Positions 1 to 64,000 of a stretch of 64,000 nt of DNA are shown one piece after another. This DNA comes from Candidatus Brocadia sinica JPN1 (GTDB lineage: Bacteria; Planctomycetota; Brocadiia; Brocadiales; Brocadiaceae): NCBI RefSeq assembly GCF_000949635.1, contig NZ_BAFN01000001.1, positions 1,984,001-2,048,000 on the forward strand, read 5' to 3'. How positions within the stretch are numbered: position 1 is the first letter of the stretch; each line of letters starts with the position of its first letter. The translations under genes and the position numbers were made by a program. The notes beneath the pieces are model-generated. The model was given only the letters and a program-made list of their open reading frames with translations, was not told the origin of the DNA and searched no databases.

Positions 1-301
1 CGTAAATTTCAGGGACGCTTGTCCGATAGCTGGTATTTGACTTTATACGAATGGCCTCCTTTTCAAAGGCGCCATTTTTATCTTTATCGATGTAAATCAC
101 ATAAAAAACATCAGGAGCGTCATTGGGAGATGCAGGCCACGTCAGTGATACGGTTTCCCCGGCATCATTCGGTGTATCAAAGGCCATGAACTCTGTCGGG
201 GGTATGAGGAAAAGTGGCGATTGTGCAAAGATTATACGAGGTGAGAAAAATACGATAAGAATAATACCGGCAATAAAAAAAAATTTCTTGACGACTGACA
301 T
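1..301 (-). CDS. Secreted fibronectin-III-like protein, N-terminal part (runs off the window)
   Basis: Reading the minus strand from an ATG at 299-301 gives about 100 residues that stay open to the window edge. Residues 1-28 form a signal peptide: Lys at 5-6, a long hydrophobic stretch, then a FAQS cleavage-like site. The following part (TEFMAFDTPNDAGETVSLTW, later DVFYVIYIDKDKNGAFEKEA) has the strand pattern of a fibronectin type III module, so it is probably exported and involved in surface or protein interactions. The C-terminus and any further domains lie outside the window. It is divergent from floA, and the two share the 384-bp region 302-685. Confidence 0.6.
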   Translation of the reverse strand, partial: MSVVKKFFFIAGIILIVFFSPRIIFAQSPLFLIPPTEFMAFDTPNDAGETVSLTWPASPNDAPDVFYVIYIDKDKNGAFEKEAIRIKSNTSYRTSVPEIY

Positions 302-685
302 CGTTATCAGATTAAAAAACATAGGAAACCATTCAGACGGTAATGAATCTCATTGTACCTGTTAAAAATCCTTCCCTTTTCCCTTGTTTGTACGAAGGTG
401 ACAGAGAGAAATTTGCAAAATCCAATAGGGTACCATCTGGAATTATAAACTCATCATAAAATACCTCACTTCACAAATTTTTGCCATTATAATCCATTGC
501 CTTTAAATTACAACAGGAAAGTAGCAAGGGAACATGCCTACGACTTCTTTTCCTTCCCGAAACTCTGGATAGCATCATGCAATTATTTACAGAAAAATAC
601 CTAACAATTGTTGACATGAAGGACACCTATGGTATAGTATAACAAGGCATTCAAGGCATCTAAATTAACACTAAGGAAAAAGAAT
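302..685. other. Divergent intergenic region upstream of floA
   Basis: 384 bp between the secreted protein gene (minus) and floA (plus). Apart from the floA promoter candidate at 611-638 and the AAGGA ribosome-binding site at 673-677, I see no coding potential or RNA structure in it. Confidence 0.5.
611..638 (+). promoter_or_regulatory. Sigma-70 type promoter candidate for floA
   Basis: TTGACA at 611-616 is followed by a 16-bp spacer and TATAGT at 633-638, 48 bp upstream of the floA ATG. The -35 is a perfect consensus match and the -10 differs from TATAAT at one position. A second -10-like string, TATAAC, starts at 638 and makes the exact start site uncertain. Confidence 0.6.
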
Positions 686-1714
686 ATGCAATATTTGCCA
701 GTTCTTATGATATCTGCAAGCATCTCGATATTTTTATCCGTTTTGCTCTTTTTGTTCCTAAGTATATGTGGATTTATCCTTTTTAAATTTGGATGGCTCT
801 ATATCAAGGCCGTTACGTCAGATGCCCACATGTCCCTCTTGCAAATGATCAGTATGACCCTTCGGAAAGTTGATGTGCGATCTATTGTGGAATATCGCAT
901 CATGGCAAAGAAAGCAGGAATCGACATCGTTCCATCATCTCTTGAGGCGCATTCTCTGGCAGGGGGAAATATAAACCATGTTGTTCGTTCTCTTATTGCT
1001 GCACAGAAGGCAGGCATTAGGCTTGGTTTTGACCTTGCCTGTGCACTGGATCTTGCAGGAAGAGATGTATTTGATGCCGTAAAAATCTGTATTAACCCAA
1101 AGGTGATCGATTGTCCTGACCCTGCGAAAGGTTGTACCACCTTAGATACAATCACAAAAGACGGCATCCAGCTGAAGGTAAAGGCGCGCATAACCATCCG
1201 CACTGATATAGAAAGGCTTGTAGGAGGAGTTACAGAGGAAACCATCGTTGCCCGCGTTGGTGAAGGAATTATAACAATCGTTGGTTCACTTGAAACGTAC
1301 AAAAAAGTTATCGAAAGCCCCGATCTGATATCCAGGCTTGTCATGGAAAAGAGACTCGATAGTGATACAGCCTTTCAGATCCTTTCGATTAATATTGTCA
1401 ATATTACTGTGGGTGACAACATCAATGCGAAACTACAAGCCGACCAGGCTGAAACAGATAAACGTATAGCACAGGCGGATGCCGAGAAACGGCGAGGAAT
1501 GGCCATTGCGAGAGAACAAGAGATGAAGGTGCTTACAGAAGAAAATATAGCTAAAATACTTGCGGCTGAGGCCGAAGTGCCAAAGGCCATTGCCCAGGCA
1601 TTTCGTGAGGGGAATCTTGGTGTTATGGATTACTATCATCTGAAAAATATACAGGCCGATACCGAAATGAAGGCATCTTCGGCTTTAAAATCCGGGATTC
1701 CACCACCAATATAA
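686..1714 (+). CDS. floA: Flotillin-like protein FloA
   Basis: A 342-residue protein of usual length for the bacterial flotillin-like FloA family (formerly UPF0365). A hydrophobic hairpin at residues 5-40 anchors it in the membrane. It is followed by an SPFH-type domain with the family-typical stretch IVEYRIMAKKAGIDIVPSSL (about 65-85) and a long charged Ala/Glu/Lys-rich coiled-coil (about 245-300, with DQAETDKRIAQADAEKRRGM). FloA assembles into functional membrane microdomains that organise membrane-bound protein complexes. The ATG at 686 has AAGGA 8 bp upstream and a consensus promoter at 611. It appears monocistronic, with tRNA-Leu next. Confidence 0.92.
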   Translation: MQYLPVLMISASISIFLSVLLFLFLSICGFILFKFGWLYIKAVTSDAHMSLLQMISMTLRKVDVRSIVEYRIMAKKAGIDIVPSSLEAHSLAGGNINHVVRSLIAAQKAGIRLGFDLACALDLAGRDVFDAVKICINPKVIDCPDPAKGCTTLDTITKDGIQLKVKARITIRTDIERLVGGVTEETIVARVGEGIITIVGSLETYKKVIESPDLISRLVMEKRLDSDTAFQILSINIVNITVGDNINAKLQADQAETDKRIAQADAEKRRGMAIAREQEMKVLTEENIAKILAAEAEVPKAIAQAFREGNLGVMDYYHLKNIQADTEMKASSALKSGIPPPI

Positions 1715-1730
1715 AACAATGAAATTTTCT

Positions 1731-1758
1731 TTGATTATTTCAGATAAAATATTATACT
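1731..1758 (+). promoter_or_regulatory. Promoter candidate for tRNA-Leu
   Basis: TTGATT at 1731-1736, a 16-bp spacer and TATACT at 1753-1758, with the mature tRNA beginning 10 bp after the -10 box. Position and spacing fit a tRNA promoter. Confidence 0.5.
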
Positions 1759-1767
1759 AACATCAAA

Positions 1768-1853
1768 GCCAGAGTGGTGGAATTGGCAGACACGCCAGAC
1801 TCAAAATCTGGTCCCCGTCACAGGGGGTAAGGGTTCGACTCCCTTCTCTGGCA
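1768..1853 (+). tRNA. tRNA-Leu (anticodon CAA)
   Basis: An 86-nt type II tRNA. The acceptor stem GCCAGAG (1768-1774) pairs with CTCTGGC (1846-1852), and A1853 is the discriminator base. The anticodon arm is CCAGA-CTCAAAA-TCTGG, giving anticodon CAA (Leu, codon UUG). A long variable arm (CCCCGTCACAGGGGG region) and the T-arm GGGTTCGACTCCC follow. The terminal CCA is not encoded. Confidence 0.95.
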
Positions 1854-1999
1854 ATTATCTAAAAATCCAGCAAATACAATCTGTACCCAACCAAAATAAG
1901 ACAAAACAAGGAAGTTTTTCATCTTAATTTTCCCATCTTCAGCCTGTTCTCCAATTTAATTCTGTATTTCAGTCATTTGATCTTGTAGTCAGCGAAAAC

Positions 2000-3367
2000 G
2001 TGAACAAAAAAAATAACCCTGCTTTTCAGTCGTACGAAGAGGCCTTGTCCTTTCTATACAAGGCAATCGATTATGAAAAGCTGATCAATTATCAGTATAA
2101 TGCATCGACATTCAGTCTGGAGAGGATGAAAAAACTGCTTGCGTATGCAGGGAATCCCCACAGAGAACTGCCTTGCATTCACATTACCGGAACAAAGGGG
2201 AAGGGGTCTACGGCCATTATGATATCAACCATCCTGGAACATGCTGGCCTGACAACTGGACTTTTTACATCCCCGCATCTGATCGATATAAAAGAACGTA
2301 TTCAGATAAACCACAAAAAGATATCTGCCCCTGAATTTACCAGTATCCTCAATGACCTCCGTCCCTACATTCAACACTTGCGGGAAACGGAATTATCTGC
2401 ATCTCCCACTTTTTTTGAAATGCTTACTGCAGCAGGCATGCTCTACTTCAAAAAGAAGCGGGTAGAGATGGCGGTTCTGGAAGTAGGATTGGGTGGACGT
2501 CTTGACTCCACGAATGTGATACTACCGCAGGTAGCAATCATTACCAATGTTGGCCTTGATCACACGGCTATTCTGGGTAACACCCTTTCAAGTATTGCAT
2601 TTGAAAAGGCTGGAATAATCAAGCAGCATGTCCCTGTTGTTTCTGGTGTAGAAGCCCCTGAAGCCCTTCCAGTAATAGAGAAGGCATGCAGGGAGAAAGA
2701 TGCTCCATTATACCTTTTAGGCCGGGATATATGGGTTGAAGAGGTGCGAAGTTTTGATAGGAATGGAACAAGGGGCTTGATATGTAAAATAAAAACCTGG
2801 CGGCATACTTACCACGATATTGTTCTTCCCCTTGTAGGTATTCATCAGGCACAAAATTGTGCCCTGGTTTTGGGTGCGCTAGAGGTTATGAGGTGCCGAA
2901 ATTATATTTCAATCAGCGATGATGTCATTCGGGAAGCCCTTGCTTCTCTCTACTGCCCGGCAAGGATCGAAATCTTCTCAAAGAATCCATCCATTATACT
3001 GGATTTCGCTCATACGGTTGATTCCATGCGATTCCTGAAAAAGACCTTACTGGAAAATTTCAAATTTCATAAATTAATCTTAATCCTGGGATTTTCGCAG
3101 GATAAGGATTTAGACAATATTTTGAAGGAAATTGTATGGGAGGGAGATTGTATTGTGGTAACCAGGAGCAGAAATCCTCGTGCCGCCGAGCCCGATGATT
3201 TGTACCGGAGGATAGAAAAATTGTGTGGTAAACGATCAAAAATATTAGATAATGTTCGAGATGCCGTAGCATCCGCAAAACAGATCGCTTCGCAGGACGA
3301 TTTGATCTGCATTACCGGTTCTGCCTATTTGGCTGGAGAAGCCAGACAATCATTAGATTTACAATAA
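2000..3367 (+). CDS. folC: Folylpolyglutamate synthase / dihydrofolate synthase
   Basis: A 455-residue Mur-ligase-family enzyme that adds glutamate to dihydropteroate or folate in an ATP-dependent reaction. The family P-loop ITGTKGKGST (about 62-71) is intact, followed by the folate-loop pattern GLFTSPHLIDIKERIQIN. Further conserved blocks are EVGLGGRLDSTN and the ITNVGLDHT/LGNTLSSIAFEKAGI region of the central ATPase domain. The C-terminal domain contains LDFAHTVDSM. The start is GTG at 2000; there is no in-frame ATG near it and the N-terminus matches the family. It converges with the sensor kinase gene downstream. Confidence 0.93.
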   Translation: MNKKNNPAFQSYEEALSFLYKAIDYEKLINYQYNASTFSLERMKKLLAYAGNPHRELPCIHITGTKGKGSTAIMISTILEHAGLTTGLFTSPHLIDIKERIQINHKKISAPEFTSILNDLRPYIQHLRETELSASPTFFEMLTAAGMLYFKKKRVEMAVLEVGLGGRLDSTNVILPQVAIITNVGLDHTAILGNTLSSIAFEKAGIIKQHVPVVSGVEAPEALPVIEKACREKDAPLYLLGRDIWVEEVRSFDRNGTRGLICKIKTWRHTYHDIVLPLVGIHQAQNCALVLGALEVMRCRNYISISDDVIREALASLYCPARIEIFSKNPSIILDFAHTVDSMRFLKKTLLENFKFHKLILILGFSQDKDLDNILKEIVWEGDCIVVTRSRNPRAAEPDDLYRRIEKLCGKRSKILDNVRDAVASAKQIASQDDLICITGSAYLAGEARQSLDLQ

Positions 3368-3474
3368 GCAACTCCATAGACAACACAGACATACGCCTCA
3401 CCGGTTTATGGTGCCTTCACCATTGACAAGACAGCAATGGTTTGATCATCCATTGTAAAGCTAATGGGGGGGGC

Positions 3475-5334
3475 CTATGGTACCGGCAATTCAATCACGA
3501 ACGTTGCACCAGTACCCAACTTGCTTTTGGCATAAATCCTGCCATTATGCTGATGAACAATGCTATGGGCAATAGACAGACCTAATCCGGTTCCCTTGGC
3601 ATATTTAATATTTTTTGCAGTAAAAAATGGTTCAAATATCTTAGTGAGATATTCTTCAGGTATTCCCGGACCTGTGTCTGATATCATAATTTTTACTGTA
3701 TCTTTACATCCTTCCGTCTGGATGGTTAAACATCTCTCATTCCTCACTCCTGCCATAGAAGTACACGCATTTTCTATTATATTCAGGAATACCCTCCGCA
3801 TTTGATGCTTGTCCACAAAAACCAAAGGTAATTTCTCATCCAGCAATTTGGCGACCTTAATAGCGACATAGTCAAACTGGTTGGCCTTTTGTGCAACGAT
3901 TTCCTCGATAATCTCGTTTGTATTAACCCGCTCTTTTGACAGGGTATAATTTCCTGTAAGGGTCAGCAGACTTTTTATGACACTTTGTATTTGTTCAGCC
4001 TCTTTTTGTACCCTGTTTAAATACTTCTTTGCCTTTTCACTAATCGAAGGGTCATTTAATACAAGGTCAGTGCAAAGCTGAATGCCTGCCAACGGATTGT
4101 TTAACTCATGGGCAGCCCCTGCCACCAAATTACTCACGGCATAGAGCCTTTCGGATCTTATGATCTGCTCCTGCAATTGATACTCTCGCGTAACGTCCCT
4201 TAGCACAATAATAACACCTGTCTTTTCCCCTCCAACACCGTTTACCGGTGAGGCAACGACGACAAAGTGTTTTTCATTATCTCCTTTCGTATGTATTTCA
4301 AAGGAAACATATGGTTGTTTTTTCGAGAATATTTCATGATAAATCTCTTTGATACCAACACTATTAAGGCTCACGAGAGATCCATCATCAGTCCTGTTGA
4401 TATCTAAATACCTGAGCATTTCCTTTCCCGCCCCATTCACCCGGGTTGTCTTACCATGCGTATCCACCAGTATGACGCCATCGACCATTCCCTCCACCAT
4501 AGAGTGCAGTTTTAACTCTATCTCACCCAGACGTTTTATGGTAAGATCCATATCATATTTTTTAAAGGAATCTTCACAAATGGCCGAAACACTTTTGATA
4601 TCGAAGGGTGATATGATATAGTCATTTGCGCCCGCTTTCATCAATTCAATTGCCAAGAATTCAGAGCCACGGTCTGTCATTACAATAACAATTGTCTCAG
4701 GCATACGTCCCTTTATCCACCTGAGTATTTCCGGCCCATTTAATTTTGGCATATTACAATCCAAAAACAAAATGCGAGGTCTTCCAATTTCCACTGCATG
4801 AATCACCCTTCCTGCATCCTCTTCAACGAAGACATCATACCCTTCCTGACCCATGCGATGTTCAAATTGTTTCACGACATCGGAGTCGTCATTTACTATC
4901 ATTACCTTTGCTTTATATTTTAAAGACCCGGCATTATCTGCAGTACCCCTTCCATGAACTAATTTGTTATGAATCAAGAGCAACAAATCCTCCGTTGCAA
5001 AAGGTGCATGGAGGATACTATAAGCGCCGACAGATCTGGCCAATTGAGATGCCATATAAGTTCCGTAAGTTTCCGATAAAAGAATAACGGGAACTGTTTC
5101 ACATTGCCTGAACACAGCAGATTTCATTATTTTGCACAACTGAAATCCATCAAGTACCGGTAAATTCACATCCAAAATAGCAAAATCAGGAACATGATTA
5201 TCAAGATGTCTTAATACTTCATTCCCATCGTTTGCGATAATTACGCTAAAACCCCCTTTTTTTTCTAAATATCCGGACACGTTTCCGTATTTTTCTACTC
5301 TGTTAGTTGCAAATAATATTTTGGAATTCATCAT
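3475..5334 (-). CDS. Hybrid sensor histidine kinase with two N-terminal receiver domains and a PAS domain
   Basis: A 619-residue cytoplasmic signalling protein. Order: receiver 1 (about 5-125; Asp55 in FAILDVNLP), receiver 2 (about 145-260; FLDCNMP), PAS (about 275-385), HisKA (LVAGAAHELNNPLAGIQ, phospho-acceptor His) and HATPase_c with N box NIIENACTS, G1 DTGPGIPEEY, F box FEPFF and G2 GTGLGLSIAHS. The kinase core looks fully active. Receiver 1 lacks the acidic pair near its N-terminus (FATNRV in place of a DD motif), and both receivers lack the conserved Lys before the PF motif (HAPF and SPFD), so they may be pseudo-receivers. It starts 3 bp after the stop of the SDH flavoprotein gene and is probably co-transcribed with it. 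No membrane segment is seen and the signal is unknown. Confidence 0.88.
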   Translation of the reverse strand: MMNSKILFATNRVEKYGNVSGYLEKKGGFSVIIANDGNEVLRHLDNHVPDFAILDVNLPVLDGFQLCKIMKSAVFRQCETVPVILLSETYGTYMASQLARSVGAYSILHAPFATEDLLLLIHNKLVHGRGTADNAGSLKYKAKVMIVNDDSDVVKQFEHRMGQEGYDVFVEEDAGRVIHAVEIGRPRILFLDCNMPKLNGPEILRWIKGRMPETIVIVMTDRGSEFLAIELMKAGANDYIISPFDIKSVSAICEDSFKKYDMDLTIKRLGEIELKLHSMVEGMVDGVILVDTHGKTTRVNGAGKEMLRYLDINRTDDGSLVSLNSVGIKEIYHEIFSKKQPYVSFEIHTKGDNEKHFVVVASPVNGVGGEKTGVIIVLRDVTREYQLQEQIIRSERLYAVSNLVAGAAHELNNPLAGIQLCTDLVLNDPSISEKAKKYLNRVQKEAEQIQSVIKSLLTLTGNYTLSKERVNTNEIIEEIVAQKANQFDYVAIKVAKLLDEKLPLVFVDKHQMRRVFLNIIENACTSMAGVRNERCLTIQTEGCKDTVKIMISDTGPGIPEEYLTKIFEPFFTAKNIKYAKGTGLGLSIAHSIVHQHNGRIYAKSKLGTGATFVIELPVP

Positions 5335-5337
5335 CTT

Positions 5338-7062
5338 TTAATACTTTCTTTCCTTAGGCTTGAAGGTGCCGATGTTTACCGGTTTGTAGCCCAACTTTAC
5401 GCCTTCAGGTGTAAAATATGCCAACGTATGTTTCAGCAAGCCCGTATCGTCTCTTTTGGGAAAATCAGTACGGAAATGTGAGCCACGGCTTTCCTCACGG
5501 GCCAATGCACCTGCAATAACAGCCTCTGCCACATCCAGACTTCCTTTGAGTTCCAATGCCCACACAAGACCAAGATTGACCCGTTTGCCCGCATAATTCA
5601 GTTTAATTCGTTTGTATCTTTCTTGTAACACCTTAACTTCGTGAAGGGCGTCTTTCAGTTTAGAAGCCTCACGGAAGATGCCCACCTTATTATCCATAAC
5701 TCTGTTGAGGGCTACTTTTATATCGACGGGGACCTCATTCCCCTCTGATTTACATAAGACATCGACTCTCTGTTCTGCACGTTTTAAGGCATCGTAGGAT
5801 GCGCTCTCACCCTTTCTACTTTCCAAATCCTGCACATACCTGGCAGCATTGCTACCTGCAATAGCGCCAAAGACAATAGTATCCAGCAATGAATTCCCAC
5901 CCAACCGATTGGCGCCATGCACACTCACACAGGCAGCCTCACCGGCCGCATAAAATCCTTTTATGGACGTTTCACACTCGGTATTACAATCAATGCCACC
6001 CATGGTATAGTGCTGGCCAGGCTGAATGGGAATCGGGGCTGTAACAGGGTCTACCCCGACAAATTCCATAGAAGCATCCCGTATACCAGGCAATCTTTTG
6101 GCAATCTTTTCTTCTCCCAAATGTGTTAAATCAAGATGGACATAGCTGTTGTCAAAACCACCGCCTGCCATAATTTCATACATGATATTTCTTGAAATAA
6201 TATCCCGTGGGGCCACTTCCATATCCTTCTTCGAATCGTTATACTTCTCCAGAAATCTTTCGCCCTTATTATTCAACAAATAACCACCCTCTCCACGACA
6301 TCCTTCCGTAATCAGGATGTTTTTGCCCAAAAGGGTGGTTGGGTGGAATTGTATAAACTCCATATCCTTCAGTGGTACACCTGTCCAATATGGGATGGCC
6401 ATACCCATACCGGTATTGATCAAGGCATTGGTGCTTCTTCCGTAAATACGACCTGCACCTCCCGTAGCAAAGATTACCGCCCCTGATTGAAATGCTTCCA
6501 ATCGCCCGCTCACAATATCCAGGGCTATCACACCTACACAGATTCCATCTTCAACTACAAGATCCGTTACCAACCATTCTTCGTAAATTGTTATCTCTTT
6601 CCGCTCGGCTGCTTGTTTAAATTTAATGATTTGCTGATATAAGGTATGCAAAAGGGCATGTCCGGTTTTGTCGGCAGCATAACAGGTACGGGGAAAGCCA
6701 GCACCACCGAAAGGCCTCTGTGCAATCTTCCCTTCAGAGGTACGGCTGAAGGGACAACCCCAGTGTTCCATCTCATAGATGCGTTCTGCCGCCTCTTTAG
6801 TCATGCGGATAACAGCATCCTGATCTGCAAGGTAATCACTTCCCTTTACCGTATCAAAGGCATGTTTTTCCCAATTATCATAAAGACCGCGCGGATGATT
6901 CCCCAACGAAGCATTAATCCCTCCTTGTGCAGCAACAGAGTGTGACCGAATAGGATGTACCTTTGAGATAATGGCAACCCTGACATTGTTACGATTAAGC
7001 TCAATGGCTGCCCGCAGACCCGCCAGGCCTCCGCCTACCACAATGGCTTCATGGTAAATCAT
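5338..7062 (-). CDS. sdhA: Succinate dehydrogenase / fumarate reductase flavoprotein subunit
   Basis: A 574-residue FAD subunit that interconverts succinate and fumarate. The N-terminal dinucleotide-binding motif VVGGGLAGLRAA is at about 8-19. His41 in RSHSVAAQGG matches the site of covalent FAD attachment. Other family blocks are DMEFIQFHPTTL and AAGEAACVSVHGANRLGGNSLLD. I chose ATG 7062 over an upstream in-frame start because AAGGA lies 5 bp before it and the family N-terminus begins MIYHEAIVVGGG. It lies downstream of two membrane-anchor genes. The iron-sulfur subunit gene expected beside it is absent, and a histidine kinase gene follows instead. Whether it works as SDH or fumarate reductase cannot be told from sequence. 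Confidence 0.92.
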   Translation of the reverse strand: MIYHEAIVVGGGLAGLRAAIELNRNNVRVAIISKVHPIRSHSVAAQGGINASLGNHPRGLYDNWEKHAFDTVKGSDYLADQDAVIRMTKEAAERIYEMEHWGCPFSRTSEGKIAQRPFGGAGFPRTCYAADKTGHALLHTLYQQIIKFKQAAERKEITIYEEWLVTDLVVEDGICVGVIALDIVSGRLEAFQSGAVIFATGGAGRIYGRSTNALINTGMGMAIPYWTGVPLKDMEFIQFHPTTLLGKNILITEGCRGEGGYLLNNKGERFLEKYNDSKKDMEVAPRDIISRNIMYEIMAGGGFDNSYVHLDLTHLGEEKIAKRLPGIRDASMEFVGVDPVTAPIPIQPGQHYTMGGIDCNTECETSIKGFYAAGEAACVSVHGANRLGGNSLLDTIVFGAIAGSNAARYVQDLESRKGESASYDALKRAEQRVDVLCKSEGNEVPVDIKVALNRVMDNKVGIFREASKLKDALHEVKVLQERYKRIKLNYAGKRVNLGLVWALELKGSLDVAEAVIAGALAREESRGSHFRTDFPKRDDTGLLKHTLAYFTPEGVKLGYKPVNIGTFKPKERKY

Positions 7063-7192
7063 AGAATTCCTTAAGAAATACAAGCATTCCGCTATCAGCA
7101 TTCAGCTTCTTAATAACCTGCATATATAATCGCAGCCTTTTACCATTTTCCGTTTATTGTTGAAGGCTGATTACTAAACTTCTGCACTTATA

Positions 7193-7567
7193 TTACAAAA
7201 GCACCGTAGTAACCCCAACTGCAGCAATTAAGAGGAAAACGAAGAGCGATATCCACAGTAATTTCTTTTGACTTCGGGTAATGCCCCAAAAATCAGCAAC
7301 GGTAATTCTTATTCCATTCAACAAGTGTAAGGCCACTGCGAGAAGCAACACATACTGAAACAGGTAACCGGCCTTTGTATCAAACTTGCTGATCGCATAA
7401 TCATAAGCATCTTTGCCCCGAAAGACAGCGCTCAATGTCCAGATATGTAAAAAGAGAAACAATGTAACCGTGACACCAGTAATCCGATGAACCCAGAAGG
7501 CATACATGCCAGGATTTCTATTTTTAACCAGGTCTTTAAAACTTTCCTTTAAACTTTGAATGTTCAT
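7193..7567 (-). CDS. sdhC: Succinate dehydrogenase cytochrome b556-type membrane anchor
   Basis: About 124 residues with three transmembrane segments. The motif VHRITGVTVTLFLFLHIW (His-Arg-x-Thr-Gly) and a second conserved His in ALHLLNGIR are typical haem/quinone-pocket signatures of SdhC-type anchors. ATG 7567 is chosen; an upstream TTG at 7591 would add eight residues and has a GGAG only 2 bp away. It lies between a second anchor gene (42-66 bp upstream, depending on the start) and the flavoprotein gene, so the three genes probably form one operon. Confidence 0.8.
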   Translation of the reverse strand: MNIQSLKESFKDLVKNRNPGMYAFWVHRITGVTVTLFLFLHIWTLSAVFRGKDAYDYAISKFDTKAGYLFQYVLLLAVALHLLNGIRITVADFWGITRSQKKLLWISLFVFLLIAAVGVTTVLL

Positions 7568-7633
7568 GTTTCTTTTGCTGCTGGTTTCCAATCTCCGGAC
7601 CAGGAACCCATGTAACAGTGAAACTCTGTTTTG

Positions 7634-7999
7634 TTAAAATCCAGCGTTCGATGTTGCAAACCAAATAAGAATATAAAGCCCAATACCAAAAAGAATAACC
7701 CCTATAATCCAGAGGATTTGTTTACAAAAGTAGTTTGTTCTTTTACTAAGATTAAAGTCCGCCAATATACCCCAGAATCCATTCAGGCCGTGAAAAACAA
7801 CCAGAGCAAGAAGGCAGATATGAAAAGTAATCCATCCTGATGAGCAAAAGCGATTGATAATTTCATCGTAATAGCGGGAGGCATAGCGGCCGGGACTAAA
7901 GTGAAAAGTGAAGAAATGGACGGCCATACCAACAACCAGCAGCAAGGCGGTAATCCTTTGCAAGAACCACGACCAGAAACCCCGTTTTTCTATGTTCAT
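7634..7999 (-). CDS. sdhD: Second succinate dehydrogenase membrane-anchor subunit (SdhC/SdhD-like)
   Basis: About 121 residues with three hydrophobic helices. FWSWFLQRITALLLVVGMAV resembles the Q-R-x-T-G/A motif of SDH anchors, and His residues in AVHFFTFHF and VFHGLNGFWG could ligate haem. The ATG at 7999 fits the homologous N-terminus; a longer frame to 8056 would run into a repeat element and is unlikely. It is the first gene of the sdh group here. Which anchor is C and which is D is not certain from sequence. Confidence 0.72.
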   Translation of the reverse strand: MNIEKRGFWSWFLQRITALLLVVGMAVHFFTFHFSPGRYASRYYDEIINRFCSSGWITFHICLLALVVFHGLNGFWGILADFNLSKRTNYFCKQILWIIGVILFGIGLYILIWFATSNAGF

Positions 8000-8008
8000 T
8001 ATTTTTTG

Positions 8009-8160
8009 CCGCAGAGCACGCCGAGTACGCAGAGAATCAGGAAAATTATTAAACAATTCCTAAATACCTGTTTTTATAATTTCTACAATAATTGTTTCTG
8101 TTATTTTATTCAGTCTTTCCTCATTACCCGCCTCAGCGTCCTCCGCGACCTCTGCGGTGA
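8009..8160. repeat. Inverted pair of CCGCAGAGnnCGCnGAG interspersed repeats
   Basis: GCCGCAGAGCACGCCGAG (from 8009) is an imperfect inverted copy of CTCAGCGTCCTCCGCGACCTCTGCGG (8131-8156), with about 75 bp of AT-rich DNA between, so the whole could fold into a long hairpin. Related strings occur at about 15731-15760, 46540-46561 and 47080-47107. It lies between pyrE and the sdh operon. Confidence 0.6.
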
Positions 8161-8164
8161 ATGG

Positions 8165-8737
8165 TTATCTTTTTTTATACAGATTCATTAAATCATCTCT
8201 CGTAAAGATGGATTCAAAAGGAATCTTTTTTCTCTCAATATTTTCTCTCCCACCTTCCTGGCGATCTACCAGGGCAACGGCCTTGATAACGTTCAAGTTA
8301 GACTCCCGCGCCCGATCAATAGCTTCTATTGTAGATTGACCTGTGGTCACCACATCATCCACAATCACCACCTTGTCACCTTCCCGGACGTTACCTTCAA
8401 TCCACTTCATCAATCCATGCTCTTTCGCTTTTTTCCGTACAACAAAAGCATTAATGGCATCGTCCTGCATACCGCTTACCATGGCCGTAGCAAAGGCAAT
8501 TGGATCGGCGCCAAGGGTCAGTCCCCCGATGGCATTAATATGAAGTGCTTTGACCTTGTTATAAAAGAGATGTCCGATCAACAGCATGGCCTCGGGATCT
8601 AAGGTTGTTGTCTTGCAATTAATATAATAGTTACTCATCCTTCCTGACACTAATTTAAAAATAGGCTCTTCACTGTATTTAAAGGATTTCACAAGGAGTA
8701 TCTCCAGTAATCGCTTTTCCGCTTTAATCAGATTCAT
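8165..8737 (-). CDS. pyrE: Orotate phosphoribosyltransferase
   Basis: A 190-residue type I phosphoribosyltransferase that converts orotate and PRPP to OMP in pyrimidine synthesis. The PRPP loop VVIVDDVVTTGQST and the catalytic-loop Lys pair FVVRKKAKEHG are intact, and the N-terminal FKLVSGRMSNYYINCK matches PyrE. The start is ATG 8737 (MNLIKAEKRLLE); an upstream in-frame extension to 8803 would cross a palindrome and overlap mdh. It follows mdh by about 40 bp. Confidence 0.92.
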   Translation of the reverse strand: MNLIKAEKRLLEILLVKSFKYSEEPIFKLVSGRMSNYYINCKTTTLDPEAMLLIGHLFYNKVKALHINAIGGLTLGADPIAFATAMVSGMQDDAINAFVVRKKAKEHGLMKWIEGNVREGDKVVIVDDVVTTGQSTIEAIDRARESNLNVIKAVALVDRQEGGRENIERKKIPFESIFTRDDLMNLYKKR

Positions 8738-8746
8738 AATGTGGGT

Positions 8747-8769
8747 AGGGGCGAGGTTACCTCGCCCCT
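8747..8769. repeat. Perfect 11-bp palindrome between mdh and pyrE
   Basis: AGGGGCGAGGT (8747-8757) and ACCTCGCCCCT (8759-8769) are perfect inverted arms around one base. There is no T-tract on either side, so it is a dispersed palindrome or an mRNA-processing hairpin rather than an intrinsic terminator. Confidence 0.75.
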
Positions 8770-8777
8770 GCGATCTC

Positions 8778-9713
8778 CTATAATAGTTTATCCACCTGAT
8801 CACATAGGGTTTTTACGGCCTCGGCAGATCGCTTTAAGGCAGCAGATTCTTCGTTGTTAAGTTTAATCTCAAAGACCTGTTCAATTCCCCTTTCACCAAG
8901 TTTTACCGGCACACCTACGAAAAGACCATTGATACCATACTCCCCTTCGCACAAAGCTGCACACGGCAGTATCTTTTTTTTATCTTTTACTATAGATTTT
9001 GCCATCTCTGCCACCGCCGCAGAAGGGGCATAAAAGGCACTGCCTGTTTTGAGCAGGTTGACAATCTCGGCGCCACCTTCCCTCGTACGCTTGACAATGG
9101 CTTCCAAACGTGACTTGGGTATCAATTCCTCTACAGAAACCCCTGCAACCGTAGTATATCGGGTAGAAGGAACCATCGTATCACCATGTCCACCCAGGAC
9201 AAAGGCATGGATGTTTTCCACAGATACGTTCAGATCCATCGCAATAAAGGTGCTAAAACGTGCAGCATCCAACACCCCTGCCATACCCATAATGCGATTT
9301 TTCGGGAATCGGCTAATCTTATGGGCAACATAGGTCATGGCATCCAGTGGATTGGACACGACAATCAGGATGGCATTCGGTGAGGTTTTTACAATATTTT
9401 CCACTACCCCCTTTACAATCCCTGCATTGATCTTGAGCAAGTCATCCCTGCTCATCCCTGGCTTTCTTGCTACGCCAGAGGTAACGACTACAATATCAGA
9501 ATTTCTTGTTTCTTCGTATTCGTTCGTGCCGATAATTTTTGAATCATAGCCATAGACAGGTGCAGACTCCAGAATATCCAGCGCCTTTCCCTGAGGCATG
9601 TCCTGGATAATATCCACAAGTATTACATCCCCTATCTCTTTTTCGGCCAATCGTTGAGCAGTAGTTGCCCCCACATTCCCAGCACCAACGACGGCAATCT
9701 TTTTTCTAGCCAT
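8778..9713 (-). CDS. mdh: Malate dehydrogenase (NAD-dependent, LDH-like type)
   Basis: 311 residues, typical for the MDH type 3 / LDH-like family. N-terminal NAD site [13 protein letters not shown]. The Arg in [10 protein letters not shown] marks malate/oxaloacetate rather than lactate specificity. [12 protein letters not shown] and the catalytic His in [14 protein letters not shown] are intact. It acts in the TCA cycle, in keeping with icd and sdh on the same strand nearby. ATG 9713 matches the family N-terminus. Confidence 0.93.
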
Positions 9714-9756
9714 ATAGACTTCATCCTTTAAATTATTCTTTTATTTTTGTTTGAGG

Positions 9757-9987
9757 TTATATTTGAACAGTTTCTTCGAGTGATACCGTCTTCGCGGCAT
9801 ATAGAAGCGCTGCTTTAATATCTTCTTTCTTTAGAAATGGATATTCTTTCAATATCTCGTCCTCTGTTTCACCATAGGCAAGTTTTTCTAAGATTATTTC
9901 TACTGTTAGCCGTGTTCCTTTGATTACCGGCTTGCCAAACATTACCTGAGGGTTTGTTTCTATCCTGTTCAATAATTTTTTTTTCAC
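9757..9987 (-). CDS. DUF433 antitoxin
   Basis: 76 residues matching the DUF433 family: a small winged/helix-turn-helix protein with VMFGKPVIKGTRLTVEIILE at about 16-35 and the amphipathic DEILKEYPFLKKEDIKAALLYA. DUF433 proteins pair with DUF5615 PIN-like nucleases as toxin-antitoxin modules, and such a gene lies 21 bp upstream. The antitoxin is second in this pair, opposite to the pair at 29 kb. Confidence 0.82.
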   Translation of the reverse strand: MKKKLLNRIETNPQVMFGKPVIKGTRLTVEIILEKLAYGETEDEILKEYPFLKKEDIKAALLYAAKTVSLEETVQI

Positions 9988-10008
9988 CTTGATGCCTCCT
10001 GCAAATTT

Positions 10009-10371
10009 TTACATGGGTATAAATCTAACCTTTTCTTTAGCGAGAACAACAAAATGCTTCGATATTCTGTCATTGTGAGAAATTAAAACTTTTCTGAGTA
10101 ATTTTATCTTTTCCCTAGTATCTTGTCCTTTAATCCTGAACAGAACAATTCCAGAAGAGATTAATTTCTGCCTAAATATAATCTCTCCAAAATCCTTATC
10201 ATTGGTCAACAGAATACGATTTTCTTTCTGGGCTATTTTAAAAATACTCATATCGTCCAGATATGGATTTTCGTCAGGTATCCAAATTATATCATATCCC
10301 AGCGTTTTCAGTTCATCCACAATCAATTTCTCTATGTTTACATCTGCCAGGAATTTCAAATAAGTTCCCAT
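10009..10371 (-). CDS. DUF5615 PIN-like toxin
   Basis: 120 residues of the Mut7-C/PIN-like DUF5615 family, predicted metal-dependent RNases. Acidic residues expected at the active site are visible in KFLADVNIEK (Asp9), WIPDENPYLDDMS and LLTNDKDFGEII. It forms a two-gene toxin-antitoxin unit with the DUF433 gene 21 bp downstream and sits as a small accessory insert between mdh and icd. Confidence 0.8.
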   Translation of the reverse strand: MGTYLKFLADVNIEKLIVDELKTLGYDIIWIPDENPYLDDMSIFKIAQKENRILLTNDKDFGEIIFRQKLISSGIVLFRIKGQDTREKIKLLRKVLISHNDRISKHFVVLAKEKVRFIPM

Positions 10372-10411
10372 TAAATGCCCTGTTCAAGATGCTTTCCTTT
10401 AATTCCGTGCC

Positions 10412-11656
10412 TTAACTTTCCATATTTTTAATTATTTCATCACCAAACTCTGAACATTTCACCAATTTAGCGTCTTCCATCTGGCGTTCGAGGTCGTAGG
10501 TCACGGTCTTCTGTCGAATGGTCTTTTCCAGTGCCTTAACAATCATATTGGCTACCGTGTCCCATCCCAGATGTTCAAACATCATAACCCCTGATAAAAT
10601 AACGGATCCCGGGTTGACCTTATCCTGCCCTGCATATTTCGGAGCGGTGCCGTGGGTGGCTTCGAAGATAGCGGCCTTATCCCCGATGTTAGCTCCGGGG
10701 GCCATACCTAAACCCCCTACCTGTGCGGCGCAGGCGTCGGAGATGTAATCACCATTGAGATTCGGCGTAGCGATAACGTCATACTCTTCCGGCCTCAGAA
10801 GCACCTGCTGAAACATGGCATCGGCAATCCTGTCTTTTATAACAATTTTCCCTTTCGGCACGACTCCGCCATGCTTTTTCTGAACGTCTTCCTCTGTTAT
10901 TGTAACCTTTGAAAATTCCTCTTTGGCCACCTCATAACCCCATTCACGAAAGGCACCCTCTGTGAACTTCATGATGTTACCTTTATGCATAAGGGTCACA
11001 CTTTTTAGTCCCTTATCAATTGCGTACTGTATGGCTCGTCTCACCAGCCTTTTTGAACCGGTTGCACTCATTGGTTTTATACCAATGCCAGAATCCTTTC
11101 GGATCTTTTTCCCCAGTTCCTTTTCCAGGAATGTGATAAGTTTCTTTGCCTCGGGAGAGCCTTTTTTATACTCAATCCCCGCATACACATCTTCCGTATT
11201 CTCCCGGAAAATCACAACATTCAATTTCTCAGGCAACTTTACGGGACTGGGTACGCCTTCAAAATAACGCACAGGACGAACACAGGCATATAAATCAAGC
11301 TCTTGTCTCAGAGTCACATTAAGGCTTCTGATACCTCCCCCGACTGGTGTGGTAAGCGGCCCCTTGATAGCTACTTTATATTTTTTAATGGTATTGAGGG
11401 TATCTTTGGGAAGCCATTCACCATACTCCTTAAAGGCAAGTTCACCCGCAAAGATTTCCTGCCAATAAATGCGCTTTTTGTTCCTATAAGCCTTGCTTAC
11501 TGCGGCATCAAATACCCGAACGGATGCATTCCAGATATCCGGACCCGTGCCGTCCCCCTTTATAAATGGAATAACAGGATTATTTGGCACAACCAACCGG
11601 TTCTTTTCTATTTGTATTGCTGTACCACTATCTGAATTATTTTTCTTTTTAGGCAA
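10412..11656 (-). CDS. icd: Isocitrate dehydrogenase (NADP type)
   Basis: 414 residues, the normal length of the bacterial homodimeric enzyme that converts isocitrate to 2-oxoglutarate. Substrate-loop Arg residues are in [18 protein letters not shown], the metal-binding Asp block is in [20 protein letters not shown], and the cofactor region is [22 protein letters not shown]-cycle partners mdh and sdhA are downstream on the same strand. ATG 11656 has an AAAGGAGGAAAG-type ribosome-binding site just upstream. Confidence 0.93.
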
Positions 11657-12005
11657 CGTCTTTCCTCCTTTTGTGCTTCACTATTAATGATACTAAAGAC
11701 AGTCATAATTTTCTGTCATTACCACTATACGCTGAAAATAGCAAAATGCTTGCACAATAGCAATGGGAAAATATACAAGAAATAAGCAAGATGTATTCAA
11801 AAAAATACCATCGTTGTACGCCAGGGATAATCACAGAACTGCGCTAATGTAACGTCAGGGATTTTTTAAGATTCGTTGAAGTGCAAGGATCAATTTACAC
11901 ACATCGGCCACTCTTGATAGAGGAGATACTACGATGCATCCCTTCTAAAAAGAGGGGGCAATGGGATGTGTAAAAAGTTTTTTGCAGCGAAAAGTTACCG
12001 AAGAA
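11657..12005. other. 349-bp intergenic region between icd and the polymerase-TPR gene
   Basis: No convincing gene. The segment 11935-11977 holds an imperfect hairpin (GCATCCCTTCT against AGAGGGGGCAATGGGATG) followed by GTAAAAAGTTTTTTGC, reminiscent of the palindromic repeats elsewhere in the window. The icd promoter must lie in the upper-coordinate neighbour of icd but is not obvious. Confidence 0.45.
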
Positions 12006-14966
12006 CTAATGTGTTTTTATTCTTTTTGAGATCCTTACCAGTAAGTCTTGCGCCTCCTGGTCGTTGGGATTGAGCGCAATGGCATTGTTTACTAATTTCT
12101 CTGCAAGTTCATATTGATGCAGGTTATTATACGCATTACCAAGCATCTTGTACGCTGAGATTGATTTTTCGTCGATCTTAATAGCCCGTTCACATTCGTA
12201 AATGACTTTTTCCCAATTCTCATTTTTTGAATAGAGATTAGCTAAGAGTAAATGAATATTTGCATATTTCTGATTCGGATATGTCTTATCAAACGTTTGA
12301 AGAATCTGTTTGGCTTCATCATACTGGCCATTCTCAACAAAGGTATCAGCCAAATTATACGTATAAATAGGATTATCCGGCTGCAAAGATAGCGCCTTCT
12401 GAAATGACCGAATAGCATTGTCGAATTGTTTTTCCCTTTTATAAATTACACCAAGATTGTTATGGTGATCTGCTACAGAGGGATTAAGGCCGATGAGCCT
12501 TTTATAATAAAGTATTGATTCCTCATACTTTTCTAAAGACAGATACAGTTTTGTTAAATTTTCCACATAAATGGGATCTTTCGGGTCGATTTCTATTGCC
12601 TTTTTGAACGCATTCACTGCTTCTTCGTGCAAACCCTTTCTGCTAAGTACAGCCCCAAGGTTATTGTAGTAACCAGGTTCTGCAGGGTTAAGCTGGACGG
12701 TCTTCCTTGCAAAGATGAGGGCATTTTCCAAATCTCCCTTCTTTAAGTACGCATTGGCTAAGCGGTCAACATGATTCAAGTCATCAGGCCGAATGAGATA
12801 TGCCTGGCGAAGTTCTCCAATCGCTTGATCCAAACTCCCTTTATTAATATATAGAGAAGCAAGATTGCTATGGAAAGGGGCTTGAAAAGGATCCGACTCA
12901 ATTGCCCTTTTATAACAGGCAATGGCTGTATCTATTGTGTTCCTGTTAAAGTGTTCAGCCAAAAATTGATGAATCATACCGAGGTGAAAAAAACCCATGT
13001 AGTGCTGTGGTATCAGCCTCAAGGTATTGTTTGCCTCTATGTATGCCTTTTGTAGCCATATCTCGTCTTTGGTCTTAAATGCAAGTTGTATATATGTCCT
13101 GCAAAGTTCGTCACGGTAAAAGGTCTCATATGGATTTAGGATCACTGCGTGCTTTATAAAATATAGGCCCTTTTCTGTCACGGTTTGCAAGTTTTCCTTT
13201 TCGTACTCCAATATCCTTCTTCCGTATTCGAAGTAGGCATCTGCCTTACAAAACCGAAGGACAAAGATGGTAACAAATCCTATTGCCGTTAGTGTAATCC
13301 CACAACTTAGCCATCTATAAAAAATACGAAGTGGTGAAGTTGAGAGATTAGGAGCTTGGGTATGTCCCGTCTTTCCATCTTCATAACTTCTCAACTTCAC
13401 AATTTCACAACTTTTTTTAGTTCTCAAGCCACTCTCATTCGCCGTCAATCCTCCTTCTGTTTCGTTTATTTTTACAATAGAAATACATAATGCCATCATC
13501 ACCCAGAAAAGCGTCACTATGGGTGTATTGCCAAAACTAAATTCATTTTGGGTAAGGTAACATACGATTCCAGCCAGGATCCCCAACATGAGCAATTTAT
13601 TTTGACTACTCAACTGCTTATAATTTTTACCAACATACACACCAAAGGCAATGAGCAGCCAGATATACGTGCTAAGGCCAAAGATACCACGAGTAACAGT
13701 TGTATCGAGGATATCATTATGAATTCTGTCTTGCCTGGGAAAGTGAAAACAACCATCGCTTTCTTGTACAGAAAATACCGTTGCTAGATTTTTCTGATAA
13801 ACAATGCCAATGGTATCAGGACCTATGCCTAACATGGGGTAATCCTTAATAATCCTTATTGCCGTCAAATACTGAAATATGCGGGAAAAAGAGGAACCGG
13901 TAACAGAAAATTTATTGGCAATCCATGGCCTTTTGTGGATTTGGTTTTTGTCAGGAATTAAATTTTCAGTTGAAGATTCAGTTGATTGTACATCACCAAC
14001 AAAATGTTTGATAACCGAAGTTTCGTGCCTTACATTAAAGAATATCCCGATAAGAACAAATGAAATAACCAGAAATACAAATTTATACCTTTCTATAGCC
14101 TGTTTTTTGAAAAGTAAAAAGAGAAGTGGAATTAAGCCTCCAAGGAGCGCCACAAAACATGCGCGGGTATTTGTGAGCCAGAATGCAGTATAAATGATCG
14201 ATGACAATACAAAAAAAATCCAAGGGATACACCATTTACCCATAAAAACATCTTTTCTTAATAAATACTCATCCTCCCTTTTCGAAGAGAGGGACAAAGG
14301 GAGGGGAACACGGTTGCTGCTTGCCATACGAGAGAGTTTCTTCAAAACCACTTTTTTCTGTTGCAAGGGCTTGCTAAAAAATAAAATAATGGCCAATGGT
14401 AAAGTCATCACCAGATAGGCAGAAAAGAATACAGGATTTCCAAAAGTAGAGAATACGCGTCTTGCCTCAAAGCTGCTCCATTTAAAAAAATCAAATCCAA
14501 GATATTGAGCAATCCCGTAACATGATGAAATTATAGCGCCAGCAAGGATGGATATGATAAGCAAATAAAGTCTTTTTTTTGTAGTTGTAAAATTAACCGT
14601 GGCGTAAAAGACAAAAATATAACATAACGTGGCAGTTAAACCCTCAAATCGTTTATAAGTGCCGAAAAGGCTCATAATGGGGTTTATAGATACGGCGGAT
14701 GAAATGATAAAGACGAATATGTAAGCAAGGATGGGTATATCTATTGCCGTATGCGAGAATTTAAAATTATGGTTAAAGGCCAGTATAATTGTCCATATAA
14801 CCAAAATTGCAATCGTTAATAAATATAAGGCCGTTACCTTGCTAAGGTCAAAGACGCTGTAAAGACGTATGTCAAACCAAAGAGGAACAAAGATAACCGT
14901 AGCCATCAATAAGCCTACGAGTATTTTATCACAATAGGTGGTTATATTTTTCAGAATGGGTTTCAT
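12006..14966 (-). CDS. O-antigen ligase/polymerase (Wzy/WaaL-like) membrane protein fused to TPR repeats
   Basis: A 986-residue inner-membrane protein. Roughly residues 1-500 contain about a dozen transmembrane helices with the Wzy_C-type periplasmic segment around IFQYLTAIRIIKDYPMLGIG and DRIHNDILDTTVTRGIFG (a conserved HN). After another helix (about 555-575), residues 640-980 are a run of tetratricopeptide repeats, e.g. AEPGYYNNLGAVLSRKGLHE and VADHHNNLGVIYKREKQFD. Such proteins polymerise or ligate surface glycans, and the TPR part may bind partners. Two palindromic DNA elements lie in frame inside the membrane part (about 13334-13400 and 14273-14304) and encode low-complexity insertions. 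Substrate unknown. Confidence 0.85.
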   Translation of the reverse strand: MKPILKNITTYCDKILVGLLMATVIFVPLWFDIRLYSVFDLSKVTALYLLTIAILVIWTIILAFNHNFKFSHTAIDIPILAYIFVFIISSAVSINPIMSLFGTYKRFEGLTATLCYIFVFYATVNFTTTKKRLYLLIISILAGAIISSCYGIAQYLGFDFFKWSSFEARRVFSTFGNPVFFSAYLVMTLPLAIILFFSKPLQQKKVVLKKLSRMASSNRVPLPLSLSSKREDEYLLRKDVFMGKWCIPWIFFVLSSIIYTAFWLTNTRACFVALLGGLIPLLFLLFKKQAIERYKFVFLVISFVLIGIFFNVRHETSVIKHFVGDVQSTESSTENLIPDKNQIHKRPWIANKFSVTGSSFSRIFQYLTAIRIIKDYPMLGIGPDTIGIVYQKNLATVFSVQESDGCFHFPRQDRIHNDILDTTVTRGIFGLSTYIWLLIAFGVYVGKNYKQLSSQNKLLMLGILAGIVCYLTQNEFSFGNTPIVTLFWVMMALCISIVKINETEGGLTANESGLRTKKSCEIVKLRSYEDGKTGHTQAPNLSTSPLRIFYRWLSCGITLTAIGFVTIFVLRFCKADAYFEYGRRILEYEKENLQTVTEKGLYFIKHAVILNPYETFYRDELCRTYIQLAFKTKDEIWLQKAYIEANNTLRLIPQHYMGFFHLGMIHQFLAEHFNRNTIDTAIACYKRAIESDPFQAPFHSNLASLYINKGSLDQAIGELRQAYLIRPDDLNHVDRLANAYLKKGDLENALIFARKTVQLNPAEPGYYNNLGAVLSRKGLHEEAVNAFKKAIEIDPKDPIYVENLTKLYLSLEKYEESILYYKRLIGLNPSVADHHNNLGVIYKREKQFDNAIRSFQKALSLQPDNPIYTYNLADTFVENGQYDEAKQILQTFDKTYPNQKYANIHLLLANLYSKNENWEKVIYECERAIKIDEKSISAYKMLGNAYNNLHQYELAEKLVNNAIALNPNDQEAQDLLVRISKRIKTH
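13334..13400. repeat. In-frame palindromic element inside the polymerase-TPR gene (first)
   Basis: GTGAAGTTGAGA (13334-13345) and TCTCAACTTCAC (13389-13400) are perfect 12-bp inverted arms. The DNA encodes a hydrophilic stretch (KLRSYEDGKTGHTQAPNLST) between two membrane segments, with no frame disruption. Confidence 0.65.
14273..14304. repeat. In-frame palindromic element inside the polymerase-TPR gene (second)
   Basis: CCTCCCTTT (14273-14281) and AAAGGGAGG (14296-14304) form inverted arms around CGAAGAGAGGGAC. The encoded peptide RVPLPLSLSSKREDE lies in a loop. The core resembles the CCCTCCTTGCGAAGGAGGGG repeats found in intergenic DNA at 28.9 and 46.5 kb. Confidence 0.55.
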
Positions 14967-15461
14967 TTACTTTATAAATTTCAAAATGCCAATAATTGAT
15001 ACACCCTGTCCTATAAGAAATATAAATAACCACTTGATAATTTCGGCCTTTGCGTTAGCCAGTTCATTCCGTAATTTATTTATATCAGCATTCGTCCCTA
15101 CCCAGAGTTTATTAATATCGTCTTTCGTTTCTCCACGCAGTTTTGCAATATCGCCTTTCACTTCTTCACGCAGTTTTGCAATATCGCCTTTCACTTCTTC
15201 ACGCAGTTTTGCAATATCGCCTTTCACTTCTTCACGCAGTTTTGCAATATCGCCTTTCACTTCTTCACGCAGTTTTGTAATATCGTCTTTCACTTCTTCA
15301 CGCAGTTTAACAATATCGTCCTTTGTTGCCAAAAAACTTTCCTGCTTCTTTTGGTATTCCTCCAAAGATTTTTCTAATGCTTTTGTTAAAGTACGCGCCT
15401 CTTCTTCTTTGAATTGTGATTTTAAGTCTTCGTAAATCTCGAGGGTATTTATAATGGGCAT
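14967..15461 (-). CDS. DUF1640-like hendecad coiled-coil protein with C-terminal membrane anchor
   Basis: About 164 residues. It starts MPIINTLEIYEDLKSQF, resembling DUF1640/CCDC90-type proteins. Residues 20-40 are helical (ARTLTKALEKSLEEYQKKQ), followed by about nine 11-residue units of the form KGDIAKLREEV, four of them identical. Eleven-residue periodicity predicts a long right-handed coiled coil. The C-terminus WLFIFLIGQGVSIIGILKF is a single transmembrane helix, so the rod is tail-anchored. I chose ATG 15461 because GGAGG sits 5 bp upstream. It abuts the polymerase-TPR gene (stop and start touch at 14966/14967) and is probably co-transcribed. Function unknown. Confidence 0.8.
   Translation of the reverse strand: MPIINTLEIYEDLKSQFKEEEARTLTKALEKSLEEYQKKQESFLATKDDIVKLREEVKDDITKLREEVKGDIAKLREEVKGDIAKLREEVKGDIAKLREEVKGDIAKLRGETKDDINKLWVGTNADINKLRNELANAKAEIIKWLFIFLIGQGVSIIGILKFIK
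15134..15331. repeat. 33-bp tandem repeat encoding hendecads
   Basis: Units begin at 15134, 15167, 15200, 15233, 15266 and 15299. The first four are nearly identical and the last two diverged. They encode KGDIAKLREEV in the coiled-coil protein. The near-identity suggests recent expansion and likely length variation. Confidence 0.9.
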
Positions 15462-15833
15462 AATAACCTCCGTATATGAAAGTAACACGCAATATTCATT
15501 GGCAAGCGTTCTGATTATGGCAGATTTTTAGCATTTTTGCAATAAATTAACCGTCTGCAGACACAATCGTTCGGACAATCTGCTGCACCTGTATTCACAA
15601 AATTTTATCGATTGTTTCAGATATGGGAATGTTATATAATTGAGAAAATTTAGTGTCCGGACTAAAATAAACAAAAAATGTCGAGCATAGCGGGAAATTT
15701 GTAAAAGGGAAAAAGTTATATGCCCTTTTTTCCTTTGTGTCCTTTGCGCCTTTGCGGTAGGCTGAATTGTTGCCAGATTCCCATTTCCCTCAACCATATA
15801 ACCTTAGCCAAAGATATTTGAAGGAGATTGGCC
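15462..15833. other. 372-bp intergenic region with a repeat fragment
   Basis: Divergent spacer between the coiled-coil gene and the Uma2 gene. At 15731-15760 it carries CTTTGTGTCCTTTGCGCCTTTGCGGT, a member of the CCTCTGCGG repeat family. AAGGAG at 15821-15826 is the ribosome-binding site of the Uma2 gene. No gene seen. Confidence 0.5.
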
Positions 15834-16382
15834 ATGCTTAAAACCAAAACAAAATACACCTACGATGACTATGCGGCTATGGACGATGATAAACGATACG
15901 AGCTTATTGAAGGAGAATTGTATATGGTGCCAGCACCCGGTTTTTATCATCAAACTATTTCAATGAATATTTCTCATTCTTTGAAACGGTTCGTTAAAGA
16001 AAATAATTTGGGAACGGTACTTTATGCCCCCTTTGATGTAGTCTTGTCGGAAACGGATGTCGTACAGCCGGATATCATTTTTGTTTCTAAAGAAAGAATG
16101 GGCTTGATGACAGAAAAGAATTTACGGGGTGCGCCAGATTTGGCGATCGAGATTTTATCGACCACTACCAGAGAGAGGGACAAGCTGGTAAAAAAGAGAC
16201 TTTATAGGGAATATGGCGTGAAAGAATTCTGGATAGTAGATCCAGATAAGAGAACAATCGAAATTATGGTATTAAAAGAAACAGGCTTTGAAACCCTCGG
16301 TATATATTTTATTGATGATGAACTTACCTCTCCCCTTTTAAGAGGTTTTAATCTCAATTTAAAAGAGGTATTTTCAGATTAA
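15834..16382 (+). CDS. Uma2 family (DUF820) putative restriction-like endonuclease
   Basis: 182 residues. The domain pattern YELIEGELYMVPAPGFYH, VVQPDIIFVS and PDLAIEILSTTTRERD with YREYGVKEFWIVDP is the Uma2/DUF820 PD-(D/E)xK nuclease-like fold. Candidate active-site residues are D78 in QPDI, E92-type acids in AIEIL, and the Lys in KRLYREYGVKEFW. ATG 15834 is preferred over TTG 15828 because AAGGAG ends 7 bp before the ATG but only 1 bp before the TTG. These genes are often in large dispersed families, and no cellular role is established. Confidence 0.85.
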   Translation: MLKTKTKYTYDDYAAMDDDKRYELIEGELYMVPAPGFYHQTISMNISHSLKRFVKENNLGTVLYAPFDVVLSETDVVQPDIIFVSKERMGLMTEKNLRGAPDLAIEILSTTTRERDKLVKKRLYREYGVKEFWIVDPDKRTIEIMVLKETGFETLGIYFIDDELTSPLLRGFNLNLKEVFSD

Positions 16383-16388
16383 TATTAC

Positions 16389-17546
16389 ATGAAGATAGCC
16401 ATTAATACAACATCAACAGTTGCAGGTGGTGGTGTTACGTACATAAAAAATCTGTTAACATATTTGTCAAAAATAGATGCTACTCATCAATATTTGATAC
16501 TAACAACCCTTGCAGGAAAAGAAACATTTTATTTTCAACATCCTAATTTCACATTTTTGCCTTTCAAACTTCCCTCAATAAGTTCGATATCACGCCTATG
16601 TTGGGAGCAGGTATTTTTACCCATATTCCTCAAAAGGAAAAACGTTGATATACTTTTTTCTCCAGCCAACATGTGTCCTCTCTTCACCAGGCTTCCAAAC
16701 GTAGTTACAATACAGAACATCGAGCCGTTTAGCAATACTGTTTCAAAAGGTCGGGGTTTTATTCAAAATGTAAGACTAAAACTATTAAAGTTTTTAACAT
16801 CTTTATCAATTAAAAAGTCTCAAATAGTTATTTTCCCCTCAACAAAGGCGCGTATTGATGCAGAAAAGTCCGGCATTGTGATTAAACGTTCTGAAGTTGT
16901 TTATCATGGTGTTAACAAGGAAATATTTTATCCCCGCAATGAAGATGAGATGTCTCAGCAATGTACGAAAAAATATGGGTTAGATAAATTCATTCTCTAT
17001 GTATCTCATATCCAGAGGTATAAAAATTTTTTAGAACTTATCAAGGCGTTTGTACTTCTGAGGGGTAAGATAGATGATAACATTCAGCTTGTGTTTGCAG
17101 GAAGATGCTTTGACGAGGAATATTATAAAGAGATGGAGGCGTTTATTAAAGAGAATAGATATGAGAACCAAATCATTTTTTTGGGAAACGTTCCCTATGA
17201 GGAATTACCCTTTCTCTATTCTGCTTGTAAGATATTTGTTTATCCTTCAACCTGTGAGTCGTTTGGAATGACTTTAGTGGAGGCTATGGCTTGTGGTGCA
17301 CCTATACTAGCTTCTCGGATGGAACCAATGACAGAAATCTGCGCGGATGCCGCATTCTATTTTGATCCAATAAATCCTGCTGCAATAGCAGTGGCGATGG
17401 ATACAATATTAAAAGACCATCATCGCATTTCTGTGATGTCTGAAAAAGCACAAGAGAGAGCAAAAATCTTTTCCTGGGAGAATACAGTCTTGAATACATT
17501 AAAAGTTCTTGAGAGTGTTACTCAAAACGCCCGTCTTGCTCCATAA
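16389..17546 (+). CDS. Glycosyltransferase family 4 (GT-B fold)
   Basis: 385 residues. The N-terminal domain begins MKIAINTTSTVAGGGVTYIKN (glycine loop GGGV). The C-terminal Rossmann domain has FILYVSHIQRYKNFLELIKAF and the retaining-GT motif ESFGMTLVEAMACG (E-x7-E). It transfers a sugar to a growing surface glycan; donor and acceptor unknown. It lies 6 bp after the Uma2 gene, and its last 29 bp overlap the 3' end of the convergent membrane glycosyltransferase gene. Confidence 0.88.
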   Translation: MKIAINTTSTVAGGGVTYIKNLLTYLSKIDATHQYLILTTLAGKETFYFQHPNFTFLPFKLPSISSISRLCWEQVFLPIFLKRKNVDILFSPANMCPLFTRLPNVVTIQNIEPFSNTVSKGRGFIQNVRLKLLKFLTSLSIKKSQIVIFPSTKARIDAEKSGIVIKRSEVVYHGVNKEIFYPRNEDEMSQQCTKKYGLDKFILYVSHIQRYKNFLELIKAFVLLRGKIDDNIQLVFAGRCFDEEYYKEMEAFIKENRYENQIIFLGNVPYEELPFLYSACKIFVYPSTCESFGMTLVEAMACGAPILASRMEPMTEICADAAFYFDPINPAAIAVAMDTILKDHHRISVMSEKAQERAKIFSWENTVLNTLKVLESVTQNARLAP

Positions 17547-19056
17547 AGTAATACGTCTTTATTTTTTTACCAAGGACAACGACGCTCTCTTCATGAAGAA
17601 CATTTTTGGGCGGTGTTCTTCCAACATCAACAACATATTTTTTCTTTCCATCCGGATTTTGGAAAAAATGATATCCAACATGCGGTTTTACTGTATCCGT
17701 AAGTCTCGTATCCTTCAAATAGCCATTCAAAATCACCCAATGAACCATATTTTCAGATGCGACTCCCTGTCTTATCTGATAGAGAACACCAAACAAAGTA
17801 ATCAGCGCCGAAACAAAAACAGAAGTCCAACCTATCCAATGAATCAATCGGGGCATACGAGAACCTAAAATTATAATCAAATAAAAGGTTACAAAAGGAA
17901 GGCAAAATGAAAGATAGCGCTGAACTGGTTTGGAAAATGAGGATATAATAAGAAAAGGTATAAGAACATAAAGCAAAAAGAAATTCATTCTCTTTCTTTC
18001 TCGAAAAGCAGTATCAACAAGCTCAATAAATAAGAAAAAAGTAAACACAAAACTTCCCACACGAATCAAAGAAATGATTTTTCGATTTAACAACACTTCA
18101 TAAAGGCCGCCAAAGTCCATTTCTCCCATGCTAAAAGAGGATAAAATATTCCAAAAGGCAAATCCCATGAAAAACACAATCACTGTGAGAATGAAGAAGT
18201 TTTTCCTGGTCCATACTTTCCACAAATGAATTACAGGAAGGACGCTAGTCAAAGCAAGTAACATAGTCAAGTAGCTAGCATACATCCCTAGATTGGTAAT
18301 AAACCCTTTTGCGTATCCTTCAAAGTGGGCAACTTTAAATATCTCAGGCATAAAGACGATTCCAAATCGATCATAAATCACAAGAAAATAAATTCCTAAA
18401 ACGATTGTTGGCAATAAAGAGTAAAAAAGAAAAGCCGTAATTTTTTCACAACTCCAGATTATCTTACCATTTTGATCTGTAAAAAGAAGATAAACAATGC
18501 CCAATCCTAGTAACAATGAATTAAACTTAACAAGAGATGCCAAAGCAAAACATACTCCTCCTATGAAATGAATCCATAAACGGTCCTGAGCACAATAGCA
18601 AAAAAGAAACGCCAAAACTACTAGTCCAACAGGCAGAATATCTGCAGTAGCTCTACCACTGTATATCCAAACAAGGGGATTTAATGAAATAATTGCTGCC
18701 CACAGGAAAAACAACGAGTCATTTTTAAAATTTTTGCTGTGATGAAATATCCAACCAGCAACTAAGATAGCTATTCCTCCTGCTAATGATGGGATACGAA
18801 CAGACCAGAAAGATATGTCCAAAAAAGAAGCAATTATCGCAGTAACTAATGAATAACCCAGTGGATTCGCTTCAACTTCCCAGTATTTCTCTAATCCAAC
18901 GGTATAAGTAGTGTCCAGTATTCCTCGAGATGCTTCTGCAAAGGAGTATTCAAAATTTACCCAGGGAGTATTAAGATAAATTCCATGACCTGCAATAAAA
19001 ACAAAAACAACAAAAAGAAACAATATATTTAGTTTCAATCTTTTTCCCATAAGCAC
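17518..19056 (-). CDS. Polytopic GT39/ArnT-like glycosyltransferase
   Basis: 512 residues with about 11-12 transmembrane helices and an extracytoplasmic loop after the first helix (LNTPWVNFEYSFAEASRGIL) where this GT-C superfamily keeps its catalytic acid. It most likely uses a polyprenyl-phosphate sugar, in keeping with the GT2 polyprenyl-phosphate sugar synthase-like gene 24 bp upstream (19081-19857). The C-terminal soluble tail includes PHVGYHFFQNPDGKKKYVV. Its 3' end overlaps the GT4 gene on the other strand by 29 bp. Confidence 0.75.
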   Translation of the reverse strand: MLMGKRLKLNILFLFVVFVFIAGHGIYLNTPWVNFEYSFAEASRGILDTTYTVGLEKYWEVEANPLGYSLVTAIIASFLDISFWSVRIPSLAGGIAILVAGWIFHHSKNFKNDSLFFLWAAIISLNPLVWIYSGRATADILPVGLVVLAFLFCYCAQDRLWIHFIGGVCFALASLVKFNSLLLGLGIVYLLFTDQNGKIIWSCEKITAFLFYSLLPTIVLGIYFLVIYDRFGIVFMPEIFKVAHFEGYAKGFITNLGMYASYLTMLLALTSVLPVIHLWKVWTRKNFFILTVIVFFMGFAFWNILSSFSMGEMDFGGLYEVLLNRKIISLIRVGSFVFTFFLFIELVDTAFRERKRMNFFLLYVLIPFLIISSFSKPVQRYLSFCLPFVTFYLIIILGSRMPRLIHWIGWTSVFVSALITLFGVLYQIRQGVASENMVHWVILNGYLKDTRLTDTVKPHVGYHFFQNPDGKKKYVVDVGRTPPKNVLHEESVVVLGKKIKTYYFMEQDGRFE

Positions 19057-19080
19057 CTTATTTATTAAAAACGAGTCGTC

Positions 19081-19857
19081 TCATCTTTTTAATTCTTTAT
19101 TTTGAATTTTTCCACAAACTTCATTATCTTTTTTTCTATAATCCCCTTTCGAAAACCATTTCTCAATAAGACAGTAAAGTACGATAAATAGATAACGACT
19201 TCCCATCTCCTTAATCTTTAATTTAGATTCTCCCGCTTTTCGATTTGTCCAGGAATTAGGCAAAATGGTATAATTATAGCCTCTCACTATCGCTTTCAGC
19301 GGAAGTTCAACGGTCAAGTTAAAGTGGTGACTTAAAAAAGGCTTTAAGCCTTCTATAACATGAGCACGATACATTTTAAAGGCATTCGTTACATCATAAT
19401 ATTTAATTTGGAAAAGAACGGCGATAAAATAATTGGCCAAACGGTTAATCAGCCGCTTGAGCCAGGGATAATCAAAAACTTGTCCTCCATCTCCCCACCT
19501 TGAGCCAAACACACAGTCATAACCCAGTTCCATAGTTCTAAAAAAATTGACAACATCCTTGGGATTATCCGAGGCATCTGACATATAAATACAAACAGCT
19601 TCTCCACGAAAAGTTTCTAAACCTTTCCGAACAGCAAAGCCAAAGCCATTTGGATATTCGTTGTTTACAGCTACAAGTTCTGGAATGCTTTTCACCATAT
19701 CCTCTAAAATTTCTCCGGTACGGTCTGTCGAATTATCATTTACAACCCTTATTTCAAAATCAATACGAGCATCCTGTAAAATAGTATGGAGATGGCTCAC
19801 AGTTTTACGGATACAACCTTCTTCGTTATGGGCTGGAATGATGCAGGAAAGTTTCAT
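19081..19857 (-). CDS. Glycosyltransferase family 2, dolichyl/polyprenyl-phosphate sugar synthase-like
   Basis: 258 residues. GT-A features: SCIIPAHNEEGCIRKTV at the N-terminus, VVNDNSTDRTGE, a nucleotide-sugar/metal region MSDASDNPKD, and FGSRWGDGGQV. The C-terminal part (NRLANYFIAVLF, YLFIVLYCLIEKWF) is hydrophobic. The family loads a sugar onto a lipid phosphate carrier for GT-C enzymes, and one is encoded just downstream. The upstream epimerase gene is 7 bp away. Confidence 0.83.
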   Translation of the reverse strand: MKLSCIIPAHNEEGCIRKTVSHLHTILQDARIDFEIRVVNDNSTDRTGEILEDMVKSIPELVAVNNEYPNGFGFAVRKGLETFRGEAVCIYMSDASDNPKDVVNFFRTMELGYDCVFGSRWGDGGQVFDYPWLKRLINRLANYFIAVLFQIKYYDVTNAFKMYRAHVIEGLKPFLSHHFNLTVELPLKAIVRGYNYTILPNSWTNRKAGESKLKIKEMGSRYLFIVLYCLIEKWFSKGDYRKKDNEVCGKIQNKELKR

Positions 19858-19864
19858 CTGATAT

Positions 19865-20923
19865 TTATTTTTTCTCTTTTAGCACGTCAATAATCTCTTT
19901 AATAATATCCCGTATTCCATATTTAAAGTTCCATTTGGGATAGTGGTTTTGAAATTTCCGGACATCGCTAATCCACCAGATATGGTCGCCAATCCTGGCT
20001 GAATTTGTGATTTCGCATTCGAATTCCTTTCCTGTAAAGTCCCGTACTATTTGTGTCGCCTCCAGGATCGAACAATTGTTCTGTCGGCTCCCCCCTATGT
20101 TGTACACTTCTCCGATGCGGGGATTTTGATAAAAATGCCAAAAAGCGTTTACTAAATCACTGGAGTGTATATTATCTCTAACCTGTTTCCCTTTATAACC
20201 ATAAACTGTATATTTTCTACCTTGCACACTGCATTTAACAAGATAAGCCAGAAAGCCATGGAGTTCTGCGCCACTATGGGCGGGGCCGGTTAAACATCCT
20301 CCCCTGAAGATACCGGTTCTCATACCAAAATACCTTCCATATTCTTGTACCATAATATCACCGGCAACTTTAGAAGCGCCAAATACACTATGTTTTGACT
20401 GATCGATAGACATGCTTTCATCTATTCCATATTGAAAAAACCGATGAGAATGCTCCACTTCCCATCTGGTTTCCAATTCAACAAGGGGTAATTTATTGGG
20501 CAAATCACCATAAACTTTATTAGTACTTGTAAAGATAAACACTGCATGAGGGGTGTGGAGTCTGGTTGCTTCCAGCAAATTAAGAGTTCCGGTTGCATTC
20601 ACACTAAAGTCAGTCAATGGCTCCCTGGCTGCCCAATCATGACTGGGTTGTGCAGCTGTATGGATTACCAATGACAGATTGTTCTTAGCTTGTTTGAAAA
20701 GCTTATTTATCGACTCAAAATCACGAATGTCCATGTCAAAATGCTTATAATTATTAAGCTTTAACAGTTCTTCTTTTTTCCATTGAGTTGAGCCATCTTC
20801 TCCAAAAAAATACCTTCTCATATTATTATCGATACCCCAAACCTCAAAACCTTTCCCATGGAAGTATTGAGCAGATTCACTTCCTATTAAGCCTGAGGAA
20901 CCAGTAATTAGTACAACACTCAT
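19865..20923 (-). CDS. SDR-family NAD-dependent epimerase/dehydratase, CDP-paratose 2-epimerase-like, Tyr-less
   Basis: 352 residues of the extended SDR superfamily. The NAD motif [10 protein letters not shown] is at 8-17, and STNKVYGD holds the Ser/Thr position. The catalytic YxxxK site reads FGASK in [12 protein letters not shown], so the Tyr is replaced by Phe while the Lys remains. [19 protein letters not shown] and [14 protein letters not shown] are substrate-region blocks shared with CDP-tyvelose/paratose 2-epimerase-like proteins. It probably makes or modifies a nucleotide sugar for the locus. It forms a pair with the next epimerase gene (11-bp gap). Confidence 0.82.
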
Positions 20924-20934
20924 AAAATTTGCCT

Positions 20935-21999
20935 TTAAAAAATTGATTGAACAATGTCTTTATTTTTAACAATCCAATGATAAATATCTTTAACGATATC
21001 CTCTGCCGAAAATTTGGGTTGCCAGCCAAAAGCCTGGATTGCTTTCTTGTAATCCGAGATATAGTACGGAATATCCACACCAGAGGTTTCCTGAACACTA
21101 TTTATTGGTACCTCGTTTTGAGTAATTTCCTGACAAAGTTGCGTTAACTCAAGCAAACTTACAGAAATATCCAGCCCGCCTCCAAGATTAAAAATTTCAC
21201 CAGAAAGAGCGTTCATTTTTTCATTTTGAAGATTTAGTGCTTCAAAAAGGTCTTTTGGGTGAAGAATATCTCTAACCTGTTTTCCTTTACCACCAAAGCC
21301 AGTATATTTTAATGGCTTTCTCAAATAGTGATTAACCACCCATAGGGTAAAAACCCCTTGTTCGACTTTACCAAACTGACCAGGGCCACAAATAACACCG
21401 CAGCGATTGATTACGGCTTTCAGACCATAAGCTCTTACATATTCTTGTATCAGAAATTCCGAGGCTAATTTTGTAGCTCCATAAAGAGACCGGGCTGTAT
21501 TGGTAGGGAATTCCTCACTGATGCCTTGAATTGATAAGCCCCTGATAAAATCTTTAGAAGAATCAATATGGAAACGCGTATTTTTTTCCTTGAGAGGGAT
21601 GCTGAGTAATGGGTCAAGGGAATAAACCCTGGATGAAGACAGGAAAATGAAATGTCCGGCATTTTTAACCGCAAAATTCAAACAATTTATAGTACCGATT
21701 AAATTAGTTTGAATAGCATAATTATCAGGACGATTTAAACCAACAACAACTGAAGGTTCAGCAGAGGCCTCAATGAATAAATCAAAAACATCTTCAATTG
21801 CATCTAAATCTCCCGCACACCGGATATCACCATGAATAAACCGAATACCTCTATCCTTAAAATCCTTTAAATTAAACTCAGACCCCCTCCTGTGAAGATT
21901 ATCTAAAGCGATGATGTTGGCAGGCGGGTGCCTTTCCTTATACATCCGACACAGATAAGAACCCACAAAACCCGCGCCACCAGTAACTAAAATGTTCAT
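20935..21999 (-). CDS. SDR-family NAD-dependent epimerase/dehydratase
   Basis: 354 residues. Rossmann motif [19 protein letters not shown] at the Ser position and an intact catalytic YGATK in [30 protein letters not shown] and [15 protein letters not shown] resemble CDP-paratose 2-epimerase-like enzymes, as in its downstream neighbour. The adjacent Tyr-containing and Phe-containing paralogues could work sequentially or as a heteromer (inference). ATG 21999 follows the upstream GT2 gene by 20 bp. Confidence 0.85.
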
Positions 22000-22019
22000 T
22001 TAACCCTGACATCTTTCTT

Positions 22020-22811
22020 TTATCGAAAGGTACGCTTACGCCATCGATAATTTCTAATAATGGATACTGTTTTGTCTCCGAGAGTGTTCTTAATTATTTT
22101 TCTGGTTAGCTGTCTCATAAAATTGTTTATACTGGTTATAATTTCGTAGAAAACCGACGAAATTTTATAAGATCTTCGGACTTTCCAGTCATCAAGCGTA
22201 AATATAGAACTTCCCTTTCCTCCTGCTCTCATGCGGACAAGAACATCTTCAAGTATAATACATGGAATGTTAGCCATTAAACATCTCAGCACAAAATCAT
22301 AATCAGCACCTATTTGGTAACGGGTATCAAAGGGCCCGATACGTTCATACACATTACGTCGCATAAATGTAGCTGGGTGCTGTACCGTTAATCCTTTATA
22401 CAAATGAAGCAAGCTCGATTTTAAAACAACCTTAGCTCCATTAGGAGAGTCTTCCCATACTTCAATCGACCCGGAAACTATGCCAACATCAGGATTGCGT
22501 GAAAATACCGATGCAACACGATCAAGCGTGCCTGGTAACCATGCATCATCACTGTTAAGAATGGCAATTATTTCACCAGTTGCACGTTTAATGCCCTTGT
22601 TCATTGCGTCATATATACCGTTATCTGGCTCTGACTGCCAGCCTAATATCGCAGTCGGGTATTTTGTAACGATAGCTTTGGTATCATCTGTGGACCCGCC
22701 ATCCTGTATAATAATTTGGATATCAGTCCAATTTTGGTCCATGATGCTTTCAAGAGTATCTTCAATGGTCTTTGCGCTGTTAAAGGAAGGAATAATTACG
22801 CTGACTTTCAC
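22020..22811 (-). CDS. Glycosyltransferase family 2
   Basis: 263 residues. SVIIPSFNSAKTIEDTLESI, IIQDGGSTDDT, the DxD-type motif ILNSDDAWLPG and the acceptor block GADYDFVLRCL are typical of inverting GT2 enzymes acting on glycan intermediates. It heads a minus-strand run GT2-SDR-SDR-GT2-GTC (22811 to 17518) with short gaps. The region 22812-22961 upstream has no gene. Confidence 0.86.
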   Translation of the reverse strand: MKVSVIIPSFNSAKTIEDTLESIMDQNWTDIQIIIQDGGSTDDTKAIVTKYPTAILGWQSEPDNGIYDAMNKGIKRATGEIIAILNSDDAWLPGTLDRVASVFSRNPDVGIVSGSIEVWEDSPNGAKVVLKSSLLHLYKGLTVQHPATFMRRNVYERIGPFDTRYQIGADYDFVLRCLMANIPCIILEDVLVRMRAGGKGSSIFTLDDWKVRRSYKISSVFYEIITSINNFMRQLTRKIIKNTLGDKTVSIIRNYRWRKRTFR

Positions 22812-22961
22812 GGTATCTTCAGACTAATTCCACTATCTTTTTTGAAGAGAAATACACCATCATCCACCATAATTAGTTCCCAATTGTTTGTATCCTTTTC
22901 AGCCAGCGCAGAATTTTTTTATTTTAAAAAATTTTTCCAAAAAACTGTAACGATACCATTT

Positions 22962-23399
22962 TCACTCTTTTGCCTTTTCCGCAGAGGAAATAAAACCGGT
23001 AATTTGATTTACAAATTCCGTGAGATCATTTTTATTTTCAATGGTCATATCGTACAATTGCTCATCATTAATTACCCAATATCTGTGGATAAGGTTATTT
23101 CTGAGATCTGTCAATCTGCGAAGTTTGTTGGCAAGAGATGATGATATGATCCCATGCCTGCCGGTTTTTATTATACAATCTATATAACCATCACATGCTA
23201 TGCCTTTCTTCCTTGCTAACAAGTGCTGACAAATATCAGTAATTGCCTCTACAGCCTCTATCAATAAATACTTTAAAGCCAGGGAGCTTTTTGGATCAGC
23301 CAGGTACTCTTCCTTTCCTGTTAAAATCAGCGTCTCTAGCTGTTCGTAAACGTTAATAATATCTGTTTTTGCTTTAGCAACCCGGTCTTTGTCTATCAT
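22962..23399 (-). CDS. hepT: HepT-type HEPN RNase toxin (DUF86)
   Basis: 145 residues, all-helical HEPN fold. The catalytic motif R-x4-H-x-Y is complete in RNNLIHRYW (Arg100, His105, Tyr107). Known HepT toxins cleave RNA and are silenced when the partner MntA attaches AMP to the motif Tyr. The mntA-like gene lies 9 bp upstream in the same operon. Confidence 0.88.
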   Translation of the reverse strand: MIDKDRVAKAKTDIINVYEQLETLILTGKEEYLADPKSSLALKYLLIEAVEAITDICQHLLARKKGIACDGYIDCIIKTGRHGIISSSLANKLRRLTDLRNNLIHRYWVINDEQLYDMTIENKNDLTEFVNQITGFISSAEKAKE

Positions 23400-23408
23400 T
23401 TTGTAGGG

Positions 23409-23846
23409 TCATGCATCCAATATGATATTTCTAAAGTGTACATACTCACAATATTTTCTGCTAATCTTTTCAATAAAGTCAGTTCTGATATCTTCGGACC
23501 TGCTTAAAAGAAGAACGCCTTTCTTCAAAACAGCCATTTGAAATGCAACGGGCGCATCATTTACTACTTTTACTTCGACAGGATAACCTGTCTTTCCCGT
23601 AAGTTCGTAAGAAAGAGTAGTTTCTATTTCTAATTTATTAACAGATTCTTCTACAAAAAGTGCAATATCTATATCTCTGAAATCGGCCCCTTCCACGAAA
23701 GAACCGTGTAAATATGCAAAGACGATGTCTTTTATCCTATAAATAAATTCTTTTAGTATGCCTAGTATTTGTGTCTTTGTTTCTTCGTCAATTCTGTTTT
23801 TCTTTAAAAACCTTGTTTCAATCATGTTTCTTCGCTTCATAGTCAT
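23409..23846 (-). CDS. mntA: MntA-type nucleotidyltransferase antitoxin
   Basis: 145 residues with the minimal nucleotidyltransferase motif GSFVEGADFRDIDIALF (Gly48-Ser49, Asp58 and Asp60). This family AMPylates its HepT partner. In-frame starts at 23846, 23840 and 23825 are all possible and none has a strong ribosome-binding site. It is upstream of hepT, the usual order of this pair. Confidence 0.85.
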   Translation of the reverse strand: MTMKRRNMIETRFLKKNRIDEETKTQILGILKEFIYRIKDIVFAYLHGSFVEGADFRDIDIALFVEESVNKLEIETTLSYELTGKTGYPVEVKVVNDAPVAFQMAVLKKGVLLLSRSEDIRTDFIEKISRKYCEYVHFRNIILDA

Positions 23847-23998
23847 TCGGTATTTATTATAAGATCTGACTTCGTGTTTTGTAGTATATAATTTATTTGC
23901 CGAATTTTGCCCTTACGGCCTGTCTGAATGACTTTCATATACGGAAAATCTTTGATTTTTGCTTCTATACACAGCGTCATTAATCAGATACGAATATG

Positions 23999-24059
23999 TC
24001 ATTCCCGCGAAAGCGGGAATCCAGAAAAACGCTGGATTCCGGGTCAAGCCCGGAATGAC
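23999..24059. repeat. REP-like double palindrome
   Basis: ATTCCCGCGAAAGCGGGAAT (24001-24020) and ATTCCGGGTCAAGCCCGGAAT (24036-24056) are two stem-loops enclosed by GTCATTCC/GGAATGAC. This widely dispersed bacterial palindromic repeat type lies in the spacer between two mntA/hepT pairs. Confidence 0.85.
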
Positions 24060-24178
24060 AGACAGTTGTAAACTTATGTCGTTATGTATAATTTCTCAAC
24101 AGTCAGGTCTTTGGAGTTACCACAAGGGATCGGTGCTACAATTTTTACCAAAAATGCAAAAATTTTTTTTGCAAAGTA

Positions 24179-24647
24179 CTAATCCCTCAGGACGTCTTGT
24201 AAGAAGGACATAAAACTGTGCATGTCCTTCTTTATATAATCCCATTTCACAGCAATCTTTTGTTTAAGACTATCTACCCTTTCCGGATCGAGTTCGTAGT
24301 CATAAGCATGCCGGAAAATATGCCTGAACCCCCTTAACTCATTAAGGATACGGTAACTCTCCTGAGAGAGCAATTTTGGCCTTATACCCGGGATAGCCAT
24401 GTACATGCGTTTAAGAAGTTCCTATGGTATTTAGCTGGATCCTCTCTACCTTATTTTCAAAGGTCTTTGCTACCGCCTGAAAGAGATCTTCCAATGAGCA
24501 GTACAAATTATGAAGTAAATATGCGAGATGGGTAGTTTCCGCTCTTTTCGATGGCTTTGTGATATGAATCTCCTTCAATATTTCCTCTATAAGTTCCATC
24601 TGATGGGTAAAATATCCCAGGAGTATTGCTATAGGTTCTTTTTTCAT
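24179..24647 (-). pseudogene. HepT-like HEPN toxin gene broken by a frameshift
   Basis: Two overlapping reading frames make one HepT-like protein of about 155 residues. The N-terminal half (24647-24411) reads MKKEPIAILLGYFTHQMELI through SLEDLFQAVAKTFENKVE and then stops. The C-terminal half continues in another frame as ELLKRMYMAIPGIRPKLL, with the RX4HXY motif RHIFRHAY. The shift is near 24410-24425. The ATG of the N-terminal half overlaps the end of the nucleotidyltransferase gene by 4 bp, as expected for a coupled MntA/HepT pair. It could be true decay or an assembly error. Confidence 0.75.
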
Positions 24648-24985
24648 ACAATCTTCAGTCCCTTTTTAACAAGAGAATCCTTAAACTTACACTTCCTCAT
24701 TTCTATCAAATCAACATCCCTTTCAAGTATCTCTTCAAGTTCCGTCAATGTTTCAAGATAATCTTCCTCCAAACCATCTACAGCCACGTCGATATCTGAG
24801 AACGGATAGAACCTTCCTTCAGTAAGAACAGAACCAACAAGAATTACTTTTCCGATATGTTTATCCTTAAAATAAGTCTTTAATGATTCAATAGTTTTTT
24901 TGAGTGTTTCTCTACGCCGCCTCTCCCTTTCCTCGTACTCTTCATCAAGGCGTTTACTCAATAATGACAAATCTGTTTTTTTCAT
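24644..24985 (-). CDS. MntA-like nucleotidyltransferase (antitoxin)
   Basis: 113 residues from ATG 24985. An N-terminal charged helix (LDEEYEERERRRRETLKKTI) precedes the nucleotidyltransferase motif VGSVLTEGRFYPFSDIDVAV (Gly-Ser, then Asp-x-Asp). It overlaps the frameshifted HepT-like gene by 4 bp (ATGA type). A longer in-frame version up to 25096 exists but lacks the family N-terminus. If the toxin half is dead, this antitoxin may be an orphan. Confidence 0.8.
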   Translation of the reverse strand: MKKTDLSLLSKRLDEEYEERERRRRETLKKTIESLKTYFKDKHIGKVILVGSVLTEGRFYPFSDIDVAVDGLEEDYLETLTELEEILERDVDLIEMRKCKFKDSLVKKGLKIV

Positions 24986-25553
24986 AATAAGGTACTTATT
25001 TTGTGACAATGTAGTTTTTTGAAAAATATTTAACAGTGTGCTACATGCAGTGTGGAGATTGTCCAAAAAGTATTCCAGGTATGGATGTATAAACATAAAA
25101 AATATATTTTAGTACCAGTTTGCGGAGATAACCCATCATTATACAATCTTAAGTGGGAATAAATTTCCAAAAATTTACTCTTTGGTCAGCCCACAACGGC
25201 TAGTGTGGTTTATTTTTATTTCCAATCCCGAAGGGATGCCATGATTATAGCAAAAAACAGCAAAAAGAAGTTGAACCCCGAAGGGGTGGCATGTGAAACC
25301 TATGTAGAAATGTCTTCTCCTTGAAATTTGCCGTTATTTTGATTTTTATGTTAACCATTTCACCCCTTCGGGGTTATTGATTCGTGGTTGTTTATAATCT
25401 ATAATCATGTCAGCCCTTCGGGCTTAAATTATATTACCTATTATAATAATAGCATGCGTGCGTAGATTTTAAAAAACTATACTGTTACCTTATATCCTTT
25501 ACTTCTTAAAAACTATACTACCGTTATTCTATCACTCATGAATAAACCTTTCT
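24986..25553. other. 568-bp region without genes, holding a repeat cluster
   Basis: AT-rich, with the nested inverted repeats at 25224-25425. No reading frame with coding character is visible on either strand. Confidence 0.5.
25224..25425. repeat. Nested inverted repeats of the CCCGAAGGG family
   Basis: Outer pair: TCCCGAAGGGATGCCATGATTATAG (to 25250) against its near-complement at 25399-25425 (CTATAATCATGTCAGCCCTTCGGGCTT). Inner pair: AACCCCGAAGGGGTGGCATG (25274-25293) against the inverted string around 25352-25377 (CACCCCTTCGGGGTT). Arranged A-B-B'-A', the 200 bp could fold as one long structure or be a MITE-like unit. Confidence 0.75.
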
Positions 25554-27244
25554 TTATTGATATGCATAGATAGTATAAGATTTAAAGTGTTTCAATGGTT
25601 TAAATTTCTGCTGAGTGGTATTTAGGCACAAAAGGATCGTATTATGTTTTTGTCTTTCCGAACCTATTCTAAAAACTTTATTTGGCAACAACGTAAGGGG
25701 AAATACGCCATCACAAAAAACAACATCATAGTTTGGAAAACTTGAAATGATATAGTTTACAATCTCATTTTGCTCATCATAAACATCGTGACTGACGTTC
25801 CATCCATTTAATATATTATAAACAAAGTCAGCCTTTGGTTGTTTGTTTAACAAATAGCTACCATAACCAAATCTGCCCAATTGGAAAATGCAATAAGCTA
25901 TAATCACGCCGGAAAATAGATAAATAGCATACTTGTAAAGTGGTTTTTTCAGATCGATTAGTAAAAATAATAGGAGAAGATACGGTGGGAAAATACCTAT
26001 AAGTGAGCGAGCCTGCGGGATCTTGGTCAACCAAATAAAATAATATAATACAATAAATACAAATAGAAAAAGGAGCGGTTTTACATTCCATAGGCGTCGT
26101 TTGACGATAAGGTATAGAAGAATCGGGAAGAAAGATAGATACAATATACCAATACAACACGAATTACCGCCTTGATTATTCCGAGTAGATAAAATGAACA
26201 ATGCTTTTATGGGTCCTAGAAAGCCGGCAAATTCATTTACCGGTAGCCCAACTGAACCAAAATATAGTAAATCTCCTGTAAGAAAATAAGTCCGTATGTA
26301 AAAAGGCAGTGAATACGCAATAACAAATGATCCGCTTATAAGGATTAGTTTTGTTAATCTATCCAATGCGTTATAGTTGGCAATAAGAAAAGCTATTAAT
26401 AAACATCCCACCAGAGCCAGACCTAAGTAATTTACAGAAACAAGTGCACCGCCGACCAAACCTAAAAATAATATGAACGATTTATAAGAATTTATTTTGT
26501 CAAAATCTAGTAAAAGAAAATAGAGTAGCGCTGTGCTAAAGTAGGCCACGAGAATGTACGGCCTTCCCGTTGGTATAATAAAATTCATCAGTGGACTGGC
26601 TAAAAAAATACAGGTAATTAAACAAAATGAATTTGAATTAATTTTATCTTGAATGTGGGTAGTCAAACACATCCTATACAAAGTCATTATAATAAAAAGC
26701 ACTAAATAAAAATTAAAAGTTGCGGCGATATCTAAGGTTCCAAAATAGGCCAAAAAGGCAATAAGAGAGGGATGCAACAATGGCATTTTCCCATGATCAA
26801 TAAAATTTCCCGCCGAAAAATTTCCTCCTGAAGTATAGAGTTTAGGTAAGTAACTATAATGGCTTAAAGAGTCGCCATCGGCTAAGGGAAAAGAACACTT
26901 TGTAAAATATAGAAGCAGAAGAAAGACAGGTATAGAAAATTCTGGACAAAACAATTTATCAAAAAGGGAAAAGGGAAACCTCGCTCTTATATTGAAATCT
27001 GAAATTTTCGGCCGATTAATAACGAAAATCGCTATTATCGAAATTAACATAAATACAAATATTAAACTTACCGTTAATAAATTAATTCCAAAAATAAAAA
27101 GATGTTATAAATTGAAAATGATAAAACGGATACACCAAATGCAAGGGCGAATAGAAAATTATTAAACACTGATCGTCCGATGGCGTAAGATGCGCTGAAA
27201 AAAAGTAATAAAATAATATGATTTATAATATTCTCGAAAAGCAT
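25554..27244 (-). pseudogene. Polytopic membrane protein of the glycan locus, split by a one-base frameshift
   Basis: The N-terminal frame (ATG 27244, MLFENIINHIILLLFF to YNIFLFLELIY, stop near 27074) and the 498-residue frame ending at 25554 join into one protein of about 560 residues if a single T is added to the run of five (A5 at 27090-27094 on the plus strand), giving YNIFLFFGINLLTVSLIFVF. The product has about 12 transmembrane helices and resembles polytopic GT-C/Wzy-like proteins, but I see no diagnostic motif. The homopolymer suggests a sequencing error, slippage or phase variation. It is downstream of a GT2 lipid-sugar synthase gene. Confidence 0.65.
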
Positions 27245-27246
27245 AA

Positions 27247-27393
27247 CTAAAACCACTTCAATATTATTTTGAATTTGGAAAAGATAAAAAAATTTGCAAA
27301 CATAACCAATAAGGCGCCATATAACAATATGAATATAATATCAATAAACCTAATTTTAACTTTCACTTTAATTTCCTCGTAGTCCTCATTCAT
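27247..27393 (-). CDS. Small membrane protein, 48 residues
   Basis: ATG 27393 to TAG 27247 encodes MNEDYEEIKVKVKIRF, then one transmembrane helix (IDIIFILLYGALLVMFANFF) and a basic tail. It fits exactly between the GT2 gene (17 bp upstream) and the split membrane-protein gene, whose ATG is 2 bp after this stop, so co-translation is plausible. No family recognised. Confidence 0.4.
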   Translation of the reverse strand: MNEDYEEIKVKVKIRFIDIIFILLYGALLVMFANFFIFSKFKIILKWF

Positions 27394-27410
27394 CAGTGAA
27401 ATTAAACCAG

Positions 27411-28130
27411 CTAATCCATAAATCTGTATTTGAATAGTGTGAATAGAGCAGGTATGGCATCCCGCCAGGTTATCTTTTTACCCTCTGCATACCCTCTTCC
27501 ATAATAGGTAATCGGTGTTTCTACTACACGCAGATGCTTTTTTTTGAATACTTTTGCGGTTAGCTCCGGTTCCACATTAAACCGGTTAGATTTTATTACA
27601 ATATTTTCTAATGCCTCTTTTTTAAATACCTTATATCCCGTTTCCATATCAGAGAGCATAGTATTATAAAGAATATTTGTTACCCAGGTAAGAATTTTAT
27701 TACCAAAATAGTGCCAAAACATAAACACCCTATGAACGCCCAGAAATCTTGAACCGTAAACAACATCTGCATAACCTTTTAAAATGGGTTCAATTAAAGC
27801 AGGGTATTGTTCTGGTGGATACTCTAAGTCTGCATCCTGAATAATAACAATATCTCCTGTTACTTGCTTTAAGCCAGTTTTTAATGCTGCGCCTTTCCCC
27901 ATATTCTTTTCGTGAGGGAAAAATTTTACAATATTATTTTGATCAGTCTGATGCTTAATTATTTCAAGTATTAATTCTCTTGTACCGTCTGTTGAACCAT
28001 CATCCACAACAATTATCTCTTTGTTTATTGGAAGATCAACGAGGCATACTCTTTTTATCAAATCCATTACGGTATTTTTTTCGTTATAGACGGGTATAAT
28101 AACAGATATTTTTGAAACAGAGGTGTTCAT
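27411..28130 (-). CDS. Glycosyltransferase family 2, DPM1-like
   Basis: 239 residues. SVIIPVYNEKNTVMDLI, VVDDGSTDGTRE, IQDADLEYPPEQYP (the DxD region) and YGSRFLGVHR match the dolichyl-phosphate mannose/glucose synthase-like GT2 subgroup, which charges a lipid carrier with a sugar. There are no C-terminal membrane helices. Its first 66 codons and upstream DNA lie inside the 341-bp direct repeat whose other copy is at 29978-32043. Confidence 0.86.
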   Translation of the reverse strand: MNTSVSKISVIIPVYNEKNTVMDLIKRVCLVDLPINKEIIVVDDGSTDGTRELILEIIKHQTDQNNIVKFFPHEKNMGKGAALKTGLKQVTGDIVIIQDADLEYPPEQYPALIEPILKGYADVVYGSRFLGVHRVFMFWHYFGNKILTWVTNILYNTMLSDMETGYKVFKKEALENIVIKSNRFNVEPELTAKVFKKKHLRVVETPITYYGRGYAEGKKITWRDAIPALFTLFKYRFMD

Positions 28131-28273
28131 TTATTTTCGCTTTTGAATAAACTACTTTTTGTATTAAAATGCTTTTAGCAGGGTAAGCAGTTACAAATAA
28201 TTAATTGAAGCAAAGCGCACTATTTTAGTTATTCTTCTTTTAAGATAACGCAACATTTCCCATTTTTCCTTTT
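27933..28273. repeat. 341-bp direct repeat, copy 1 (uninterrupted)
   Basis: Nearly identical to 29978-30207 plus 31925-32043 (one substitution seen in a 60-bp stretch, 28196 versus 31966). It covers the first 66 codons of the DPM1-like gene, its leader, and the last codons of the glycosyltransferase gene whose intact copy ends at 31961. It contains the unoccupied IS66 target CTTTTTGT at 28155-28162. Confidence 0.9.
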
Positions 28274-28319
28274 ATACAAATTTACAATAATTTCTAAAAT
28301 CCCAATTTCCACAGTGCGG

Positions 28320-28772
28320 TTATTTAATAATATCTTCGAGTACTATAACTTTGATTTCCTTAATCTTTTTTAAATTACTATCATTCGTTATAAATACCTT
28401 CGCTCCATTAATCAGTCCAGATGTTACCTGGATTGCATCTGGTATTTTCATCCTATATTTTACTCTCAGTTTGGCGCTTTCAACTGTTATATTTTTATCC
28501 ATATCAGTCAATATCAGCCCCTTTGAATTAGTCAGCAAGTCCTCATCTTTACACACAAGTTTTTTGTTCTTTTCTTCTATAGGTTTAGTTAAAACCTCAC
28601 TGAGAGTAATAAACGAAGTATATCCAATAATACGGCCTTGACTTATATGGGAAAATAAAGGATCTACGGCTTCGATGTATTTCTCATGTTCTTCAATATA
28701 ATAGATGAATGGTGAAGTATCTATAAAAATCGATTCGGCTCCTTTCAATAGTGTGATAAGCTTTAATTCCAT
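28320..28772 (-). CDS. PIN-domain RNase toxin (VapC-like)
   Basis: 150 residues. PIN active-site acids: Asp18 in IFIDTSPFIYYI, Glu in FITLSEVLTKP, and Asp in KIPDAIQVTSG and FITNDSNLKKI. The ATG at 28772 lies inside the end of a short upstream frame (28763-28867) that looks like its antitoxin, suggesting translational coupling. It is the first of four accessory genes in the insert bounded by the 341-bp repeats. Confidence 0.82.
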   Translation of the reverse strand: MELKLITLLKGAESIFIDTSPFIYYIEEHEKYIEAVDPLFSHISQGRIIGYTSFITLSEVLTKPIEEKNKKLVCKDEDLLTNSKGLILTDMDKNITVESAKLRVKYRMKIPDAIQVTSGLINGAKVFITNDSNLKKIKEIKVIVLEDIIK

Positions 28773-28867
28773 TCCTCTCTCAACTTGTTTACATATTCCT
28801 GCGTATCTATTCCCATCCAGATTTTTTTCCCGCAGCCCCTGAGTTCTGTAATATTGGATTTATAGTA
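28763..28867 (-). pseudogene. Very short antitoxin-like frame overlapping the PIN toxin, possibly missing its start codon
   Basis: 34 codons between stops encode KSNITELRGCGKKIW followed by MGIDTQEYVNKLREEWN, a charged peptide of the sort that accompanies PIN toxins. Its stop at 28763-28765 lies 7 bp inside the toxin gene. There is no ATG, GTG or TTG at its expected N-terminus (TAT AAA TCC). It may start at ATT or may have lost its start; only a 17-residue piece has an ATG. Confidence 0.4.
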
Positions 28868-28888
28868 TTACTTTGTGAAAAACTTCTT

Positions 28889-28985
28889 TTTTGTGTAAGT
28901 TTTTTACCACCCCTTCATCCCCTCCTTGCGAAGAAGGGGATGAAGGGGTGGTAAATTTGGTTGCGGCTATGCTGCGCTAGGTATT
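28889..28985. repeat. Palindromic interspersed repeat, copy 1
   Basis: TGTGTAAGTTTTTTACCACC followed by a hairpin (CCACCCCTTCATCCCC with GGGGATGAAGGGGTGG) and then TTTGGTTGCGGCTATGCTGC. The same order of elements recurs at 46435-46534. It sits downstream of the DUF5615 gene inside the toxin-antitoxin insert. Confidence 0.85.
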
Positions 28986-28994
28986 ACAATATTT

Positions 28995-29324
28995 CTATAA
29001 AAACTCTACATGGTTTACCATGTCTTTTTGTTCTGCGATATCCCAAAGCAGTTTTAACCCTCGTATTAAGCCTCCCACACTATACTTTTGCTGATGTACA
29101 TACGCAATTCCTGTATGTTCGAATTTCATTGCCATTGCCAGGAAATCGTCATCATGTGTTACAATAACAAAGTTATTTCTTGCTGCATAATCAAGCTGCT
29201 CTTTATCTGAAAGCCCCAGGTTGCCTGAATCTCTGGCAGATACAACCTTGACCCCTCTTCTTTTTAAACCTTCTGCAACTGCAACATTAACGCTCTCGTT
29301 TGTGTAAAATGCAAGCTTAGCCAC
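28995..29324 (-). CDS. DUF5615 PIN-like toxin
   Basis: 109 residues, with AFYTNESVNVAVAEGLKRRG, VVSARDSGNLGLSDKEQLDY and FVIVTHDDDFLAMA. The acidic Asp cluster THDDD fits the Mut7-C/PIN-like active site. The first acidic position is Asn/Glu (YTNES) instead of the usual Asp, so activity is uncertain. It overlaps the DUF433 antitoxin gene by 8 bp. Confidence 0.82.
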   Translation of the reverse strand: MAKLAFYTNESVNVAVAEGLKRRGVKVVSARDSGNLGLSDKEQLDYAARNNFVIVTHDDDFLAMAMKFEHTGIAYVHQQKYSVGGLIRGLKLLWDIAEQKDMVNHVEFL

Positions 29325-29640
29325 GTACTTTTTTCAAGATTGATGGTTTTTTTCTGGCAATTTTTTCAATAGCCTTCATTTTTTTCTTAATTTCCTCATC
29401 AAAAAAATCTCTTTTTTCATAATAGTATGAAAGCGCATCATGTACAGCTTCAAGCGTTAAATGCGGATGGGCGTCTATAATTTGGTCAGGAGTAAGACCA
29501 ATTCTATCATATTCTATCGCTATATCTATTACCCGTATTCTTGTACCAGAAATCACAGGACTCCCTTTTGCAATCCCAGGATCAGTGGCGATATATGGAT
29601 GATCTAATCTTTTACCTGATGTCGTTCGTTGAGTAGGCAT
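29317..29640 (-). CDS. DUF433 antitoxin
   Basis: 107 residues. IAKGSPVISGTRIRVIDIAI and LTPDQIIDAHPHLTLEAVHD are the DUF433 helix-turn-helix core; a basic C-terminal tail (KKMKAIEKIARKKPSILKK) follows. It is upstream of and overlapping its DUF5615 toxin, so antitoxin comes first here, unlike the 9.8-10.4 kb pair. Confidence 0.84.
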   Translation of the reverse strand: MPTQRTTSGKRLDHPYIATDPGIAKGSPVISGTRIRVIDIAIEYDRIGLTPDQIIDAHPHLTLEAVHDALSYYYEKRDFFDEEIKKKMKAIEKIARKKPSILKKVRG

Positions 29641-29646
29641 ACTTAT

Positions 29647-29889
29647 TTAACCTCCTTTAAATCTTTTATCATATACAGTCAAAAGTTTTATCTTCCCTTC
29701 GATTTCTACAAAAGGACATCGTAATAAACCTTTACGCGTTTTTGTCTGCGCAACAAGCGCATCCATGTCGTCAGGAACAATTCGTACAGGATAGATTGCC
29801 AAATCTTCCACTTCCTGTCTTGTAACTCCAATCCTTTTCTCCCATTCCTTCTGTCGCTCTTCCGCATTTTTTGTCCATATAATCGTCAT
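29647..29889 (-). CDS. Small DUF4258-like protein
   Basis: 80 residues. IWTKNAEERQKEWEKRIGVT, EDLAIYPVRIVPDD and EIEGKIKLLTVYDKRF fit the RelE-related DUF4258 pattern loosely. ATG 29889 has GGGGAAG upstream. It is 6 bp upstream of the DUF433 gene, so the three genes are probably one transcript. Toxic activity is only a guess. Confidence 0.5.
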   Translation of the reverse strand: MTIIWTKNAEERQKEWEKRIGVTRQEVEDLAIYPVRIVPDDMDALVAQTKTRKGLLRCPFVEIEGKIKLLTVYDKRFKGG

Positions 29890-29959
29890 ACTTCTTCCCC
29901 GGCGTCTTTTTCATAATTAAGAATGAGAGACATCTTTTTTATCCTCCTCTTTTCAGTTT

Positions 29960-30175
29960 TCAAAAAAATTTTATAAGATTATTTTGATCAGTCTGATGCT
30001 TAATTATTTCAAGTATTAATTCTCTTGTACCGTCTGTTGAACCATCATCCACAACAATTATCTCTTTGTTTATTGGAAGATCAACGAGGCATACTCTTTT
30101 TATCAAATCCATTACGGTATTTTTTTCGTTATAGACGGGTATAATAACAGATATTTTTGAAACAGAGGTGTTCAT
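29960..30175 (-). pseudogene. Truncated duplicate of the DPM1-like GT2 gene
   Basis: The first 65 residues equal the intact gene at 27411-28130 (same MNTSVSKISVIIPVYNEKNT start). Homology then ends after the codons for KHQTDQNN and a stop follows within a few codons. It is the 5' fragment left by the segmental duplication and lacks the catalytic DxD region. Confidence 0.92.
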
Positions 30176-30207
30176 TTATTTTCGCTTTTGAATAAACTAC
30201 TTTTTGT
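29978..30207. repeat. 341-bp direct repeat, copy 2, left part
   Basis: Matches 27933-28162 with a constant offset of 2045. It ends with the 8-bp target duplication CTTTTTGT (30200-30207) where the IS66-family element begins. Confidence 0.92.
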
Positions 30208-31924
30208 GTAACTATTCAGCGTATATTCGCTCATAATTGCTATGAGCGAACAAAATCAGGCAATTCGCCATGAAATAGCATCTTTAATGCCTGTCTCAAA
30301 TTTACCCCTTGTTTTCGACAAGTTGAGAGGTAGCTGCGAATGCGGCAAAAAATCCTGGCTCCCTCCAAAGAACGAAAGCAGCCCGATATTTTCTGCTGAA
30401 CCTTTGTCATCCTGATGTCGTTTTCAGCCAAATTATTCGTAAAAGGGACGTTTTTATTGTCCATAAACCTCAGGACATCATCCTCATACTTTCGTAATCG
30501 TTCCAGAAGATTTCTGGCTTTTGTCCTTTTCACTCGCCCCCTTTTCCCCTTACGGTTTGTTTCATCAGGGGGAGGGCTTTCGGCTTCTGCGTTTTGCAAT
30601 ATCACCCGGTACCTGTGCCGATATTTTTCAGACTCATCGGCGCCCAACATTCCTCCGGCATCGCATGTTGCACGATTTATCTCTTCAAGCAAGGCCTTCA
30701 TCTCTTTCGCCCACTGCTGCTTATTGTCCTCTTCCCACACACCCTCTAATTCTCTCAGGTGGTGCGCATTACAGAGCGCGTGCGTACAGGGATAGGTGTA
30801 ATACGCCTTCAAATGGTCGTGACAAAGAATCCCACGAAATTGGGGCAATATTCCTATGCTATCTATTGCCTCTGTCCCTCTCCCTTCGTGAGGATAAAAA
30901 CATGTCCACTGCCTATTGGATGCGCTATGCAACCAATATCTATCCCCGTTCTTGTTAATACTCGTTTCATCCACATGCAACACCTCTGACTTGGTGAGTT
31001 CTGCTTTGCTTTTCTCCTCAAAGATTTCCAGATATTCGTAGGCTTCCTGATTAAAATTGTACAAGGAACCTTCACTCACCGGCATCGACATCTGCTCTTC
31101 AAAATACTCCTGAATCCTCTTGTAGGGTATCAGTTGATACTGTGACATATATACTGCATGCGCCTTCAAATCCGCCCCATACTGCGCCGCCTTTGTTATT
31201 CCTTCAGGAAAGGGCGCGATAAATCGGTTCCCCTCCGCGTCCTCAACTATCTCTGCACGATACTCTGTTACCTCCCGTGAAATCTTCATATCAAACACCT
31301 GGCGCGCTTCGTAACCCACCACCGTATATTCCCCACGCGGCAACTTCCTTTGGTCTACTTTTATCACTTCCACCTTATCAGGGTTCTCAACCCTTTTCAG
31401 CGTCACCCCCTCACGACCCTTTTGTCCACCCGCCTTCCTCTCGCCCTTCGCCTTGCTTTCTCTCTTGCGATTCGGATCACTTGAGGGAGGCTTACTGCTG
31501 TTGCGACTGTTACGGTTTAAACGACCAACCAGCAGCGTTATTACTACTACCAATAACTCTACCATGGACCTCATGGCTGGCGACAGCACTTTCTCTTCAG
31601 AAAGAAGCTTCTCTACTTTTTGGAGCGTTACCTCTATGTCTATATTGTCTATCGTCAATGAATCCGCCTGTATGATGAGCCACCCATTTATTTACTGCGG
31701 CTATTATATCACAGGCTTTTTCATCCTTTTTATTGGCGCTATAAGACACGACAAAAGCACGAATTCCTCTTACCAACACCAGCCTGTCCATGTCTGTGCT
31801 CTCTCCTCATGTAGGCTGTACTAACCACCTCTACAGGCCATATATGCCACAAACTAATCCAAACGACTCTCTGTCCCGGATATCCTGTCAAACATATTTT
31901 AAAATATTTTCACTGAATAGTTAC
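30208..31924. mobile_element. IS66-family insertion sequence, 1717 bp, single-transposase type
   Basis: The ends are GTAACTATTCAGCG (from 30208) and CACTGAATAGTTAC (to 31924), inverted repeats of about 14 bp with one mismatch. CTTTTTGT flanks both sides (30200-30207 and 31925-31932), the 8-bp duplication expected of IS66. The empty target is preserved at 28155-28162. It carries one large transposase gene and no tnpA/tnpB pair, as in the ISBst12-like subgroup. Confidence 0.95.
30240..31658 (-). CDS. IS66-family transposase (TnpC-type, DDE)
   Basis: 472 residues. The N-terminal zipper-like helix and NRNSRNSSKPPSSDP segment are IS66 signatures. Acidic triad candidates are Asp in VLHVDETSINKNGD, Asp in ILCHDHLKAYY and Glu in FTNNLAENDIRMTK, and the C-terminal GCFRSLEGARIFCRIRSYLS is typical. 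The start is TTG at 31658. The frame is undamaged, so the element may still be mobile. Confidence 0.93.
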   Translation of the reverse strand: MTIDNIDIEVTLQKVEKLLSEEKVLSPAMRSMVELLVVVITLLVGRLNRNSRNSSKPPSSDPNRKRESKAKGERKAGGQKGREGVTLKRVENPDKVEVIKVDQRKLPRGEYTVVGYEARQVFDMKISREVTEYRAEIVEDAEGNRFIAPFPEGITKAAQYGADLKAHAVYMSQYQLIPYKRIQEYFEEQMSMPVSEGSLYNFNQEAYEYLEIFEEKSKAELTKSEVLHVDETSINKNGDRYWLHSASNRQWTCFYPHEGRGTEAIDSIGILPQFRGILCHDHLKAYYTYPCTHALCNAHHLRELEGVWEEDNKQQWAKEMKALLEEINRATCDAGGMLGADESEKYRHRYRVILQNAEAESPPPDETNRKGKRGRVKRTKARNLLERLRKYEDDVLRFMDNKNVPFTNNLAENDIRMTKVQQKISGCFRSLEGARIFCRIRSYLSTCRKQGVNLRQALKMLFHGELPDFVRS

Positions 31925-32043
31925 CTTTTTGTATTAAAATGCTTTTAGCAGGGTAAGCAGTTACAAGTAATTAATTGAAGCAAAGCGCACTATTTTAGTT
32001 ATTCTTCTTTTAAGATAACGCAACATTTCCCATTTTTCCTTTT
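31925..32043. repeat. 341-bp direct repeat, copy 2, right part
   Basis: Matches 28155-28273 with an offset of 3770, starting with the second CTTTTTGT. From 31961 it is the authentic 3' end of the glycosyltransferase gene 31961-32923, so this side is the original location and copy 1 carries the displaced 3' fragment. Confidence 0.92.
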
Positions 32044-32923
32044 TTTGTTCGACATAAGGCACTTCTATATGATGTGCATTTAGGACAGTGAGGCATTTGC
32101 GTAAACTCTTTAAATATTGGTCATATAAGCTTAACCCCAGTTTACCAATCTTGTAACCGAAGTACAGTCGAATCTTACATGAACTAACAATTCTTAATGT
32201 TTGAAAGTGATAAAAAACAGGATATACTTTTGTGCCTACCTTCTCCTCAAAGAATAATACATTCCAGGGAGCTAAAATTTTTTCAACTTGCTGAACGATG
32301 TGTACTATGTCACCAAATAACTCAGGCCAGTAATCCAGATATTTTTGATCACCAAATTTACCGTCTTCTATCCTAGCGAAACACCATTCCAGGCATCGGT
32401 TCTGCCACCACTTCATAACCTTTGAGGCTTGTTGAGTCTTTCTAAAAGTCATAAATTGAACACAAAACCGACCACTTGTGTGTGATTGATCATATTCTGG
32501 AGCATAGGCATGATCAGTAATTAAAACATCTTTTCTGCTCCGATCAAATTCCCTAAGCAAAATTCTTGGATCATCAAAAAAGAAAATGTCCGCATCCAAA
32601 TACGTAACGCGCTCAACACTCGGATCTCTATTAAATGCGGCTTGGGGTGCGAACGGCGTCAATGTCCAGCAGTATTCACCCAGCGTCCTTCCAGGCTTTA
32701 CGGCTAATAGCTCTTTTGTTTCAATCTCTTTAAGTGGAATTAGTGTTACGTTGGATAAGGAAATAAGCTGCAGTTGTTTTTCTGTCAGTTCGTCCATGCA
32801 TAAAATCCACAAATGAAAAGGTTGCGCATGAGTCATCAGGGAATCATGGAGCGCCATTCCTAAAGGCAAAAAATTGTGGTCAAATAAAGTAACAAAGTGC
32901 TCTGTAGACCTATTTGAATTCAT
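31961..32923 (-). CDS. Nucleotide-sugar glycosyltransferase (GT8-like fold)
   Basis: 320 residues. HFVTLFDHNFLPLGMALHDS at the N-terminus, the DxD motif VTYLDADIFFFDDP (about 95-108) and GKFGDQKYLDYW with APWNVLFF resemble GT-A glycosyltransferases that use UDP-sugars. The last codons (KWEMLRYLKRRITKIVRF) are duplicated at 28.2 kb. It overlaps the aminotransferase gene by 14 bp. Confidence 0.75.
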   Translation of the reverse strand: MNSNRSTEHFVTLFDHNFLPLGMALHDSLMTHAQPFHLWILCMDELTEKQLQLISLSNVTLIPLKEIETKELLAVKPGRTLGEYCWTLTPFAPQAAFNRDPSVERVTYLDADIFFFDDPRILLREFDRSRKDVLITDHAYAPEYDQSHTSGRFCVQFMTFRKTQQASKVMKWWQNRCLEWCFARIEDGKFGDQKYLDYWPELFGDIVHIVQQVEKILAPWNVLFFEEKVGTKVYPVFYHFQTLRIVSSCKIRLYFGYKIGKLGLSLYDQYLKSLRKCLTVLNAHHIEVPYVEQKKEKWEMLRYLKRRITKIVRFASINYL

Positions 32924-34007
32924 TAATGACCTCTATCACCTTGTTAGCCTCGCCATCGCTCATTTGAGGATGGCATGGAATGGAGAGACAACGAGCAGCA
33001 TGAGCCTCAGCATGAATCAAACCTTTCAGATCGCGTCGTATGCTTTTGCACGGTACTTGATGGTGAACAGGTATTGGATAATGAATGAGATTGTCAACTC
33101 CATGCTCCCGAAGGTAATTATTCAGACGGTCCCTTTCGTCGCATAAAATTACAAAAAGATGATAAACATGACTTTCGCTATCTACCGGTTCAGCCATTAA
33201 GTGAACAAGTGGATTTTTGATGCCATCGAAATAGGCTTTTGCAATCTCCTTGCGTCTGGCTGTGAAAAAATCAAACCAACCGAGGCGGGCCGTCAGGATT
33301 GCAGCGTGCATCTCGTCCAGACGGCTATTCAAGCCAAGTTCTGAATGATGATATCGTTGTGATTGCCCATAATTTCGCAGTACTCTTGCCTGATTCGCTA
33401 GTTCTTCAGAATTGGTGATGATTGCACCTCCATCTCCCATTGTGCCCAGGTTTTTGGTTGGATAGAAACTGTAGGCGCCCCAGTCACCGAAAGATCCGGC
33501 AACTTTGCCTTTCCATGAGGCCAAATGCGATTGCGCACAGTCTTCCAGCAAATGGATGTCGGCGTGTTTACAAAGTGCAATCCATGTGTCCATATTTCTC
33601 ACTTGCCCATAAAGATGTACAAGTAACATTGCCCGAGTATGAGAGGAAAGGCATCGTTCAACACTTGCAGGGTCTAACAAAGCTGTTATAGGATCAATAT
33701 CAGCGAGAACAGGGGTTGCACCGGCACGAATGATCGCCAGCACAGTTGCAAAGGCAGTCATTGGGGTAGTAATCACTTCATCCCCAGGTCCGATGTTAAG
33801 GGCACGCAGCCCTATCTCAATGGCATCCATCCCATTGCCCACACCAACGGCATAGCTTATCCCACAACGACTAGCCCAAGCTGACTCAAAATTCCTGACT
33901 TCATTCCCAAGAATGTACCAACCAGATTTAATCACCTTCTCGACAGCCGCAATTTCTTGCTGTATAAGCTCCGCAGGTTCTGCCTGAAAATTGTTCATTA
34001 AAATCAT
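32910..34007 (-). CDS. DegT/DnrJ/EryC1-family sugar aminotransferase
   Basis: 365 residues, PLP-dependent, transfers an amino group to a keto-sugar nucleotide. Lys185 in SFYPTKNLGTMGDGG forms the Schiff base, Asp156 in LLEDCAQSH binds the pyridine nitrogen, and VGNGMDAIEIGLRAL fits the phosphate region. A second ATG at 33998 is possible. It is 2 bp from the SDR gene upstream, which may supply its keto-sugar substrate. Confidence 0.9.
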   Translation of the reverse strand: MILMNNFQAEPAELIQQEIAAVEKVIKSGWYILGNEVRNFESAWASRCGISYAVGVGNGMDAIEIGLRALNIGPGDEVITTPMTAFATVLAIIRAGATPVLADIDPITALLDPASVERCLSSHTRAMLLVHLYGQVRNMDTWIALCKHADIHLLEDCAQSHLASWKGKVAGSFGDWGAYSFYPTKNLGTMGDGGAIITNSEELANQARVLRNYGQSQRYHHSELGLNSRLDEMHAAILTARLGWFDFFTARRKEIAKAYFDGIKNPLVHLMAEPVDSESHVYHLFVILCDERDRLNNYLREHGVDNLIHYPIPVHHQVPCKSIRRDLKGLIHAEAHAARCLSIPCHPQMSDGEANKVIEVINEFK

Positions 34008-34009
34008 GC

Positions 34010-35005
34010 TTATTCCCAGTAATAAGTTCTATTCTGAATGTAATACTCAATAGTTTGCTTCAGCCCGTCTTTAAGGGAAACACACGGCGACCATCCCAAA
34101 GATTGATTGATCTTGGTGTAGTTACTGTAATAATCACCAATATCGATTGCTTTGAGATCGGAAGGAAAGGGCACAATTTCATATATCCCATTCCGAAAGA
34201 TTTCGATCAGCAGGGCAGCCAAATTTTTCAGATTAATATATTCAGTGCTCCCCAAATTAAACACCTCACCATCTGCTTTTGGGTTAATTGCCGCTATCAA
34301 GAGCGCATCCACCACATCGCTGACATAATTAAAATCACGTAATTGCAATCCATCACCAAATACTTTAATCGGTTTTCCTTCAATTAGATTTTTCACCCAA
34401 ATTCCCAGGAATGTCTGTCGCGCATCCTTTACACGCATGCCTGGGCCGTAGGTATTGGTCAAGCGCAAAGCACAGGCTCTGATTTTATAAACATTGTTAT
34501 AGAGCAAATGATACCACTCGCCGGCGAGTTTATTAATGCCATTCACATCGACAGGACGAATTGGATGTTTTTCATCTACTGGCAGGTACTCTGGCTTACC
34601 ATAAATTTGGCGGGTACTGGCAAAAACAATTTTTATACCCGGATTATTTTTACGACAGGCTTCAAGAATGGATAACTGGGCTGAAGCATTAATATTAAGG
34701 TCGGTTTGCGGATCATTCATAGAATCTATATGACTGGTTTGACCTGCCAGGTTAAATAAATAGTCCTGTTTCTGAACAAGATACGCCATGGCGTAAGGAT
34801 CCCTAACATCGCTGATATTTACTGCCACCTGGTCTTTTATATCGTGAACATTAAAAAGATTACCACCATAGAGAGGTATGAGACTATCTGCCAATGTGAC
34901 ATTTGCATTAAGTTGAACCAATCGCCGGGCAAGCGATGAGCCAATAAAACCAAGCCCACCAGTTATGAGCACTTTTGCATCAGAAAATTTCAGGAAATCT
35001 TTCAT
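34010..35005 (-). CDS. SDR-family NAD-dependent sugar epimerase/dehydratase, Tyr-less motif
   Basis: 331 residues. The NAD motif ITGGLGFIGSSLARRL is at 14-29 and ASTRQIYGKPEYL gives the Ser/Thr position. The usual YxxxK site reads NGINK in VNGINKLAGEWYH, so the catalytic Tyr is replaced by Asn, as I recall for a recurring subfamily of sugar SDRs. RLTNTYGPGMRV and GLQLRDFNYVSDV are intact. It probably makes an intermediate for the adjacent aminotransferase. It overlaps the methyltransferase gene by 4 bp. Confidence 0.83.
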   Translation of the reverse strand: MKDFLKFSDAKVLITGGLGFIGSSLARRLVQLNANVTLADSLIPLYGGNLFNVHDIKDQVAVNISDVRDPYAMAYLVQKQDYLFNLAGQTSHIDSMNDPQTDLNINASAQLSILEACRKNNPGIKIVFASTRQIYGKPEYLPVDEKHPIRPVDVNGINKLAGEWYHLLYNNVYKIRACALRLTNTYGPGMRVKDARQTFLGIWVKNLIEGKPIKVFGDGLQLRDFNYVSDVVDALLIAAINPKADGEVFNLGSTEYINLKNLAALLIEIFRNGIYEIVPFPSDLKAIDIGDYYSNYTKINQSLGWSPCVSLKDGLKQTIEYYIQNRTYYWE

Positions 35006-35733
35006 ACCGTCTTTTTCTTTTTTAATAGAATTATACTATCCAGATATAAATCTTCATTCTTTGGTAACACCTTTGAAAGTAATTCTCCCAAAATAGTAAA
35101 AGGAGACATCAAAAAAAATGTAGTGAAGAGATTTACGAACACGTTTTTTGTGAATGTTTTTTTATAGATATAACAATTAAGCAGTTGGAAGATCACTCTG
35201 ATATCGTTGATGCTTTTTCGATATTCGATTACTTCAAAACCAGATTTTTCTAATAGATGTTTCAAACCAAAAGAAGAGTAGCGTGCATAATCAAAAGGTT
35301 GTTCATGCTCATCCCAGACAAATGGAACTGTCATAAGTAGTATTCCATTCGGTTTTAATACCCTGTATATTTCGCTTAAGAAGTCTGATGGACTAAAAAC
35401 ATGTTCAAGGACTTCATTGACAATTATACTGTCAAATTCATCGTTCTGAAACGGAAAGGTAGTTCCAGTATAAAAATAGTCGGCTTTTTTGTTTTTCCTG
35501 TTTGCAACGGCATCGAGCTCGAGACCAATGTAACTTGTTGTACTTAAAAAAAGCTTTTCATAAGGCTTCGTGCCACAACCTACATCCAAAGTTCTTCCTG
35601 TAATGAGCGGAGCCCATAGGGAAATATGCCGAAATAAGCCTTTTCTAGAAAAATAATATGGGTTAAAGAAAAGTGCCAGAATTCCTGGTTGAAATTGTTC
35701 TTTTCTTAATGCGTGCTTTATTTTCTCAATCAT
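35002..35733 (-). CDS. Class I SAM-dependent methyltransferase
   Basis: 243 residues. Motif I TLDVGCGTKPYEKLF, then IIVNEVLEHVFSPSDFLSEI and PNGILLMTVPFVWDEHEQPFD, typical of Methyltransf_11/SAM enzymes that modify sugars or lipids. A hydrophobic segment near the C-terminus (VFVNLFTTFFLMSPFTIL) may touch the membrane. It overlaps both neighbours by 4 bp, showing a tightly coupled operon. Confidence 0.85.
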   Translation of the reverse strand: MIEKIKHALRKEQFQPGILALFFNPYYFSRKGLFRHISLWAPLITGRTLDVGCGTKPYEKLFLSTTSYIGLELDAVANRKNKKADYFYTGTTFPFQNDEFDSIIVNEVLEHVFSPSDFLSEIYRVLKPNGILLMTVPFVWDEHEQPFDYARYSSFGLKHLLEKSGFEVIEYRKSINDIRVIFQLLNCYIYKKTFTKNVFVNLFTTFFLMSPFTILGELLSKVLPKNEDLYLDSIILLKKKKTV

Positions 35734-37445
35734 CTGTTTTTCAGTTCAAAAATAAAACCCATAAAAGATGAAAATCGAATATTTGATTTATCGGCTGATT
35801 CAAAATCTACAATTAATTGATATTTTTCTGAGAAAAAATTGAGAAAGTTAGTTAAATTAAAAAACCACGCGGGATAACTTGCATCATATATTTCGGGAGG
35901 GACTTTTTGCACGGTTATTCGATCCCCTCCCCTCTGTAAGAAAGGTGTTCTGTCTATAATGATATGTTCAAATCTATTTTTTATAATTGTTTCCAGCAAG
36001 GCATAAGGGTATGGAATGTATTGAAGCACACTTGACAAAAGTATTGCTTGTGGATTCTCTTTTATGATGCATTCATTGAAATCAAAGTAAAATTTTAAAT
36101 TATCATTTTCAAAAAACTTTTTCCCAACTTGCACAAAATGTTCCTGTTCCACAATACACCATTTTAATTCACTTAAATGGCTTAAAAAAAGTTTATTTTG
36201 AAAATACGATGTGCCTAAAGACCCACCGAAATCTAATAAAGTGAGCCTATTATTATTCCGCGATGCAATCCATAGCAACCCCCCTAATAAAGGCCATGAA
36301 TATTGGACTTTATCAAACAAGACAGAGTCCCGTTCACCAGATGCTTCACCGTTTTTGACTTTTAAAAGAGCATCTGTAACCTTTTTGAGAATGATTTCCG
36401 AATCATATCCGGCAGAAGCCTTTTTGGCTGCTTCCCAATCAGAATAATTTCCAAAAAAACCATATTTTGCTGTTTTATTTTTGTAAATTTTAAAAATAAC
36501 AGGTGGAGTAATTTCGCGTATGATTTGGCCAATCGTAGTTTTTTTACATATCTTTGACACTTTACCGAAAATCTTACCAAACAAGGAAACAGAAGAGAAT
36601 TTGTTTGTTCTAAAATAGTCTTCAAATATTTTTAGGGCAGATTCGTTTTCTATTATAGGAATGTGCTCGATCCGAATAGGTTTCTTAGCGATTGCCGTGT
36701 TAAAAATATCCGTTGCAGAGCAATGCGTTCCACTTTCATCATTTCCGGTATTATGGATCAACGACATGCCAGGATATAAGGTAAGCTTTTCTTTTAAAAA
36801 TAATGAAGCGTACCATCGGATTGCCCAGGAATGATTCTTCCCTTTAGCCTGATCTTTCAACATTCTTGTGTACGGGTATGTGCCGTTCAGATCAAACTTT
36901 CTCAGAAGATTATTTTTCTTCAATTCATATAAAAGCTTACTTCCATCTGTTTCAAACAAATTCCAGCCTTTTTTCCAAGTAGCCCATCCCCAACAGTCAG
37001 CGCCTCTTAAAAAAAATGTTTCTGGAAGTTGAGATTTAACTGGATAAATATAACCATGAATACTTGCAACCTTTTCCTCATCTTCATAAAATTCCAAGGC
37101 TTCATTCATGAATCTCAAAAAGTATGGGGAACTGATCATATCATCTTCAAGCACAATGATTCTGCTATAACGATTAATTATTTCTGTAACACCTGTAATA
37201 ATGGAATTCCCAAGGCCGAGGTTTTGTTCTCTCTCTACGATGTTGACGCTCTTAAAGCCTGAGATCGTTTTGATATACTTGCGTACCGCCAATACTTTTT
37301 CTTTATCAACTTCAGACTTTGGACCGTCTGAAAACACAAAAAGCTCGCTCGATTCTGCCAACTCGTTTTTCTTCAATGCCTCAACACTCTGGCGTAAATG
37401 ATAAGGACGATTATAAACAAACAATGCAATTGGCGCTAATTTCAC
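35730..37445 (-). CDS. Fusion of a GT2-like sugar transferase with a TIGR04325-type methyltransferase
   Basis: 571 residues, two domains. Residues 1-250 are a GT-A sugar transferase: APIALFVYNRPYHLRQSVEA, FSDGPKSEVDKEKV, LEDDMISSPYFLRFM and WGWATWKKGW. Residues 310-571 match the TIGR04325 putative methyltransferase type: KYGFFGNYSDWEAAKKAS, LLDFGGSLGTSYFQNK (SAM motif) and PYALLETIIKNRFEHIIIDR. The fusion suggests that one product is glycosylated and methylated by the same polypeptide. It overlaps the next gene by 4 bp. Confidence 0.8.
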   Translation of the reverse strand: MKLAPIALFVYNRPYHLRQSVEALKKNELAESSELFVFSDGPKSEVDKEKVLAVRKYIKTISGFKSVNIVEREQNLGLGNSIITGVTEIINRYSRIIVLEDDMISSPYFLRFMNEALEFYEDEEKVASIHGYIYPVKSQLPETFFLRGADCWGWATWKKGWNLFETDGSKLLYELKKNNLLRKFDLNGTYPYTRMLKDQAKGKNHSWAIRWYASLFLKEKLTLYPGMSLIHNTGNDESGTHCSATDIFNTAIAKKPIRIEHIPIIENESALKIFEDYFRTNKFSSVSLFGKIFGKVSKICKKTTIGQIIREITPPVIFKIYKNKTAKYGFFGNYSDWEAAKKASAGYDSEIILKKVTDALLKVKNGEASGERDSVLFDKVQYSWPLLGGLLWIASRNNNRLTLLDFGGSLGTSYFQNKLFLSHLSELKWCIVEQEHFVQVGKKFFENDNLKFYFDFNECIIKENPQAILLSSVLQYIPYPYALLETIIKNRFEHIIIDRTPFLQRGGDRITVQKVPPEIYDASYPAWFFNLTNFLNFFSEKYQLIVDFESADKSNIRFSSFMGFIFELKNR

Positions 37446-37454
37446 GTTATTATA

Positions 37455-38372
37455 TCACTTTGTTGAGTTGAATTTATTAGTCGCTATAACTCGAGTTACA
37501 ATAATTTTTAACAACATTTTTATTTTATTTAGTAAAAATTTATGCATTGTAATCGGTTGTTTGTGTTTGTAGATTCTGCTTATATAATTCTTTGCATTAC
37601 CCTGACAATGTAAAACATTAAATTTTATTTTATCTTTGTTTTCAAAGACTGACCCATAAGGAATGGTATTAATCCACTCAATCTTTTTTGCCCCATAACG
37701 CATCTCATAGAGCAGTTGCCCATTTGTAGGTACATTAAAATTATCATCATATGTAGAATTATTAATTATATCCGTTGTCTCTCCAATTTTGGCGTGTTTG
37801 TTCAACCTATATAAACGAAAAGCAGTCATATCACAGACTCCTCCAGGAAGGCCTTCACTTTGACGAATTCTGTAATGATCGACCATTTTGTTGTAATTTT
37901 CATTGTCCTTTCCCGTGTACATATTCATAATAAATTGACAGAAATGCTCAAGTGAAGCTGTATTATTCCAAAAAGAACAATGCCCTGAGCTTCCTGTGGA
38001 TAAAGTAAAATCGAATTCCTTAAATTTTTTAAATTCCTCTTCAATATTGAAGTAAACCAGAACATCGGAATCGGCATGGAAAAATTTTTCAATTGTATTT
38101 GATATCAAAAAATCTTTTAAGATAAACCATCTTTGAAAACAAAAAAGCTCAAAATCATAAGGATTAGTAGAAAAATGTTTATAATACCTTTTAAAATTTA
38201 TTGCATCTCTATCGTACTCTAATATATTGTGGTGATCTATAAAATCATATGTATTGTTACTTTCGTCTCCAATTAAATGTATAACTGTTTTGGGATTGAA
38301 TTTCTTAGCTTGCCTTAAGCTATAGCCAAGAAAATCTGGATTGCCTTTATGAATAAAAATAATATTATACAC
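37455..38372 (-). CDS. Putative glycosyltransferase
   Basis: 305 residues. MYNIIFIHKGNPDFLGYSLR resembles a GT-A N-terminus, and KFFHADSDVLVYFNI contains a DxD motif (DSD). CSFWNNTASLEHFCQFIMNM and GGVCDMTAFRLY complete a pattern seen in uncharacterised polysaccharide-locus proteins. The codons are very AT-rich. Donor and acceptor unknown. Confidence 0.6.
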   Translation of the reverse strand: MYNIIFIHKGNPDFLGYSLRQAKKFNPKTVIHLIGDESNNTYDFIDHHNILEYDRDAINFKRYYKHFSTNPYDFELFCFQRWFILKDFLISNTIEKFFHADSDVLVYFNIEEEFKKFKEFDFTLSTGSSGHCSFWNNTASLEHFCQFIMNMYTGKDNENYNKMVDHYRIRQSEGLPGGVCDMTAFRLYRLNKHAKIGETTDIINNSTYDDNFNVPTNGQLLYEMRYGAKKIEWINTIPYGSVFENKDKIKFNVLHCQGNAKNYISRIYKHKQPITMHKFLLNKIKMLLKIIVTRVIATNKFNSTK

Positions 38373-38524
38373 TTTGTAACAATTTAGAATTTTGAAATTT
38401 TTTGTAAGTGGTTACCTCATAGAACTTAAGTTTTTTGAGGCATTTTAAGTTAAACAATATAAACTATTGATTTATATTTCTTAGCAGGTATTTTTTAAAA
38501 ACTGAAGTAATGCAAGAGTGCATA

Positions 38525-39742
38525 TTAGAGCAATTCGCACATCATTTGTTTTTTAAAATATGAAAATCCATTTATTTGCAAAGAAGCAATATAAGCTAAT
38601 AAACTTGTATTTATATTCAACGGTAGGTACCGATAACTGTATGAGGATAAACGATTATCACATTCCTGATATAATACATCCTGTGCAAAAGTGTTCCATC
38701 GCCCGTAAGGCATCAAGTCTAATGTCATTCCCGCATGGGCAGAAGGCAACAACATATTAGAGCCATGAACTCCAATAACCAAACGACTTTCAGCGTAAGT
38801 TCTGCATGCTTCACGCTCTAAATCTTCGTTAAACTGATTAATTCTTAGGTCATCAATCCACTTAGGAAACTTTGTGGACGTACCTAGTCCTGCAATTGTG
38901 AATTTGGCATTTTGTATTTTATTACGTAGGAAGGAAAATAATTTACAAATCTTGTAATTTTGCCAGTAAAGTAAGGGTTTCATACAGTTCAACTTGCGTG
39001 CGACTCTTAATGAAAAGTCGTGGCTCCACCAGGGACGATCTTCCCGCCATATAAATGTAATTCTAAAATCTACTCGTTTAAAGTCGTGCTTATCAATTCC
39101 TGTAAAGTTTGTAATGTTAAAATCTTTGGGATGTGAGTGAGCACGGCTCACATAAATTTCTACGAAACGCTCTGATTCCTTTTGTATCAACTGGTCCAAA
39201 AGTGGGTAATGATTTTGAGCCTTTGAAAGTGGAATATTCACAGTCCATGCTTCGGCGACTCCTTGCGGTACCAACCAACGTAAAAATATTGGTACTATTA
39301 TTATAAGACCAAATTCTGGATTATTTTTGATGTATGATTCAGCATTTAACAACTTTAGAAGGCTATGTCCATATAGGTAGTCAATACAATTAAGTATAAT
39401 AACTCTTTTAAACTCTTGAAATTTTTCGACTTTAAATTCAATATCCGAATCCGTTTGGGGATTTTGTAAAGATTTCAGCAAAGGCATTCCAAACCAGCAT
39501 TTTGGCTTGTCGTCTCCAAACAGCGCATTCTTTCTTAAATCAACCTGATAAGGCATATACAGGGCATGGCCAACTTTCAAATCCTCAATGATTTCAGCAT
39601 GGCAGTGGCGACAGTTCGATACAACACAAATGTGAATGCCCTGCCACAATACTTTTTTAGGTGTGAGTACCTTGCCACAATAAGGACAATTCGACCGATG
39701 CTGAATATCCGGTTTAATCTGGATCAATTTTTTTTCTTCCAA
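38525..39742 (-). CDS. Zinc-ribbon protein with GT61-like C-terminal domain
   Basis: 405 residues. Four Cys in CPYCGKVL (res 19-22) and CRHCHAEI (about 43-46) form a rubredoxin-like zinc ribbon, unusual for a glycan enzyme. The C-terminal half has FTIAGLGTSTKFPKWIDD and RLVIGVHGSNMLLPSAHAG, the latter like the G-V-H-G-A/S motif of GT61 (DUF563) transferases. The 5' end overlaps the methyltransferase gene by 29 bp. A role in transferring a sugar to a carrier is an inference. Confidence 0.55.
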   Translation of the reverse strand: MEEKKLIQIKPDIQHRSNCPYCGKVLTPKKVLWQGIHICVVSNCRHCHAEIIEDLKVGHALYMPYQVDLRKNALFGDDKPKCWFGMPLLKSLQNPQTDSDIEFKVEKFQEFKRVIILNCIDYLYGHSLLKLLNAESYIKNNPEFGLIIIVPIFLRWLVPQGVAEAWTVNIPLSKAQNHYPLLDQLIQKESERFVEIYVSRAHSHPKDFNITNFTGIDKHDFKRVDFRITFIWREDRPWWSHDFSLRVARKLNCMKPLLYWQNYKICKLFSFLRNKIQNAKFTIAGLGTSTKFPKWIDDLRINQFNEDLEREACRTYAESRLVIGVHGSNMLLPSAHAGMTLDLMPYGRWNTFAQDVLYQECDNRLSSYSYRYLPLNINTSLLAYIASLQINGFSYFKKQMMCELL

Positions 39743-40667
39743 CTAGATAATAATTTTCTTTCAGATGATCGATTTCGTAATTCCACCAAAAATAATCTGT
39801 TCTCTTTCTTGTCAATTCTACAAAATAATCTAAATTGCTAATCTCTCCAAATTTTTTTTGATAACCGATCAGGTAATATTGAACGTTCGGAACGAGATCA
39901 AATATTTTCTTTCTAAAGCTTATAGGGATTTCACTGATAGACCATGTAGCAATAAAAAAATTAGTGTCCATTTGGTCTGATAGTTGTTTTGCCAGTTCCT
40001 CGAAATCTGAAAGCAGTACTATACTTTTTTCAATATTTGATGTAGTCTTTCTTGTAATTTTAGATGGGATACCCACGGAACTAATAAAATATTCCTGCAA
40101 AGCCGTAAACTCTGGTAAATCAAAGATAATATAACGCCCATTAAAACCTAATTGATGAATTAACCTGCACATACTACCGTATCCAGCACCAAACTCCAAA
40201 ATTTGTGACATATTTTCTATAGAGCACGATGTCTTTAGAAGTAACTGCGAAAGATGATAAGCGTGATGTATAAGAGTCCCGCTACTTTCTTTAAATGCCC
40301 AATAAGGTCTTGGATTTCCAACAGGGGATTCTTTGATCGCTTCCTTCCATCGACTCCAGACAGGAAGTTTTTGCATAAATTTAAGTACTTCAATGGGTGG
40401 CTCATAAAGCATCGTGTTTTTTATAACTTTCCAGTCAGTAAAATACCTTGGATCATTGTTCAATATCGATTCTCTGATTTGAGTTTTATTATTAAACCAG
40501 CAGGAATCAATTTCTAAATCCAACGAGGTATTTATCTTCGCAAGGCTAGTAATTCTTGAACGAAGATTACTAATTAAAATTTGTTCATCAATAGAAGGTG
40601 GATTTAATTTTGTTTTCTTGTATGTAAAATTGAAGAAAATCCTTTTGGCTTTTTCAAAAAAATTCAC
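39714..40667 (-). CDS. Putative sugar O-methyltransferase
   Basis: 317 residues. ILEFGAGYGSMCRLIHQLGF is SAM motif I, FDLPEFTALQEYF and FFIATWSISEIPISFRKKIF follow the TIGR04371-type sugar O-methyltransferase layout, and WFNNKTQIRESILNNDPRYF is an N-terminal signature. It overlaps the zinc-ribbon gene by 29 bp. Confidence 0.75.
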   Translation of the reverse strand: MNFFEKAKRIFFNFTYKKTKLNPPSIDEQILISNLRSRITSLAKINTSLDLEIDSCWFNNKTQIRESILNNDPRYFTDWKVIKNTMLYEPPIEVLKFMQKLPVWSRWKEAIKESPVGNPRPYWAFKESSGTLIHHAYHLSQLLLKTSCSIENMSQILEFGAGYGSMCRLIHQLGFNGRYIIFDLPEFTALQEYFISSVGIPSKITRKTTSNIEKSIVLLSDFEELAKQLSDQMDTNFFIATWSISEIPISFRKKIFDLVPNVQYYLIGYQKKFGEISNLDYFVELTRKRTDYFWWNYEIDHLKENYYLVGRKKIDPD

Positions 40668-40799
40668 TGTTACGAACCTCCAATTAATGACCTTAAACCA
40701 CTCGAACTATGATCATAAAAACACCTTAGTCTTATCGTAGTAGTAACTTCTTGGGAATGTAAAGAGTCTGTAGTCTGAGATATAAATAGATATGGAATG

Positions 40800-41516
40800 T
40801 TATTTTCTATCCAAATTAAAGAGATTATTAGCAATTTTCTTCGGGAATCTAACGCATTTTTTCAAGTCCTGACAAATCAATGCAAGTCCTTTTCTGAAGT
40901 TGGTTGTATCGCAATTTTCCCAAAGTTTAGTATTTATCTGTTGACAATATTGTGCAACTATTGACTTTGCGAAGATAGGCACTGCGATTATAACATCTTC
41001 AATGATCACAATATACCTACCATTATGTACCGAGGTAAGGGAGTTTGATATCATAGAAATATCCGGCCATTGATCAATCAAATGGGGGCGAGGTGGAGGA
41101 GACATAAATAGACGCGCATCATCAATGAAAATAAAATTATCGTATGAAGACTTATTTATTGTCTCAATCTCTTGAATTAATGGACATTCATCCCCTTTTC
41201 CATACGACTGGCCTCCACACCAATGGGCGTCAAGCCAGAAGATAGCCGGCGCGCCAATATTAGATAGAATTTCAGGAAGCTTATGCTTGGTATCTCCATA
41301 CAAAAACTCAATATTGTTAATGTATCCGTATTTTTGCTTGGTTTGTCTATATATGCTATCAGAGCGTTCGATCGTTACAACTTTTTCAAATAATTTACTA
41401 GCCCAGTAAGCTGTATCACCAAGAAAAGTTCCTGATTCTATGAACTTTGTAATTCTAAAAGTCCTTCTTAACTCACAAACCAACTCAGTTGGAGGTCCCA
41501 TCCGAACAATTCCCAT
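40800..41516 (-). CDS. Methyltransferase-like protein
   Basis: 238 residues. KFIESGTFLGDTAYWASKLF, VVTIERSDSIYRQTKQKYG and IFWLDAHWCGGQSYGKGDEC form the pattern of class I SAM-binding proteins common in glycan loci (E-S-G-T-x-x-G-D-T motif, D-A-H-W). Specific substrate not deducible. It is 16 bp from the flippase gene. Confidence 0.6.
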   Translation of the reverse strand: MGIVRMGPPTELVCELRRTFRITKFIESGTFLGDTAYWASKLFEKVVTIERSDSIYRQTKQKYGYINNIEFLYGDTKHKLPEILSNIGAPAIFWLDAHWCGGQSYGKGDECPLIQEIETINKSSYDNFIFIDDARLFMSPPPRPHLIDQWPDISMISNSLTSVHNGRYIVIIEDVIIAVPIFAKSIVAQYCQQINTKLWENCDTTNFRKGLALICQDLKKCVRFPKKIANNLFNLDRK

Positions 41517-41532
41517 TTACATCTCCTGCCCT

Positions 41533-42876
41533 TTACCTAAACCTCATTTCCCATGGAGTTGCCATTGCTTTTAGCATTATTCTAAGATTCTTTCGTACTT
41601 TCTCATGAAAAAAATCGACAAAAAAAACAGTGACAAAGAAAGATGCGATTGTTGCCAAAATTGCACCTCTAGATGCATACCTTGGGATTAACAAATAGTT
41701 TAAGCCTATATTCGTTATGGCCCCACTTATGGCAGTAAAAAGAGCATATTTAAACAGATTTTCATTTGTAATAAATAAGCTCTTTGCCACTCCAAAATTT
41801 GCAAAAAATAATCTTATGCTAAACAAAGCAAGTAACGCTCCTGCCATTTTGTATTCATTACCAAATAATGTTATTACAATTTGATTTGAAAATACATAAA
41901 TGGGAATTGCAGTAACTAAGAACAAAAGAAACATAAGACGATAAATATTAAGAAGTCTTTCGTAATAGAGTGATTCATTTTCTACCTTTGCACTCGATAC
42001 TTTAGGTAAAACGGAACTGTAGATTATCATTGGTATAAACCCGAAAACTTCAATTAATCGCATTGCTGCCGAATATTGCCCTACTTCTGTATCGCCGACC
42101 ATTTCACCAAGCATAACCTGATCAATCCTTGCTTGAATATAAATGGCAATTCCGGATAGAATCAGCGGCCAACTATCATTTACCAGCATTTTCGATCGAG
42201 AAATGGTAGCAATCCATGTTTTTACATAAAATCCGTTGATTCGATATACTATTACAAGTCCTACTGATCCAATGACGATTTCTGCCAACCCCGCCCAGGC
42301 GAAAACAATAAGCGGTGCTTTCACAAGGATTAAAACAATCTTGACTAGGGTAATGAGTAAAAAAGCTACATTTTTAGCATATACTGTATATTTTGACTGA
42401 ACCTGCGATTGAAACCAGAAGTCTATGACATCGAATGCCTGAAAAATCATTCCTGCTGCCGTGATGCCCACCAGCCAGCGGGTCAGGTTCTCGTGAGGAC
42501 GTAACAAGGAAACAGCTACCACTGCTAATATGAGTGTTGATACACCTCCTAAGAGCTTGAGCACAAAAGCAGTTCCAAGTATTTCTTCCTTGCAAGAAGG
42601 GTCACGCACAATGTTGCGAACCACAATCCCATCCAACCCCAGGGTGGCAAATGTACTAAATAGTGCAACAAAGGAAAGTGCATAGTTATAAAGACCAAAT
42701 TGCTCTGGCCCAAGATACCGGGCAACCCATACCCCAACTAGCAACCCCACGCCCATACGTAGTATTTTATCGACAAAGAGCCACCCTGTGTTTGCGAGTA
42801 TCTTTTGTAAGGCAGTACGACCCTCTAACCGGATACTAATAAACTGTGGTAGGAGTTTAGTTAAAATATAATTCAT
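41533..42876 (-). CDS. Oligosaccharide flippase (Wzx/polysaccharide biosynthesis protein)
   Basis: 447 residues with about 12-14 transmembrane helices of the MOP superfamily. The N-terminus NTGWLFVDKILRMGVGLLVG and GLYNYALSFVALFSTFATLG are typical of Wzx/RfbX flippases, which move lipid-linked glycan units across the inner membrane. It precedes (in transcription) the methyltransferase and glycosyltransferase genes and partners with the polymerase/ligase at 12-15 kb. Confidence 0.9.
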   Translation of the reverse strand: MNYILTKLLPQFISIRLEGRTALQKILANTGWLFVDKILRMGVGLLVGVWVARYLGPEQFGLYNYALSFVALFSTFATLGLDGIVVRNIVRDPSCKEEILGTAFVLKLLGGVSTLILAVVAVSLLRPHENLTRWLVGITAAGMIFQAFDVIDFWFQSQVQSKYTVYAKNVAFLLITLVKIVLILVKAPLIVFAWAGLAEIVIGSVGLVIVYRINGFYVKTWIATISRSKMLVNDSWPLILSGIAIYIQARIDQVMLGEMVGDTEVGQYSAAMRLIEVFGFIPMIIYSSVLPKVSSAKVENESLYYERLLNIYRLMFLLFLVTAIPIYVFSNQIVITLFGNEYKMAGALLALFSIRLFFANFGVAKSLFITNENLFKYALFTAISGAITNIGLNYLLIPRYASRGAILATIASFFVTVFFVDFFHEKVRKNLRIMLKAMATPWEMRFR

Positions 42877-43211
42877 TACGATTTTGGAAGTGACTGATTT
42901 TCGAAGGTCAAGGTTGAGATTGAAAAGATATTAGGTTAAGGCTAAGGTTGAGTCTTTTTTTTCTGAAGAATAAGTAAACAGTAAGAATCAAGCAGTCGAG
43001 AGAAAACGGCTGATTTAAAATTTCCTTAATCTCAAATCTGATAGAGGAATCGGCACGAAAAAATATATCCACTTTTTGCAGTTTTTTCATTTCCCCTTTT
43101 CGTTAACGACAAAAGAACGTTGCCATTTCAAAGGAGCGGAGCAACTGAGAAATCTTAAGATTCCTATAGTTATTATTTACTTCTTCGATCACAATATGGA
43201 AACAGTGCATA
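42877..43211. other. 335-bp region without a supported gene
   Basis: Spacer between the HicBA pair and the flippase. A short minus-strand frame (42908-43090) begins with KVDIFFRADSSIRFEI, which faintly resembles the N-terminus of PseG-like nonulosonate enzymes but then diverges. The promoter of the flippase operon may lie here. Confidence 0.3.
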
Positions 43212-43430
43212 TTACTTAACCTTTAAGAATTCATCAACAGTTATCCCGCTTTTCCTTATTAATCCCCTTAATAAACCAGGCGCTAATTCCTTATGATTAG
43301 GAATCGATAAGGTTGGTCTTGACTCATGATACAATATCATGTGACTGCCGGTTTGATGGTCAAGGACATAGCCAAACTTCTGAAAAATTTTCGTTGCTTC
43401 TTTACCAGAAATGTTGGAAAGAATACCCAT
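43212..43430 (-). CDS. hicA: HicA mRNA interferase toxin
   Basis: 72 residues. GKEATKIFQKFGYVLDHQTGSHMILYH contains the catalytic His of the double-stranded RNA-binding HicA fold (GSHMIL), and SIPNHKELAPGLLRGLIRKS is the family C-terminus. It begins directly after the hicB stop (0-bp gap). Confidence 0.93.
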   Translation of the reverse strand: MGILSNISGKEATKIFQKFGYVLDHQTGSHMILYHESRPTLSIPNHKELAPGLLRGLIRKSGITVDEFLKVK

Positions 43431-43649
43431 TTAAACAGTAACCTCTCCCAGGAATACCTCCTTTTCTTCTATGACTTCAAATCTCCCGTGTTTTTTTTCT
43501 ACCTCCAACCACCCCCTGATTGCGTCTTTGATATTATTTAATGCCTCGTCTAATGTCTTGCCCTGACTCATGCATCCAACAAGTTCAGGCACATCAACTA
43601 CATATCCATCATATTCTGAGTCATAACTTATTATAACCTTAAATTTCAT
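43431..43649 (-). CDS. hicB: HicB antitoxin
   Basis: 72 residues. YDSEYDGYVVDVPELVGCMSQGKTLDEALNNIKDAI is the degenerate RNase H-like HicB fold. There is no C-terminal DNA-binding extension, so it is the short form. Antitoxin-first order with hicA. Confidence 0.93.
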   Translation of the reverse strand: MKFKVIISYDSEYDGYVVDVPELVGCMSQGKTLDEALNNIKDAIRGWLEVEKKHGRFEVIEEKEVFLGEVTV

Positions 43650-43986
43650 AATTACCTCCTTGTGCTTCTTTTCTCATAGGATTTCTTTTGTTAACAGGAG
43701 ACGTGGAGCCATCTTGTAAGTGGTATTATGTAAATTTGTAAATTGTAATGAAGAAATAGTAAGTTGTAAAATAGGAAATCGAACCCGAGTGTTCCAAACA
43801 CTTATCAAACTTAGTTTAAAGTGGATAATTGACATCTCCACTCCCAATTTACGCTATAGGGTTTCTGGCTATCCTCTTCACAATAATTTCGCACTTGTTC
43901 ATCTGTCTCCTTTATTCAATTGCTTCATAAATAAACAAGTTATTTTTCTTATCTTGATAAACCTTATCATTATTTGGGTGTCTGAT
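43650..43986. other. 337-bp region with no recognised gene
   Basis: AT-rich spacer between hicB and a nucleotidyltransferase gene. GGAGGTAATT just 5' of hicB on the minus strand is its ribosome-binding site. No structured element or coding frame is convincing. Confidence 0.4.
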
Positions 43987-44502
43987 CTAGCTATGGTTCC
44001 TTAAAAATCGGCAAAAAGATTCTATCTCTTCTATAAATTTTTCTAATACAGGCTCAAAATGGATAGACAATGCCTCTAGCCTTTTCTCCACAATCTCCAG
44101 CTGCCATCGTGTACCGAAGATACTAAAGTCTTCCATCTGAAATATAGCTTCGTCGAGTAAAGCAGCATACCTGTTTTGATCTCTGATAAATACGGGTATC
44201 CCAAGGACCATTGCATTATAATAAAGCATAGGTTTTCTGAAATCCAAAAAGACAGGGATGATATTTACCTCTAACTTTATTCTTCCCATGAAAGAAAGTG
44301 TTATATCTGTTATCTTCCTAAAAACCTTATCTTCGTCATCTGTTTCAGAGAAAACGATAGCAATATCTACATCCGAAGTTTCTTTTGGATATCCTCTTGC
44401 CCATGAACCATAGAGAAAGGCCATTTCGATTCTGTAAGTGTCAGCGGTTTCTTTAAAATAGTTTTCCAATATGTTTTGTAGCTCACGCTGTGAGTATAAC
44501 AT
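43987..44502 (-). CDS. MNT-type nucleotidyltransferase-domain protein
   Basis: 171 residues. FLYGSWARGYPKETSDVDIAIVF is a complete minimal nucleotidyltransferase motif (Gly-Ser, Asp-x-Asp). The C-terminal half (FQMEDFSIFGTRWQLEIVEK and EKFIEEIESFCRFL) is helical. It is probably an antitoxin-type enzyme, but no HEPN partner gene is adjacent. Confidence 0.78.
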   Translation of the reverse strand: MLYSQRELQNILENYFKETADTYRIEMAFLYGSWARGYPKETSDVDIAIVFSETDDEDKVFRKITDITLSFMGRIKLEVNIIPVFLDFRKPMLYYNAMVLGIPVFIRDQNRYAALLDEAIFQMEDFSIFGTRWQLEIVEKRLEALSIHFEPVLEKFIEEIESFCRFLRNHS

Positions 44503-44706
44503 GTCTGTTAGCTTTTAGTGGACAGTAAACAGTAGGGATAGACAGAAAACGGGTAAAGGGCATAAGGCTTAAAGCAAAGACGAAACTGTTCAATGAGTGC
44601 AAACCGTTCAAGCCGGTGAGAAAACAGATAAAAAGGTTCAGGTTGAGAGTAAGACCTAATTTTCATTGACATATTCCGCAAGCCTGCAAACTGACGACCT
44701 ACACAT

Positions 44707-45060
44707 CTAATCGGCAAAAATCTTTCTCATCCATTCACGCATTTTTCGTGCGCTCTGCAATGCCCTTTCAGCATCTTCTCTTTTCATAAATAACACCTTT
44801 CCGGTTCTGGCTATAGCGGTCAAAAAGGAAAATTTTTCCTGCATAAGAGCATGAAATTCATCGGGGGTATAAACAAATAAATCTATTCCGACCGTCGGTT
44901 TGATTATACGAGATACTTCCAATATCCTGTCTAAAGGCCGTTTTGTTGTCTTTTTGACTATAAGCAGGTCAATATCACTCCATTCGTGAATATCCCCCCC
45001 GGACAGAGAACCAAAAAGAATTACCTTCTCCAGCCCATAATCTCTTTTGAGGAGTTCCAC
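44707..45060 (-). CDS. MNT-type nucleotidyltransferase-domain protein, possibly with a lost start
   Basis: 117 residues from a GTG at 45060. ILFGSLSGGDIHEWSDIDLLIV is the active-site block, and KREDAERALQSARKMREW is a C-terminal helix. The frame extends upstream through NLLEEELSRI to a stop at 45099 without ATG, so the real start may be mutated or a rare codon. No HEPN partner. Confidence 0.65.
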   Translation of the reverse strand: MELLKRDYGLEKVILFGSLSGGDIHEWSDIDLLIVKKTTKRPLDRILEVSRIIKPTVGIDLFVYTPDEFHALMQEKFSFLTAIARTGKVLFMKREDAERALQSARKMREWMRKIFAD

Positions 45061-45195
45061 AATACGGCTTAATTCTTCTTCTAACAGATTCTTTCTCTAT
45101 TCAACGGTAAATAATTTCATTTCGAGACCTTTGAACTTTTTATATTTTCATCGAGTTTCATAGTTTATTTGGTCTATAGAAATTTTTCCAATGGA

Positions 45196-45400
45196 CTATT
45201 CCTTTTTGTAAATGATATCGAATACCTGGTACTTCGTCTGTATCGGGACACTGCCTTCAGTAATGAGAAGTAAATCGATATCGGAATTTTCGAGAAAATC
45301 ACCTCTTGCCTTTGATCCATAAAGTATTGCCTTCTTTTATAACAGGATAATTTAACTGGAATATATTTATCGCATCGGTCTTTTTCACCTGAAAATCTTC
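45196..45400 (-). pseudogene. Decayed nucleotidyltransferase-domain gene
   Basis: The minus strand encodes EDFQVKKTDAINIFQLNYPV, then after a frameshift AILYGSKARGDFLENSDIDL followed by LLITEGSVPIQTKYQVFDII and a stop at 45196-45198. The GSKARG...DID motif is intact but the gene is truncated at both ends, one of three such genes within 1.5 kb. Confidence 0.75.
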
Positions 45401-45595
45401 CTATGGCAAAGTGTATCCTTTATAATCAAGTGTGCCTGTTATCCTTGTCACACTATAAGTCACACTATAAGTATTTATTACATCATAAATATTATTTGAC
45501 GAAATATTTACAAACAGATAGCCTGGGAAAAGAGGTAGATCGACAAATTTTACTCTTTCTTTGAGGTATAAGAGATTATTGTTTATAACAACAAA
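45401..45595 (-). pseudogene. Remnant of a NusG-like (RfaH/UpxY-type) antiterminator N-terminal domain
   Basis: A minus-strand frame reads NNNLLYLKERVKFVDLPLFP then GYLFVNISSNNIYDVINTYS, matching the NusG N-terminal block where PLFPGY(V/L)FV is diagnostic. It stops at 45401 with no KOW domain and has no start codon. A 12-bp tandem duplication (CACACTATAAGT twice, 45449-45472) repeats YSVT. Specialised NusG paralogues usually lead polysaccharide operons, which is where this relic lies. Confidence 0.7.
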
Positions 45596-45616
45596 CGTTT
45601 ATTTTTTTAAACGTTT
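45593..45616. promoter_or_regulatory. Double AAACGTTT palindrome
   Basis: AAACGTTTA (45593-45601), six T, TAAACGTTT (45608-45616): a perfect inverted repeat whose arms are themselves palindromic. It may be an operator or a hairpin, immediately upstream of the NusG-like remnant. Confidence 0.4.
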
Positions 45617-45689
45617 ACTATTTAAAACATTTCTAAATAAAATATCAACATAAAAATTTAAAAAAGTTTAGATTCATTTAGTGCAGATA

Positions 45690-45875
45690 TTATTCCATGC
45701 ACCTTTTTAACTCCTCATATTTTTCTTCAAATTCTTTTTCTTTACAACGGCTCCAATAATATTCTGCCTTACTCAATGCCTTATCTGGAAGCATCGCCAT
45801 TATTTCTTTGTTTGAAATAATTTCTATCAAATCACTTGGCAATTCAATTTTTATTTCCTTTAATTGTTTTACCAA
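45690..45875 (-). CDS. Small hypothetical protein
   Basis: 61 residues from a TTG start at 45875. LKEIKIELPSDLIEIISNKE followed by YYWSRCKEKEFEEKYEELKR, largely helical and charged, the size of an antitoxin. It lies 22 bp after the ferritin-like gene on the same strand. Family not recognised and start uncertain. Confidence 0.4.
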   Translation of the reverse strand: MVKQLKEIKIELPSDLIEIISNKEIMAMLPDKALSKAEYYWSRCKEKEFEEKYEELKRCME

Positions 45876-45897
45876 ATTGTTGTCTAAAGGATTTTGG

Positions 45898-46386
45898 TTA
45901 ATATACCTCCATCATCCATGGGATATCTTCGCTGGCAAAGCGGATTGTGCCTTCTGTCAGATAATTATATTCTGTCCTGAATTGTTCATAATGGGATAAT
46001 TCCATGTCTGCAAGCGTTTTAAAAATCTTTCGATCATTTTCATCGGTTGAGATTTCGAAGGCCTTTTTATAAAATTCATACGCCCTCCATTCTGTGTCCA
46101 TAATAACCTTAATGGACTCCCCAAATGATGACGTCCTGGGCGGTGTTTCAGGGCGGACAATCTTGCTTTCCCCGGATTCCTGTACGGTGGGTGTTTGTTG
46201 GAATTTCTCCTGATAATACGACAGAAGATATTCGTAGTGCCTTAACTCAATGGCAGCCATGACCTCAAATTTTAAGCGCGCTCCCCTGTCTCCCATCTGG
46301 AGCGCAAAATTGGAGTAAAGCCGGCTTGCCTTTACTTCTTCTGAAATGGCCGTTTCTAAAATGCTTTTGATATCATTCATCGCCAT
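45898..46386 (-). CDS. Ferritin-like / rubrerythrin-type diiron protein
   Basis: 162 residues in two helical pairs. EEVKASRLYSNFALQ, MAAIELRHYEYLL, DTEWRAYEFYKKAF and LADMELSHYEQF supply the E...ExxH...E...ExxH ligands of a four-helix diiron centre. There is no C-terminal rubredoxin domain. It probably acts in peroxide or iron handling. AAGGTG precedes ATG 46386. Confidence 0.85.
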   Translation of the reverse strand: MAMNDIKSILETAISEEVKASRLYSNFALQMGDRGARLKFEVMAAIELRHYEYLLSYYQEKFQQTPTVQESGESKIVRPETPPRTSSFGESIKVIMDTEWRAYEFYKKAFEISTDENDRKIFKTLADMELSHYEQFRTEYNYLTEGTIRFASEDIPWMMEVY

Positions 46387-46434
46387 GTAATTTCACCTTA
46401 TTGAAACATCAGTGTAAATCAGAGTCCAGATGCA

Positions 46435-46534
46435 TTTTTGTGTAAGTTTTTTTACCTCCCCTTCCATCCCCTCCTTGCGAAGGAGGGGAAAGAGGGGTGG
46501 TCAATTTGGTTGCGGCTATGCTGCACTAGGTAAT
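46435..46534. repeat. Palindromic interspersed repeat, copy 2
   Basis: Same layout as 28889-28985: TGTGTAAGTTTTTTTACC, the hairpin CCCCTCCTTGCGAAGGAGGGG, and TTTGGTTGCGGCTATGCTGC. The arms differ by several bases while the tail differs by one base, so the two copies are related but not recent. Confidence 0.85.
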
Positions 46535-46568
46535 AAAAAAACCTCTGTGCTTCTGTGGTTTGTAGTTT

Positions 46569-47036
46569 TTAGGTTTCAACGGAAAACTCCATTACCTTCG
46601 GTTTCACCAGCCTCTCGAAATCCTTATAGGCCATCCTGACCAGTTCCCTGTGTGAACCTGCGTTGAACGCTATCTCTTTGTCTTCTGTCAAACTTCTTGC
46701 CACAAAAACATCCACTCCATAAAGATTGCCAAAAGGCGGCATGGCGCCAATTTCGCACTCAGGAAACATATCTTTAAATTCCTTCTCATTTGCGATTTCA
46801 ACTCTACCCGACCCCGTTGCCTTCCTCAAAAGGTCAAAATCCACTTTATAGGAAGCCGGAAGAACGGCCATAGCCATTTTTCCATCGGCTTTCACCATGA
46901 CCGTTTTGGCCAATTCTTTCCCCGGAATATGGGCAGATATTGCAGTTTCCTGGGCTGTAAAAGCACGGGAATGACTGATGACAATGTACTTAATGTTATG
47001 ACTATCCAAAAATTCTTTTAATCTCTTCGCTGGCAT
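46569..47036 (-). CDS. YbaK/ProX-family aminoacyl-tRNA deacylase-like protein
   Basis: 155 residues. AKRLKEFLDSHNIKYIVISH, ELAKTVMVKADGKMAMAVLP (with the family Lys in AKTVMVK) and GAMPPFGNLYGVDVFV are typical of the YbaK/EbsC domain that removes mischarged amino acids from tRNA. Stand-alone protein of usual length. Specific tRNA unknown. Confidence 0.88.
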   Translation of the reverse strand: MPAKRLKEFLDSHNIKYIVISHSRAFTAQETAISAHIPGKELAKTVMVKADGKMAMAVLPASYKVDFDLLRKATGSGRVEIANEKEFKDMFPECEIGAMPPFGNLYGVDVFVARSLTEDKEIAFNAGSHRELVRMAYKDFERLVKPKVMEFSVET

Positions 47037-47121
47037 AGGAACCTCCTTCCTAACAGAATGTTTCTATCTTATTTGTTTCTGTGCGTTCTCCGGGCCCTCT
47101 GTGGTAAATAATTACCCTGCA

Positions 47122-47697
47122 TCAATGGCTTTTCATCTGCTTGCCTATAAAAAATGCCTTACCAAGATATTGACCAACCCCATAATACGCCCGATTCTCC
47201 GGAGCATATAAAACCGGATGAACTTTTTCTATATCAAGGGCGCCATTTTCTCCAAGCACGGATTCTTCAGCCTTGACATCCATGATCTCCCCAATAAACT
47301 GGGTATGTAATCCTATTTCAATGGTGTGAATCAATTTACACTCCAGGACAAGTGGAAACTCTTTAATATAGGGGGCATCGACAAGGTCGCTCTTAACGGG
47401 GGTAAGTCCGGTGACGGAAAGCTTGTCTTCCTTTCCTCCTGACGCAATCCCGAAATAATCGGCCTCTTTGACGTGGACTTCAGAAGGAATATTTACCGTA
47501 AAAGCCTTTCGCTCTACAATATTTCCATACGTATACGTGGCCTTCCTGACAGAAACTGCTACCGCTGGCGGACTGGAACAACAAAGCCCTCCCCATGCCA
47601 CGTTCATTACGTTTGGTTTTCCAGCCTTATCGTAAGTGCCTACAATAAAAACCGGGGCTGGGTATACAATCGTTTTTGCGCCTAAAGATTTTTTCAT
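47122..47697 (-). CDS. Flavin reductase-like / flavoredoxin family protein
   Basis: 191 residues. [40 protein letters not shown] and [19 protein letters not shown] are the FMN-binding split-barrel pattern of the flavoredoxin/flavin reductase family. It acts in the cytoplasm in electron transfer or flavin reduction; the physiological partner is unknown. Confidence 0.88.
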
Positions 47698-47838
47698 GAT
47701 CTTCCTCCATGTCTTGAATAATTGTAAAAAGTTTTCAAAATTTTATAACCACTCCCCTTTTCCCTTTTTCGCCAGGGGATGAAAGGGAAGTCTTCCCCTT
47801 GATATTGAGCAACTACATCTTATCTAAGGGATAACTCT

Positions 47839-48438
47839 TTACTGCTCTACTTTGTGTTTACCATCGATAAACTCCAGTGGGTTACAAAGGGTAACGCTCC
47901 TGCAATCGCTTATCTTTTCCCAGTCAAGCCTTTCATAAGGGAAAGATTCAGGCAACCATACCATAGAAATGTGCACGTGGGAAGGAATTTTTACCCGCTT
48001 CTTTCCGGTATCTGCGATCGCAGCAATCGGATCTCCTTCATTCAGGATTTTCCCTATATCAATGCCGTGGCAGGGATTCGTGTGGCCATAGATTGTATAC
48101 AGTTTATTTCCCTTATTATCACACATGTCGTGGGCTACATAAACGGATTTTCCGAGAAAATCATCACCAATGTGGACAATTTTCCCTGCATACATTACCG
48201 GAATCATTGTTTTCTTGTCAAGGCTATGATATTGACCTGCTTTATCCCGGTAAAAACAGAAATCTAAACCTTCGTGAGGCCTGCGGCGGACTCCCCCGTC
48301 TCCCCACCATTTACAAGGATCTTGAAATAACATGCCAGGATAAAAAATCCACTCTTCAAACCCGGATTTATGAAGGTCATTATACCGTGTCAAAAAATCA
48401 CTGAAACGTGATTTTCTCAGGACAAGTCTCTGATTCAT
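47839..48438 (-). CDS. M23 (LytM-type) metallopeptidase domain protein
   Basis: 199 residues. Zinc ligands of the LytM fold are all visible: His55 and Asp59 in RPHEGLDF, and His156 in SHVHIS with His154; His119 in YGHTNP is the usual accessory His. There is no signal peptide, which is odd for a peptidoglycan hydrolase, so it may be cytoplasmic or use another route. Confidence 0.8.
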   Translation of the reverse strand: MNQRLVLRKSRFSDFLTRYNDLHKSGFEEWIFYPGMLFQDPCKWWGDGGVRRRPHEGLDFCFYRDKAGQYHSLDKKTMIPVMYAGKIVHIGDDFLGKSVYVAHDMCDNKGNKLYTIYGHTNPCHGIDIGKILNEGDPIAAIADTGKKRVKIPSHVHISMVWLPESFPYERLDWEKISDCRSVTLCNPLEFIDGKHKVEQ

Positions 48439-48890
48439 ACATATCCACCTTCATTTCCACTGCAAGCTCTATTGACTCCAACCTATTGACTAAAATATGC
48501 TTATACCAACCGGACGTTTCAGAAATTTTTGCCGATAAAATTGTTATCAAATTGAGCTTGATTTTCCGGGTAGTATAATACAATAATTAAGTAAAAGGAT
48601 AAATCACAATTTTTAATTTAATGTTAAGGAATTTCAAAGTTGCGGTTGTAGAGCGAAGGGTCTCTTCGCTTTACATTGAAAAAGCACAGTTTTTGGGGGA
48701 GGCATTGACAAACTTCGGTTGCCCGTGTTTAACTTAAATCCGCATATTTTATAATGGTACAAATTATTCCTCTCGTGGGAGGGGGTGGGTCGCATGGGCA
48801 TGAAATCTCAGTAAATATTTCACGAATTACCGACTTACCCACCCCTAAATCCCCTCCCAAGAGGGGACTTTCTAACGCGAAAGAAAAATC
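48439..48890. other. 452-bp region upstream of dnaE
   Basis: Divergent spacer. It contains a small hairpin AGCGAAG/CTTCGCT (about 48652-48670), possible promoter elements (TTGAGC-16 bp-TATAAT at 48552-48579; TTGACA at 48705-48710) and the inverted repeat at 48769-48867 just before dnaE. No gene seen. Confidence 0.5.
48769..48867. repeat. Long imperfect inverted repeat immediately before dnaE
   Basis: CCTCTCGTGGGAGGGGGTGG (48769 on) against the complement of CCACCCCTAAATCCCCTCCC around 48845-48864, with about 50 bp between. A hairpin here would lie 23 bp upstream of the dnaE start and could affect its leader. Confidence 0.65.
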
Positions 48891-51800
48891 ATGAGTAAAG
48901 ATACTTTTATTCACCTTCACGTCCACAGCGAGTACAGCCTCCTTGACGGGGCGTGCAAAATTCATGACCTCGTAGACAAGGCAGTCCAACTGAAGATGTC
49001 TGCCCTTGCCCTGACTGATCACGGCAACATGTTCGGCGCCGTAGAATTTTATGAAGCTGCAAAGTCCAGGGGAATAAAGCCCGTTTTGGGTTACGAGGCA
49101 TATGTGGCACAGGGCAGCCGTCTTGATAAAGAATCGAAGAACGGAAAAGAAACGCTCAGTCACATCACCCTCCTTGCGGAAGATATTGAAGGTTACCATA
49201 ATCTTTTGAGACTTGCGACATCAGCATACCTGGAGGGCTTTTACTACAAACCAAGGATCGATAAGGCGCTTCTCAGGACACATTCCAGGGGGCTTATTTG
49301 TCTCAGCGGCTGTATGACCTCAGAAATCAATCGTTATTTAATCAATAATCGCTCAGAAGAGGCGGTAAAAGTGGCAAAGGAGTATAAGGATATCTTTGGC
49401 CCTGATCATTTTTACCTGGAAGTTCAAAATAACGGGATCGAACAGCAGGCAAGATTAGTTTCAGAAGCGGCAGAAATTGGGAAGAAATTAGGCATTTCCC
49501 TCGTTGCAACGAATGACGTTCATTATATGAATATGGATGATGCCACGGCTCACGATGCACTCCTGTGCATCAATACAGGGAAGCACCTGTCGGACGTTCA
49601 AAGACTGCGTTTCGGAACGAATGAATTTTACTTTAAAAATTATCAGGAAATGTACAAGGTCTTTCAACACACACCAGAAGCCATTCAAAATACACAGAAA
49701 ATTGCCGAACGCTGTAATGTGGAAATGACCTTCGGGAAGATGCACCTGCCCAAATTTATCGCGCCGAACGGCATGTCCAATAGCGCCTACCTGAGAGAAC
49801 TCTGCGAGGAGGGGGCAGTTCAGAAATACGGTTCCATTACACAGAATATCCGTGAGCGCCTGGACTACGAGCTTAAGGTTATCGAAAGCACGGGCTTTGT
49901 GGACTATTTCCTGATTGTCTGGGACTTTATTCATTTCGCCGTGCAACAACGTATCCCTGCCACAGGACGCGGCTCCGGGGCAGGCAGCATGGTTGCTTAT
50001 GTGCTCAATATTACCAATATTGACCCCATCGAAAACGATTTGTTGTTTGAGAGGTTTTTGAATGCAGAAAGAATCTCCATGCCCGATCTGGATATTGATT
50101 TCTGTGCGGAAGGTCGTGAAAAGGTCATCCAGTACGTTCGGGGTAAATACGGCGGCGACAGTAACGTTGCCCAGATTATTACTTTTGGGACAATGAAGGC
50201 AAAGGCCGTTATCCGGGATGTGGGACGGGTGATGAACATCCCTCTCTCCGAGGTGGACAAGGTGGCCAAACTTATCCCCAACACGCTCAATATCACCTTA
50301 AAACAAGCCCTGGAACAGGAACCCGCATTAAAGACGCTGTATGAAAATGAAAAACACATCCATGAACTGTTTGATATTTCAAAAAAACTGGAAGGCCTGT
50401 GCCGCCACGCCTCAGTGCATGCGGCAGGCATCGTAATTTCTGACGAGCCGTTAACCGAATACGTCCCGCTGGCAAAAAATGGTGACGTGGTCACGACGCA
50501 ATTTTATGATGAAATCCTGGTAGATAAGATTGGGCTGTTAAAGGCTGATTTTCTTGGCGTCCGGAAGTTAACGGTGCTTGACAAAGCCCTCAAGTTGATT
50601 CGGGAAACCAGGGGGGAGGATATCGATCTCACAAAGATCCCTATGGATGACAAGAAGACCTACGAATTGTTATCCCGTGGGGAGGTGAAGGGCGTCTTCC
50701 AGGTAGAAACCAGTCGTGGATTCAAGGAGTTGTTAAAGAAACTAAAACCAGACAGATTTGCAGATATCTTACCGTTGGTGGCACTGTACAGACCGGGCCC
50801 CCTGCAGAGCGGTATGGTGGACTCCTTTATTAACCGAAAGCATGGGAGAGAGGAGGTCACCTATCTTCACCCTACCCTCGAACCTATCCTGAAAGAGACC
50901 TACGGGGTAATCTTATACCAGGAGCAGGTCATGCGTATTGCCAACCGTCTGGCGGGGTTTTCCCTGAATCAGGCCGATAACCTTCGTAAGGCAATGGGAA
51001 AAAAGAAACCCGAGATCATGGCAAAATTCAAAGACCAATTTATCAACGGCGCTGTGGCAAATGGGATCCCAAAAGAAATCGCCATAAGTATATTTGAATT
51101 GATGGAATACTTTGCCGGATACGGCTTCAACAAGTCCCATTCTGCTGCCTATGCAGTGATCACGTACCAAACGGCCTATCTGAAGGCAAATTATCCTGTT
51201 CAGTACATGGTCGCACAGCTCAGTTGCGAAAAGCAGAATATGGATAAGATCGTGGACTATATTGAGGACTGCCGTCACATGAGTATCGATGTGCTTCCTC
51301 CGGATATCAATGAAAGTCAAAGTGACTTCACGATTTCCAGCGGGAACAAGATACGGTTTGGATTAGGGGCAATCAAGAATGTGGGTGACAAGGCTATCGA
51401 GTCCATAGTACAGTCCAGGGAAAAAGGCGGCCGGTACACCTCAATCCTGGATGTGTGCAAACGGGTTGATTTGCGTGTTGTCAACAAACAGGTCATCGAG
51501 TCTTTAATCAAATCAGGGTGTTTTGACTCGTTACATGACAACCGGGCTAAACTGCTCGTTGGGCTCGATACGGCCATGCAGATCGGAGGTATCGCAAACA
51601 AAGACAGGCGGATAGGGCAAAAATCTCTCTTCGATATACCCAGCAACTTAGATCTGCCAGGGAAAAAGGATTTTCCTGGAGAGGCCGATGTGGAACGATG
51701 GACCGAGAAGGAGATACGCCAGGCAGAAAAGGAAAGCCTGGGCTTCTATTTGAGTTCGCATCCCTTACATGCCTATAAAGAAAAAATCAAGCAATTATCT

Positions 51801-52358
51801 ACGGTATCTTCCGCTGAAATCTCTGAACATGTTGAAGGGGATGAAGCAATTATTGGCGGTATTATTGCCAACCTTGAAACGAGCACCACCAAACGGGGCG
51901 ATCCCATGATGTATATTACCCTGGAAGACATGAAAGGTGCGACTGAATGTGTTATCTTCAGCAAGGAAATGAAGGCGTGTCAATCGCTGCTGAACGTAGA
52001 CGAGGTCGTTTTCGTGAAGGGACAGATTGGTTTCCAGAGTACGGCCCCATCCTTGCGAATAAAAGAGATTATAGCTGAAAAAGATGCTTTAAGGCGTTTG
52101 GCTAAGTGCATTACCATTCAAATTGAACCGTCTCAGGAAGAAACAAAGTTATTGCAAATCAGGGAAATCATAAAAAAGCACTCCGGCACATGCCCGCTCT
52201 TCTTCGAACTCAGCACACCCGAACAAACCAGTACGGTAATCAGGGCTTCCAGTCAGTATTTTGTGACGGTAACGGATGCTTTTTTATCCAGCATCCATGA
52301 ACTCCTTGGTCAGGGGGCATGCCGAATCAATCAGGCAGACCTGCTTGCGATGGTATAA
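48891..52358 (+). CDS. dnaE: DNA polymerase III alpha subunit
   Basis: 1155 residues, standard DnaE1 length. PHP domain with HLHVHSEYSLLDG (res 8-20) and LTDHGNMFG; the polymerase catalytic Asp motif PDLDIDF (about 400); helix-hairpin-helix and C-terminal OB fold (IIGGIIANLETSTTKRGDPM). This is the replicative polymerase. ATG 48891 gives MSKDTFIHLHVHS, the family N-terminus. It is alone on its transcript, preceded by an inverted repeat. Confidence 0.96.
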   Translation: MSKDTFIHLHVHSEYSLLDGACKIHDLVDKAVQLKMSALALTDHGNMFGAVEFYEAAKSRGIKPVLGYEAYVAQGSRLDKESKNGKETLSHITLLAEDIEGYHNLLRLATSAYLEGFYYKPRIDKALLRTHSRGLICLSGCMTSEINRYLINNRSEEAVKVAKEYKDIFGPDHFYLEVQNNGIEQQARLVSEAAEIGKKLGISLVATNDVHYMNMDDATAHDALLCINTGKHLSDVQRLRFGTNEFYFKNYQEMYKVFQHTPEAIQNTQKIAERCNVEMTFGKMHLPKFIAPNGMSNSAYLRELCEEGAVQKYGSITQNIRERLDYELKVIESTGFVDYFLIVWDFIHFAVQQRIPATGRGSGAGSMVAYVLNITNIDPIENDLLFERFLNAERISMPDLDIDFCAEGREKVIQYVRGKYGGDSNVAQIITFGTMKAKAVIRDVGRVMNIPLSEVDKVAKLIPNTLNITLKQALEQEPALKTLYENEKHIHELFDISKKLEGLCRHASVHAAGIVISDEPLTEYVPLAKNGDVVTTQFYDEILVDKIGLLKADFLGVRKLTVLDKALKLIRETRGEDIDLTKIPMDDKKTYELLSRGEVKGVFQVETSRGFKELLKKLKPDRFADILPLVALYRPGPLQSGMVDSFINRKHGREEVTYLHPTLEPILKETYGVILYQEQVMRIANRLAGFSLNQADNLRKAMGKKKPEIMAKFKDQFINGAVANGIPKEIAISIFELMEYFAGYGFNKSHSAAYAVITYQTAYLKANYPVQYMVAQLSCEKQNMDKIVDYIEDCRHMSIDVLPPDINESQSDFTISSGNKIRFGLGAIKNVGDKAIESIVQSREKGGRYTSILDVCKRVDLRVVNKQVIESLIKSGCFDSLHDNRAKLLVGLDTAMQIGGIANKDRRIGQKSLFDIPSNLDLPGKKDFPGEADVERWTEKEIRQAEKESLGFYLSSHPLHAYKEKIKQLSTVSSAEISEHVEGDEAIIGGIIANLETSTTKRGDPMMYITLEDMKGATECVIFSKEMKACQSLLNVDEVVFVKGQIGFQSTAPSLRIKEIIAEKDALRRLAKCITIQIEPSQEETKLLQIREIIKKHSGTCPLFFELSTPEQTSTVIRASSQYFVTVTDAFLSSIHELLGQGACRINQADLLAMV

Positions 52359-52409
52359 AAGGTTCTGGTTAGTCGCGCCTGACGCTATTGTTCTGAATGA
52401 AATGGTCTT

Positions 52410-53292
52410 TTGAAGCCAAAGGCTTCATGGAATCAAACAATTATCGTAGTTCGGTATAATATAAAATTTGGCCACACAACGTTTAATCAAAATGACCGAA
52501 GTAGAAGAAACAAAGGAACGGTTTTACGAAATTTTTGTATACGGTATCGACAAGCGGGGGCTCAAGGCATAGGTGTTAAGTTAAGCGATTTGAGGTGTAT
52601 GGACAAGCCGTGTTCGTCCGTGCCTGCTTGTGACTCACCAGGGTATGAAAATTGCTGGAGATGCTGCAATCCATTATCCCCCGCTGGCGGGGGTGCAGGG
52701 GGTAGATTGGACTTCTTTCCCACTTCAACTACCCCTTTATCATGAATACAAGTTTTCATCTTAATCCTTACGGCAATGGTTCACCAATCATTGCATAATA
52801 ACTGTCCAAACAAACGTATGAATATTCAGATTATAAGACTACCGGAATTTTCGCTCATACCATTCCACCCCCTTAATCCCCCGCCATCGGGGGACATGAA
52901 GGATTCAATACAAAGAAGAGATTAACAGTGGTTATTGATTCCTTAACTTAACACCTATGGGGCTCAAGGCGCCACAGGAACCGCTACAAACGGAAATTTT
53001 TATATTTTGAACCAATACCACACGCACCGTCGTTTTAATGAATTCCATGGGGTTATTCTCTACCAAGGTGTGTTCGAACACTTTCAGTGGGAGTCAAGTG
53101 TCATGGGGAAATACCTCGTTTATTCATGCAACACGGATGATCTCGATAAACGTAAGAAGGAGGCACAACTTCTCGTTGCCAATGGTGGCTTTCTTTGTTG
53201 AGTATTTCGTTCCTGTGCTCGTTCCGGACAATCGACCAGAAGTACTATGGAATCGCCTAAAAGTATTTGACCTGCCCTATCCATTCTGTTAA
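52410..53292 (+). pseudogene. Relic gene interrupted by a MITE-like element
   Basis: If the 390-bp element and one 12-bp target copy are removed, a continuous 129-codon frame (TTG 52410 to stop 53201) appears. It runs through GTVLRNFCIRYRQAGAQGAT and continues as NQYHTHRRFNEFHGVILYQG and WESSVMGKYLVYSCNTDDLD. A further frame (VEYFVPVLVPDNRPEVLW, to 53292) suggests a second lesion. No family recognised, and a translated role is not proven. Confidence 0.45.
52569..52958. mobile_element. MITE-like element, 390 bp, with 17-bp inverted ends
   Basis: Ends ATAGGTGTTAAGTTAAG (52569-52585) and CTTAACTTAACACCTAT (52942-52958) are perfect inverted repeats. GGGGCTCAAGGC flanks both sides (52557-52568 and 52959-52970), a 12-bp target duplication. 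The interior has no transposase and carries two GC-rich palindromes (CCCCCGCTGGCGGGGG and CCCCCGCCATCGGGGG). Duplications of 10-12 bp are known for IS4-group elements, so the driving transposase may be of that type (inference). Confidence 0.85.
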
Positions 53293-53355
53293 TATTATAC
53301 GTTTAAAATTCATTTTTCTTGCTTATTATTCTGATTTTTGGAGAGAAACAAACCT

Positions 53356-54546
53356 ATGGCGGACGAACTGACGTATGCATTGATTACTCCTTATAGCCTT
53401 TTAAAAAGCCGTACCGGCGGTATCCTGGGCCGTTTGCTTTCGCTGACAAACTTAGAGGTTGTAGGGGCAACCATGTTTGCGCCGAGCGATGCCTTTGTTG
53501 ATAAATATTGTGCAACTATCGAAGAACAAGACTGCAAGCCGGCATGGAAAAAGGTCATGACTGATTACATCAACAGCAACTTTCGCAAGATGAACAAGTT
53601 TAGAATTACCAACCGAACGGTATTGCTTTTCTTTAAAGGCCCCCGCGCTCTTGAAAAGTTAAAGGATGATGTGATCGGACCTATTACCAGTTTCCAGGGA
53701 CATACCATCAGGGGCAGCTTCGGGGATTTTGTGGAAAGCGCCGATGGCAAGGTCGAATATTTTGAACCAGCTGTTGTATCCGCAGCTGACCAGAACACGA
53801 ACGACAAACAATTAGCCTTGCTTGCCGAATATTTGCCAGGTGACGGGGGAGTTTTAGAGGATATTGTAAAGTTTCCCGAAGGGGTCAGGGCCGAAACAAC
53901 CCTGGTCATCCTGAAACCCTTTGAGGAGCAAAGTCCATTGCCGGGAAATATCATCGATATGTTTTCGAGAGCAGGACTGTATATTGTCGGGGTAAAGCTT
54001 CTGAGGATGAGCATTGCCCAGTCTGAAGAGTTCTATGGTCCGTTAATAAACATCTTCCGGGAAAAATTAAAACCCAAGCCGGAAAAGATTGCTGAGAAGC
54101 TGAAAGAAAGTTTTAAATCCGTCTTTACCTTTGAGGTGCCAAATACGATTGTTGCCGGCCATGCGGAACAGCTCTCAGAGCAACTGAAAGATATGAATGC
54201 CATGCATGAATTCAACAAAATCGTGCAGTATATGACCGGATTAGATCCGGAAAAAACAAGCCTCCAGGATAAGAAAAAACCTGGAACTGCCCGTTGCCTT
54301 GCACTGTTGTATCGGGGTCCGGATGCCATTTCCAAAATACGAAATATTCTCGGCCCTACCGACTCGAAAAAGGGAGAACCAGGCAAGGTACGGAGGATCT
54401 ACGGAGAGGACATCATGAAAAACGCAGCTCACGCCTCGGATGCCGTGGAAAACGCCGAACGGGAGCGAAAGATTATTGGACTCTGGGACAATAAAGGTCC
54501 CTGTGAACTGAAAGAAATGATAGAAAACTATTTACGATCAAAGTAG
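53356..54546 (+). CDS. Double nucleoside-diphosphate-kinase-like protein
   Basis: About 396 residues with two NDK-fold domains. Domain 1 (about 1-150) starts TYALITPYSLLKSRTGGILG, but where the catalytic His is expected it reads PAVVSAAD. Domain 2 (about 175-380) has LVILKPFEEQ and an intact active site in KNAAHASDAVENAERE (His near 359), plus an insertion of about 60 residues before GPTDSKKGEPGKVRRIYG. I chose ATG 53356 over TTG 53338, with GGAGAG about 10 bp upstream. NDKs transfer phosphate between NTPs and NDPs. This one may be regulatory or have altered substrates. Confidence 0.75.
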   Translation: MADELTYALITPYSLLKSRTGGILGRLLSLTNLEVVGATMFAPSDAFVDKYCATIEEQDCKPAWKKVMTDYINSNFRKMNKFRITNRTVLLFFKGPRALEKLKDDVIGPITSFQGHTIRGSFGDFVESADGKVEYFEPAVVSAADQNTNDKQLALLAEYLPGDGGVLEDIVKFPEGVRAETTLVILKPFEEQSPLPGNIIDMFSRAGLYIVGVKLLRMSIAQSEEFYGPLINIFREKLKPKPEKIAEKLKESFKSVFTFEVPNTIVAGHAEQLSEQLKDMNAMHEFNKIVQYMTGLDPEKTSLQDKKKPGTARCLALLYRGPDAISKIRNILGPTDSKKGEPGKVRRIYGEDIMKNAAHASDAVENAERERKIIGLWDNKGPCELKEMIENYLRSK

Positions 54547-54557
54547 AGAAAGTAAGC

Positions 54558-55232
54558 ATGCTTATACAGAAGATACATGTAGGGCCTTTGCAGGTATGTT
54601 GCTATATTATTGTTGACAAGGGTTCTTCCGAGGCGATGATCATCGATCCCGGCGCAGAGGCAACCACGATCATTACATTTCTGAAAAAAAGACATCTGCT
54701 GCCCAAAATTATTGCAATTACCCATGGACATGGGGATCATATCGGCGCCAACGCTGAGATGAAAGAGGCTTTTCCTGATATTCAAATCTGCGTGCACGAA
54801 GAAGATCAGGATATGCTCCCTTATCCCGCAAAAAACCTTTCCATACTTGCTGCTTTTTATGGTGGCACAACGGTACGATCGCCTATGGCAGACCGATTGT
54901 TAAAGGACGGAGACACCCTTACGATCGGCAGACACTCCTTTGAGATAATTCACACCCCCGGACATACCCCCGGTGGGATATGTTTATACAGCAAAAACCA
55001 GGAGGACGAAAACCCACCCGTGTTATTTTCCGGAGATAGTCTTTTCAAAGAAGGTATCGGAAGGACAGATTTTCCTGGTTGTAATCAGGAAGTGCTCATT
55101 CAGTCCATTAAAGAGCGATTATTCGTACTGGAAGAAAAAACGATCGTGTATCCCGGACATGGTCCATCAACAACGATTGCAGAAGAAAAGAGGAATAATC
55201 CTTTTGTTACTGAGGTGACTTTACATGGTTGA
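54558..55232 (+). CDS. MBL-fold metallohydrolase (glyoxalase II-like)
   Basis: 224 residues. THGHGDHIGAN holds the HxHxDH motif (His56, His58, Asp60, His61), with further ligands in HTPGHTPGG, FSGDSLFKEGIGRTDFPG and VYPGHGPSTT. The GRTD motif is typical of hydroxyacylglutathione hydrolase-like and persulfide-handling subgroups. It follows the NDK-like gene by 11 bp and overlaps gyrA by 8 bp, so the three are one operon. Confidence 0.9.
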   Translation: MLIQKIHVGPLQVCCYIIVDKGSSEAMIIDPGAEATTIITFLKKRHLLPKIIAITHGHGDHIGANAEMKEAFPDIQICVHEEDQDMLPYPAKNLSILAAFYGGTTVRSPMADRLLKDGDTLTIGRHSFEIIHTPGHTPGGICLYSKNQEDENPPVLFSGDSLFKEGIGRTDFPGCNQEVLIQSIKERLFVLEEKTIVYPGHGPSTTIAEEKRNNPFVTEVTLHG

Positions 55233-57750
55233 AAGAAGAGAAAATATAAAAGAATTATTTATCGAAGAAGAGATGAAGGATTCGTATCTGAGTTACGCCA
55301 TGAGCGTTATCATGAGCCGTGCACTTCCGGATGTAAGGGATGGCCTGAAACCCTCACAGAGACGCATCCTGGTTGCCATGAATGACCTTGGACTAGGCCC
55401 CCGTTCTAAATTCCGAAAGTGCGCCAAGATTGCAGGTGATACTACCGGTAATTACCATCCCCATGGAGAGCAGGTGGTCTATCCTACCCTCGTCCGGATG
55501 GCACAGGATTTCAATTATCGGTATCCCCTGATAGAGGGGCAGGGGAACTTCGGTTCCATCGATGGAGACCCTCCTGCCGCCATGCGTTACACGGAAGCGC
55601 GTATGACGGAAGCTACCATGGTCATTATGGAAGATCTGGAGAGGGAGACCGTTGATTATGTGCCCAATTATGACGATACCCGGACGGAGCCGGTTGTCCT
55701 TCCCTCGAAATTTCCCAATCTACTCTGCAATGGTTGCTCTGGTATAGCGGTCGGGATGGCTACAAGTATTCCGCCACATAATGTGAATGAAATTTGTGAT
55801 GGAATTATTGCGGTTATTGACACCCCTGAGATCACCCTTGATGAATTAATGAAGATCATCAAAGGGCCTGATTTCCCCACAGGGGCGCTCATCTGTGGTA
55901 CCGAGGGGATCAGAGAAGGTTATCGGACCGGTCGCGGAACGATTACCGTACGTGCACGAGCACACATCGAGACGTCCAAGAGCGGAAAAAAGAGCATTGT
56001 CGTGACCGAGATACCCTATCAGCTGAACAGGGACAATATCCTGGAACGGATTGCTGAATTAGTGCGGGAAGAACAACTGAAAGGCATCGCAGACATCCGT
56101 AATGAAAGTGACCGGGAAGGAAGCCGTCTGGTTATTGATCTGAAGAAGGGGGAGGATGAAGAAGTTGTTTTAAACCAGCTTTACAAACACACCAAACTCC
56201 AGGACAGTTTCAGCATCATCATGATTGCCCTGATCAACAACCGGCCGGAGACACTCAATCTGAAACAGATGTTGAGTTACTATATTGAGCATCGAAAGGT
56301 TGTTATCATACGCAGGACAAAATATTTGCTGGAGAGGGCACAGGCAAGGGCACATATCCTGGAAGGGTTACGGATCGCGCTCCAGCATATCGATGAAATT
56401 ATCCAGTTGATCAAGACCTCCGACTCTGTAGAAAGTGCGCGTCAGGGACTTATGAGTAAGTTTTCCCTCTCGGAACTTCAAGCCAACGCGATCCTGGACA
56501 TGAAACTCCAGAGGTTGACGGGACTCGAACAGGGAAAGATTGAGGAAGAATATAAGAAATTATGCGCTGATATCAAAGGATATCAGGCTATCCTTGCCAA
56601 TGAAAAATTGGTGCTGGATATTATCAAAAAAGATATTGAGGAGATCAAAGAACGTTTTGGTGATAAACGCCGGACAGAAATTGTCAGCGCTGCTACCGAG
56701 TTTAATATCGAAGACCTGATTGCAGAGGAAAGCAATGCGGTTATTATTACTCACGAAGGATATATAAAACGTTTACCTCTCACATCTTACCGAAGACAAC
56801 ATCGTGGCGGAAAGGGCGTTGCAGGCGCCGATATGAAAGAGGGAGATTTCATAGAACATTTATTTGTAGCATCGACACATGACTATATCCTCTTTTTTAC
56901 CGATCAGGGTCGGGTGTACTGGCTCAAGGTTTACGATATTCCACAAATGGCCAGAACTTCTAAAGGGCGGGCGCTCGTCAATTTGCTGGAATTTAAAGAA
57001 GGCGAAAAGGTAACTTCTCTTATTCCCGTGAGAGATTTTGACGAACGGCAGTTGGTCATGGCGACCAGCAACGGCATTATCAAAAAGACCGTGTTAAACG
57101 CCTATGGTAATCCCAAAAAGGGTGGTATTATTGCTATTAACCTGGATGAGGGGGACAAGTTGATCGGTGTTAAATTAACGAACGGCAAGCAGGACATCAT
57201 CCTTGGCACCGAACAGGGAAAGGCCATGCGTTTTTCCGAAGAGGATGTCAGAACCATGGGACGGGTCACCCATGGGGTGAAAGGGATCACACTTAAGGAG
57301 AACGACAAGGTAAGGGATATCGTGATTGTTGACGAGAATGCCACTCTGTTGACCGTCTGCGAAAATGGTTTCGGAAAACGTACCGATTTTGCAGAATATC
57401 CCGTTCATCATCGGGGTGGACAGGGTGTTATTAATATTAAGACCACCGACAGGAACGGAAAGGTCGTGGCGCTGATTGATGTGAGAGACGAAGACGAACT
57501 GATAATGATTACCGCACGGGGACAGGTTATACGTACACCAGTGAATACCATACGCGCCATCGGAAGGAATACACAAGGGGTCACGCTTTTTTCTATAGAA
57601 GAGGGAGATAAACTGGTCTCTGTTGCACGGGTTGTTCCGGAAGAAACAAAAGCTGAAGAGGGTACAGAAGAAGCCTTAAGAGGAACGGCGGCGGAAGAAA
57701 AAAGCGTTGAAGAAAGCTCTCAAAAGGCAGATGAAGAGGAAAATATCTGA
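55225..57750 (+). CDS. gyrA: DNA gyrase subunit A
   Basis: 841 residues. SYAMSVIMSRALPDVRDGLKP, catalytic Tyr122 in AAMRYTEARM and the C-terminal GyrA box QHRGGKG identify the supercoiling subunit, not ParC. The quinolone-region residues are unusual: GEQVVYP has Gln at position 83 and Pro at 87 (E. coli numbering, which happens to match). Its start overlaps the MBL gene and its end overlaps a GT2 gene, tying topology, NDK-like and envelope genes into one run. Confidence 0.95.
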   Translation: MVERRENIKELFIEEEMKDSYLSYAMSVIMSRALPDVRDGLKPSQRRILVAMNDLGLGPRSKFRKCAKIAGDTTGNYHPHGEQVVYPTLVRMAQDFNYRYPLIEGQGNFGSIDGDPPAAMRYTEARMTEATMVIMEDLERETVDYVPNYDDTRTEPVVLPSKFPNLLCNGCSGIAVGMATSIPPHNVNEICDGIIAVIDTPEITLDELMKIIKGPDFPTGALICGTEGIREGYRTGRGTITVRARAHIETSKSGKKSIVVTEIPYQLNRDNILERIAELVREEQLKGIADIRNESDREGSRLVIDLKKGEDEEVVLNQLYKHTKLQDSFSIIMIALINNRPETLNLKQMLSYYIEHRKVVIIRRTKYLLERAQARAHILEGLRIALQHIDEIIQLIKTSDSVESARQGLMSKFSLSELQANAILDMKLQRLTGLEQGKIEEEYKKLCADIKGYQAILANEKLVLDIIKKDIEEIKERFGDKRRTEIVSAATEFNIEDLIAEESNAVIITHEGYIKRLPLTSYRRQHRGGKGVAGADMKEGDFIEHLFVASTHDYILFFTDQGRVYWLKVYDIPQMARTSKGRALVNLLEFKEGEKVTSLIPVRDFDERQLVMATSNGIIKKTVLNAYGNPKKGGIIAINLDEGDKLIGVKLTNGKQDIILGTEQGKAMRFSEEDVRTMGRVTHGVKGITLKENDKVRDIVIVDENATLLTVCENGFGKRTDFAEYPVHHRGGQGVINIKTTDRNGKVVALIDVRDEDELIMITARGQVIRTPVNTIRAIGRNTQGVTLFSIEEGDKLVSVARVVPEETKAEEGTEEALRGTAAEEKSVEESSQKADEEENI

Positions 57751-58528
57751 ATCACAAACAAAATTTCTCATATCTGCCTGCATTATTACCTTCAACGAAG
57801 AATCTCGTATTCGTGACTGCCTTGAAAGTGTAAAGTGGGTAGATGAGATTATCGTGGTAGATTCATTCAGCACGGATAAGACGGTGGATATTTGTAAGGA
57901 ATACACAGAACGGGTATATCAAAGGGCGTGGCCAGGAAATATCGATCAGAAGAATTATACCATTGGTTTGGCGAAAAACGATTGGATCCTTTGTTTGGAT
58001 GCCGATGAACGGTTATCTCCGAAACTTATTGGAGAAATCCAGGAAGCAGTTCGCAATCCGGGCGCTATGGTGGGATTCTTTTTCCCCAGATGTTGTTTCT
58101 ATCTCGGACGGTGGATTTATCATGGCGACTGGTATCCTGATTATCAACTGCGACTCTTCAAGAGGGGCAGCGGACAGTGGCAAGGCACAAATCCCCATGG
58201 ACGAGTTATTGTAAATGGCAAAACCTGGCGCATGAAACATGATATTTACCACTTTAATTACAAAAACTTCTCCCATCAATTAAGGACAATCGACAACTAT
58301 TCCAATATCTTTGCAGATGTAAGCGAACGTCGTAAAGGGTTTAGTCTGTTCCAATTAATTTTTCGGCCATTTGGCAAGTTTATCAGAATATATATCCTAA
58401 AGAGGGGCTTCTTCGATGGTTTGCCCGGATTTATTATTGCGACTTCGAGCGCCTTCTACGTTTTTGCAAAATATGTGAAGCTATGGGAGCGGAGGCAAAA
58501 CAAAGAGACGAAAAAGCCCCCCCCATGA
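57731..58528 (+). CDS. Glycosyltransferase family 2 (WaaE/KdtX-like, LPS core)
   Basis: 265 residues from ATG 57731, chosen because AAAAGG lies just upstream. CIITFNEESRIRDCLESVKW, VDEIIVVDSFSTDKTVDI, LCLDADERLSPKL and HGDWYPDYQLRLFKRG match the lipopolysaccharide core beta-glycosyltransferase subgroup. Its start lies 20 bp inside gyrA. The kinase-like gene follows, consistent with LPS core modification. Confidence 0.86.
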   Translation: MKRKISESQTKFLISACIITFNEESRIRDCLESVKWVDEIIVVDSFSTDKTVDICKEYTERVYQRAWPGNIDQKNYTIGLAKNDWILCLDADERLSPKLIGEIQEAVRNPGAMVGFFFPRCCFYLGRWIYHGDWYPDYQLRLFKRGSGQWQGTNPHGRVIVNGKTWRMKHDIYHFNYKNFSHQLRTIDNYSNIFADVSERRKGFSLFQLIFRPFGKFIRIYILKRGFFDGLPGFIIATSSAFYVFAKYVKLWERRQNKETKKPPP

Positions 58529-58558
58529 AATTTTATAATCTATACTACGATTTCCCGG

Positions 58559-60067
58559 ATGCAATTCTTTTCTCATTTGCTCAGTGCAATTACTTCTCCC
58601 TTTTCTCTGCTAAAACCTTTTACATTTGAGGGGTATTTATCAAAAAGGATTGGGCATGTCCATTGGATTATCAGCACCCCTCATTCCTTTTTTATTCCGC
58701 TTCTTGAACAAATAAAAGGGCCCACCAGCGATGCCCTGTTAACAAATCCTCTTTTCAGAAGACATCGGTATAAGAAAATGGGTGAATTTGAAATTACCCA
58801 TGAGAATGAAAAAGAGACGTATCTGGTAAAAATATACAACTATCCGCATCTATCCCAAAAGATCAAGCAACTCTTCAGGCACACGAGAGGATTTAATGAA
58901 TTTTACACAACCTACCTGACCGCAAGAAGGGGTATTCCGGTAGAGGTGCCTGTTGCTTGTGGGGAACAAAAATGCATTTTTACGAAAGAGTCTTATTTAA
59001 TAATAAGAAAGATCAAAAACAGTTGCTCGATGAGAGAATATCTGCAGAGTGTTACGGCCCTTAAAGAGAGAAGGGATGTTTTAAAGAAATTTGGCGAACT
59101 TGCAAAGAATGTTTATGAAGCGGGGATTAGACAGGATGCATTTTCGTTGGATAATTTTTTAGTATTTAGTGACGAAACTGGAAGCAAAAAGATAATCGTG
59201 ATTGATTTTGAAATGGTTTCAATACAAGCAAAAGGGCTTAAGGACAAGCTGCGGGTATGGTATCTGGCTAAATTGAATCGGGAAAAAGGCTTTACAAACA
59301 CTGATCGAATCAGATTTCTCCGGTCTTATACAAGGGGGGATTTTATTCGGTGCAAAAAATTAGCAAGGCAAATTAAAGAGTTAACTGTGCGCATCCAGAA
59401 AAAAGACGCCACAAAGTCCTCGAGACTTTGCATTCACGAAAATAGGACATACGGCATCTTTCAATCTGATACATTTTTTGGGCACTACAGGAAGAAATAC
59501 ACACCGGAAATGCTGATAACACTGTTAAATGCTCCGGAAGAAACAACCAGGAGTGCTTTTTATGGAAACCACTTTCAGATTTTGCATTTCAAAGAGGATA
59601 CTGATCCGAGATTTCATTGCCGTAATATTACCCGAATATGGACGAAGGCAAATGCCTTGTTTGCATTAAAAATCAATGTACCTGTTCCTGTAGCTATTTT
59701 TGAAAGATGCTACCCCGTGTCACAGAGAGAAGCGTTTCTCATTTCCCAGATACCTGATAACTGCATTTCCCTGAAACAATGCAGCGGATTATATTCTGAC
59801 AAAAATCTTCACTTTCTCCTTTTAAGATTCGCGGAACAAGTTTCCCCCTTTGGTGTTTTCTGCAAGGGCTTGAATCCTCAGGATATCCTTGTGCAGGAGA
59901 AAGGAAAACATCGGGTTGCCTGTTATTTGGGGAATTACACATCTTTTCGTATAAATCGACATTCTGCACAAAAGAACAAATCGACCAATGCAAATATTAT
60001 GAAACAACTTTTCCAAACGGGCGATGCATCATCTGAGAATAACAGGAGCGCACAAAATGCAGAATAG
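58559..60067 (+). CDS. Tandem WaaP/Kdo-kinase-like lipopolysaccharide kinase
   Basis: 502 residues with two kinase-like modules. Module 1: ATP Lys91 in YLVKIYNYPH, catalytic loop RQDAFSLDNFLVF (Asp193, Asn199, with Arg replacing the usual His) and metal motif IDFEMV (Asp216). Module 2 (about 320-480) has GLNPQDILVQEKGKHRVACY, where the metal Asp looks lost. WaaP-type enzymes phosphorylate heptose or Kdo in the LPS core, and the GT2 core-type enzyme is 30 bp upstream. Confidence 0.72.
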   Translation: MQFFSHLLSAITSPFSLLKPFTFEGYLSKRIGHVHWIISTPHSFFIPLLEQIKGPTSDALLTNPLFRRHRYKKMGEFEITHENEKETYLVKIYNYPHLSQKIKQLFRHTRGFNEFYTTYLTARRGIPVEVPVACGEQKCIFTKESYLIIRKIKNSCSMREYLQSVTALKERRDVLKKFGELAKNVYEAGIRQDAFSLDNFLVFSDETGSKKIIVIDFEMVSIQAKGLKDKLRVWYLAKLNREKGFTNTDRIRFLRSYTRGDFIRCKKLARQIKELTVRIQKKDATKSSRLCIHENRTYGIFQSDTFFGHYRKKYTPEMLITLLNAPEETTRSAFYGNHFQILHFKEDTDPRFHCRNITRIWTKANALFALKINVPVPVAIFERCYPVSQREAFLISQIPDNCISLKQCSGLYSDKNLHFLLLRFAEQVSPFGVFCKGLNPQDILVQEKGKHRVACYLGNYTSFRINRHSAQKNKSTNANIMKQLFQTGDASSENNRSAQNAE

Positions 60068-60125
60068 CACAGAAAATAAACGACGAACATTGAGCAATGA
60101 TTCATAAAATGAAAGGCGCTTTTCG

Positions 60126-60641
60126 ATGAATTATATGTACCATGTAAAATATTGGGCGGTTAACATGTTATGTTCAGCTTTACTCTTGTTTATCCTGGAC
60201 GGGATTGGATTTGGGGAAACATTGAATCGTGAAGACAAAATAGATGCACAGGCATTGTGGACTTATATAACCGTGGGAAATCCGTATCAAAACTACCCCA
60301 CATGGCCTGGCAAGGAAGGTTTTTACGAGAGCACCATGCCGCCAGGAAACATCCTTAAATTGTATATCAACGACCTTGCACTGGATACCGTCATGAATAA
60401 AAAAGGCGTATTTCCAGAGGGTGCATTATTAATCAAAGAAAACTATACGGATGATAAAAAAATATTTTTAATTACGGTAATGTATAAGAAAAAAGGGTTT
60501 AATCCGGCAGGACATGACTGGTATTGGGTAAAATATAAACCGGATGGAGAAGTGCGTCTGGAGGGTAAGGTTGATGCGTGTATCAACTGCCATGTAGGGG
60601 TGGCGGGCAATGATTATGTATTTACAGGAAGTATAAAATAA
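60126..60641 (+). CDS. Exported cytochrome P460-like monohaem protein
   Basis: 171 residues. A signal sequence at 1-30 (AVNMLCSALLLFILDGIGFG) is followed by a P460-domain pattern (LYINDLALDTVMNKKGVFPE, ITVMYKKKGFNPAGHDWYWV) and a c-type haem motif CINCH at 152-156. P460 cytochromes of ammonia and hydroxylamine metabolism oxidise hydroxylamine or related nitrogen compounds, so a periplasmic/anammoxosome nitrogen role is likely but inferred. AAAGGCG precedes the ATG. Its end overlaps the opposite-strand gene by 20 bp. Confidence 0.82.
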   Translation: MNYMYHVKYWAVNMLCSALLLFILDGIGFGETLNREDKIDAQALWTYITVGNPYQNYPTWPGKEGFYESTMPPGNILKLYINDLALDTVMNKKGVFPEGALLIKENYTDDKKIFLITVMYKKKGFNPAGHDWYWVKYKPDGEVRLEGKVDACINCHVGVAGNDYVFTGSIK

Positions 60642-61125
60642 AGTTGTCCCTATTTATTTTCCTACTTTCCAAAAGCTTGAAGATTTTTATCGCAACTAGA
60701 GGATCGATTCTAAATCTGCATCCCCTGCCCTGAAAAAAATCATGCTTTTCGATAAGGTTTATTCCCAGACTCGTAATGATAAGCGAAAGATTGTTGGTAC
60801 GATCGATAACAACCGCTTCTCCTTTTTCAAAGACACCGTCCTTGCAAAATGGCGATGGAATGCGTCCCATTGATTCATGAAACACGGCTTTTACATCCTT
60901 TTGTATCTCTATTTCTGCACCAAAGGCATTTCTCGCTTTCTGATAGGCGTCTTTCAGAGCCTGTACTAACAATTCCTTTGATACCCCTGTTTTTTCAAGC
61001 GTACGTAAATCATCGGTAATGATTCCCTCCAGAGGGCGATTGTCCGTTCCTAAAAAGCCTTCTTTAGAAAATTTAGATGATCCCAAGTTATGAATCAACC
61101 TCTGATCTTCCGGCGATAGTTTCAT
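60622..61125 (-). CDS. Conserved hypothetical protein
   Basis: 167 residues, soluble, no recognised domain. MKLSPEDQRLIHNLGSSKFS, VIDRTNNLSLIITSLGINLI and RIDPLVAIKIFKLLESRKIN are the most distinctive stretches. It lies 18 bp downstream of nqrF on the same strand and may be translated from the same mRNA. Convergent overlap with the P460 gene. Confidence 0.6.
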   Translation of the reverse strand: MKLSPEDQRLIHNLGSSKFSKEGFLGTDNRPLEGIITDDLRTLEKTGVSKELLVQALKDAYQKARNAFGAEIEIQKDVKAVFHESMGRIPSPFCKDGVFEKGEAVVIDRTNNLSLIITSLGINLIEKHDFFQGRGCRFRIDPLVAIKIFKLLESRKINRDNFILYFL

Positions 61126-61143
61126 AAGTGAAAACCCCTTATT

Positions 61144-62262
61144 TTAAACAAATTTATCGTAAAAAATACGATCTTCCGCCATACCTGCCTTTGTCAGGAC
61201 TTTAACACAGGCATCGATCATGCCAGGCGAACCGCAGAGATAGCCTTCGTTTTTAGAACAATCAGGCATGTGGCGCGCCACAATATCGGTGATGAGACCA
61301 CGCTCGCCTTTCCAATCTGAGTTAGCTGGCTCGTTGGAAAGTGCTGGAATGAATTTGAACCAGGGGACTTCTTGTTGAAGCCTGGTCAGATCATCAACTA
61401 AAAACAGGTCTTTTTGTGTAAGAGCGCCAAAAAAGTACGTAGCTTTGCGCGTATTCCCCTTTTCCTTTAAATCCCTCAACATGCCCCATATCGGCGCCAT
61501 ACCGCTTCCACCCGCAATAAAGATAATCTCAGCATTGGTATTCGAAAGACGAAATTTACCATACGGTCCGCTCAATGCAACTTCTTGCCCTTCCTTGAGA
61601 TGCTCAAATACCCAGGTAGTGCAAATACCATGAGGAACTTTACGGATCATGAGCTCTATGTGATTTTTATCAGATGGGGGCGAGGACATAGAATAAGCAC
61701 GCATAACCCGGTCGTTGCGATTATATTCTTCGGATTCAAGCTGAACGTACTGGCCCACAACGAAATCTATGGTTTTCGGTTCAAGGAGTTCTATGCGTAA
61801 TTCCACAATATCGTAAGTTAACGGTCGTTTGTGGAGGAGTTTCCCTTTGTATTTTCTGACCGATAATAATTCCTTTGGCACGCTGATCCTGATATCTTTT
61901 CGTACCTTGACCTGGCAGGAAAGGCGAATTTGGTTCTTACGATCTTCGGGGCCTAGATAAGGTTCTTCGACTGGACCGATCATGCTTCCGCCTTCCATTA
62001 CCTGCACCTTACAATATGCACAGGTGCCGCGCCCACCACACGCCGATGGAATAAAAATGTTATTCTCCGCAAGTGACGACAGTAAGGAACCTCCGCCGGG
62101 AACTTCTAATTTCTTTTCACCCTCGTTAATATCAATGCAGCACGTACCGTAATTCAGGATCTTCTTCTCCGCAAGAATCAGCAGTGCAGCCAAAACCAGT
62201 CCCATAATCAGAAGAAACCCGACTGAGATGCCGATAGAAAAAAGGATACTTCCCATTATCAT
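61144..62262 (-). CDS. nqrF: Na+-translocating NADH:quinone reductase subunit F
   Basis: 372 residues. An N-terminal transmembrane helix (res 5-30), a plant-type 2Fe-2S domain with Cys75, Cys81, Cys84 and Cys116 (CGGRGTCAYC, later LSCQVKV), then FAD (RAYSMSSPPS) and NADH (GGSGMAPIWGML; YLCGSPGMIDA) modules. NqrF is the NADH-oxidising entry point of the Na+ pump. AAAGGA precedes ATG 62262. It is the last of the D-E-F set here. Confidence 0.92.
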   Translation of the reverse strand: MIMGSILFSIGISVGFLLIMGLVLAALLILAEKKILNYGTCCIDINEGEKKLEVPGGGSLLSSLAENNIFIPSACGGRGTCAYCKVQVMEGGSMIGPVEEPYLGPEDRKNQIRLSCQVKVRKDIRISVPKELLSVRKYKGKLLHKRPLTYDIVELRIELLEPKTIDFVVGQYVQLESEEYNRNDRVMRAYSMSSPPSDKNHIELMIRKVPHGICTTWVFEHLKEGQEVALSGPYGKFRLSNTNAEIIFIAGGSGMAPIWGMLRDLKEKGNTRKATYFFGALTQKDLFLVDDLTRLQQEVPWFKFIPALSNEPANSDWKGERGLITDIVARHMPDCSKNEGYLCGSPGMIDACVKVLTKAGMAEDRIFYDKFV

Positions 62263-62356
62263 AGTTTCAATCCTTTGAGATGATGAAATATACGCGAGTC
62301 AGAATGTCGGGCGCCGGTTCCAAAATGAGGAAATAACGCTCCGATTTCAGCAACGT

Positions 62357-62962
62357 TCATATTTTTATCATTCCAGAAAATCCCACAAAGGCAAGCGACA
62401 TAATACCGATAATAATGAGGGTAATGGCGGGACCCTCCAGACCCTTGGGAAGCTCGCTTTCTTTTATCTTCTCACGGATACCGCCGATAAGGGTAATTGC
62501 GAGAAACCAGCCAAAGCCCCCGCCAGCGCCAAAGACAAAGGCCTGCCAGAATGTATAGGGTTTATTTAACATAAAAAGCGCAATACCCAGAATTGCACAG
62601 TTAACGGTAATGAGTGGCAGAAAAATACCCAGGGCATAGTATAGTTTTTCAGAAAAGCGTTCAATGATCATTTCCAAAAGCTGTGTAAAGGCCGCAATAA
62701 TAACGATAAAGGTTATTAAGCGCAAATACTCGATTCCCAGCGGGACAAGAACATATTGATAGATCAAAAAATTAAAGGCGGTTGTGCTGGCAGTCACAAA
62801 CATCACTGCACCGCCCAGACCAATACTGGTATCGACCTTTTTGGAGATTGCCAGACACGAACACATCCCCAGAAACCGGGCCAGCAGGATATTGTCAGTA
62901 AAAGCCGCGGAGGTAAAAACGAGCGCCAGTGATACAAAAAAATTCATATTTTGCAGATCCAT
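62357..62962 (-). CDS. nqrE: Na+-NQR subunit E
   Basis: 201 residues, six transmembrane helices of the NqrE/RnfA family: SAAFTDNILLARFLGMCSCL, VNCAILGIALFML and LIGGIREKIKESELPKGLEG. The conserved Cys residues of the intramembrane iron centre are present in FLGMCS and TVNCAIL. GGAG precedes the ATG. It is 10 bp from nqrD. Confidence 0.93.
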   Translation of the reverse strand: MDLQNMNFFVSLALVFTSAAFTDNILLARFLGMCSCLAISKKVDTSIGLGGAVMFVTASTTAFNFLIYQYVLVPLGIEYLRLITFIVIIAAFTQLLEMIIERFSEKLYYALGIFLPLITVNCAILGIALFMLNKPYTFWQAFVFGAGGGFGWFLAITLIGGIREKIKESELPKGLEGPAITLIIIGIMSLAFVGFSGMIKI

Positions 62963-62972
62963 GGTATTCTCC

Positions 62973-63584
62973 TTATCGTTTTACTTCTTTGATCAGCCAC
63001 CTGCGGGCAAACCAGGTAAACATACCAAGCATAAAAAAAGCGCCTGGAGGCATGACCATGATGATCCATGAATGCCACCAGACGTCGCGTGCAGGCAAGG
63101 CCATACCCAGAATAGTTCCAAATCCAAGAGGCTCACGCACTGATGCAATAAAGATAAGCACAAGCGAATATCCAACTCCTGATGCAACGCCGTCAAACAG
63201 TGAAAGCAGCGGCTTGTTCTGACTGGCAAAGGCCTCTGCCCTTCCCATGATTATACAATTGGTAATGATCAGGCCCACATAAGGACCGATAAAGCGATGA
63301 ATGTCGGGAGCAAAGGCCTTGATGATGATATCAACGATCATAACATAGGAGGCTATAATAAGTACCTGTACAATCATACGTATACGTTTCGGAACATAAT
63401 CTCGCAAGAGTGAAATAGTGAAGTTGGAAAGTGCGGTGGTGAAGATTAACCCAAAACACATAAAAAGGGTATTTGTCAGCAGATTGGTAACAGCAAGCGT
63501 AGAACAAATTCCCAATACCTGCCGATAGATAGGGTTTTCCAGCCAGATACCATTGAAAAAAACTTGTTTTGGTGTATAAGCCAT
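62973..63584 (-). CDS. nqrD: Na+-NQR subunit D
   Basis: 203 residues with six transmembrane helices. NPIYRQVLGICSTLAVTNLL, LIITNCIIMGRAEAFASQNK and GSVG-like GVASGVGYSLVLIFIAS match NqrD (RnfE-related). The paired Cys in GICS and TNCI match the NqrD/E iron site. The gene expected upstream, nqrC, is not within the 322 bp available before the next frame. Confidence 0.92.
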   Translation of the reverse strand: MAYTPKQVFFNGIWLENPIYRQVLGICSTLAVTNLLTNTLFMCFGLIFTTALSNFTISLLRDYVPKRIRMIVQVLIIASYVMIVDIIIKAFAPDIHRFIGPYVGLIITNCIIMGRAEAFASQNKPLLSLFDGVASGVGYSLVLIFIASVREPLGFGTILGMALPARDVWWHSWIIMVMPPGAFFMLGMFTWFARRWLIKEVKR

Positions 63585-63906
63585 AAAATGCCCTTACATT
63601 AATTGAAGCACATAATTAAATTCGGTTGGGTTTTAAAAGTCTCGCTGGTTCAATTGTCCCCGATTGAACCGAAGCATTTGGAACAATTCCGTCTCATAGC
63701 ACGATTTCAAGCTACCATTCAAATATCTGGTTCAATCTGCAGGATTGAACCAGCCTTGAGAAATTCCTTAACATTTAATTAGGACTTCAGAGACTTTTTC
63801 ATGCAGAGCGATGGGGCTCGTTGCTCCACAACCGCAGCATTGGAATTCCTTTTTTGTGGTGACAGGGTTAACTTCTGTCGCCACGCCAATTTCGTATGTA
63901 ATCCAA
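63585..63906. other. 322-bp region upstream of nqrD
   Basis: No coding frame seen. It contains two hairpins with shared arms (63649-63755), probably leader or spacer structure of nqrDEF. Confidence 0.5.
63649..63755. repeat. Two hairpins sharing the GGTTCAAT/ATTGAACC arms
   Basis: GGTTCAATTGTCCCCGATTGAACC (about 63649-63671) and TGGTTCAATCTGCAGGATTG completed by AACCA (about 63729-63754) are inverted repeats with the same arm sequence, about 60 bp apart, upstream of nqrD. Confidence 0.75.
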
Positions 63907-64000
63907 TCATTCCCACGGCAAAGGAGGCTCAATCATTGTTTTTTCTTTTTGTTCCTTCATTACTTTTCTGAATGACTCAAGCTCGCTATTTAAAAACTTC
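63907..64000 (-). CDS. C-terminal end of a hypothetical protein (runs off the window)
   Basis: The minus strand is open from the window edge to TGA at 63907-63909 and encodes KFLNSELESFRKVMKEQKEK then TMIEPPLPWE. It is charged and helical, and not a recognisable NqrC C-terminus. Too short to classify. Confidence 0.4.
   Translation of the reverse strand, partial: KFLNSELESFRKVMKEQKEKTMIEPPLPWE

Follow-up and report, generated by a model that had tools for sequence, protein, structure and literature searches.

A relic of a UpxY-type NusG paralogue before a Brocadia glycan locus, and a Brocadiaceae leader RNA that may have outlived its presumed antiterminator

The closest described relatives of the element reported here are specialised paralogues of NusG. 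In Bacteroides, the UpxY proteins are NusG paralogues encoded in capsule operons, and the available excerpt of the corresponding study presents them as activators of the operon in which they reside (PMC7593976). In Bacillus velezensis, the dfn leader contains, according to an extract of the LoaP work, a small hairpin that is bound by the NusG paralogue as well as a terminator hairpin that is read through (PMC12691694). RfaH is likewise a specialised NusG paralogue and is recruited, in the portion of its literature considered here, at an operon-leader signal named ops (PMC2871177). As for glycan antitermination by NusG, RfaH, UpxY or leader RNA in anammox bacteria, Brocadia, Kuenenia and the Planctomycetes, the titles and first lines of the abstracts found leave the subject untreated.

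The window, i.e. the whole stretch of 64,000 nucleotides of Candidatus Brocadia sinica JPN1 that was analysed, contains a relic of such a paralogue on the strand of the flippase gene that opens a glycan locus, 2.7 kb before that gene (Table 1). The minus-strand frame 45598-45404, in which KERVKFVDLPLFPGYLFVNISSNNIYDV is present, translates as TFVVINNNLLYLKERVKFVDLPLFPGYLFVNISSNNIYDVINTYSVTYSVTRITGTLDYKGYTLP and then meets a stop at 45401-45403. An initial annotation had recognised in this frame the signature of the NusG N-terminal domain. This holds for 45562-45404, which reaches 42.9 bits (E 4e-12) with a UpxY profile in a six-frame translation of the window, and fails for the first 12 residues (45598-45563), which are leader DNA. 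The profile was built from 12 relatives with the relic fragment excluded and was run on all window frames of at least 25 aa; the runner-up frame obtained 7.0 bits, and the top score among ten shuffled windows was 11.0 bits. General libraries also returned the NusG match for the translated frame, with Pfam NusG (E 3.4e-4, 21.5 bits, slightly below the cut-off of 22.2) and with NCBIfam UpxY (E 1.9e-5, 24.7 bits against a cut-off of 100), the latter ranking before RfaH (E 0.002) and LoaP (E 0.0076) in NCBIfam, where all three are far below their cut-offs. The best full-length alignment with an intact UpxY protein of the family gives 44.6% over 65 columns, the first 12 (leader) columns being counted, while the DNA of the relic matches that of relatives at 78-81% over 73-79 bp. 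With respect to NF033644, the family of UpxY-type NusG paralogues, the relic has the NGN-type domain, in part only, and its strand and position would place it at the head of a glycan operon, toxin-antitoxin-like genes intervening; since it is a fragment and does not reach the whole-protein cut-off (24.7 versus 100 bits), it is classed as a relic and not as a UpxY member. Judged by these sequence comparisons, the frame 45562-45404 is a homologue of the N-terminal domain of UpxY-type NusG paralogues.

On the minus strand, the leader 5' part (45662-45563) is followed by the UpxY part (45562-45404) and by a broken nucleotidyltransferase gene from 45388, leader and UpxY thus standing in the same order as at the intact loci of relatives. 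Inspection of the frame confirmed that, as annotated, the C-terminal KOW domain and the start codon are gone: the start region is missing, and beyond the stop the nucleotidyltransferase remains begin. The leader 5' half is fused to about codon 44 of UpxY, at the junction 45563/45562. In the alignment with the UpxY-bearing relative G030, about 198 bp separate the junction points (5135 and 5334 in L071). Relative to G030, the deletion has removed the 3' arm of hairpin 1, hairpin 2, the start codon and about 43 codons, and the first 36 bp of the annotated frame are thus leader. A short repeat, AGAGAC, near both deletion ends in G030 could have seeded the event.

Table 1. Features of the relic, its leader and the neighbouring genes (window positions).
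Feature	Position	Strand	Remarks
Leader remnant	45563..45662	minus	Model positions 4-103 of 161 (nhmmer); boxes kept, hairpin 1 3' arm and hairpin 2 deleted
Paired operator-like boxes TAAACGTTT-N7-TAAACGTTT	45593..45617	minus	The genome has three exact sites, this one included
UpxY-type NusG paralogue relic	45404..45562	minus	Middle of the NGN (N-terminal) domain, about residues 44-92 of 168; without start and KOW half
12-bp in-frame tandem duplication (YSVT twice), inside relic	45447..45470	minus	Missing from the 12 intact relatives aligned
Broken nucleotidyltransferase (NTP_transf_2/Polbeta) gene	45229..45388	minus	Adjoins relic on its 3' side
Nucleotidyltransferase-domain ORF	44707..45060	minus	Between relic and glycan locus
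Nucleotidyltransferase-domain ORF	43987..44502	minus	Between relic and glycan locus
HicB/HicA toxin-antitoxin pair	43212..43649	minus	Between relic and glycan locus
Polysaccharide flippase (Polysacc_synt)	41533..42876	minus	First glycan gene after relic
Glycan locus	17518..42876	minus	Flippase, epimerases, aminotransferase, methyltransferase, glycosyltransferases

Regarding the surroundings, 18 ORFs of the glycan locus were run against Pfam, five of them without match, and an IS66 transposase ORF lies inside the locus at 30240-31658. Upstream of the relic are rubrerythrin-like, aminoacyl-tRNA-editing-domain and flavin reductase genes. Several further observations were made in this neighbourhood. 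The stretch 45690-45875 carries a frame of 61 aa that starts with TTG and gave no Pfam match; its DNA is conserved in the genus genome G001, which has two similar stretches (L082 7884-8026 and 15451-15628). At 46435-46541 lies a dispersed repeat of about 100 bp with a cccctccttgcgaaggagggg core and many copies across the genomes of the genus. In G018, the box-only leader of the MarR gene described below has beside it, on the opposite strand, the end of a rubrerythrin-like gene (L208 3857-3958) that is related to the window gene 45898-46386, and a nucleotidyltransferase gene like those of window 43212-45388 also follows a leader in G025.

The annotation had also proposed that the locus may have lost its own antiterminator, which is supported by the homology of the relic to UpxY, by its place before the flippase and by the distribution of the family. 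A search of the source genome for another nusG paralogue yielded one NusG gene of 187 aa (PF02357, E<=0.001), and since it scores only 51.5 bits with the UpxY model (cut-off 100), it is taken as the housekeeping NusG. A second, weak NusG-like frame of this genome (YPGYLFVN plus stop; L003, G000:C1:1031713-1031808, E 0.048) is probably due to chance, and the surrounding 20 kb (L081) contain no leader. Over the 59 genomes searched, the UpxY model exceeds its cut-off in 25, namely in none of the 11 genomes of the window's genus, in 11 of the 22 Brocadiaceae genomes outside it and in 14 of the 26 from other families of the order; a copy at a contig edge in G016 reaches 95.3 bits, slightly below the cut-off. 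Relics of UpxY are detected by tblastn (E<=1) in five of the 11 genus genomes.

In several UpxY-bearing relatives, the gene occupies a slot whose order is sugar epimerase, FMN reductase, phosphomannomutase-like gene, 292-aa gene, leader, UpxY and MarR_EPS-like regulator (70.3 bits, below the MarR_EPS cut-off of 88), then glycan or other genes. With the 292-aa gene, the leader and the MarR_EPS-like gene as markers, the slot was located in eight of the 11 genus genomes. All eight keep 104-219 bp between leader and MarR where relatives hold the 0.5-kb UpxY gene; the spacing with an intact UpxY is 587 bp in G020, 847 bp in G030 and 1049 bp in G017. N-terminal remains of UpxY are recovered by tblastn in the slots of G003, G005 and G006, those of G000, G001 and G009 are visible in DNA alignment only, and the slots of G002 and G008 align partly with the middle of the UpxY gene. 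As the ends of these remains differ and those without a tblastn match are recognised by position and DNA alignment, one ancestral loss is likely, short of proof; the protein was probably lost early in the genus. No MarR match at E<=1e-10 is present in G004 and G010. In G007, the MarR_EPS-like regulator looks broken (G007:C181:5013-5219, 64% identity, internal stop), a full leader being kept elsewhere in that genome. Pairwise comparison of the eight slots gave, in every one of the 28 pairs, a higher identity for the RNA leader (72-97%) than for the relic spacer (42-88%), with 69-94% for promoter and boxes and 53-90% for the third codon positions of MarR, which indicates that the hairpins were kept at most sites while the adjoining gene decayed. 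The leader of the G002 slot, only 72-82% identical to the other slot leaders, is weakening.

The leader consists of a -35-like TTGACA (TTGATA in the window), paired TAAACGTTT boxes, hairpin 1, i.e. TCTCTC...GAGAGA with a loop of ATCTCCCAAT or ATCACCCAAT type (read by eye in a 30-copy alignment), and a G+C-rich hairpin 2. The three exact paired boxes of the source genome all lie inside leader copies; searches with up to three mismatches gave totals equal to the control, so that only exact sites count. Within the window, the leader-RNA model (R1) found no match. Folding z-scores are between -5.9 and -8.3 for five of seven leaders, the others being L115 (-3.18) and L116 (-1.66). On 30 leader copies in alignment A4, 93.8% of the cells are paired and 10 cells carry double-sided changes, against a mean of 2.9 in shuffles (0/500 shuffles), whereas further pair types show no excess (17 versus 16.5). 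As many as 8 double-sided cells also arise in slid controls, but at 35-60% pairing. Alignment A4 was fitted to the leader structure; the unfitted A2 has 91.4% paired and again 10 double-sided cells (1/500 shuffles). Since similarity searches supplied the copies from which the covariance model was made, its recovery of the same 30 copies is not independent.

Concerning hairpin 2, the most terminator-like form seen is that of the UpxY leader of G025 (Kuenenia), at whose end six T come after hairpin 2 (L068 4420-4451); most of the other leaders read do not have this ending, so that hairpin 2 may there be a pause or processing site. Neither a sense-strand promoter nor a terminator turned up at the leader in scans of the G000 (L120) and window sequences, and no Rfam 15 gathering score was reached, the four sub-threshold matches belonging to unrelated families (L071 4900-5300; one leader). 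The idea that hairpin 2 locks the ribosome-binding site was dropped: in the six UpxY genes measured, its GGAGG precedes ATG by 10-21 nt, a spacing close enough for L065 and L069, both of Kuenenia type, at most, and several glycan operons have no long ORF starting near hairpin 2. Upstream sequences were also folded for eight UpxY genes that do not belong to the leader group (seven from other families and that of G021) and for the UpxY gene of G039; no shared motif was seen by eye.

Full leader RNAs, for which a line of over 55 bits was drawn in this analysis, precede UpxY genes and some glycan operons. They are present in 10/11 genus genomes (all but G010) and in 10/12 family genomes with UpxY outside the genus, the exceptions being G016, at a contig end, and G021, which has UpxY without leader. 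None was found in the ten family genomes without UpxY outside the genus, in a search with stricter filters and with several of the leaderless family genomes being incomplete; four of these ten have matches of 27-30 bits, below the line. The 26 genomes of other families, 14 with UpxY included, are equally devoid of full leaders, G056 reaching 33 bits. These counts exclude the sub-55-bit matches of many genomes and the box-only copies, i.e. those of G018:C3, weakly of G011 and, in the genus, of the window, G006:C12 and G005:C196, the last before a flippase-like frame (by eye). In G018, UpxY and MarR are located on different contigs, UpxY with a full leader and MarR with the box half only (model positions 5-89); in G011, where MarR is present and UpxY absent, MarR is preceded by a weak box half (22.4 bits). 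As the RNA model finds no hairpins at the MarR gene of either genome, these patterns suggest that the boxes go with MarR and the hairpins with UpxY.

Leaders that are neither before UpxY nor in the slot comprise 12 full ones, nine of them in the genus, and the window remnant. Glycan genes follow within about 3.5 kb downstream in 12 of these 13 (L128 judged by eye), namely flippases, carbamoyltransferases, GDP-mannose dehydratases or a Polysacc_synt_2 protein, the exception being L122 in G025, behind which lie nucleotidyltransferase genes. G003 carries a full leader and UpxY residues 1-57 immediately upstream of a flippase that shares 53% identity with that of the window, and in G004, a leader and UpxY residues 10-39 precede another flippase, which is 2.8 kb away. 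Together with the window relic, flippase loci hence hold three dead leader-UpxY pairs. The syntenic site of G001 has a leader, in a genome with no UpxY match. Finally, a second full leader exists elsewhere in three (G018, G025 and G028) of the ten UpxY genomes with a full leader, so that an action of UpxY on other operons is backed by few cases.

Taken together, these data make it likely that the relic is the remnant of a gene for a UpxY-type processive antiterminator which, with its promoter-leader, headed this glycan operon, a reading held jointly with the following scheme for the leader. In relatives, the leader would be the site where UpxY is loaded, probably signalled by hairpin 1 and its conserved ATCTCCCAAT-type loop, and UpxY would let RNA polymerase pass hairpin 2 and later terminators in its own operon and, in some genomes, in one more; loading and terminator passage are proposed by analogy with the LoaP dfn leader and the capsule-operon-activating UpxY proteins. 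The paired boxes are the probable operator of the MarR_EPS-like regulator. In the genus, the UpxY protein would have disappeared, the boxes and, at most sites, the hairpins being retained. Since the hairpins outlive UpxY in ten genomes, they cannot serve UpxY alone and must there serve with other factors, e.g. the housekeeping NusG or NusA; the hairpins may be a UpxY loading/attenuation signal now kept for another use. In the window, where the hairpins were lost with the gene, the operon should start from the surviving promoter without an attenuation step. The broader proposal, that the leader RNA, so far seen only in Brocadiaceae, represents a new UpxY loading/attenuation element beside a MarR-type operator, orphaned in one genus and taken over by another factor, is put forward as a serious if tentative possibility.

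A different owner can be imagined for the leader, whose hairpins and boxes would together form a cassette of the MarR_EPS-like regulator, with UpxY as a mere operon passenger. The persistence of leaders without UpxY in 10/11 genus genomes would agree with this idea, as would the eight genus slots whose leader is now immediately upstream of the MarR gene and the box half found alone before MarR in G018, weakly in G011, which fits a MarR operator. However, the MarR genes of these same two genomes lack the hairpins, whereas the UpxY gene of G018 has them; besides, full leaders are retained in G004, without MarR match, and in G007, with its broken MarR, and outside the genus they are found only with UpxY. 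This explanation was given slightly more weight before the box-half results of G018 and G011, was then lowered, and is now regarded as rather unlikely.

It could also be that the relic arrived independently, e.g. together with the nucleotidyltransferase genes, and at no time controlled the glycan operon. The relic indeed adjoins a broken gene of this type, the exceptional leader of G025 precedes such genes too, and the leader of the syntenic G001 site occurs in a genome that is free of UpxY matches. Nevertheless, the leader and UpxY relic of G003 stand before a related flippase with no nucleotidyltransferase genes between, and the glycan genes downstream of 12/13 leaders point the same way, which makes a separate arrival quite improbable. 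As to a NusG-like frame produced by chance, the Pfam score slightly below its cut-off and the weak, mixed matches of a PDB sequence search with the relic, among them RfaH at E 0.87, could be invoked; given the distance from 42.9 bits to the next frame and to the shuffles, and a leader-gene order identical to that of intact relatives, its probability is negligible.

Extracellular polymers of anammox bacteria matter for granules and biofilms, and the remnant of a UpxY-type gene with its leader bears on their control. A conserved leader that the antiterminator gene shares with some glycan operons far from it offers a concrete candidate for the recruiter of such UpxY proteins, and a genus without the protein but with most leaders constitutes a natural knockout, which separates the leader's own role from what the protein adds. 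If the orphaned-leader reading is true, glycan operons retain the antiterminator's leader without the antiterminator; more widely, a family-specific leader RNA would have outlived its presumed antiterminator in one genus.

Compared with RfaH and ops, as far as the cited portion describes them, the present system has in common a specialised NusG paralogue and an operon-leader signal, at which recruitment would take place. It differs in that no ops element exists at the leaders of the window and G030, where no ops-like match was seen with up to one and up to two mismatches, respectively (match totals elsewhere near chance). With LoaP and dfn, in the terms of the extract cited, it shares a leader with a small hairpin and a further hairpin, whose role here is proposed by analogy. 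Unlike the UNCG-type hairpin of dfn, hairpin 1 has a ATCTCCCAAT-type loop, no UNCG-type recruitment hairpin being seen in this loop in the 30-copy alignment, and the window copy is without hairpin; besides, the intact family protein L070 obtains a higher score with the UpxY model (125.7 bits) than with that of LoaP (67.9 bits). From the UpxY systems of Bacteroides it is distinguished by the dead copy of the window, the MarR_EPS-like regulator as neighbour and a leader with paired boxes and two hairpins. It resembles them in having a NusG paralogue encoded within a glycan operon, with L070 as an intact family member that passes the NCBIfam UpxY cut-off of 100 bits.
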